In this document: in pieces, positions 1-40,281 of the stretch | How the letters are laid out: each line of letters opens with the position of its first letter | Position numbering within the stretch: position 1 is the first letter of the stretch | Assembly: GCA_027083035.1 (NCBI GenBank) | Contig: JALWSY010000168.1 | Span: 1-40,281, forward strand | DNA length: 40,281 nucleotides | DNA from: Sulfurimonas sp. | Lineage (GTDB): Bacteria; Campylobacterota; Campylobacteria; Campylobacterales; Sulfurimonadaceae | Direction: 5' to 3' | Notes under the pieces: generated by a model | The model's input: the letters and a program-made list of their open reading frames with translations, nothing else | Told to the model about the DNA's origin: nothing | Databases searched by the model: none | Translations under genes and position numbers: made by a program

Positions 1-212
1 TTGGGTGGGAGTTGGTACCATGAAAAGCCTGTAAAGTACTCAAAAGGGGCATCAAAGAGAATATAGTTTAAATCCTCCTGATCTAAAAAATCAAGAAGAG
101 CTAAAAAACCATCAGAGGAGTCTCCTCGCCCATGAAGAATAATCATCAATTTTTTAGAGGGTATTTTTGCAGGAATAAATTGGTTTTCTAGCTCTAAGTG
201 TTCAAAATTCAT
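1..212 (-). CDS. partial alpha/beta-hydrolase (phospholipase/carboxylesterase-like), 3' end outside window
   Basis: Minus strand from ATG at 212 reads [70 protein letters not shown]; contains LHGRGDSSDGF, typical of the oxyanion-hole region. ATGA overlap with upstream gene's stop. Confidence 0.65.
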   Translation of the reverse strand, partial: MNFEHLELENQFIPAKIPSKKLMIILHGRGDSSDGFLALLDFLDQEDLNYILFDAPFEYFTGFSWYQLPP

Positions 213-1153
213 TTTTTTCTTTTTCTTTTTAGATTTTCGCTTGGTATGTAAAATTCTAAATTTTGTAATTTTTTGAGAGAGACTTGATTCTTTTGTATAA
301 GTTGCTCAAGCCTCTTTTGTGTATCATCATCAAAAAGGAGTGCTACATCCTCTTTAGTAAGTGGTCTTTTATCTAAGGTATTGAGTATATCTGCATCACT
401 ATAAAAAGCATTATTTGCTTCTGCATGAATCCTTGATGCAATGTGAATAGGCAGAGAGGCATTAAAAAGCATAGAGAGTTCATGTAACTCTTTATAACTC
501 ACACCCATAACAGGATATGCAGGAGGTCTGTCAATCGTTCCTAGGTCAATGCGTGAGGCATTTATCTCAAGGAGTACATCATTGAGTTTTGCTACCTCCT
601 CTTTAGTGTCATTGAGTCCATGCACAAAGAGAATCTCGATAAAGAGTTTTCCCTTATAAATTTGGCTAAACTCTATAACCTTTTGGACAACTGCATTAAT
701 ATCTATGCTTTCGTGAGGTCGATCTATCTTTTTAAAGATATGACTACTGACTGCATCAAGGGAGAGTTTTACTTGGTCGAGTTTTAAAAGAGCATTAAAA
801 ATATCAGGATTCACTAATGATGCACTATTTGTAAGGATAAGAGTCTCTGTTTCGTTTTTTATACTATTTATCTCTTCTATAAGTTCATTAAGATAGGGAT
901 AGAGTGTAGGTTCACCATTGGCTGTAAGTGTTATCACATCTATCTTCTCGTCAAGATGTTTTTGCAACTCCTCTATAATCTCTTGAACTTGAATAGTTTC
1001 GCTTTGGGCAGAAACTGTAGCACTCGGGGCGAGTTCACAGTAGAGACAGTCAAAGTTACACTGTTTGGTAGTAGGGGAGAGGTCGATACCCAAACTCATG
1101 CCAAAACGGCGTGAGTTAATAGGTCCGAAAATTATACTATTTTTTACTGACAC
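209..1153 (-). CDS. radical SAM protein (COG0731-like)
   Basis: CNFDCLYC radical SAM cluster motif preceded by [21 protein letters not shown]. The ORF track start (1183) gives a 47 bp overlap with hemE; GTG at 1153 is a more plausible start. Confidence 0.8.
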
Positions 1154-2168
1154 GCTGGCACTCAGATACAAAGTGCTTTGCATTCTCTACAGGCACATCA
1201 GGAAGGATACCGTGACCCAAGTTAAAGATATGACGTTTTGTCTGCATAACGCTTTGAATATGCTCTACAGACTCTGTTGTTGCCTCTTTGGAGTAGAGAC
1301 GACAGGGTTCCATATTTCCTTGAAGGACATATTTGTCTCCAAGTTTCTCTTTTGCCAACTCCATAGGTGTAGCCCAGTCCACACCAAAAACATCAAAGTT
1401 CCCATAGACTCTATCATAAAAAGCAGGAATACCTTTTGGAAACATAATGATAGGAATATGCGGATACTTCTCTTTGAGATACTCAGCAATCTCTACCATA
1501 TACTTCCAAGAGAACTCATCATATTTTTCAGTCTCAATAGCAGCTGCCCAAGAGTCAAAGATTTGAACTACATCAATCCCTGCTTCAATCTGTTTTTCCA
1601 TATAGAGTTTTACAACCTCTGTAACTTTTGCTAAGATATTGTGCAGTAGTTCAGGGTTTGAGTACATCATTTTTTTGCAAACATTATAAGTTTTTGTTCC
1701 CTGTCCCTCTATCATGTAGGTTGCAAGTGTCCAAGGCGCTCCGGTAAAACCGATAAGTGCTTTATCCTCAGCAAGTTGCTCTTTTATAAGTTTAATAGTA
1801 TCATAGACATAAGTGAGTCTGCTTGCTGCTTCCTCACCTCCTATAAGTCTCTCTAAATCTGCCTGAGAAGCGATAGGGTCTGAAAACTTAGGACCCTCTC
1901 CTTTTACAAACGACAAATCCATTCCCATCTCATCAGGAATCACGAGGATATCACTAAAGAGTATAGCTGCATCAACGCCAACTATATCTACGGGCTGGAG
2001 TGTTACCTCACACGCTTTTTTTGGATCATGGCAGAGGTTTAAAAAGTTCCCAGCCTCCGCACGAACTGCCATATACTCTGGAAGATAACGCCCCGCTTGT
2101 CGCATCATCCACACAGGTGTGTAAGGTGTCTCTTTTCCTAAACATGCATCTACAAATATTTTACTCAT
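1137..2168 (-). CDS. hemE: uroporphyrinogen decarboxylase
   Basis: 343 aa; [52 protein letters not shown] motifs. Confidence 0.96.
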
Positions 2169-2330
2169 TATCTTATTATCCTTAATTTTATTTCATAAAA
2201 TGAAGGGAACCTTTTCCTATTCATTTATCACGAGAATGGAAGTAATTCCATTCTCTACGTTAACACTTGGTTTCCTTCAGCAGGAAGCTCATTGCACTAG
2301 TGCAATTTTATAAAAGTTTATTAAATCTTA

Positions 2331-2846
2331 TTAATGTTTGTGTCCAACTTTACTCAAAACAAATAAACCACCGGCTACTGCTGTGATAGAGAGGGCAAAA
2401 TAGAGCATCTCTAACGCACCATTGTACTCAGTATGTCCTACTTTTTGAAAAAAACCAACAACAAGTACCATTACAATGACTTTAGAGATTTTATCTTTGA
2501 GTTGGTCAAGGGAGTGAATAGCCAGAATTTTACTCTCCTTCTCATCTCCTTTTGCTGCATCAATATCTGAGATAAAGAGTTCATACAGACCAAAAGAGAA
2601 AATTATCATAACTACACCAATAAGATACAAATCGACTGCACCGATGATGCCACCAACAACATCTTCATGAAAATGTTTAGGGTGGAGATGGTTTATATAG
2701 GTGGAAATTACCATTTGCGCTGTATTATAAACATCAACAGAGGCTACAATAAAAAGCGCTACAGCGCCAATAAGACCAAAAACAACAGCCATGATGACCA
2801 TAAATCTTGAAGCCCAAAGAGTGCTTTCAAATGCCTTTTCCATCAT
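2331..2846 (-). CDS. YqhA/UPF0114-family membrane protein
   Basis: 171 aa, several TM segments, IVDLYLIG-like GAVDLYLIGVVMIIFSFGLYELFIS motif typical of the family. Confidence 0.7.
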   Translation of the reverse strand: MMEKAFESTLWASRFMVIMAVVFGLIGAVALFIVASVDVYNTAQMVISTYINHLHPKHFHEDVVGGIIGAVDLYLIGVVMIIFSFGLYELFISDIDAAKGDEKESKILAIHSLDQLKDKISKVIVMVLVVGFFQKVGHTEYNGALEMLYFALSITAVAGGLFVLSKVGHKH

Positions 2847-3884
2847 TTACTTGTTTCCTTCCATCTCTACCCATTTTTGAGCGATTCTCACTGCATTTGT
2901 CGCAGCACCAACGCGTAAGTTATCTGCTACAATAAACATATGGAGCATATTTTTAGAGAAGAGATCATTTCTGATACGCCCTACAAAAGTCTCATTCATA
3001 TCTACACAGGTTGCAGGCATAGGGTAGAGTGCCTCTTCGGGTTTATCTAAGATGACAATGTTTGGTGCTTTTGAGAGTAACTCTCTTGCCTCAGAAGCTT
3101 CCACCTCAGAGTCAAAGGTAAGCGTAAGTGCTTCAGCATGACCACGAAGTGTCGGTACACGCACACAGGTAGCACTTAGAGCTATGTCTTTGTGCATGAT
3201 TTTAGAGGTCTCATTGACCATCTTCATCTCCTCTTTTGTATATCCATTTTCAGTAAATACATCAATCTGAGGAATAACATTAAGTGCGATTTGTTGATTA
3301 AATGCCTTGTGTTCGGCATCTGAGAGTGTAAATGCAAAAAAGGATTGCATCTGATTTACAAGCTCCTCCATAGCACTCTTACCTGCACCACTTGTCGCTT
3401 GATATGTTGCTACATCAACACGCACCAAGTCATACGCCTCATCAAGAGGTTTGAGTGTCTGTACCATCTGAATAGTAGAACAGTTAGGGTTTGCAATGAT
3501 ACCTGTCTGCTGCCACTTTGCGATATCTTCAGGATTTACTTCAGGTACAACAAGGGGTGTATCTGCATCCATTCTAAAGTGAGAGGTGTTATCTATCACT
3601 ACAGCACCTGCTTTTACCGCTGCTGGGGCAAACTGCGCACTCACACTTCCACCTGCACTAAAGAGTGCTATATCTATCTCATACTCTTCAAATACACTCT
3701 CTGTAAGCTCGACAATATCAAGCTCTTCATCATTAAAACTTACTTTTTTTCCTACACTTCTTGCACTTGCAAGGGGTAGGAGTTTATTTAACGGAAAATC
3801 AATCTCCGAGAGAAGTGTTAGTATCTCCTCTCCAACAGCACCATTGGCACCCACTACCGCAACATTAAATCTTTTTTCACTCAT
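2847..3884 (-). CDS. asd: aspartate-semialdehyde dehydrogenase
   Basis: 345 aa; VAVVGANGAVGEEIL, NPNCSTIQMVQTLKPL, TYQATSGAGKSAMEEL, RVPTLRGHAEALT. Confidence 0.96.
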   Translation of the reverse strand: MSEKRFNVAVVGANGAVGEEILTLLSEIDFPLNKLLPLASARSVGKKVSFNDEELDIVELTESVFEEYEIDIALFSAGGSVSAQFAPAAVKAGAVVIDNTSHFRMDADTPLVVPEVNPEDIAKWQQTGIIANPNCSTIQMVQTLKPLDEAYDLVRVDVATYQATSGAGKSAMEELVNQMQSFFAFTLSDAEHKAFNQQIALNVIPQIDVFTENGYTKEEMKMVNETSKIMHKDIALSATCVRVPTLRGHAEALTLTFDSEVEASEARELLSKAPNIVILDKPEEALYPMPATCVDMNETFVGRIRNDLFSKNMLHMFIVADNLRVGAATNAVRIAQKWVEMEGNK

Positions 3885-3915
3885 CTCTATCTTCTCCTAT
3901 TTGTTTATGTTTTTT

Positions 3916-5055
3916 CTATTTTCGTACATCCAAAAAGAGTTCCTCTTTTTGAATCTCATCTGTTTCACTTAAGATGACAGAGCGCTCCACCACAGAGATA
4001 AGTTCTCTGATGTTTCCCGGCCATTTATACTCTAAAAGTTCACTTTTTGCTTCATTCGAGAAGACTTTTTGCTCAAATCCATACTTCTCACAGTTCTCAC
4101 GGCAGACAGCTTGGGCTATCTGGAGTATCTCATCTTTTCGCTCATGAAGTGGGGGAATATTCAGCGGAATAGTGTTAAGTCTGTAGTAGAGATCTTCCCT
4201 AAATTCACCATCTGCTATTTTCTGTGTCAGATCTGCATTGGTGGCTGAGATAATGCGGATATCTATTTTGATGCTCTTAGAAGAGCCAAGTCTGCGTACC
4301 TCTTTTTCTTGCAAGGCACGAAGTAGTTTTGCCTGAACAGCGTAGGGCATCTCTCCAATCTCATCTAAAAAGAGTGTACCCCCGTTTGCTAATTCAAACT
4401 GTCCCGCTTTTGCTTCAGTCGCATCAGTAAAGGCACCCTTTTCAAACCCAAAGAGTTCACTCTCTATAAGATTTTCAGGAATCGCAGCCATATTTATCGC
4501 TATAAAAGGTTTTTTTGCACGAGGGGAATTTTTGTGTATATATGTTGCAAAGACCTCCTTTCCAACACCACTCTCTCCAAGAAGCAGGATGCTAGCATCT
4601 GTTTTTGCTGCTTTATCTGCGATGTTTAGCACCTTGGTAAGCGCATCAGATGTTCCTAAAAAAGCACCTTTAGCGCTTCTTTTTTTAGGAGCAGCTTTTT
4701 TTACTTTGAGGATTTTATCTTCTCGCTTGATGGCTTCTATAAGGGCATCTATATCAAAGGGTTTGAGGAGAAAATCTTTGACTCCAAGATGAATAGACTC
4801 TATGGCCTTGGAGAGGGTGGCATTTCCTGTCATGATAATGACTTCATAACGGCCACCCAACTCTTTGACAAGTTCGATGCCATCCATACCCGGCATATTA
4901 ATGTCTGTAATAACTAAGTCGAAGCTATCATCTAAACCTTTGAGTGCATCTTTTGCATTCTTAAAAGTTTTGACTTCAAACTCTTTGAAATCGCCCATCG
5001 CGATTTCAAGAGACTTTCTCATATTAATATCATCTTCAACTATTGCGATTTTCAC
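3916..5055 (-). CDS. flgR: sigma-54-dependent response regulator, FlgR-like, lacking a C-terminal HTH
   Basis: Receiver domain (EDD, VITDINMPGMDG, K in LLKPFD), AAA+ with GESGVGKE, GAFTDATEAKAGQFE, GTLFLDEIGEMP; protein ends at ELFLDVRK soon after the AAA+ domain. Next to asd and FlgP/Q-like genes. Confidence 0.8.
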   Translation of the reverse strand: MKIAIVEDDINMRKSLEIAMGDFKEFEVKTFKNAKDALKGLDDSFDLVITDINMPGMDGIELVKELGGRYEVIIMTGNATLSKAIESIHLGVKDFLLKPFDIDALIEAIKREDKILKVKKAAPKKRSAKGAFLGTSDALTKVLNIADKAAKTDASILLLGESGVGKEVFATYIHKNSPRAKKPFIAINMAAIPENLIESELFGFEKGAFTDATEAKAGQFELANGGTLFLDEIGEMPYAVQAKLLRALQEKEVRRLGSSKSIKIDIRIISATNADLTQKIADGEFREDLYYRLNTIPLNIPPLHERKDEILQIAQAVCRENCEKYGFEQKVFSNEAKSELLEYKWPGNIRELISVVERSVILSETDEIQKEELFLDVRK

Positions 5056-5075
5056 AAACTATTCCTGATTAGAGC

Positions 5076-5465
5076 CTATTTTAAAGGTGAAATTATAGCG
5101 AAATTTTCATTAAAATCGACTTTGAAGCAAGTTGTCCTAAGTGTAAGGGTAGTAAATGAACGATACTGAAAATCTGTAGTTTTGCTGTGACTCTCAATAC
5201 TGAGTCCTAAGGTATGTAAAAAGTTGATAAACTCTTCACTATTTTTTTGAATAATAGTAGTGAGATTTTTCTCTCCATCACTCTCTAAAGAGATTGAAGC
5301 ATAAGGTTTCCCTTTACATTTAGTCATAGCATGAGAGATATCTAGAGTTTCATTGTAGAGAATGGCATTCTCTACTGTATATCTGTAAGATATGAGGTAT
5401 TCACCTGCATGAAGAGCAAGTGAGAAAAAAGAGAAGAGAAGAGTTACTTGAAGGCTTCGTAAGAT
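5076..5465 (-). CDS. flgQ: FlgQ-like secreted protein; probable start at a non-canonical AUC codon (the ORF track calls only 5076..5327)
   Basis: Frame open upstream of 5327 and encodes I-LRSLQVTLLFSFFSLALHA-GEYLISYRYTVENAILYNETLDISHAMTKC..., a classic signal peptide; no ATG/GTG/TTG in this stretch; GGAG lies 8 nt upstream of ATC (5465..5463). Position between flgP-like and flgR-like genes. Confidence 0.55.
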   Translation of the reverse strand: MLRSLQVTLLFSFFSLALHAGEYLISYRYTVENAILYNETLDISHAMTKCKGKPYASISLESDGEKNLTTIIQKNSEEFINFLHTLGLSIESHSKTTDFQYRSFTTLTLRTTCFKVDFNENFAIISPLK

Positions 5466-5938
5466 ACTACTATCTCCATCTCCACTTCACAGAGACCATC
5501 TTTAAAGGTAGTCTCAACGATATTTGCATTTTTTACCATCGCAGCAACTGCTGTTCTGACAGTAGAGCGTTTGACCATCATATTTTTAATGAGGTCTTGT
5601 CCATCAACACGAACACCTTTTACTTTTTCAGCAATAAGTCTGTACCCATCGGCAACTGCAGCTCTTTTTGCCAAAGCATAGGCTTGTGCAGGAGAGTCAG
5701 TATTGATAGGTGCAACTCCCTGACCGATTACACTTACTACCATAGTTTTGTTAATACCAAGCACAGACTCAGTATCACAAACACAACCTGCTGGCATGAC
5801 TACCTGATTAGAACATTCACAAGGTGAATTCATAGAAACACTCTCAGGAGTACCTTCCATCGAGCCTTCTTCATTTGCCATGAGAGAGGAAGTGGAAGCA
5901 ACTCCCAATAGTGCAGCTAATAATAATGAATATTTCAT
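5444..5938 (-). CDS. flgP: FlgP/LPP20-family-like exported protein
   Basis: 164 aa; N-terminal signal peptide; GVAPINTDSPAQAYALAKRAAVADGYRLIAEKVKGVRVDG typical of LPP20-type proteins; synteny gyrA-flgP-flgQ-flgR. Confidence 0.68.
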   Translation of the reverse strand: MKYSLLLAALLGVASTSSLMANEEGSMEGTPESVSMNSPCECSNQVVMPAGCVCDTESVLGINKTMVVSVIGQGVAPINTDSPAQAYALAKRAAVADGYRLIAEKVKGVRVDGQDLIKNMMVKRSTVRTAVAAMVKNANIVETTFKDGLCEVEMEIVVSYEAFK

Positions 5939-5979
5939 TGTAGAACCCTTTTTAATAATTAGCTACAAATAAGCAAATA

Positions 5980-8460
5980 CTATTCCAAGTCTAAAGTACC
6001 CTCCGCTTCACTCTCTGCATCATCCTCTTTTTCCTCTTTCGGACAGCGAGAGATACTTGCTACATCATCCCCTTTGACTATGTAAACTCCAGAGGTATTA
6101 CGGCTTGATTTTGAGATGGTCTGCATATCAACACGAATCATCTTACCACTCTTAGTAAGTGCCATCATATCCATGCCCTCATCCACCATAAGACATCCAA
6201 CGATATTTTTACCCGTTTTTGCAGTCATCTTCATAGCGATAACACCAGAACCACCACGGTTTGTAAGTCTATACTCACCCGCTTCTGTTCGTTTACCGAT
6301 ACCTTTTTCAGCTATCATAAGTATCTCTTGAGAATCATCAACGATAATATTCGCATCAACAACCTCGTCACCCTCATGCTTAAACTTAATACCACGCACA
6401 CCACGAGTTGAACGACCCTGATCACGCGTCTTTTCTATCTCAAACTTAATACACTGTGCATATTTTGTTACTATAAAGAGGTAGCGGATATTTTTGTCTG
6501 CTATTTTTGCGGTGATAAGTGCATCATCCTCATCAAGAACAATCGCTCTTACACCATTGCTTCTGATATTACTAAATTCACTTAGGTTTGTTCTCTTTAC
6601 TACACCATTTTTCGTAAAAAATACTAAACTTTTCTCTTCGCTAAAGTCTGTTGTCGGGATGATAGATTGAATCTTCTCATCTGCTACAAGGTTAATGAGG
6701 TTGACTACCGCTTTTCCTTTTGCTGTTCTGCTTCCCTCAGGGATTCTATAAACTTTTAACCAATGGAGTTGTCCACGATCTGTTACGAAGAGGAGTGTGT
6801 CATGTGTGTTACAAGTAAAGAAGTTCTCTATAAAGTCATCTTCGTAAGTAGTAACAGCAGTTTTGCCTTTGCCACCACGCTTTTGTTTCTCATAGGCTGC
6901 AAGTGGAACGCGTTTGATATAACCGCGGTGAGTGATTGTCACTACCATTGGCTCATTTGGTATAAGATCTTCGATATCTATGTCATCATAATCATCTTCA
7001 ATCTCTGTACGACGCTTCTCAGAGTAGGTCTCGAGTATTTCATCAAACTCCTCATCGATGATACCATGAAGCACCTCTTCACTTTTAAGGATAGACTCAA
7101 GATACTCGATGAGTTTCATTAGTTCTGCTAACTCATTCTCTATCTTCTCTATCTCAAGACCCGTTAGGCGTCCAAGTCTCATTGCAACGATGCTTGATGC
7201 TTGAATCTCACTAAAGTCAAACTCTGTTACAAGGTTCTCTTTTGCAGCTTCTTCACTATCTGATGCACGGATAACACGGATAACATCTTCGATGATATCT
7301 ATCGCTTTTTTAAGTCCCTCTAAGATATGCGCTCTTGCTTTTGCCTTTTCAAGGTCAAAGATAGTACGGCGGATAATGATAGTTTTACGGTGGTTGATAA
7401 AGTGCTTTAAGATATCAATAAGACCAAAAATTCTCGGCTCTTGATTTAAGATAGAGAGCATAATGATACCAAAGGTAACCTGCATAGAGGTCTGCTTAAA
7501 GAGATTGTTCAGCACTATTTCGCTCATGGCATCTTTTTTCAGTTCGACAACGACACGCATACCATCACGGTCAGACTCATCGCGAATAAGTGAGACGCCA
7601 TCTATCATCTTGTCCTTTACAAGGTTTGCAATGTTTTCGATAAGACGTGCTTTGTTTACTTGATATGGTAGCTCATCAATAACGATAATCTCTTTTTTTG
7701 CACTCTGTTCAATGTGTGTTTTTGCACGAACCTTAATGCGTCCGCGACCACTCTCATACGCATCCATAATACCTTTCTTACCAAAGATGATACCACCTGT
7801 TGGAAAGTCCGGTGCATGGATATGCTCCATAAGTTCTATAAGAGAGATATTTGGGTTGTGTAGAATAGCTTTAAGTCCATTCATAATCTCTACAGGGTTG
7901 TGTGGCGGAATATTTGTAGCCATACCAACAGCAATTCCTGAAGAGCCGTTTATGAGAAGGTTAGGCACGCGTGTAGGCATAACATCCGGCTCTTTTGTTG
8001 TACTGTCGTAGTTGTCTATCATATTAACAGTATTTTTCTCTAAATCTTTTAACAGTTCTCCTGCATACTTTGTCATGCGTGCTTCAGTATAACGCATAGC
8101 TGCAGCAGAGTCTCCATCTACAGAACCGAAGTTTCCTTGCCCATCAACAAGTTCCATACGCATAGAGAAGTCTTGCGCCATACGCACAAGTGCATCATAT
8201 ACTGCAGTATCACCATGAGGGTGGTACTGACCGATAACATCACCAACAATACGAGCAGACTTTTTATACTTTGCACCATGAGAGAGATTGAGCTTATCCA
8301 TAGCGTATAAAATTCTTCTATGAACAGGTTTAAGACCATCTCTAACATCTGGCAATGCACGTCCAACTATAACACTCATAGAGTAGTCAAGGTAAGAGTT
8401 CTGAAGTGTCTCTTCTATATTTATCTGTTGTATATCATCATTATCTAGCAAATTAGCCAT
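5980..8460 (-). CDS. gyrA: DNA gyrase subunit A
   Basis: 826 aa; [70 protein letters not shown] GyrA box. Confidence 0.98.
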
Positions 8461-8583
8461 TAAAACACCCTATAATAGTTTAAAAAATATTGAGTAGATA
8501 ATACCAAAAATAGCCTTAAGAAAATGTTTAAGTATGCTTAAATTTTAAACAAAATTAGAGTGTATAAAAATTAATCACGATAG

Positions 8584-8631
8584 AAATATTTTCAAGAGTG
8601 ATTTGTGTCATACTTCGTTTTGAAAATATTT
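8584..8631 (+). promoter_or_regulatory. inverted repeat / hairpin in the amtB 5' leader
   Basis: AAATATTTTCAA (8584-8595) and its exact reverse complement TTGAAAATATTT (8620-8631), 24-nt spacer, ending just upstream of the AAAGGA ribosome-binding site of amtB. Confidence 0.6.
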
Positions 8632-8646
8632 ACATAAAGGATTCAC

Positions 8647-10294
<1,648 letters not shown>

Positions 10295-10314
10295 ATCTCC
10301 TCTTACTCAGATAT

Positions 10315-10341
10315 CTACACGCTCCATGCAGGAGTGTGTAG
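10315..10341 (+). terminator. hairpin after the PII gene (possible terminator)
   Basis: CTACACGCTCC / GGAGTGTGTAG, 11 bp stem with one G-T pair, 5-nt loop ATGCA; no immediate U-tract. Confidence 0.45.
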
Positions 10342-10393
10342 GCTCTCTCCTCTTTAACACTTCTGTAACACTCATTTTGATACTATCTGTTTC

Positions 10394-11125
10394 ATGAAGC
10401 GCCACTCAAACTCTTTTTTCTTATCGCTCTTTGTTCACCTCCTTATTTTACTCTTTTTGTTTTTTATCTATAAGCAGTTCAATGTAAAAAAAACTGTAAG
10501 TGAAGAGCAACTTACTTGCATACAACTTGATTGCCTTAGCTCTAAAGTTGCCCCTATAGCACCTCCTCAAAAGATGGTAAAGTCAAAAGAAAGAGTAGCG
10601 ATAAAAAAAGTAAAACCCAAACTAAAAAAGAAAGTAAAAAGAAAGAAGAAAATAGAGAAGAAAAAAGTAGCTCTCAAAAAAGAGAAAAAGGTCATTAAAG
10701 CAAAAGTAAGCAATATAGTAAAGCCAACTCCTCTAGTGCAAAAAAAGCAAGTAGAAAACAAATCTGTAATAAAACAACCAAGACTAGCAACTCCTTCTTC
10801 AAAAGTAGTTAAAAATCCTACAGTTGTAAAAACACTCTCGGCACAAGAGCAGTATATAAAAGAGAATTTGGCAAAAATTAGAACGCTTTTGCAAGAGAAC
10901 CTGTACTATCCAAGACGCGCAAGAAAAAGAGGAAAAGAGGGCGTTGTGAAAATTAAGTTCAGGCTCTCAAAAAGTGCAGAAATTTCAAATATACAAATTA
11001 TTGAGTCAAAGAGTGATATACTCAGTCATGGTGCGATAAAAACTTTAGAGAGTCTCTCTTTTAAACTCCCCCCTCCAAAGGAGGAGCTGATTTTGAATGT
11101 ACCTATCTCTTATAAACTGAGATAA
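10394..11125 (+). CDS. TonB-family energy transducer protein
   Basis: 243 aa; single N-terminal TM, charged linker, C-terminal YPRRARKRGKEGVVKIKFRLSKSAEISNIQIIESKSDILSHGAIKTLESLSFKLPPP (TonB C-terminal domain). Confidence 0.85.
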   Translation: MKRHSNSFFLSLFVHLLILLFLFFIYKQFNVKKTVSEEQLTCIQLDCLSSKVAPIAPPQKMVKSKERVAIKKVKPKLKKKVKRKKKIEKKKVALKKEKKVIKAKVSNIVKPTPLVQKKQVENKSVIKQPRLATPSSKVVKNPTVVKTLSAQEQYIKENLAKIRTLLQENLYYPRRARKRGKEGVVKIKFRLSKSAEISNIQIIESKSDILSHGAIKTLESLSFKLPPPKEELILNVPISYKLR

Positions 11126-11127
11126 AA

Positions 11128-14100
11128 CTACTTCTTGCCATAAAAAAGCAAGTAAGTAGAGGGAAGTATAAGGAGGGTTAAAAGAGTAGAACTTATAATG
11201 CCTCCCGTGATAACTACAGCTAAGGGGTACTGTATCTCGCTTCCCACACCTGATGCATAAAGGAGTGGTAAAATACCAAAAAGTGTAGTAAAGGCTGTCA
11301 TAAGAACAGGGCGCAGACGCAGGAGTGTTGCATCTTTAAGAACTGTTTTTAGGTTGACATCAGGAAATTTCAGACGCAACTCATCGATGAAACTTACCAA
11401 AACAATACCATTTAAAATGGCGATGGCAAAGATAGCTAAAAAACCTACTATTGCTGAGACTGAGAGGTAGATACCACTCATAACAAGCGCGATAATACCA
11501 CCGATAAAACCAAAAGGTACATTAAGTAGTATTATCATCGCTTTACCTACAGAGTTAAAGGCTGTATAGAGCAGAAGGATAACAAGTAAAATAGTGATTG
11601 GGATAATTATCATCAGTTTTTGTGTAGCCTCTTGCATATTTTTAAAGTCTCCAGCCCAGCCTATATAGTATCCTGCTGGCATCTTTACTTTTGACTTTAT
11701 GATACTATCAGCTTCTGCAACAAATGAAGCAACATCACGCCCTTCAACCTCCATGGAGAGAACCATATAACGGCTCAAGTTTTCACGCTTGATAAATGAT
11801 GCTCCCTGTTGTATCTCTACCTTACATATCTGATCAAGCGTTACAAGTGCGCCATTTTTTGAGCGGAGTGTTACTTTTTTAATAGCCTCTGCATCTTTTT
11901 TAGCACCTTTGACTTTTGCAACGATACCAAAACGACGGATACCCTCTATTTTCTCACTTATAGGCTCTTCACCTATACCGTTACGAATGATGTCCATTAC
12001 TTCATCTACGCTGATGCCATAACGAGCGAGTGCAAGATAATCAGGGGTGATTTTTATCTGTGCCTGACCGAGTTGCGACTCTACTTCCATACGCTCTAAA
12101 CCATCAACACCACTTATCGCACTCTGAATCTCTTTAGAAATTCCATCAAGAACTTTTTGGTCATCACCGTAGATTTTTACTGCAAGTTCTGCTTTTACAC
12201 CCTCTAAAAGCTCTTCTATTCTCATCGCAATGGGTTGTGTTGGAACAAACTGCACAAAGGTAAAATGATGCTCTAAATCTTCATTCATTCTGTTTGTGAG
12301 AGCTTCAAGGTCTTCTATATTTGGCTTGAGTGTTAAAAGAATTTCCATATAGTTTCCTTGTGCAGTCTCACCCTTTTCACTTCTTCCAATCATAGCAAGT
12401 ACGGAAGAGACACTTTTTGAGTAGTTTTTGAGTATATAGCTCTCTATCTCTTTTGATGTTTGTAGTGATTGGCTTAGAGCCGTTCCGGGGATAGCTATTA
12501 CTCTATACATAATTGACTCTTCATTAAGTTCAGGCATAAACTCACGCCCTTGTTGCGAGAGAAGATATGCTAAACCTATAAATAGAATAGAAACAGCAAT
12601 CAAAACAGATTTGGCATGTCCAAGAGCAAACATAAGTAGCGGTGTATAGGCTTTTTTGATAGAGCGCATTACTACATTTTCACTTGAGCCTGTAGGTTTT
12701 AAGAGTAAAAGAATTAAAACAGGGACAAGAACTAAAGCTACCAGAAGTGAGCCAAGCATTACAAAAACAATGTTGAGTGCCATTGGTGCGTAAAGTTTTC
12801 CAGCAAGTCCATCAAGTGAGAGGAGGGGAATAAATACTGCTGCAATGATTAAAACGGCAAAGGTAACAGGTGTTGCTACCTCTTTTGCTGCTTCATAGAC
12901 AATGTTAAATTTCTTTGTAGGGGTTAGCTCGCCCTCTTCCTCATGCAGTTTTCTAAAACTATTTTCTACTATAACGATAGTCCCATCAACTATCATACCA
13001 ACAGCGATGGCAAGACCACTGAGACTCATCAGGTTTGCAGAGAGGTTATAGTAGTCCATAAGCAAAAATGCAATGAGCAAAGAGAGTGGAAGGGATAAGA
13101 TAACAATAAAAGCACTTCTCAGCTCAAAAAGAAAGAGAAACAAAACAACAGCCACAAGGACAACACCACTTATGAGTGCTGAGGTCATAGTATTTACAGC
13201 CTTATGTGTTATCTCTGTTCTATCATAGATGGTCTCTACGCTTACACCCTCAGGAAGGGCAGTATTCACCGTCTCTATCTTTTTTTGTATGCGCTCTACA
13301 ACTTTTGCCGCATTTGTAGCAGTTCTTTGCAGAACCATACCCATCACCGCCTCTTTGCCATCTATGCTCACAGCGCCAAAACGAGGTGCTGAACCAGGCT
13401 CTACCGTAGCAACATCTCTAATCGTGATAGATTGCCCCTTCATACTTTTGACAACTGTATTTCGTATATCATCAAGGGTTTGATAGAGTCCGGCACCACG
13501 GATAAGGTACTGTTCACGGTTAAACTCTAGGTACTGTCCACCTGCCGCTTGGTTGGAGCGTTGGAGTGCATCAACGATATCACTGTAGGTAATACTAAAG
13601 TCTTGAAGTTTTTTTGTATCAATGAGTACATTGTACTGCTTCTCATCTCCACCCCAGCCTATCACATCCTCAACACCTGAAACAGACTTAAAAAGAGGTG
13701 TTACAACATACTCTTGCATCTCTTTAAGCTCTCTGAGTGAATACTTTCCTGTTGTGTCTTTGATTTGGTACCAAAATACCTGTCCTAGGCCTGTAGTATT
13801 TGGTCCAAGAACAGGAGTACCCCAACCAGCAGGAATATTTATAGCACTCAAACGCTCACTCACAAGTTGGCGTAAAAAGTAGATATCCATAGAGTCCTCA
13901 AAAAAGACACTTACATAAGAGAGTCCAAAGATAGAGTTTGACATGATAAGTTTTACACCAGCCATTCCCGAAAGTGCTGACTCAACAGGGTAGGTGATAA
14001 GTTTTTCTATATCCTCAGCAGAGTTACCCGGACTCTCTGTATAGACAACTACCTGTTTGGGTGTGATATCTGGAAAGGCATCAACGGGTATCTCTGTGTA

Positions 14101-14190
14101 AGCTTTATACCCAAAAGCTGAGATAGCGATAAATGCAACAAGGACTAAGATTTTATACTTGAGCGAAAGCTCTATTATTTTTTCTAACAT
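11128..14190 (-). CDS. HME-family RND efflux pump, CusA/CzcA-like
   Basis: 1020 aa; IPVDAFPDITPKQVVVYTESPGNSAEDIEKLITYPVE, AVGMIVDGTIVIVENSFRKL, PIAMRIEELLEGVKAELAVKIYG. Confidence 0.93.
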   Translation of the reverse strand: MLEKIIELSLKYKILVLVAFIAISAFGYKAYTEIPVDAFPDITPKQVVVYTESPGNSAEDIEKLITYPVESALSGMAGVKLIMSNSIFGLSYVSVFFEDSMDIYFLRQLVSERLSAINIPAGWGTPVLGPNTTGLGQVFWYQIKDTTGKYSLRELKEMQEYVVTPLFKSVSGVEDVIGWGGDEKQYNVLIDTKKLQDFSITYSDIVDALQRSNQAAGGQYLEFNREQYLIRGAGLYQTLDDIRNTVVKSMKGQSITIRDVATVEPGSAPRFGAVSIDGKEAVMGMVLQRTATNAAKVVERIQKKIETVNTALPEGVSVETIYDRTEITHKAVNTMTSALISGVVLVAVVLFLFLFELRSAFIVILSLPLSLLIAFLLMDYYNLSANLMSLSGLAIAVGMIVDGTIVIVENSFRKLHEEEGELTPTKKFNIVYEAAKEVATPVTFAVLIIAAVFIPLLSLDGLAGKLYAPMALNIVFVMLGSLLVALVLVPVLILLLLKPTGSSENVVMRSIKKAYTPLLMFALGHAKSVLIAVSILFIGLAYLLSQQGREFMPELNEESIMYRVIAIPGTALSQSLQTSKEIESYILKNYSKSVSSVLAMIGRSEKGETAQGNYMEILLTLKPNIEDLEALTNRMNEDLEHHFTFVQFVPTQPIAMRIEELLEGVKAELAVKIYGDDQKVLDGISKEIQSAISGVDGLERMEVESQLGQAQIKITPDYLALARYGISVDEVMDIIRNGIGEEPISEKIEGIRRFGIVAKVKGAKKDAEAIKKVTLRSKNGALVTLDQICKVEIQQGASFIKRENLSRYMVLSMEVEGRDVASFVAEADSIIKSKVKMPAGYYIGWAGDFKNMQEATQKLMIIIPITILLVILLLYTAFNSVGKAMIILLNVPFGFIGGIIALVMSGIYLSVSAIVGFLAIFAIAILNGIVLVSFIDELRLKFPDVNLKTVLKDATLLRLRPVLMTAFTTLFGILPLLYASGVGSEIQYPLAVVITGGIISSTLLTLLILPSTYLLFYGKK

Positions 14191-14199
14191 ACTTAACTC

Positions 14200-15291
14200 C
14201 TAGTCCCCATCGCCAAGAGAGCCTTTGAGTAGTGCTGATTTTACATAGTAAGATTTTGCACTCACATACTCCTCCCCTAACTTTAAACCCTCAACTCCAA
14301 CAAAATCCTCATCTTGTGTAATGATTTTTACAACTTCTAAAGTGTAGGGAATACTCTCTTCTTCTCCTTCTTGCTTGTTCTTACTTTCATTTTCTTTTTG
14401 CTCCTCTTCATTTGGAACAAAAACAACCCACTCATTATTAAAAAAGCTGAGGGCTGATTTTTTCACAGCAGGGTACTCTTTTGCATCACCAAAGTAAACT
14501 GTAGATTTCAGATAAGTATTTAAAAAGAGATGCTCAACCTTTTCATCTACACTTGAGAGTACAACGACTCTTTGTGTTACTTCATCTACCTTTGGAAGTA
14601 TCTGCGTAATATGTGTGATGATATCTTTATCTGCATAATTGACAACTATCTTGTCTCCAAGTTTTACCTTTGTAGCATACTCAAGTGGTAAAAACGACTT
14701 AATATAATAGGCTTGATTTTTTACTATGCTTATAACGGGTTCACTGACACTTACAGAAGAGTGCAGGGGTTTGAGTAGTGCTGAGACTGTACCAGCACTA
14801 TGGGCATAGAGTACGAAGTTTGCAGTAGCTTGTGTGAGTTTGTCTGCTTTGATGCCAAGGGTGTTGAGTTGAGACTCTAGTGCTGTAAGTTGGGCATTTA
14901 TCTTACTAAGTTTTATCTCTTGGTTGTTGAGCTCTTGCATCGATGTCATCCCTTTTTTGTACAGGGAAGCCGTTGCATCATAGTTTTTACTTGCCGCTGC
15001 TAACTGCTTTTTAAGAGAGAGGTAATCAGCCGACATTTTTGAGACAACGATAGACTCTATGAGCGCAACTTTTTGTCCCTCTTTTACTCTTTGTGCTGGT
15101 TTTACATAGTAGGCTTCAAGATGCCCACTTACGAGTGAAGTGATAGATTGTTGCGCGTTTGAGAGCTGAATGACTTGGGCATTGAGTGCGACTGATTTGT
15201 TAAAGGTATGCATCTGCACCTTTGCAAGAGGTATCTCTGATGCAAAAAGTGTCGCTGTAAGGCTTAGTGCTGTTAAAAGTAACTTATTCAT
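14200..15291 (-). CDS. RND efflux periplasmic adaptor (CusB/CzcB-like)
   Basis: 363 aa; signal peptide, membrane-fusion protein fold motifs (GHLEAYYVKPAQRVKEGQKVALIES, coiled coil, YAHSAGTVSALL); operonic with pump. Confidence 0.85.
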   Translation of the reverse strand: MNKLLLTALSLTATLFASEIPLAKVQMHTFNKSVALNAQVIQLSNAQQSITSLVSGHLEAYYVKPAQRVKEGQKVALIESIVVSKMSADYLSLKKQLAAASKNYDATASLYKKGMTSMQELNNQEIKLSKINAQLTALESQLNTLGIKADKLTQATANFVLYAHSAGTVSALLKPLHSSVSVSEPVISIVKNQAYYIKSFLPLEYATKVKLGDKIVVNYADKDIITHITQILPKVDEVTQRVVVLSSVDEKVEHLFLNTYLKSTVYFGDAKEYPAVKKSALSFFNNEWVVFVPNEEEQKENESKNKQEGEEESIPYTLEVVKIITQDEDFVGVEGLKLGEEYVSAKSYYVKSALLKGSLGDGD

Positions 15292-16450
15292 TATATGATC
15301 CTGTTAGGTAGTTATGTTGTATGATTTGTAACTCTTTTTGGAGTCTGATATTTAAGAGATTCTCTTTTGTCTCTATGAGTTGATTTTTAATAGTTTGTAG
15401 TTCGATGAGGTTAATGTTGGCTATTTTATACCCCTCTTCGTACATACTTAAAAGCTCTTTTTGTGAAGTAAGCAGTTCTTGTGAAGTCTGCTCTACCTCT
15501 GTGAGTGTATCTATAGCTTGTCTGAGTTCACGCAGTTTAAAGTGCATCTGCTGTGTTAAGTTCTCTGTGAGAAGTTGGGCTTTTTGGGCTTCAAACTTTG
15601 CTATCTGTTTCTCTTGGCTTTTTGTATTAAAAAGAACAAGGGGAATGTCGATACTCACACGGGCAATGCTCTGCTCAGGCTCTTTTTCAAACTCACCATT
15701 GAGTGAAATCCACTCGAGTTTGTTAGCATTGAGCTTCGATGAAGCAAGTGCTGCTTCTTTTTGTGCCTTTGAGAGTTCTATTTGCGCATTAGTGCGGTTT
15801 TCATTCTCTTTTGCAAGGGAGAAGTTATAGTCTGTATCTAACTCTACTGTTTCATTTAAAGCACGAAAACCCATAAGCTGATAGTAAGCTGTAGTAGTTG
15901 CTACTTTTTTTTGTGCAAGAGTGTTTTGTACTCTCTTTACATCAAGTGTCGCTTGGATATATTTGACCTTTGCAATCGTTCCATTTTCAAAACGCGCCTG
16001 AGAAATAGTAGCTATATTTTGAGCGATAAGAAGCTCCTCTCTGGCTAACTCCTGTGCATTTTTAGCGTATTTATAAAGTGCATAGAGTGATGCAATCTTT
16101 TGTATGAAGTTTGCGCGAGAGAGTTTGACACTTGCACGCGCTTCACTCTTTTGTGCCTCTGCTAGGGTCTCTCGTGCAGAGCCAACACCCCAGAGTCTTA
16201 GTGGTTGCGAAATGCCGCCACGATAGCCAAGCTCGCTCTTTCCCGCGTCAGGATTAAAGCTTGAGAGTTCTACAGAGAGGGTAGGGTTCTCATAACGCGT
16301 AGTGAGTTCTGCCTTCTGCTGTGCTTGTTTGAGTGTAAGGGCATTTGTTTGGACTCTTGGGCTTTTAGCAAGAGAGTCTGCTAAAAAACTCACAAAATCC
16401 TGTGCTTGAAGAGTTGCCAGTAAAAAAGGGAGTATAAGTAACTTTTTCAT
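15284..16450 (-). CDS. TolC-family outer membrane efflux protein (CusC/CzcC-like)
   Basis: 388 aa; signal peptide, repeated TolC-type helices (NPTLSVELSSFNPDAGKSELGYRGGISQPLRLWG); 8-nt overlap with adaptor gene. Confidence 0.85.
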   Translation of the reverse strand: MKKLLILPFLLATLQAQDFVSFLADSLAKSPRVQTNALTLKQAQQKAELTTRYENPTLSVELSSFNPDAGKSELGYRGGISQPLRLWGVGSARETLAEAQKSEARASVKLSRANFIQKIASLYALYKYAKNAQELAREELLIAQNIATISQARFENGTIAKVKYIQATLDVKRVQNTLAQKKVATTTAYYQLMGFRALNETVELDTDYNFSLAKENENRTNAQIELSKAQKEAALASSKLNANKLEWISLNGEFEKEPEQSIARVSIDIPLVLFNTKSQEKQIAKFEAQKAQLLTENLTQQMHFKLRELRQAIDTLTEVEQTSQELLTSQKELLSMYEEGYKIANINLIELQTIKNQLIETKENLLNIRLQKELQIIQHNYLTGSYNE

Positions 16451-16834
16451 CTAGTGCCACGACTTCATTACACTCTCAAGGTACTCAAATACACTTGTCA
16501 TTTGCAGTTTAAAATCTCTATCGACATCAACTGATTCCATAATATCTTTGATATTAATCGTTGCAAGAACTGTTTTTCCATTCTCCTCATAGAGTGAGAG
16601 ACGACAGGGGAGATAGACTGATATCTCAGGCATAGCAGTAAGTGCTTCACTCGCAGCGTGTGGATTACAGAGTTCATAAACTGTAATATCTTTCTCTATT
16701 GGAAAGCCTTTTGTTTGCAGGATTTTTTGAAACTCATACGAACCAAGCAGACCAAAACCACTCTCTTTAGAGTGTTCTGCTAATTCATCTTTTACCATTT
16801 GTAATGGCTTGTCTGTAGTTATTTTGTATATCAT
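16451..16834 (-). CDS. DUF302 domain-containing protein
   Basis: 127 aa; FGLLGSYEFQKILQTKGFPIEKDITVYELCNPHAASEALTAMPEISVYLPCRLSLYEENGKTVLATI typical of DUF302. Confidence 0.85.
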   Translation of the reverse strand: MIYKITTDKPLQMVKDELAEHSKESGFGLLGSYEFQKILQTKGFPIEKDITVYELCNPHAASEALTAMPEISVYLPCRLSLYEENGKTVLATINIKDIMESVDVDRDFKLQMTSVFEYLESVMKSWH

Positions 16835-16919
16835 AAGATATCCTTTTATAATAATTTTTTTGTATAGAAATAGATAGGGCTATGCTAAAAATAGAGCATA
16901 ACAATAGGTTGAAAATAGT

Positions 16920-17246
16920 TTAGAGAAATTTAGGGGGTTTTAAAAAGTTGCGTGATGCATCATATTTGTATTCATTTATAGGTGAATATGGTTTATCTTG
17001 CATGGAGTCTATTTGTTTGATAGTTATATTTTGTGGAACGATAAAAGCAGTATGAAATTCAAAATGAATATCACATATATCATGCTTCTGAGTATCTCTT
17101 CCAATAGAAGAGTGAGAAAATTCATGAACATACTCACTTACTTCACACGCATGAGTATCAAGCACATCTATAGCATATGCATGTAGAACTTGAAAGCTCA
17201 TTGCAAACAGTAGTACAAGAGTCAGTAGCTTATTATTTTTCATCAA
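16920..17246 (-). CDS. small exported His/Cys-containing protein, function unknown, at the head of the efflux operon
   Basis: 108 aa; signal peptide then DTHACEVSEYVHEFSHSS...KHDICDIHFEFHTAF. Confidence 0.65.
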   Translation of the reverse strand: MMKNNKLLTLVLLFAMSFQVLHAYAIDVLDTHACEVSEYVHEFSHSSIGRDTQKHDICDIHFEFHTAFIVPQNITIKQIDSMQDKPYSPINEYKYDASRNFLKPPKFL

Positions 17247-17338
17247 GGGTATTGTATCACAAAATTATCTCTTTGTGGTAATATGAGAAAAATTAGTTGA
17301 TCTTGTAAATTAAAAAAGTTTATTTTAGTTGAGATTGC

Positions 17339-17344
17339 TATAAT
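17339..17344 (+). promoter_or_regulatory. putative sigma-70 -10 element (GCTATAAT) upstream of the diguanylate cyclase gene
   Basis: TTGCTATAAT about 30 nt upstream of the ATG at 17375. Confidence 0.55.
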
Positions 17345-17374
17345 ATGAAAAATTAGTAAGGATATGAAAATTTA

Positions 17375-18787
17375 ATGAAAATTTTTCCATTTTTTGCATC
17401 TATCGCTATTTTAGTGACGGCACTCTTCTCCTCGGAGTTAAGATTTACTCCGGAAGAAGAGGCGTATCTTCAGAAGAAAAAAGTTATAAAAATGTGTATA
17501 GACCCACATTGGATGCCTTTTGAGAGTTTTGATGCTGATGGAAGATATATAGGTATGACTTCGGACTACTTTAAGGGCTTTGAGAAGGAGCTAGGAATTC
17601 CTATTAAAGTTGTTAAAACAAAGAGTTGGACAGAGTCAATAGAGGCAGCAAAGAGTAGAAAATGTGATATCTATTCGCTTGCAATGGAAACACCTGAGAG
17701 AAAAGAGTATATGAATTTTACGACTCCTTATCTTAATATCCCTCTGGTTCTTGCAACCCGTATGAATATAGCTTTTATGGATGATATGCGTTATCTCAAA
17801 AGAGAGAAGATAGGTATAGTTAAAGGGTATGCATTTAATGAACTTATTCGTAAAAAATATCCAAATATAGATGTAGTAGATGTTAAAAATGTGAATGATG
17901 GATTACAAAAAGTAGCAAATGGGGAACTTTTTGGATTTATTGGTACTATTGCGAGTATCGGGTATGCATTACAAAGAGATTTTGTAGGGGAGCTAAAGAT
18001 TGCTGGAAAATTTCCTGAGCGATGGGAACTTGGTATAGGAGTACGTAATGATGCACCTCTTTTATATACTATTTTTGAAAAGCTGGTGCGAGAGATACCT
18101 CCTCTTGAAAAACAGAAGATTTTAAATAAATATATCTCAGTACGCTATGAAAAGGGACATGATTACCAACTACTTATAAAGGTTCTTGTTGTTGTTTTTA
18201 TCGTGGCACTTTTTGGTCTTTATCACTATAGAAAGCTCTCCAAAATAAACGCGGAATTACATGTTTTAAAAGATGCCTTGCAAGAGCAAGCAAATCATGA
18301 CCCTATGACAAATCTTTACAATAGAAGATATTTTTATACTATTGCGAATGATATCCTTAATTTGGCACACAGAGAGCAAAAATCAGTTAGTATCATTATG
18401 CTAGATATAGACTATTTTAAAAAAATAAATGATATGTATGGACATGCTGTTGGTGATATAGTAATAAAAAGGCTTGCATCAATAATGCTAAAAAATACAC
18501 GAAAGAGTGATGTTGTAGCGAGAATTGGTGGTGAGGAGTTTGCTATATTGTTGCCAAATACAAACACAGAGGGTGCAAAAAAGATAGCTTCAAAGATTAG
18601 AGAGCTTGTGAATGATGAAAAAATAGAGGTGGATGGTGTCATCTCTTTTAACTTTACAGTAAGCCTTGGAGTAGCAACAGCCACTCAAGAGGATGAACAG
18701 ATTGATTCTGTTTTAAATAGAGCAGATAAAGCTTTGTATAAAGCAAAAGAGGCTGGTCGAAACAAAGTTTCGGTTTTTGAGTCGTAA
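17375..18787 (+). CDS. diguanylate cyclase with periplasmic SBP_bac_3-type sensor domain
   Basis: 470 aa; signal peptide, KKKVIKMCIDPHWMPFESFDADGRYIGMTSDYF (family 3 SBP), TM at about aa 265, NHDPMTNLYNRRYF, RKSD I-site 5 aa before GGEEF. Confidence 0.92.
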   Translation: MKIFPFFASIAILVTALFSSELRFTPEEEAYLQKKKVIKMCIDPHWMPFESFDADGRYIGMTSDYFKGFEKELGIPIKVVKTKSWTESIEAAKSRKCDIYSLAMETPERKEYMNFTTPYLNIPLVLATRMNIAFMDDMRYLKREKIGIVKGYAFNELIRKKYPNIDVVDVKNVNDGLQKVANGELFGFIGTIASIGYALQRDFVGELKIAGKFPERWELGIGVRNDAPLLYTIFEKLVREIPPLEKQKILNKYISVRYEKGHDYQLLIKVLVVVFIVALFGLYHYRKLSKINAELHVLKDALQEQANHDPMTNLYNRRYFYTIANDILNLAHREQKSVSIIMLDIDYFKKINDMYGHAVGDIVIKRLASIMLKNTRKSDVVARIGGEEFAILLPNTNTEGAKKIASKIRELVNDEKIEVDGVISFNFTVSLGVATATQEDEQIDSVLNRADKALYKAKEAGRNKVSVFES

Positions 18788-18873
18788 AAAAACCAAATGA
18801 TTAATAAAAATACAATTAAAAATTAAAAATTGATTATATATTATACAATTTATATGATTGTAAAGTAATAAAA

Positions 18874-18887
18874 TTGATGTATATCAA
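18874..18887. promoter_or_regulatory. FNR/CRP-family binding site upstream of HCO operon
   Basis: TTGATGTATATCAA is an exact TTGAT-N4-ATCAA match; TAGAAT -10-like element at 18910-18915 places the box near -41 of the predicted start. Confidence 0.72.
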
Positions 18888-18948
18888 TAAACCAATTTTT
18901 TGATTAATATAGAATCTTCTTTAAGTTTAAAAATTAAAGGAGAGAGAG

Positions 18949-19560
18949 ATGACTTTTAGTAACTCTGCGGAGTTGTTGTCTTTTCATTGGGTAGCTTACT
19001 CCATTTATGCAGCTATGATTATATCTGTTGTTGCATGGTTTGGGTACAACCTTACAAGAAAAGAGGCAAAATCAGTTTTTAGAATACCATTTTACTGGTA
19101 TATGGCGTTTTTAGTAGCAGGGGGTGTTGGACACCATATCTTTACATACAATACTATTCCATGGGTGTCTCAGGATATAGATAGACACAATATCACTCCT
19201 GATGCAAAGTATGAGTTTGAGATAGAGGATCACAAGTGGATAAATCTTCCTAAAAAGATAACTATTCAGTGTGGAGAGACAGTTGAGTTTGATGTACATA
19301 GTCGCGACTTGGTATATGGCTTCGGTCTTTTTAGAAAAGATGGTTCTATGGTCATGCAGATGCAGGTAAATCCGGGAACAGATATCAATGGTATTCTTGA
19401 TTCAAATGATATTCTTTGGACTTTTCACCATAATGGTCTTTTTGATTTAACCTCTACTGAGTATTCTGGACCTGATGAGTATAGTGAAGATGGTGAGGAT
19501 CTAATGTTAGTGAAGGATTTTGTTGAAGTTGTAGGTTGTGAGAATGGAGGTGCAAAATGA
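18949..19560 (+). CDS. haem-copper oxidoreductase subunit II-like protein without CuA ligands
   Basis: 203 aa; N-terminal TMs and cupredoxin-like domain (FEIEDHKW, VHSRDLVYGFGLF, MQMQVNPG, STEYSGPDEY in place of CxExCGxxHxxM); ATGA overlap with subunit I. Confidence 0.8.
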   Translation: MTFSNSAELLSFHWVAYSIYAAMIISVVAWFGYNLTRKEAKSVFRIPFYWYMAFLVAGGVGHHIFTYNTIPWVSQDIDRHNITPDAKYEFEIEDHKWINLPKKITIQCGETVEFDVHSRDLVYGFGLFRKDGSMVMQMQVNPGTDINGILDSNDILWTFHHNGLFDLTSTEYSGPDEYSEDGEDLMLVKDFVEVVGCENGGAK

Positions 19561-21245
19561 GTTTTACGAAAAATCTAATAGAGGGTACTAACTTTGATCA
19601 CACAAATTTAAATGCTCTGCAAAAGGTAACTCTGCGTGCAGTTGTTATGGCATTTTTGTTTTATGGTTTGGTTGCGATTGAGGGAATGATAATGCGTATG
19701 GTTGAAGTTGGACACTCTCCACTTAATCCTGTGCCTGATCAATTTTTTCATCCAGAACACTTCTTCTCAATCATGACAGTACACCCGATAGTAGGTATTT
19801 TTGGTTCTACTTATCAGTTGGTTTTTGCTGCTTTTATGTTTTTGGTACCATACCTTACAAAGAAGCCACTCTATAGCATTAAACTTGCAAACTGTGTTTG
19901 GTTGCTGATTACGATAGGGACAGCTTTAGCGTGGATAGCTGCTTTTGTATGGAACTATGCACCGCTTTATACGCTCTACTGGCCACTTCCAGCTGATACT
20001 CATCAGTTTAAGGTAGTTGGTGGTATAGTATTTGTTATCGGTGTAGCACTTATTATGGTGGGAACTTTAGGGTTTATCTATAATATTTACGCGACTATTT
20101 TTGCCCGTGTTGGTGTGCATAAAAATAAAACAACAAAAGAGTTACTTATCTCTGGTTTTGGTGTAGATGGTATGCTTAACCTCATGAATAAGCTTCGTGG
20201 AAAACAGCCTTACACGAAAGAGCCGGCTCTTGCTCTGCCTGTTGTTGCTATCTTCCGTGGAACGGTAGATACATTTTTAGACGCTATTGTGATTCTAGCC
20301 GCAGGTATTTTAATCTTAGTTTATCTGGTATTTGATGCAAGTGGTAACGCTTTGGATGTTACAGCGGTTGATGCACTATTGTATAAAAACTTCTTTTGGT
20401 GGGGACTTGACCTTGTTGCTGATGGTCTTGTACTTATCTATGTAGCGGGTTCTTGGTATCTTTTAGCGACACTTATTACAGGACAAAAACTTTTCATGGA
20501 AAATGTTGCGCGTGCAGCGTTAATGCTTGAGCTTCTTGTTTCATGGATGGTTTGGTCGCATCACCTACTTGGTGATCAAGGACAGCCTGAGATGATGAAA
20601 CTTATCTCTGGTGAGATGGTGACAGCTTTTGAGTTACTTACACAAGGTTTAGCACTTTTTATTACTTTAGTGACACTTTGGAAAGCGCGTCCTCTTAAAA
20701 TGACTATGGAGTTAAAATATCTTCTTGGTGGTTTAGTTGGTTTTGGTCTGGCTGTTCCTGCTGCGATTATTCAAGCAGATATGGGTATGAACCGTGTTTT
20801 ACATAACACGCAATGGATTATTGGAGCGCACGTGCATATCGCACTTATTGTTGGGCTTTACATGACACTCTATAGCGCTCTGTATGTTCTGTGGCCACTT
20901 GTTACAAACAACACAAAGCTTTACTCAAGTAAGCTCTCAAATGCACACTTCTGGTTACACCTCATAGGTGGTATTGGTATGGGTGCATTTATGGGAATGG
21001 CTGGTCTTGATGGAATGCTTCGTCGTCACCTTTATGTTGATGGACAGTTTAATCCAGACATGGTTTTTGCAGCGATTTTTGGAAGTATGCTTCTTTTAGC
21101 ATGGATAATCTTCCTTTACAATATCGTGATGAGTGTTGGTGTGAAAGGTCTCATAGGTATCTTCTTACCAGCAAAAGATAAAACAGCTTCTTATGGGATA
21201 GAAGAGGAGTTAGAGCCAGCAGATGATCCTGCTTTTGCTAACTAG
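19557..21245 (+). CDS. haem-copper oxidoreductase subunit I, divergent / nitric oxide reductase-like
   Basis: 562 aa, about 12 TMs; H76 (TVHPIVG), H335-H336 (VWSHHLLGD), H425xH427 (IIGAHVHIALIVG) conserved; helix VI reads FFWWGLDLVADGL, with no His. Confidence 0.85.
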   Translation: MSFTKNLIEGTNFDHTNLNALQKVTLRAVVMAFLFYGLVAIEGMIMRMVEVGHSPLNPVPDQFFHPEHFFSIMTVHPIVGIFGSTYQLVFAAFMFLVPYLTKKPLYSIKLANCVWLLITIGTALAWIAAFVWNYAPLYTLYWPLPADTHQFKVVGGIVFVIGVALIMVGTLGFIYNIYATIFARVGVHKNKTTKELLISGFGVDGMLNLMNKLRGKQPYTKEPALALPVVAIFRGTVDTFLDAIVILAAGILILVYLVFDASGNALDVTAVDALLYKNFFWWGLDLVADGLVLIYVAGSWYLLATLITGQKLFMENVARAALMLELLVSWMVWSHHLLGDQGQPEMMKLISGEMVTAFELLTQGLALFITLVTLWKARPLKMTMELKYLLGGLVGFGLAVPAAIIQADMGMNRVLHNTQWIIGAHVHIALIVGLYMTLYSALYVLWPLVTNNTKLYSSKLSNAHFWLHLIGGIGMGAFMGMAGLDGMLRRHLYVDGQFNPDMVFAAIFGSMLLLAWIIFLYNIVMSVGVKGLIGIFLPAKDKTASYGIEEELEPADDPAFAN

Positions 21246-21254
21246 ATTTTTAAG

Positions 21255-21275
21255 GTACAGGCTCTCTGCCTGTAC
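21255..21275 (+). other. intercistronic hairpin after HCO subunit I
   Basis: GTACAGGC TCTCT GCCTGTAC, perfect 8 bp stem, 5-nt loop. Confidence 0.5.
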
Positions 21276-21293
21276 AAATAAGAGGAAAATGAT

Positions 21294-21899
21294 TTGGTAA
21301 ATTTACAGCGTGTAGCCCAAGAGATAAAGAGTGTCGGACTTTACGATTTGGTACTGCAGGATGTACAGCGCTATGCAGGCAAACAGAGAGTAAGTGAGGA
21401 GGAGATTCTTGCACTTTTAGAGAAACATCCGCAACTATTACAGGATTATATGCAGATAAATGTAGAGTACAACCTCTCAAACATTCACTTAGAAGATATA
21501 AAAACAGAAGATTTAAAAGATGATTGCAAGGCAAAGGCAGAGCAGATAAATAAAAACTTTGCGCTTTTAAAAGATTTGGAGAAATATACTCTTGATTTTG
21601 AACAGAGTGCCACTCTTGTTATCATCTTTTCAATCGAGTTTTTTGTACTCTTTTCGGTGCAGTATTTTATTGTTTTGCTTAATCTCAAAGATTGGCAATG
21701 GTGGATATATACGCTCTTTGCATCATCTGTTGCCATCGCCTACTGGTATGGTAAAAAAGAGAGTAAAATATATGCAAAAAACAAAAAAATATATGATAGA
21801 GTCTATGAAGAGACACTCTCTTTGTTAGATACACTTGAGCAGGAGGGCTGCATCAAAAAAGAGGATCTACTTGTCTGGGAGTGTGAAGAGCATGTCTAA
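21294..21899 (+). CDS. hypothetical protein with two central TM segments, TTG start
   Basis: 201 aa; AGAGGA SD upstream of TTG at 21294; TM region LVIIFSIEFFVLFSVQYFIVLL and WWIYTLFASSVAIAYWY. Confidence 0.7.
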   Translation: MVNLQRVAQEIKSVGLYDLVLQDVQRYAGKQRVSEEEILALLEKHPQLLQDYMQINVEYNLSNIHLEDIKTEDLKDDCKAKAEQINKNFALLKDLEKYTLDFEQSATLVIIFSIEFFVLFSVQYFIVLLNLKDWQWWIYTLFASSVAIAYWYGKKESKIYAKNKKIYDRVYEETLSLLDTLEQEGCIKKEDLLVWECEEHV

Positions 21900-22380
21900 A
21901 AGCATAGAGTTAGAGTTAGTGTGGGGTAAAGAAGAAGCACTCAAGGGGAGTAAACTCTACTATGATTACGATATGCGCCACTCTGCAAAGCGCTACATCG
22001 GCTGGGCATTTGTAGGATTGGTACAGTTTGGAATAGTTGGTGCGCTCAAACATGACTCTTTTGGATTACTTTATATCTCCACTTTTTTAGTGCTTTACTG
22101 GTACTATGGACGGTGGTATTTGCGTAAAATGATGATAGAACGGTTTTATAAAAAGAGCAATTCTAAAGATACAACACTTAAACTAAGTATCTCAAAAGAG
22201 GGGTTACAGATAAAAGAGGAACGAATCTCATGGGATGCAGTTGTGAAAGTGATAGAGACAGAAGAGGGATTTTTACTCAATACTACGGAAAATATACTCT
22301 TTTTAGAGAAGAGTTTTTTTCAAAAACCTGAAGACATTAGTTATTTTAAATCTTTACTTAAAGAGAAGAAAAAATTATGA
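21892..22380 (+). CDS. hypothetical membrane protein, YcxB-like C-terminal region
   Basis: ATG at 21892 (MSKSIELELVWGKEEALKGSK) overlaps the upstream stop and is more plausible than 21835; TMs then LSISKEGLQIKEERISWDAVVKVIETEEGFLL. Confidence 0.65.
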   Translation: MSKSIELELVWGKEEALKGSKLYYDYDMRHSAKRYIGWAFVGLVQFGIVGALKHDSFGLLYISTFLVLYWYYGRWYLRKMMIERFYKKSNSKDTTLKLSISKEGLQIKEERISWDAVVKVIETEEGFLLNTTENILFLEKSFFQKPEDISYFKSLLKEKKKL

Positions 22381-22478
22381 TGCACTACTTTTTTATGGTA
22401 GCAGTTGCACTTTTTGTTATCGGTCTTTTGGTAGTTGGTGCGATTATGGACAAAGAAGATATGGAAGATAAAGAGTAA
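22377..22478 (+). CDS. 33-aa single-TM membrane protein (not in ORF track)
   Basis: ATGA overlap with preceding stop; MMHYFFMVAVALFVIGLLVVGAIMDKEDMEDKE, one hydrophobic helix plus acidic tail, stop TAA at 22476-22478. Confidence 0.6.
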   Translation: MMHYFFMVAVALFVIGLLVVGAIMDKEDMEDKE

Positions 22479-22518
22479 AAATTAATCACAAATGAATTAA
22501 AAATCATACAAATTTAGC

Positions 22519-22524
22519 TATAAT
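22519..22524 (+). promoter_or_regulatory. putative -10 element (GCTATAAT) upstream of DmsBC-like gene
   Basis: TTTAGCTATAAT 34 nt upstream of ATG. Confidence 0.5.
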
Positions 22525-22552
22525 CCGATGCATATTAAGTTGGAGAATTATT

Positions 22553-24127
22553 GTGATGCAGACACCATTAGAGAGTTTTATAGACCATAAAGCAGAGACT
22601 GGGATGCAGTGTGGATCCTACTCTATCGACATACCAAAACTCAAAGAGGGTGAGCAGTATAGATTTCACTTTGATGCAGTTGCCTGTGTGGGGTGTCGCT
22701 GTTGTGAAGTGGCGTGTAATGAGCAAAATAATAATCCAGCAGATATAAAATGGCGTCGAGTTGGTGAGATGGAGGGTGGAGAATTTCCAGCCTTTACCCA
22801 GATGTTAAACTCTATGAGCTGTAACCATTGTGTGGATCCAGAGTGTTTGCGTGGGTGTCCTACTACTTCATACATTAAGATAGAAGAGACGGGAATCGTT
22901 GTGCATGATGATGATACCTGTATTGGGTGTCAGTATTGTACTTGGAACTGCCCTTATGGTGTACCTGTTTTTCATGAAGAGCGTAACATCGTAACAAAGT
23001 GTCATATGTGTCATGAGAGACTCGATGTCGGTCAATCTCCAGCCTGTGTACAAGCCTGCCCAGCAGGAGCCATTGAGATAGAAGCTGTTAATGTTGCAGA
23101 GTGGTTAGAGGAGCAGATAGATAAAGAGGCAAATATGCCATTTCTTCCAGACGCACGCATAACAAACTCAACTACACGCTATACACTTCCAGAGAATTTA
23201 CCTGAAAATATGAAAGAGATGGATGAGCATATTCTCAAGCCTGCACATAAAGAGTTACCGCTTGTTTTTATGACTGTTTTAACACAAATATCTATAGGTG
23301 GGTTTTTAGCACTCTTTTTAGGAGACTTGATGAGTCTCTTTGGTTTTGAGGCAACAAACTGGATAATGGCACTCTTTGTGATGCTGCCAGCTGCCTTTGG
23401 TTTGCCCCTTTCAGCTCTGCATCTTGGTCGTCCATTTTTAGCAATGACAGCTATGAAAAATATCAAAACCTCTTGGCTCTCTCGTGAAGCTTTAGCCCTT
23501 GGACTCTTTACAGCTCTTATGAGTGGAGTGATAGCGGCATACTTCTTTGAACTCAATCAGGCACTTCGTTTAGCCTTGGAAGGGGTAACTTTGGCTATAG
23601 GCATTTATGGTATCTATTCACAAGCGATGATTTACCGCATCAAAGCACGACCATCATGGAACAGACCTACAACAAACTTGAAGTTTTTTGGTGTGGCGTA
23701 TGTAGGGATTTTCTTACTTGCATTTTTAAGTTCATTGCTTAGTTTAAGTGATGTTGTTGTCCCACTTATAGCGCTAGGAATGTTGGGAGCATTGGCACAA
23801 CTCTTCTTTACCTATGAAGATACAAGGAGTTTAGATACTATAAAAGAGAATGTGTATCAACTCCAACGAACAAAAAGATTGCTCAATGAAAACTTTGCAA
23901 ATCTGCATAAAACGCGTTTGATAAGCTTGGTAATAGCAGGATTATTACTTCCTCTTTTAGCTTTGGTTTTTGCAGGAAGTGGTCTATTTGGATATGCATC
24001 ATTAGTGATGTTTTTTGTTTTAGTTATTAGTTTTATAAGTGAGATAAGTGATAGATTTTTATTTTATACAACAGTAGTACCACTTGGTATGGCAGGTGGT
24101 TTCTTTGTTGGAAAGCAGAGACACTAA
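22553..24127 (+). CDS. DmsB-DmsC fusion: four-cluster ferredoxin domain plus membrane anchor of a molybdoenzyme electron-transfer module
   Basis: 524 aa; CVGCRCCEVAC, CNHCVDPECLRGCP, CIGCQYCTWNCPYG, CHMCHERLDVGQSPACVQACP followed by a multi-TM DmsC-like domain (LHLGRPFLAMTAMKNIKTSWLSREALALGLF). Confidence 0.9.
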   Translation: MMQTPLESFIDHKAETGMQCGSYSIDIPKLKEGEQYRFHFDAVACVGCRCCEVACNEQNNNPADIKWRRVGEMEGGEFPAFTQMLNSMSCNHCVDPECLRGCPTTSYIKIEETGIVVHDDDTCIGCQYCTWNCPYGVPVFHEERNIVTKCHMCHERLDVGQSPACVQACPAGAIEIEAVNVAEWLEEQIDKEANMPFLPDARITNSTTRYTLPENLPENMKEMDEHILKPAHKELPLVFMTVLTQISIGGFLALFLGDLMSLFGFEATNWIMALFVMLPAAFGLPLSALHLGRPFLAMTAMKNIKTSWLSREALALGLFTALMSGVIAAYFFELNQALRLALEGVTLAIGIYGIYSQAMIYRIKARPSWNRPTTNLKFFGVAYVGIFLLAFLSSLLSLSDVVVPLIALGMLGALAQLFFTYEDTRSLDTIKENVYQLQRTKRLLNENFANLHKTRLISLVIAGLLLPLLALVFAGSGLFGYASLVMFFVLVISFISEISDRFLFYTTVVPLGMAGGFFVGKQRH

Positions 24128-24148
24128 TAACTTAGGAACGATGTGTGC

Positions 24149-24154
24149 TATAAT
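24149..24154 (+). promoter_or_regulatory. putative extended -10 (TGCTATAAT) upstream of pilus operon
   Basis: GTGTGCTATAAT about 30 nt upstream of the first pilus gene. Confidence 0.5.
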
Positions 24155-24182
24155 ACTTCAAAATAATTAAATAAAAAGAAGT

Positions 24183-25583
24183 TTGATGAGTAAGTTTTAT
24201 AGTCTCTCTATTGATGATGATTTTGTATCTCTGCTCTATGTAGATAGTAATTCTAAGGGGTTTTCTATTTTACAAGAGGAGGTGCTTGAGCTAAGTGAAC
24301 TTGAGACCTTTATAGATGCAAAACAAGATGTTTATATCTCCTGTGACCAAGAGTATATCATAGATGACTTGGTTGCAGTTCCCTCTGTTATAAAAAATAA
24401 ATCAACAGTTAGAAATTATATTTTACATCAACTAAAAAAGGCAGACCCCCAAAAACAGATACTTTTTAACTATAGGGAGTTACCAAAGCAAAAGGATGAA
24501 GAGAATGTTACCTATCATGTTGATGGTGTTGATGAGGTAGAATTTTCAAAATCTTTAGAGATGGTGAAAGATTGGGAAAAAATTAAGTCAGCTACTCTCT
24601 CTAAATTTTCACTTTTAGCACTCTCAAATCAATGTATAAAAGAGAAAGCATACATCTCTGTATATACAAGTGGGAAAAAGATTCTTATTTTAGCGATAGC
24701 AGATAAGGAGATTCTCTTCTCCCGATCAAATGTTATCTCCTCTCCTACAGCAGAGTCACTACAGCTTGATATGACAGCAGAGATTAATCAAACGATTTCC
24801 TACATTCAACAGCAGTATAGAGATACTCAATTCAGTACAATTGTTTTAAGCGGGCAGATGGCTATTGATGATAGAATAGCAGAGCAACTTCTGATGCTAA
24901 ACACACTACCAATATGTATCTTGTATCCAAACTATTTAGTCAAAAATATTGAAGCAGAGGTGGGACATTCTCATATTCTTACTATTGGAAACTTATTTGT
25001 TCCTAAAGAACATCAGTTTTTTCCAACAGCACTATTGGGATTAAAACAGTTTACATTTACAACTAATCTGCTTTTGGCTCTCTCAACTATCATCTTACTC
25101 GTAGTTTCTTATTTTACATTTGATGAATATCTACGTTACTCAGATTTACTAGAACAGTATCATACCATTAAAGATAGACTGCTCAATACTGTGCGTCACA
25201 CCAAAACACTCTCTCAAGAGGATTTAGAAAAGAGTCTCAACCATCTTAATATAGCTAAAAAGCATCTTAAAAATCATCCGTCAGATACGGTGATAGAACT
25301 TAAGCCTTTAATTAGTTTACAGAAACCTTCTGCTTGGGAGTGGAGTCATGAAAATGATGTTCTTAACTTAAGTGCGAAGTTTGAAAAGCCGTTTAAAACT
25401 TTGGGTGGATTACATGAGTTTGAGTTAGAGTTTGATAGTCGATTGGATGATATTAACGGATCAGATAACTTTATGAAACTGCCAAATACAAATTATAAAA
25501 AGCTTTATTTTACTACAGAAGTCAAAATGGTACCTAAAACGCAGAACCGTGATGTATCAGCTCCACAAGCAAGGGTAGAGTAA
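24183..25583 (+). CDS. MshI/PilM-like pilus biogenesis protein
   Basis: 466 aa, cytoplasmic actin-like N-terminal region then single TM (LLLALSTIILLVVSYFTF); first gene of pilus cluster. Confidence 0.6.
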   Translation: MMSKFYSLSIDDDFVSLLYVDSNSKGFSILQEEVLELSELETFIDAKQDVYISCDQEYIIDDLVAVPSVIKNKSTVRNYILHQLKKADPQKQILFNYRELPKQKDEENVTYHVDGVDEVEFSKSLEMVKDWEKIKSATLSKFSLLALSNQCIKEKAYISVYTSGKKILILAIADKEILFSRSNVISSPTAESLQLDMTAEINQTISYIQQQYRDTQFSTIVLSGQMAIDDRIAEQLLMLNTLPICILYPNYLVKNIEAEVGHSHILTIGNLFVPKEHQFFPTALLGLKQFTFTTNLLLALSTIILLVVSYFTFDEYLRYSDLLEQYHTIKDRLLNTVRHTKTLSQEDLEKSLNHLNIAKKHLKNHPSDTVIELKPLISLQKPSAWEWSHENDVLNLSAKFEKPFKTLGGLHEFELEFDSRLDDINGSDNFMKLPNTNYKKLYFTTEVKMVPKTQNRDVSAPQARVE

Positions 25584-26101
25584 TGGTGAAAATAGTTATA
25601 ATTTTTCTAAATCTTGCACTCTCTATCCTCTTCTTGAGTCTCATCTCTTGGTTTGAAGCCAAAGAGAGTGAGATTAAAAATGTAAATCGTAAACATAAAA
25701 GTGATATTAGGAAATTAAAAAAAATTCCTGCTATTAACAAGGCTATTGAAGAGAAAGTACGACCTGCTTTAAAGATTCAACCAAAGAGCGCCGAAGAGGC
25801 TGATTTAAAACTTATAAAGTTCTTTGATAAGTATGCAGAGGGGTACAACTTTGAGATAAATCAATACACATATAGTGATAACATAGCACACTATTTGGAT
25901 ATTACATACACTTTGGATCGTAATGAGAAAAAACTTTTAAATGAGTTTATGCAGATGCAGTTTCAGAGTGGTTTTATACAGTTTAAAAAGTTTCAACTAA
26001 AAAAGATGAAGCTAGTAGGAGAGATACAGTTGGTACAACCCTTTGCAAGTGCTAATCCAGAACCTATTCAAGAAGAGGTGACTGATGTTCCACCTGAATA
26101 A
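25583..26101 (+). CDS. MshJ/PilO-like pilus assembly protein
   Basis: 172 aa; N-terminal TM then periplasmic coiled-coil-like domain; position after MshI-like gene. Confidence 0.5.
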   Translation: MVKIVIIFLNLALSILFLSLISWFEAKESEIKNVNRKHKSDIRKLKKIPAINKAIEEKVRPALKIQPKSAEEADLKLIKFFDKYAEGYNFEINQYTYSDNIAHYLDITYTLDRNEKKLLNEFMQMQFQSGFIQFKKFQLKKMKLVGEIQLVQPFASANPEPIQEEVTDVPPE

Positions 26102-26591
26102 CACACAACTTTTTAAGCTAATCATGCCTTTCATACTCGCTTCAATCTTGTATGTTTATAGTGATGATATTATGCAAGATGCAGACTCTGTTTTTCCAAC
26201 GATTCAGCAGTATTCAAACAAAGAACTTGATGAAAAAGCTAAGGTCTATTTGAAAATTCAAAGAGATCGGGATGTTTATGCCACTATTGTATCACAGATG
26301 CAAAAAAGAGAGAAAAACAGAAACTGGATTGTAGAGAATCTTCTGTATGAGAAAAAGAGTGAAAAAAGCATTCCAATTGTAAAAAAAGAGGTTGTTAGAA
26401 AAAAGAAAATAGCCAAAGAGCAACATTGGAAACTTCAAATATTATATCCTAATAAAAAAGTGGCTATAATAAACTCCAAAATAGTACATGAAGGCTTCAT
26501 GGTTGATGGAGCTAAGGTTATAAAAATAATGCAAAATAAAGTACTTCTTAAAACTAAAAAAGGTAAAAAATGGCTCTCTTTATTCCACTAG
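26085..26591 (+). CDS. MshK/PilP-like pilus assembly protein
   Basis: 168 aa; N-terminal TM and C-terminal LYPNKKVAIINSKIVHEGFMVDGAKVIKIMQNKVLLKTKKGKKWLSL (PilP/GspC-like homology region); before secretin. Confidence 0.55.
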   Translation: MFHLNNTQLFKLIMPFILASILYVYSDDIMQDADSVFPTIQQYSNKELDEKAKVYLKIQRDRDVYATIVSQMQKREKNRNWIVENLLYEKKSEKSIPIVKKEVVRKKKIAKEQHWKLQILYPNKKVAIINSKIVHEGFMVDGAKVIKIMQNKVLLKTKKGKKWLSLFH

Positions 26592-28123
26592 TAACACTCT
26601 TCCTACTTGTAATCAATGGATGTTCTACGCCTACAGCATCACCTCAAGCACAAGAAGAAAAAAAAGTAATAAAGGCATCAAATATAAAATCTGCTTCAGA
26701 GGAACTCAAAGTATTTCATGATAAACAAGAAGCACAAAGAAATGCTGTCCCTGCAATGATTTTGCCACCAGTTTATGAAGATATATCTGTTTTTGATAAT
26801 CAAAAGATAACCTTTGCCGCAAAAAATGCAGATTTGCACAATATACTCTACTCCATATCTAAAATAGCAGGGTTAAATCTTATTATAGACAAAGATGTAA
26901 ATCATACACCGATAACACTCTCTGTTGAAGATGCAAGTTTGCAAGAGACACTTGATGTAATAATGGATATATCTGGGGCATATTATCAAGTAGAGGGGAA
27001 TATTTTACATATTAAAGAGTTTATGCGAAAACGATTTAACATTCCCTATGTTCATGCAGCAACCTCTTTTTCAACAGATTTGGGAGGAGATACGCTTGGT
27101 TCAGCAATGGCGGGGGGTTCCTCCGGAAGTAGTGGTTCATCTGGTGGCTCATCTGGCGGCTCTTCAGGTGGTGCAGGAATAAAGGGAAATTTTAAGCTCA
27201 ACTATAATAACCCAGAAAAATCTAACGATTTTTATGAACATTTAGAAAATAATATCAAAGAGCTTATTAGTGATGATGGAAAATATACACTTAATAGATT
27301 TAGTGGAGTGTTGAGTGTATATGATAAAAAGAAAAACATTCAAGCTATAGAGAACCTTATCAATGATATAAAGAGGCAATCCTCAAAAGCTGTGCTTATT
27401 GAAGCAAAACTTTTGGAAGTAACGCTTAATGATGGACATCAGTTAGGTGTAAGTTGGGAAGCAGTAGCAAATAGTGTGGCAAATAATGGTGACCAGCTTT
27501 TACTGCAACAGACACTCTCTTTGAGTGGTGGTGTTGCCGGAACTGTAAAATACTCTACGGATAATTTTAGTGCAGTTGTCAAAGCACTTGACTCTTCAGG
27601 AAATGTAGAGACACTCTCAAATCCAAGGATTAAGGTATTGAGTGGGCAGTCAGCTATCATCTCTTCTGGTAAGTTGGTTCCTTTTTGGGAAAAAGAGGTG
27701 CAGACAGACCAAGGAACAGGTGGTTCAGCGAGTAATACACAAGTGACTTATAACCGTAGAGATATTTTAGATGGTATCACAATGGGAGTCACTCCAACCA
27801 TTATGGATGATGGAAGAATTATGCTTAATGTTATTCCTATAACATCAAATATTGTAACTGTAGTAGATCATTATGATGAAACAGGTGCTATAGTCGCTAC
27901 AGCACCTATTTTAAATGTAAAAGAGGCGGGAACTATTATAAATGCAAAAGATAATGATATGGTGTTAATCGGGGGACTTATCAGTAGTGCAACGACACAA
28001 GAGGATGAAAAGATTCCACTATTAGGTGATATACCATTTATTGCACCACTCTTTACAAAAACAAATGATAAAATAGAGAAAAAAGAGCTTGTTATCTTGA
28101 TTCGATTAAAAGTGATACAATGA
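26570..28123 (+). CDS. mshL: secretin, MshL/PilQ-like
   Basis: 517 aa; lipobox VINGC, STN-like domain (NLHNILYSISKIAGLNLIIDKDV-type), VLIEAKLLEVTLNDGHQLGVSWEAV, secretin C-terminus NDMVLIGGLISSATTQEDEKIPLLGDIPFIAPLF. Confidence 0.9.
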   Translation: MALFIPLVTLFLLVINGCSTPTASPQAQEEKKVIKASNIKSASEELKVFHDKQEAQRNAVPAMILPPVYEDISVFDNQKITFAAKNADLHNILYSISKIAGLNLIIDKDVNHTPITLSVEDASLQETLDVIMDISGAYYQVEGNILHIKEFMRKRFNIPYVHAATSFSTDLGGDTLGSAMAGGSSGSSGSSGGSSGGSSGGAGIKGNFKLNYNNPEKSNDFYEHLENNIKELISDDGKYTLNRFSGVLSVYDKKKNIQAIENLINDIKRQSSKAVLIEAKLLEVTLNDGHQLGVSWEAVANSVANNGDQLLLQQTLSLSGGVAGTVKYSTDNFSAVVKALDSSGNVETLSNPRIKVLSGQSAIISSGKLVPFWEKEVQTDQGTGGSASNTQVTYNRRDILDGITMGVTPTIMDDGRIMLNVIPITSNIVTVVDHYDETGAIVATAPILNVKEAGTIINAKDNDMVLIGGLISSATTQEDEKIPLLGDIPFIAPLFTKTNDKIEKKELVILIRLKVIQ

Positions 28124-29142
28124 AAAAATTAGCATATATTTTACTGTTAACACTTACCCTGAATGCTGCTGATACTTTAGTCTTTGGAGAAGAGAGTACC
28201 AATGTTGTAGAAAATAGTGTGCAAGAGAAAAAGGTACAACAAAAAGTCTATAGTGTCCGTTTTATGTCTGTTCCTATGGATACCCCTAAAAGCAAAATTT
28301 TACACTCAATTCCTAAAGATTTACGAGCAGATACAAAGATTGTTCCCTCTGGAAAATATTTAACTGCAATGTATAAAGAGCGTCTTGATCATGATGCAAT
28401 AGTAAAAGATTTAAAATATATCAGACAAAAAGGTTATAAAGATGCCTACATCCGTTCTCATAAAAAATTTGTAAAAGCAGAAAAAGAGTATAAAAGAGCA
28501 GAGAAAAAAAGTGTAAAAACTCTTAGAAAAGAGGTTGCTAAAAAAAGAAAAAACTCTTTTCAAAGAGATATAATTAGACCAAAAATTTCTAAATTTACAA
28601 ATTCAAGGATAGTATATAAAGCAAATGATGCATATAAAAAAGGGGATTATATGCAGGCGATTATTTTTTATGAGATGCTTGTCGCATCAGGCAATGCAAG
28701 TCGAAAAATAAAAAATAATCTCTGTTATCTCTATGGGAGAGTAGGCGCTTTTGCTCAGGCTGAAGAGATTATCAACTCTTCAAAACATCCTGCAAAACTC
28801 ATCTATGCTTATGCGTATGGGGCAGCCACAACAGGGCAAGAGAATTATTACAGTAATCTCTCTAAGTATATCTCATACGACAGAAGTGGAAAACTTATGT
28901 TACTGAGTGGTTACTACTTCGAGATGAAGGAGCAACGAGAGAGAGCTTTGACTTTTTACAAGATGGCATACGAACAAAACCCTTCAGATATCTATAATCT
29001 CTATGCGTACGCGCGTGCTGAGGATATACTAAATCATAAAAAATCAGCCTTATCGTTATATAAAAAAATCACAAAACTTGCCGATGTCTCATCTGAGATA
29101 TACAAAGTTGCAAAAAAAAGAGAGTCTCAATTAGGAGAGTAG
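28120..29142 (+). CDS. TPR-containing protein, MshN-like position
   Basis: 340 aa; signal peptide and TPR-like repeats (ALTFYKMAYEQNPSDIYNLYAYARAEDIL); between secretin and prepilin. Confidence 0.55.
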   Translation: MKKLAYILLLTLTLNAADTLVFGEESTNVVENSVQEKKVQQKVYSVRFMSVPMDTPKSKILHSIPKDLRADTKIVPSGKYLTAMYKERLDHDAIVKDLKYIRQKGYKDAYIRSHKKFVKAEKEYKRAEKKSVKTLRKEVAKKRKNSFQRDIIRPKISKFTNSRIVYKANDAYKKGDYMQAIIFYEMLVASGNASRKIKNNLCYLYGRVGAFAQAEEIINSSKHPAKLIYAYAYGAATTGQENYYSNLSKYISYDRSGKLMLLSGYYFEMKEQRERALTFYKMAYEQNPSDIYNLYAYARAEDILNHKKSALSLYKKITKLADVSSEIYKVAKKRESQLGE

Positions 29143-29143
29143 C

Positions 29144-29974
29144 ATGAAAAAAAGAGCCTTTACCCTGATAGAATTATCTATAGTGTTAGTGATTATTGGA
29201 CTTATTATTGGCGGGTCATTTAAAGTTTTAAAAACGATGCGTGAAAATGCAAAAATTACAAATGCAAAAAATGATGTACAAGCTGCCAAAAATGCGATTA
29301 TAGGGTATGCAATGAGTTTTAATTATCTACCGACAAAAACATTTTTTGAATCTGATTTATCTCCAATAAAAGCGAATCAACATCAACTTCTATATGTACA
29401 TGATACGGCTTTAGAGACAAAAAATATTTGTGCTTTTGTAAGTACCCTGTTAAATGTGCAAGTAGATCATAAAGATGGAACGACACAAACAATTCCAAAT
29501 ATAGCTTTCGCAGTTGCTTCGGAATCTGCTAATAAAAATTTACAAACAAAATTAACTGCTAGTGGGGGTGGGGCGTTTAAAATCGAGGTAAGAAAGCCAT
29601 ATGAAAAGATTGATGATGAACCAAATCCTATAAATCGTGCCGAAGAGTATGATGATATTGTAGCATGGGTAACTCTTCCAGAACTTCAAAAATTAATTGA
29701 TTGTTCTGCACAGCCATTTAGATTTTTAAATAATGATTTGCCGAAGGCTAGGTTATTTCAACCATACAGTGCAAGTTTATATGTTGAAAATAATATCAGT
29801 AGTGTTACCATAGTGTGTAATCCTCCAAGTGATAAAAATATTTCATCAACTGCAGGCACATTTACTGGTAATCCAAATGCAACGGGTACCAGTCTAAGAA
29901 CGTGTACTGCTACGGAAGCGTCTCCCGGAACAAGAAGTATAATCAAAAAGTTTCTTATAATAATAGACCCATAA
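29144..29974 (+). CDS. type IV prepilin-like protein
   Basis: 276 aa; KKRA-FTLIELSIVLVIIGLIIGG prepilin cleavage/methylation motif. Confidence 0.85.
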   Translation: MKKRAFTLIELSIVLVIIGLIIGGSFKVLKTMRENAKITNAKNDVQAAKNAIIGYAMSFNYLPTKTFFESDLSPIKANQHQLLYVHDTALETKNICAFVSTLLNVQVDHKDGTTQTIPNIAFAVASESANKNLQTKLTASGGGAFKIEVRKPYEKIDDEPNPINRAEEYDDIVAWVTLPELQKLIDCSAQPFRFLNNDLPKARLFQPYSASLYVENNISSVTIVCNPPSDKNISSTAGTFTGNPNATGTSLRTCTATEASPGTRSIIKKFLIIIDP

Positions 29975-29984
29975 AGGAATAAAA

Positions 29985-31640
29985 ATGGCACAAAACAAAC
30001 CAATAGGAAAACTTTTAGAAGAGGCTGGTTTTATTAACCAAGAGCAGATAGAGGTCGCTTTAGATGTTCAAAAGGCGAGTCCTATGTTCTTTGGAGAGGT
30101 ACTTCAAGAGTTGGACTTCGTAACTCCTGCTGAGATTGCACAGGCAGTAGCACAACAAAATAATTTGGAGTATATCAATCTCTCCTCAAGAGTACCTTCT
30201 GTTGAGGCACTTAAACTTGTGCCGCATGAGATTGCACAGGCAAGATCTATTTTACCACTTGAAGTAGATGAAGAGACACTTACAGTGGCAACTGAAGATG
30301 TAAATGATATTATGACACTTGATTATCTTAGAAAGATATCAGGTAAAAAGATAAAGTTTTTAGTTTCAGATAAAACATCTATTGCTCGATATGGGGAGAT
30401 TTTTTATTACCAACTAGAAAATCCGATAGAAGCAGAGATTGCACAGGCAGTTAAGGATACTCTTGAACATAAAGAGATAGATATTCCACATCTTGTTGAT
30501 TTGCTCTTAAATAATGCCATAAAAGATAGGGTGACAGATATTCACATCACTCCAGAAAATACAGCTTCTCATGTTTTTTATCGTATTGATGGTGTCCTGC
30601 AGCACTACTATTCACTTCCTATTGAGTTGCATGCGCAGATTGTTGCTCGTATTAAGATTACTAGTAATCTTGATATCTCAGAGCAAAGAAAACCTCAAGA
30701 TGGTGCATTTTCATACACTTTTTTAAATGAAGAGTTTGATTTGAGGGTATCTACTCTGCCTACAAATCATGGTGAAAATATTGTTATGAGACTTTTAGGA
30801 AAGGGTTCTTCCCTTTTTAATCTTGAAAACCTTGGACTGACAAAAGAGAATGCACAAAAAGTACAAAAGTATTTTACAAAACCTTACGGTATCATCCTTA
30901 TAGTTGGACCTACAGGAAGTGGTAAAACAACAACACTCTACTCAGCATTAAGAAAGGTAAACTCTCTAAAGAAAAATGTTATGACAATTGAAGATCCAAT
31001 AGAGTATAAATTTACATTTATTAAACAGACACAGCTCAATATAAAAGCAGGATACACTTTTGATGCAGCTATTCGTGCTTTTATGCGTCAAGATCCAGAT
31101 GTAATTCTTGTCGGTGAGATTCGTGATCCTGAGACTGCGGAGCTTGCAGTTCGTGCCTCCATTACGGGTCACTTGGTTCTCTCAACTTTGCATACTAACA
31201 ATGCTATTGGAACTATTCCTAGACTTGATGATTTGGAAATTCCGCCCTATTTAGTTGCTTCAGGTCTGCTATCTATCATAGCTCAAAGACTTGTGAGAAA
31301 ACTCTGCCCGCATTGTAAAGTAAAAGTGGAGAAGAGTGTTGAAGAACTCTTAGAAGCAGGAGTGCCACAAGAGATTATTGATATCCAGCCAGAGTATGAA
31401 ATCTATGAAGCAAAAGGGTGTGAGCAGTGTAGAAATACCGGTTATAATGGTCGTGAAGCTATTATTGAGATATTTGAGCTTGATACGGAACTAGAGGGAC
31501 TTATAACGCAAAGGGCAAGCACTTTAGAGATTTTAGAACTTGCAAAAAAGAAGGGTATGAAAACCATGAAAGAGGATGGTTTTATCAAAGTGTTGAATGG
31601 AAAAACTACCCTTGATGAGATTGATAGAGTTATCGACTAA
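29985..31640 (+). CDS. mshE: GspE/PilB/MshE-type secretion ATPase
   Basis: 551 aa; MshEN-type N-terminus (GKLLEEAGFINQEQIEVALDVQ), GPTGSGKTTTLYSAL Walker A, RAFMRQDPDVILVGEIRDPETAE, CPHCKVKVE...CEQCRNTGYNGREAI. Confidence 0.95.
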   Translation: MAQNKPIGKLLEEAGFINQEQIEVALDVQKASPMFFGEVLQELDFVTPAEIAQAVAQQNNLEYINLSSRVPSVEALKLVPHEIAQARSILPLEVDEETLTVATEDVNDIMTLDYLRKISGKKIKFLVSDKTSIARYGEIFYYQLENPIEAEIAQAVKDTLEHKEIDIPHLVDLLLNNAIKDRVTDIHITPENTASHVFYRIDGVLQHYYSLPIELHAQIVARIKITSNLDISEQRKPQDGAFSYTFLNEEFDLRVSTLPTNHGENIVMRLLGKGSSLFNLENLGLTKENAQKVQKYFTKPYGIILIVGPTGSGKTTTLYSALRKVNSLKKNVMTIEDPIEYKFTFIKQTQLNIKAGYTFDAAIRAFMRQDPDVILVGEIRDPETAELAVRASITGHLVLSTLHTNNAIGTIPRLDDLEIPPYLVASGLLSIIAQRLVRKLCPHCKVKVEKSVEELLEAGVPQEIIDIQPEYEIYEAKGCEQCRNTGYNGREAIIEIFELDTELEGLITQRASTLEILELAKKKGMKTMKEDGFIKVLNGKTTLDEIDRVID

Positions 31641-32848
31641 TGCACTTTATAATCAAAAGTATTACAGATAAGGGGAAGATAGCATTCTCTTTAACTGAAG
31701 CTGATGATTATGATTATCTTCTCAAGATACTGCAACAGCAAAAAGTTGTGGCTTTAAATATTACACCTCTTCCTGAAAAACTGAGTCTGTTTATTCCAAA
31801 AGGTGGTAGAAAAGTAAGACCCGAAGAGGTTGTTGAGTTAATGGAGAATTTACACCTCGTAATAAAAGCTGGACTGCCGCTTTATCAGGGTTTGAGGGAC
31901 TTAGCTGAAGACAGCGACAGTAAACGTTTTAAAGATATGCTTCTCTACATTGCAAACGCTGTTCATGATGGTAAATCTCTCTCTGTAGCTTTTGAGAAGT
32001 ATAGAGATGTGGTAGGAAGCATCATTTTAAATCTTATCAAAATAGGTGAAGAGACAGGACAGCTAGAACATACTTTGCAAAGAGCGGCTACATTTTTAAA
32101 ACGAACAGCAGCTCTGAAGAAAAAAGCAAAAGGTGCTCTTATCTATCCAAGTTTTGCCTTTGTTGCGGTTATGGGGGCTATGCTTGTGTGGATGATGTAT
32201 GTTCTTCCTCAGATGACAGGACTGTTTAAAGAGATGGATATGGTGCTGCCTCCGCTAACCCTTGCTATCATGGCACTTTCAGATTTTTTAACAAAATACA
32301 TCTGGTATATGATAGGAGGGTTAGTTCTATTTATTATTGCTTTTAGAATTGCCTATAAGAAAAATCAGAAGGTTAGATACTATGTTGATCTTTTTGTTTT
32401 GAAAATTCCTATTATAAAGCAAATTATCTCTGGTTTTAACATTGCATTTATAACAGAGTATTTGCGTTTAGCACTTGTCTCTGGCGTTCCTGTTTTTGGA
32501 GCTTTACAGACTTTAGTGGGAAACATAACAAATGAACCTTTTAAGTTGGCTCTTGACAAAACCAAAGAGGATGTTGCCAAAGGGTCTCAAATCTCAACAG
32601 CGTTAGCAAAAACAAAAATGTTTACACCTTTTACTATAAGAATGATAGGTGTAGGTGAGTCTGCAGGGAGTTTGGATGCACAACTTGAACTTATTTCCAC
32701 TTTTTACTATGAGAGGGTTGATTATTTTGCAGAGAACATAGGAAAAGTTATAGAGCCTGTTGTGTTAATATTTGTTGGTGGCTTTATGGCACTTGTCATA
32801 GCTGGTCTTATGGGACCAATGTATGATTTAATATCACAAATGAAATAA
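31640..32848 (+). CDS. mshG: GspF/PilC/MshG-type inner membrane platform protein
   Basis: 402 aa; LVIKAGLPLYQGLRDLAEDS, IGEETGQLEHTLQRAATFLKR, MIGVGESAGSLDAQLELISTFYYERVD. Confidence 0.93.
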   Translation: MHFIIKSITDKGKIAFSLTEADDYDYLLKILQQQKVVALNITPLPEKLSLFIPKGGRKVRPEEVVELMENLHLVIKAGLPLYQGLRDLAEDSDSKRFKDMLLYIANAVHDGKSLSVAFEKYRDVVGSIILNLIKIGEETGQLEHTLQRAATFLKRTAALKKKAKGALIYPSFAFVAVMGAMLVWMMYVLPQMTGLFKEMDMVLPPLTLAIMALSDFLTKYIWYMIGGLVLFIIAFRIAYKKNQKVRYYVDLFVLKIPIIKQIISGFNIAFITEYLRLALVSGVPVFGALQTLVGNITNEPFKLALDKTKEDVAKGSQISTALAKTKMFTPFTIRMIGVGESAGSLDAQLELISTFYYERVDYFAENIGKVIEPVVLIFVGGFMALVIAGLMGPMYDLISQMK

Positions 32849-32853
32849 AAATA

Positions 32854-32893
32854 TCACAAATGCGATAAATAGTGAAAAATTTGTGAGATTTTT
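32854..32893 (+). terminator. possible weak terminator between platform and pilin genes
   Basis: TCACAAAT (32854-32861) / ATTTGTGA (32879-32886), followed by GATTTTT. Confidence 0.35.
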
Positions 32894-32955
32894 AAAGAAA
32901 TCTAGAAAAGTTACGATATACTTTTCATAAGAAACTTAATTTAAAAGGATGACAG

Positions 32956-33543
32956 ATGAAAAGAAGTGGTTTTACGCTTATAGAATTATCAATAGTATTG
33001 ATAATTATCGGACTTATTATCGGTGGTGTTATGAAAGGGAAGGACTTGATTAATGGTGCTGAGCAGAAGAAGATTTATAATACGTGGGTAAAGCAGTGGC
33101 AGGTTACTGCAAATGAGTATCAAGATAGAACGGGTGCTGTTTTAGGAGATGGTACGACTAATGGTGGTACTGCGACTGAGAATGGTCTTGTTGATAATTT
33201 TTATGCAGATACTACAGGAAGTATCCCTACTGCATTAGATAGTGTTGGATTAGAGCTTCCTGTCTCTAACATTACAGGTACTAGAGGTGCAAAATACCGA
33301 ATAAAAGGTAAATACACTACACAGTTAACGCGTCTCTATTTTTATACCACAGGTGGGATTAACTACTTAAGATTTATATATCTGCCTACTGATGTAGCGA
33401 TAGCATTTGACAAAATGACAGACGGTACTGTAGATGCGGCTGGAGGTTCTTTTAAACTTCTAGGAGCAACTCCGGGTGCAACGCCGACCCCTTGGGGAAA
33501 TGCTAAAACAACTACAAGAGTACAGGCGTTGTTAGAACTCTAA
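32956..33543 (+). CDS. type IV prepilin-like protein (candidate major pilin)
   Basis: 195 aa; MKRSG-FTLIELSIVLIIIGLIIGGVMKGKDLI. Confidence 0.88.
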   Translation: MKRSGFTLIELSIVLIIIGLIIGGVMKGKDLINGAEQKKIYNTWVKQWQVTANEYQDRTGAVLGDGTTNGGTATENGLVDNFYADTTGSIPTALDSVGLELPVSNITGTRGAKYRIKGKYTTQLTRLYFYTTGGINYLRFIYLPTDVAIAFDKMTDGTVDAAGGSFKLLGATPGATPTPWGNAKTTTRVQALLEL

Positions 33544-33564
33544 ACTTTTTGCCCTTCTCTTGGT

Positions 33565-33596
33565 TTCAAAAACTTTCATTTATGAAGGTTTTTGAA
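33565..33596 (+). terminator. intergenic hairpin after the pilin gene
   Basis: TTCAAAAACTTTCAT TT ATGAAGGTTTTTGAA: 15-bp inverted repeat with one G-T pair, then ATACTAAAATTTTTC. Confidence 0.6.
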
Positions 33597-33631
33597 TACT
33601 AAAATTTTTCTCCGTAATCTTCATTTTATGC

Positions 33632-33637
33632 TATAAT
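33632..33637 (+). promoter_or_regulatory. putative -10 element (TGCTATAAT) for lipoprotein gene
   Basis: TTTTATGCTATAATC; a second TATAAT at 33644-33649. Confidence 0.5.
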
Positions 33638-33668
33638 CTTCTTTATAATCTATACCGTAGGATAGTTC

Positions 33669-35810
33669 ATGAAATATTTTTTTCTCACCCTTCTTTTGTT
33701 ATTATTGAGTGCTTGTTCAAATGAAGATACAAATCAGACGCCATCAAAATCAACTTACTACCTCTCTTACGATGAGTCTTCTAGCCAAATATCTGGACAG
33801 GTTACATTTGATGTAGGAAATATTCCAAATAACCACACCGTTACACTTAATAATTTTAGAGCTTCACTTGAGGGGTGTAGTGTTGATTTATCTCAAGAGA
33901 GTGTAACTCCTAACTCTTTACGCTTTACAAGCCTTTCTACAAAACAGACGGCAGCACTTAGTGTAAAACTACTCTCTTCATGCACAAATAAAGAGCTAGT
34001 CCTTACAGCAGACTACAAAGATACGAGTCTTTTAGATGGCAGTTTGGTTACAAACTCTAAAGAGATGACCTACCATTATGAGATAGATAAGGTCTCAACA
34101 GCAAGTAGCTATACACCAGTTTTAAAAACCTCTTCTCTTGAGATAACAAAAAATTCACAAACTGCCAATGTTGTTGTCTCTGTCTTTGATGGCATGAATC
34201 GACCAGCCCAAGATGGAAAGATAAAGATTATCTATCCAAATGTGGTCAAAGAGAATGTTGATGTTGGAGATTTTTCTCCAACGACTGTAGATATCAAAGA
34301 TGGAGTAGCAAGTTTTGTATATACAGCACCAAATAATTTACAAGCTTTAATTGATGCAAATATAACTCAAACAACTTTTGACTTCTATTATAATGATGAT
34401 GCGGCAAATAGTGCAACGCTTACCATAAACTTTAATCCCAATCCAGATCAAGTTGTAAATACAAAATACTCTTTAGAACTCAAACCGGAAAATGATGACT
34501 ATAAAATGCAACTACAAGATACAAAATCTTTTTCAATAACACTTGTTGATGATAATAAACTCCCTGTAGCAAAGGATAAAATAAATAGTCTCCATATATA
34601 TTTAGGTAATAGTTTTATTGCCACCCTTATTGATAATAACGGTACAGTAGAAGAGGATGGAGATGTTACATATACAAAAGATAATTCTATCACAATGTTA
34701 CTGAAAAGTGATACAAAATCAGGTTTGGTATCTATCTTGGTGGATGCAAATTTTACAGATGAGAGTAATATTATACTAAAGAAAACTTTAAGTTTAGTAG
34801 TTGAGTCAGGTCCACCAACAGCCATAAGTATTAGTTATGTAGATACAGATCAGGATAAAGATAGAGCAAAATTTATAGAGCGCTTTGCTATCTCTGTAAC
34901 GGATAAATACTTTAATCCTGTTAACACAAGACCGGGTGTCTCTGTGGGTGCCATAGTTGGGTATGCACACTATTACACAGACAATGCAGACTATGATAAA
35001 AACGAATCAAATAGAATTTTTGAAAACAACAATAGTAATCCTAATGCCACATTAACGACAACTGGCTTAATGATAACAAAGCCTATAGATATAAATACCA
35101 CAGATATTGATGCGTATAATGACATACTAGTAACTTTTGGAGATGGCTATAGCTACCCTGCATCAGGAGGATGGTTGTTTAAGTTTAATAGGGAGGATTC
35201 TGCAAAGAATTTTATAGAACTTATTCCAAACCAATATACTATAGATAAAAATATCACTAAACTCGGCTATGCAATAGGTCATAACTATAGACAAGATCAA
35301 TGTATCCTTGGTAGAGAGTGGCTTGGTCAGACTACCTTACAAAACGGTGCAACAACGCTTGATGAGAAGGGAACTGCTATAGCTGAACTCTCATATGATT
35401 ACTACTTAGTAGGCAAAGATATTCTCTTTTATGTAAATATCATTGCTCATGATAATGAACTTGATAAAGATTTAAGAGTTGGAGAAGCAAGAAAACATAC
35501 TTTACGAGGACATGGTATAGAGGTTATTGATGGAACTGTTGATGTGCCAGCAGGAGAAAATAAATTAAAACCATTTTATGCTTGGATAACAGATACAGTA
35601 GAACCTTATAGAAATGCAAACTTTTTATTTGGAAAAGCTGATATAGGTGAAGGGTGTACAACGGATACTCAACGAACAAGACGTTATCAGATAACAAGTT
35701 GTAATGATAATAATGGACATGCTTATGTTGAGTACAATATAACTGCTATCGCAGGAGCTGGTGGTTGTACAGTTACTGTCTCTGAACCATATATAGTAAA
35801 CGAATTTTAG
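33669..35810 (+). CDS. large lipoprotein with Ig-like/Big-like repeats, in MshQ-like position
   Basis: 713 aa; lipobox LLLSAC; beta-rich repeats such as TVTLNNFRASLEG and KDGVASFVYTAPNNLQ. Confidence 0.65.
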   Translation: MKYFFLTLLLLLLSACSNEDTNQTPSKSTYYLSYDESSSQISGQVTFDVGNIPNNHTVTLNNFRASLEGCSVDLSQESVTPNSLRFTSLSTKQTAALSVKLLSSCTNKELVLTADYKDTSLLDGSLVTNSKEMTYHYEIDKVSTASSYTPVLKTSSLEITKNSQTANVVVSVFDGMNRPAQDGKIKIIYPNVVKENVDVGDFSPTTVDIKDGVASFVYTAPNNLQALIDANITQTTFDFYYNDDAANSATLTINFNPNPDQVVNTKYSLELKPENDDYKMQLQDTKSFSITLVDDNKLPVAKDKINSLHIYLGNSFIATLIDNNGTVEEDGDVTYTKDNSITMLLKSDTKSGLVSILVDANFTDESNIILKKTLSLVVESGPPTAISISYVDTDQDKDRAKFIERFAISVTDKYFNPVNTRPGVSVGAIVGYAHYYTDNADYDKNESNRIFENNNSNPNATLTTTGLMITKPIDINTTDIDAYNDILVTFGDGYSYPASGGWLFKFNREDSAKNFIELIPNQYTIDKNITKLGYAIGHNYRQDQCILGREWLGQTTLQNGATTLDEKGTAIAELSYDYYLVGKDILFYVNIIAHDNELDKDLRVGEARKHTLRGHGIEVIDGTVDVPAGENKLKPFYAWITDTVEPYRNANFLFGKADIGEGCTTDTQRTRRYQITSCNDNNGHAYVEYNITAIAGAGGCTVTVSEPYIVNEF

Positions 35811-35833
35811 AATGATTAATATATAGACGGCTA

Positions 35834-35863
35834 TTAGCATAAAAAAGTCTCTTTTTATGCTAA
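35834..35863 (+). terminator. intergenic hairpin between pilus cluster and nasA-like gene
   Basis: TTAGCATAAAAA / TTTTTATGCTAA, 12-bp perfect stem with 6-nt loop (agtctc). Confidence 0.5.
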
Positions 35864-35899
35864 GATTAAAACAATACTAACAATATAAAGAGTTTATAA

Positions 35900-38203
35900 A
35901 TGATAGAGAAGATAAAAGATTTTTTAGGTTTTGATATAAAAGAGGAGAAGTATAAGCTCTCTCATGATGCAACATTTGGAATGATAAGTGATGCAAAGAA
36001 GCCTGATAAGTGGGTTTTTTCTACTTGTGGTTACTGCGGGGTAGGGTGTGGACTCTACATCGGTGTGAAAGATGGTAAAGCTGTTTATACCAAAGGTAAT
36101 CCAAAACACTTTGTAAATCAAGGAACACTCTGTCCAAAAGGACTCTCTGAGCATCAGATGATTAACTCTCCTCATAGGATAGAGACGCCACTTATAAGAG
36201 AAGATGGTGAACTAAAAAGTGCTACTTGGGATGCAGCCTTTACCAAGGTCAGTAATGAGTTTAAACGCATTGCAAAGGAACACTCACCAAAAGCCGTAGC
36301 AGTCATCGGGACGGGGCAGTTTTTAACAGAAGAATTTTACACACTTGGAAAGTTTGTGCAGCTTGGTCTGCGTACAAATAACTACGATGGAAATACTACT
36401 CTGTGTATGGCATCTGCTGTTATGGGATATAAGCAGTCACTAGGAAGTGATGGTCCTGTAGGCAGTTATGAGGATTTTGAAAAAGCAGATACTATCTTTT
36501 TGGTTGGGGCAAATATAGCTGATAACCACCCCATCTTAACACTCCATATCAACAAAAATAAAAATCCTAAGAAAAAAGTGATAGTGATAGACCCTCGTGC
36601 ATCAAAGACTTCACAGATGGCGGATTTGTATGTGCCTATCAAACCCAGAACTGACTTAGCACTCTACAATGGACTTGCTTACATTGTCATAGAGCAGGGA
36701 TGGGAAGATGAGGGCTACATAAAAGCCAATACAAATGGCTATAAAGAGCTCAAAAAACATCTTCAAGACTATCCACCCCAAGAGGTAGCAAACATTACAG
36801 GCATTGATGTAAAAACACTCTATGAACTTGCACGACAATTTGCAGCAACTGATGCAGTACTTACTGCTTGGACTATGGGTATAAACCAATCCTTTATGGG
36901 AACAGATACCGTAAGTGCTATCATCAACCTCCACCTCTTAACAGGGCATATCGGTCGTGAGGGTGCGGGACCTTTTAGCATTACAGGTCAATGTAATGCC
37001 ATGGGAACGCGAGAGACAGGATTTACCTCTTCTCTGCCGGGCTATAGAAACTATGGGGATATAGCAGCACTTAAAGAGTATGCAAGTATAGTAAATGTTC
37101 CTGAAGAGATTATTCCTACGAGTCGTGGGTATAAGTATGCTGAGATTATTGATGCAATAGATAGAGGGGAGATAAAAGCACTTTGGATAACAGCGACCAA
37201 TCCGCTTGTAAGTTTTGTAAATCAAGAGAAGTTGCGTAAGACTTTGGCAAAACTTGATCTTTTAGTTGTCCAAGATGCTTTTTTAGGTGATACTGCTCAG
37301 ATAGCAGATGTTGTCTTTGCTGCAGCTACTTGGGGTGAGAAAGAGGGAGTTTACACAAACTCAGAGAGACGCTGTAACCGTGCCAACAAAGCGGTTGAGC
37401 CTATTGGTGATGCAAAGAGTGACTTTGATATTATCATAGAGTTTTCGAAATATTTTGAGGGTGTTAATGAGATGCTCTTTGCTAATTGGAGTGAGCCTCG
37501 TGATGCTTTTGAGGAGTGGAGAAAGGTGAGTAAAGGGCAGTTATGTGACTACTCCGGCATCACTTATGAGCTTTTAGAGGAGCATGGGGGTATTCAGTGG
37601 CCTTGTAACGCGGAACATCCTCTTGGAACAAAGAGACTCTACTCTCCTGATATACCATTTCGCACGGCTGATCAAAAAGCAAATCTTATCTGTGCAGAGT
37701 GGCATCCTATGGCAGAACCTGTGAGTCCTGAGTTTCCAGTCATCTTAAATACCGGTCGTACAGTAGAGCAGTGGCATACTAGAACAAAAACAAGAAGTAT
37801 AGATATCTTAGATAACCTTGCACCTGAAGCGTGGGTAGATTTAAGTCCAAATGATGCAGCAAAACTCAAAGTGAAGAGTGGAGATAGAATGAGTCTCTCC
37901 TCTCCTCGAGGGCGTGTGGATGATGTCGTTGTAAGAGTAACGGGAAGTGTCAGAGAAGGAACAGTTTTCGTCCCTTTTCACTTTAATGAGCAACTTGTCA
38001 ATACCCTGACAAATGAGAGTTTTTGTCCAAAATCAGGAGAGCCAAACTTTAAGCAGACTGCTATTCAACTCCACTCGGCAGAGGTTCCTGAAGGACTTAC
38101 ACTCAAAGAGCAGGAGATAAGTGGAGCTATAGCACATCATAAAGTTGTTTTTGAGGGTGTAGCATTCAAAGAGAAAGAGAAAGAGATGACAGCAAAGGCG
38201 TAG
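35900..38203 (+). CDS. assimilatory-type nitrate reductase catalytic subunit (NasA/NarB-like bis-MGD enzyme)
   Basis: 767 aa; CGYCGVGCGLYIGVKDGKAVYTKGNPKHFVNQGTLCPKG 4Fe-4S site, Cys in TTLCMASAVMGYK (Mo ligand position), no Tat signal; followed by NirA-like gene. Confidence 0.82.
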   Translation: MIEKIKDFLGFDIKEEKYKLSHDATFGMISDAKKPDKWVFSTCGYCGVGCGLYIGVKDGKAVYTKGNPKHFVNQGTLCPKGLSEHQMINSPHRIETPLIREDGELKSATWDAAFTKVSNEFKRIAKEHSPKAVAVIGTGQFLTEEFYTLGKFVQLGLRTNNYDGNTTLCMASAVMGYKQSLGSDGPVGSYEDFEKADTIFLVGANIADNHPILTLHINKNKNPKKKVIVIDPRASKTSQMADLYVPIKPRTDLALYNGLAYIVIEQGWEDEGYIKANTNGYKELKKHLQDYPPQEVANITGIDVKTLYELARQFAATDAVLTAWTMGINQSFMGTDTVSAIINLHLLTGHIGREGAGPFSITGQCNAMGTRETGFTSSLPGYRNYGDIAALKEYASIVNVPEEIIPTSRGYKYAEIIDAIDRGEIKALWITATNPLVSFVNQEKLRKTLAKLDLLVVQDAFLGDTAQIADVVFAAATWGEKEGVYTNSERRCNRANKAVEPIGDAKSDFDIIIEFSKYFEGVNEMLFANWSEPRDAFEEWRKVSKGQLCDYSGITYELLEEHGGIQWPCNAEHPLGTKRLYSPDIPFRTADQKANLICAEWHPMAEPVSPEFPVILNTGRTVEQWHTRTKTRSIDILDNLAPEAWVDLSPNDAAKLKVKSGDRMSLSSPRGRVDDVVVRVTGSVREGTVFVPFHFNEQLVNTLTNESFCPKSGEPNFKQTAIQLHSAEVPEGLTLKEQEISGAIAHHKVVFEGVAFKEKEKEMTAKA

Positions 38204-38286
38204 TGTAGAAAAAATAATCAAAAAAAAGTAAAATATTGATGAAAAAAAGATAAAATACAAAAAAAATTGCAGGATAGACTGAAATT

Positions 38287-40200
38287 ATGGAAGCACTACA
38301 AAAAGCATACGAGGCTAGAAGTAAAAAGATTAACAAGATTGAAAAAATAAAAGAGTCTAAAACGCCACAAGAGGCGTATGAGAAGTTAGAAGAGTATGCT
38401 GCTAACGGGTTTGAGAGCGTCCCTGAAGAGGATAAGAGTTACTTTTTGAAGTGTTTTGGTATCTACTACAGAGCTGCTACACCTGAGAAGTTTATGCTAA
38501 AGCTTCGTATTCCCGGTGGATTTATGAGTGCAAAGCAGGCTCTTGTCATCGGTGAGTGCGCAAAAGAGTTTGGGCAGGACTATCTTGATCTGACAACGCG
38601 TCAGCAGTGTGAGCTTCGTTATCTCAGTATAGAATCACTTCCTATTATTATTAAAAGATTAGATGCTGTGGGTATTACTGCATACCAAACAGGTGTAGAT
38701 AACATTCGCGGTATAGTCGCTGATCCTTTTGATGATTTGGCTTTTGATAATGTTCTTCCTTCTCATGAAACACTTCTAAAACTTCAAGAAAAATTCCTAA
38801 AGAATCCTGAGTGGATATCTACGCTTCCTAGAAAATTTAACACTTCCATCTCCGGAAATCTCTCTAATCGTTGTAATGTTTACGGAAATGATTGCTGTTT
38901 TGTACTTGCACAAAAAGATGGGATGTTTGGTTATAACCTCTATCTTGGTGGGCGTGTTGGTCATATTGCTAAGAGTGCAGATATCTTTTTGAAAAATGAA
39001 GAGGAAGTTTTAGCTGCATTCTCCTCCATAACAGATCTCTTTAAAAGATTTGGTTTTCGTGACAACAGAAACAAAAACAGACTCATCTTTCTCATAGAAG
39101 CAGTCGGTATGCAGGTGATGGCTGATGCTATTCGTGAAAATGCAGGTATCGACTTTGCACGAGCGGGTGAGACTATGACGAAGATGGATTATGTTGAGCC
39201 TGATCATGGGAAGATTCAACTGCGTGATGGGACAACAGGTGTACACGTGGTAGTGCCATCTGGAGTATTCAAAGGCTCTGCGCTTATGAGTGCATCACTT
39301 CTTGCAAATAAATATGGAAATGGGTCACTCCGTTTTGATATAGAGCAGAGTTTTTACATTATGGGTGTTAAAGATGTAACTGCACTTTTAGAAGAGCCAT
39401 TTTTTAGAGAGTATAAAAATATAAATACTCCTTACTTTAACCACCTTATAGCCTGTGCAGGAACAGATCACTGTCCTTTTGGTGTTATAGAGAATAAAAA
39501 TGATGCAATCAGTATGGCAACTTATTTAAGTGAGAAAGTACCACTAGAGGGTGGACGCTTGCGTATGTACTGGTCAGCCTGTGTAAAAGGGTGTGGTATC
39601 CATGGACTTGGAGATATAGGCTTTGAAGGGTGTAAGGCAAAGATAGAGGGTGTCAATGGCTCTGGTGTGCATATCTATCTTGGTGGAAAACTGATGGGTG
39701 AGTCTGTTGAGGGACATAGTGTTATCAAATCGGCTCCGCTTGAGTATGCGAAGTTTTATGTGGAGTCTTTAGCTCTGGAGTATAAACGCATGAGAAAAAC
39801 AGGTGAACCTTTTGAAGCTTTTCATGATAGAATCCTTAAGAACTACACATCAGCAAAGATTGGTTTTATGATGATGCTTTTAGCCTACTTCCGAGCGAAA
39901 AATATTGAAGTTGATTTTGGTTTTGAAGAGCGAGTAGTAACGGGGAAAAATGAAGAATTTGAGGTTTTTGAACTTGGTCGCAAGCTCTATTATAAGTTTG
40001 CAAAGCAGGAAGCCTACTCCGCCTATGAGCGTTTTACAAATGTAAATAAGCGTGAAAAATTGGAAAATATTAGAAAATTAAACCCTGACATTGATGAAAA
40101 TATCGCCCTGATGTTAGAGTCCATTTTGCATCAAGAGGAGAATCGAAGAGCCGTTGTTTTCTCCGAAATACAGCCTTTTATTATGCTTTATAAGAAGTAG
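38287..40200 (+). CDS. NirA-like nitrite reductase (nitrite/sulfite reductase family, sirohaem/4Fe-4S)
   Basis: 637 aa; FMLKLRIPGGFMSAKQ, DLTTRQQCELRYLSIE, NIRGIVADP, CAGTDHCPFGVIENK and CVKGCGIHGLGDIGFEGCK cluster motifs. Confidence 0.85.
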   Translation: MEALQKAYEARSKKINKIEKIKESKTPQEAYEKLEEYAANGFESVPEEDKSYFLKCFGIYYRAATPEKFMLKLRIPGGFMSAKQALVIGECAKEFGQDYLDLTTRQQCELRYLSIESLPIIIKRLDAVGITAYQTGVDNIRGIVADPFDDLAFDNVLPSHETLLKLQEKFLKNPEWISTLPRKFNTSISGNLSNRCNVYGNDCCFVLAQKDGMFGYNLYLGGRVGHIAKSADIFLKNEEEVLAAFSSITDLFKRFGFRDNRNKNRLIFLIEAVGMQVMADAIRENAGIDFARAGETMTKMDYVEPDHGKIQLRDGTTGVHVVVPSGVFKGSALMSASLLANKYGNGSLRFDIEQSFYIMGVKDVTALLEEPFFREYKNINTPYFNHLIACAGTDHCPFGVIENKNDAISMATYLSEKVPLEGGRLRMYWSACVKGCGIHGLGDIGFEGCKAKIEGVNGSGVHIYLGGKLMGESVEGHSVIKSAPLEYAKFYVESLALEYKRMRKTGEPFEAFHDRILKNYTSAKIGFMMMLLAYFRAKNIEVDFGFEERVVTGKNEEFEVFELGRKLYYKFAKQEAYSAYERFTNVNKREKLENIRKLNPDIDENIALMLESILHQEENRRAVVFSEIQPFIMLYKK

Positions 40201-40237
40201 AAAAATTACTCAAAGCAGATTTAAAGAGACTTTTTTG

Positions 40238-40243
40238 TATAAT
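40238..40243 (+). promoter_or_regulatory. putative -10 element (TTTTTTGTATAAT) for the gene starting at the window end
   Basis: T-rich run plus TATAAT; ATG at 40272 begins an ORF truncated by the window edge. Confidence 0.5.
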
Positions 40244-40281
40244 TCCCTAATTTTGTAAAAAGGGTGTGTGCATGACTAAAA

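Follow-up and report, generated by a model that had tools for sequence, protein, structure and literature searches.

The locus analyzed here is predicted to encode a gNOR of the norGH type, a two-subunit NO reductase that is probably quinol-oxidising and non-pumping, and we put the probability of this reading at roughly 0.8. It lies in a window of 40,281 nucleotides, the whole stretch of DNA that was analyzed, which is contig C168 of a 2.29-Mb genome with 192 contigs and 94.6% completeness. The nearest relatives of this genome are Sulfurimonas and Sulfurovum genomes, and the host is a Sulfurimonas-like vent bacterium. gNOR is common in sulfide-oxidising denitrifiers of vents and redoxclines, and the family has been proposed from genomes, with no purified enzyme. 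Because only cNOR, qNOR, bNOR, and eNOR have been biochemically characterised (PMC11388526), NO reduction by gNOR is a prediction from sequence.

Active site and family assignment of subunit I

The gene for subunit I (NorG-like; 19557..21245, forward strand, as are all the residues below) encodes 562 amino acids and belongs to the heme-copper oxidase (HCO) superfamily. The family HMMs were in keeping with the divergent HCO described in the initial annotation: COX1 was the single Pfam family found (171.5 bits, cut-off 34.8), and none of the curated NCBIfam oxidase families reached its cut-off (CtaD/CoxA, 81.8 bits against 670.75; ccoN, 44.6 against 583). Since the best NCBIfam match was CtaD/CoxA, even if far below the cut-off, gNOR genes are at risk of being automatically named 'cytochrome c oxidase', which would hide a N2O-producing capacity. 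HCO folds ranked at the top when the AlphaFold model was searched with Foldseek; the mean pLDDT was 70.9, and the site fell below 50, with low confidence at residues 284-288 and 335-339.

Translation of 19557-21242 confirmed the ligands named in the initial annotation. These were H76 in helix II (19782..19784), a low-spin haem ligand whose position matches the haem His in every HCO type; the metal-ligand pair H335-H336 in helix VII (20559..20564); and H425-V-H427 in helix X (20829..20837), which would provide the second low-spin haem ligand and the proximal ligand of the high-spin haem. Helix VI reads WWGLDLVADG and, as had been claimed, has no His; the translation contained none between residues 189 and 334. 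Two acidic residues were found in this segment, D285 (20409..20411) and D289 (20421..20423), and a third, E359 (20631..20633), which the initial annotation did not name, in helix VIII. The eight residues H76, D285, D289, H335, H336, E359, H425, and H427 were invariant in 98/98 homologues with 60-100% identity, a set that spans several families and isolate genomes, e.g., Sulfurimonas indica (L016). So many intact homologues, isolates among them, indicate that the Asp site is neither a sequencing error nor a chance event, and a sequencing error or pseudogene was ruled out on these grounds. Since one of the three His ligands is missing and activity is known for no member, it could be argued that no metal is bound or that the site itself has gone, leaving a haem-based NO sensor, an NO-binding scavenger, or a decaying paralogue. 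This is very unlikely, because all the haem ligands, both His still present, and the acids D285, D289, and E359 are invariant over 98 sequences from several families, unlike in a decaying site, and the operon with subunit II has been retained.

Next, helix VI was compared with that of other HCOs, anchoring on the aromatic pair that precedes the ligand; the segments lined up with zero gaps. They were WWGLDLVAD for gNOR, WWTGHPIVY for ba3 (B-type), WFFGHPEVY for A-type, WWVVHLWVE for cNOR, and WWYGHNAVA for cbb3. As initially proposed, this register puts D285 at the position of the CuB/FeB ligand His and D289 at that of the oxidase cross-linked Tyr or cNOR Glu211, across every HCO family compared. 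The same register was obtained with hhalign against B-type oxidases and with phmmer against the ba3 G232V sequence. On the other hand, phmmer against wild-type ba3 and hhalign against A-type oxidases shifted the helix by one residue, with Gly283 on the conserved Gly and Leu284 on the His; D285 would then be a second-shell residue at the Pro position, and two His together with D289 or E359 would bind the metal. We regard this arrangement as unlikely, since the ligand would have to be preceded by a deletion and followed by an insertion, whereas the ungapped version, also found with the B-type oxidases, brings both invariant acids to the His and Tyr/Glu positions of every family. The third acid, E359, sits three residues before the conserved Pro position of helix VIII, like Glu280 of Pseudomonas aeruginosa NorB, whose numbering was confirmed, and V, A, L or I occupies this position in the O2 reductases compared. 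E353 and E325 were likewise invariant, but only E359 aligned with Glu280. cNOR depends critically on both Glu211 and Glu280 for its activity and for the uptake of protons (PMC3431322).

The closest scaffold is that of an A/B-type oxidase, and for this reason a divergent oxygen reductase, still active with O2 despite a changed CuB site, was considered. However, helix VI lacks the His and the Tyr under both registers, each NOR-specific position is taken by a carboxylate, and a cbb3 oxidase is already present in the host. Moreover, equivalents of the A-type proton-channel residues D132, E286 (the helix VI Glu), and K362 were absent from subunit I in the alignment, D132 and K362 being replaced by Pro and Ala. 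Such an enzyme is therefore highly improbable, in agreement with the doubt first expressed about O2 reduction, and the site without His and Tyr ruled out assignment to the A, B, or C O2 reductases.

A maximum-likelihood tree of 32 HCO subunits, whose long branches were flagged by the program, separated gNOR, A-type, B-type, and cbb3 enzymes from cNOR/qNOR with support of 100/100, and gNOR, A-type, and B-type from cbb3 with 99/98. The gNOR, A, and B groups were each monophyletic, and the branching order among the three was without resolution (cf. PMC11388526). Profile-profile comparison gave E-values of 8e-25 with A-type and 1.5e-21 with B-type enzymes; cNOR was matched in part only. Searching the PDB with the gNOR profile returned weak cbb3 matches only, and the placement is therefore based on the profile-profile comparison and the tree. 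Plasmid records contained no full-length match to gNOR, only distant oxidases, which were used as references.

The first guess of a gNOR was borne out by the positions of the two Asp, by E359, by the place in the tree on the A/B side, and by the CuA-less subunit II, the occurrence in Sulfurimonas and Sulfurovum, and the co-occurrence with nirS described below. The literature is in agreement: gNOR is listed with D as the active-site residue, 0 proton channels, and Sulfurimonas, Sulfurovum, and Persephonella as hosts (PMC8756737, Table A4), and a cupredoxin second subunit is reported for sNOR, gNOR, and eNOR in the same work. D289, at the oxidase-Tyr position, the replacement of the metal-ligand His by D285 (subject to the one-residue register caveat), the cupredoxin-type subunit II in the operon, and the lack of A-type channel residues all correspond to this family. 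Canonical cNOR was ruled out by D285 instead of His and by a cupredoxin partner instead of NorC; the true NorBC of this genome sits on contig C134. In addition, D289 ruled out eNOR, sNOR, and bNOR, where the defining residue at the Tyr position is Gln in eNOR and Asn in sNOR and bNOR (PMC8756737). The His2-Asp site had also been called unusual. The Asp substitution holds throughout the 98 homologues, but it is not new, because a metal-ligand His-to-Asp change in 'certain NOR types' already appears in PMC3475470, which cites Hemp & Gennis 2008 and Sievert et al. 2008, and the active-site Asp of gNOR is published too. Reports of Asp at the metal site go back to 2008, and the protein in the window is an ordinary member of its family.

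Subunit II, electron donor and downstream genes

The subunit II gene (NorH-like; 18949..19560, forward strand) lies directly upstream of subunit I, here and in relatives, and its stop overlaps the subunit I start by 4 bases. The product has two N-terminal transmembrane helices and a cupredoxin domain without CuA ligands. Pfam gave zero matches for this ORF alone; the family profile matched ba3 CuA domains, including engineered ones (6pty, E=2e-8; 1ehk_B, 1.8e-5), with Tyr for the first-loop His of CuA and Ser for both Cys, within an STEYSG motif. In the AlphaFold model (pLDDT 85.9), two long N-terminal helices precede a cupredoxin barrel, and the best fold match was ba3 subunit II. The NosZ model, with a CuA domain at its end, weakly matched the subunit II gene in several genomes. 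Since subunit II lacks CuA, the direct electron donor is likely quinol rather than cytochrome c, and this is consistent with the published account of gNOR (norGH) as 'quinone-oxidizing non-electrogenic' (PMC8906906). Directly upstream of the gNOR genes, a periplasmic solute-binding SBP_bac_3 domain fused to GGDEF is encoded at 17375-18787 on the forward strand; further upstream, the window contains an ammonium transporter and P-II pair (8647-10294, forward) and an RND efflux pump with adaptor and outer-membrane factor (11128-16450, reverse).

From these features, a working cycle can be proposed. Menaquinol would reduce the low-spin haem, bound by H76 and one His of the H425/H427 pair, and electrons would then pass to the high-spin haem on the other His of the pair, facing the metal. 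This metal would be held by H335, H336, and D285 in a 2-His-1-carboxylate site, which should favour iron over copper, and D289 and E359 may help proton delivery. The reaction would be 2 NO -> N2O + H2O, either beside NirS/cNOR denitrification or as NO detoxification. To our knowledge, a 2-His-1-carboxylate ligand set has not been demonstrated in any purified HCO.

The gene downstream of subunit I (21294..21899, forward strand) encodes a conserved membrane protein of ~200 amino acids that has a single hydrophobic region (residues ~102-132) and matches no Pfam family. It was present in 28/299 Campylobacterota genomes, and all 28 were gNOR carriers with the gene always adjoining gNOR. Put the other way, it was directly downstream of gNOR in 28/32 carriers and in 0 non-carriers, and the four carriers without it make up the clade whose gNOR has ~60% identity. 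This strict linkage suggests that the protein is a gNOR accessory subunit or assembly factor. No mention of the gene was found in the gNOR literature searched, with Murali et al. 2024 and Sievert et al. 2008 lying outside the search, and it is possibly new to the literature. We tentatively propose, at less than even odds, a combined model in which gNOR has three components in most Campylobacterota, with the ~200-aa protein as an undescribed subunit or metal-insertion factor, and in which its haem/non-haem iron site, 2-His-1-carboxylate, arose convergently from an O2 reductase. A YcxB-domain gene follows (21892..22380, forward strand; PF14317, 37.6 bits; start set by homology), and it also followed in many close relatives (18/42 neighbourhoods compared).

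Distribution and possible role

In a survey of 299 genomes of the phylum Campylobacterota, gNOR was found in 32, nirS in 47, nosZ in 88, and a cNOR close to the NorB of the genome studied here in 44. Among the 32 carriers, 28 had nirS (odds ratio 91, p=1e-22) and 24 had nosZ (p=2e-8), both p values ignoring genome relatedness. In G015, G203, G204, and G292, gNOR is about 2-12 kb from nirS/norB, an arrangement with a chance of about 3e-4. The genome under study also carries NorBC, NirS, and cbb3, and nosZ was not detected in its 94.6% complete assembly; with nirS and NorBC but no nosZ found, the organism may release N2O as the final product.

In many Sulfurimonas-like genomes, the genes near gNOR are those of a NarK-like transporter, a NasC-like nitrate reductase or a NirA-like nitrite reductase, rather than nir/nor. 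Many of them, including the one analyzed, have as neighbours a fused DmsB-DmsC-like Fe-S/anchor protein (22553-24127 in the window) and a NasC-like molybdopterin reductase (35900-38203), and here a NirA-like nitrite reductase (38287-40200) follows, all on the forward strand. These genes apparently form a nitrate assimilation or reduction island beside gNOR that recurs in relatives. Between the DmsBC-like and NasC-like genes stands a MSHA-type/type IV pilus cluster (24183-33543, forward; secretin, MshE-type ATPase, T2SSF, prepilins), and 33669-35810 (forward) codes for a protein of 713 aa that matched neither Pfam nor NCBIfam.

These neighbourhoods bear on the role of a genuine gNOR, which might be NO detoxification, nitrosative-stress defence, or protection during nitrate/nitrite assimilation and not respiratory denitrification. 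Canonical cNOR was also present in 27/32 carriers, so gNOR is dispensable for the pathway there; the other five (G125, G131, G146, G229, and G273) had neither cNOR nor qNOR, and all but G131 lacked nirS as well. Three of these, G146, G229, and G273 (family f10, genus g27), carry gNOR with the third gene. A stress function has been proposed for the NO reductases of Methylomirabilis, including gNOR (PMC6094997), and the assimilatory neighbours point the same way. Nevertheless, the strong co-occurrence with nirS and the direct clustering with nirS/norCB in four genomes argue for denitrification, and we consider the protective role a real possibility, but with the odds somewhat against it.

Comparison with known systems

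The closest known system is gNOR itself, as found in Sulfurimonas denitrificans, Sulfurovum, Persephonella, and Ca. Methylomirabilis, which has in common with the window's locus the active-site Asp and the His-to-Asp ligand; the cupredoxin subunit II, the lack of proton channels (judged here by the A-type residues), and the host lineage likewise match. Relatives with 80-96% identity are present in public Sulfurimonas/Sulfurovum genomes, and no feature was found that separates this member from known gNOR, the downstream ~200-aa gene having no counterpart in the descriptions searched. The cNOR (NorBC) of P. aeruginosa (3o0r) is, like gNOR, an NO reductase predicted to be non-pumping, and its acids at the Glu211 and Glu280 positions are matched by D289 and E359. 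In contrast to cNOR, gNOR has Asp for His207, a cupredoxin in place of the cytochrome c subunit, and a separate branch in the HCO tree. With counterparts to the two cNOR-site carboxylates present on another branch of the superfamily, the acids look convergent, and this apparently convergent pair on an oxidase scaffold offers a test case for the change from O2 reductase to NO reductase. The subunit I and II scaffold is common to gNOR and the ba3-type (B-family) oxygen reductase of Thermus (1ehk), but gNOR lacks the helix VI CuB His, the cross-linked Tyr, and the CuA ligands of that enzyme. Finally, gNOR resembles the bo3 quinol oxidase (CyoAB) in its CuA-less cupredoxin subunit II and its probable quinol donor, and differs from it in the active site and the proton channels.
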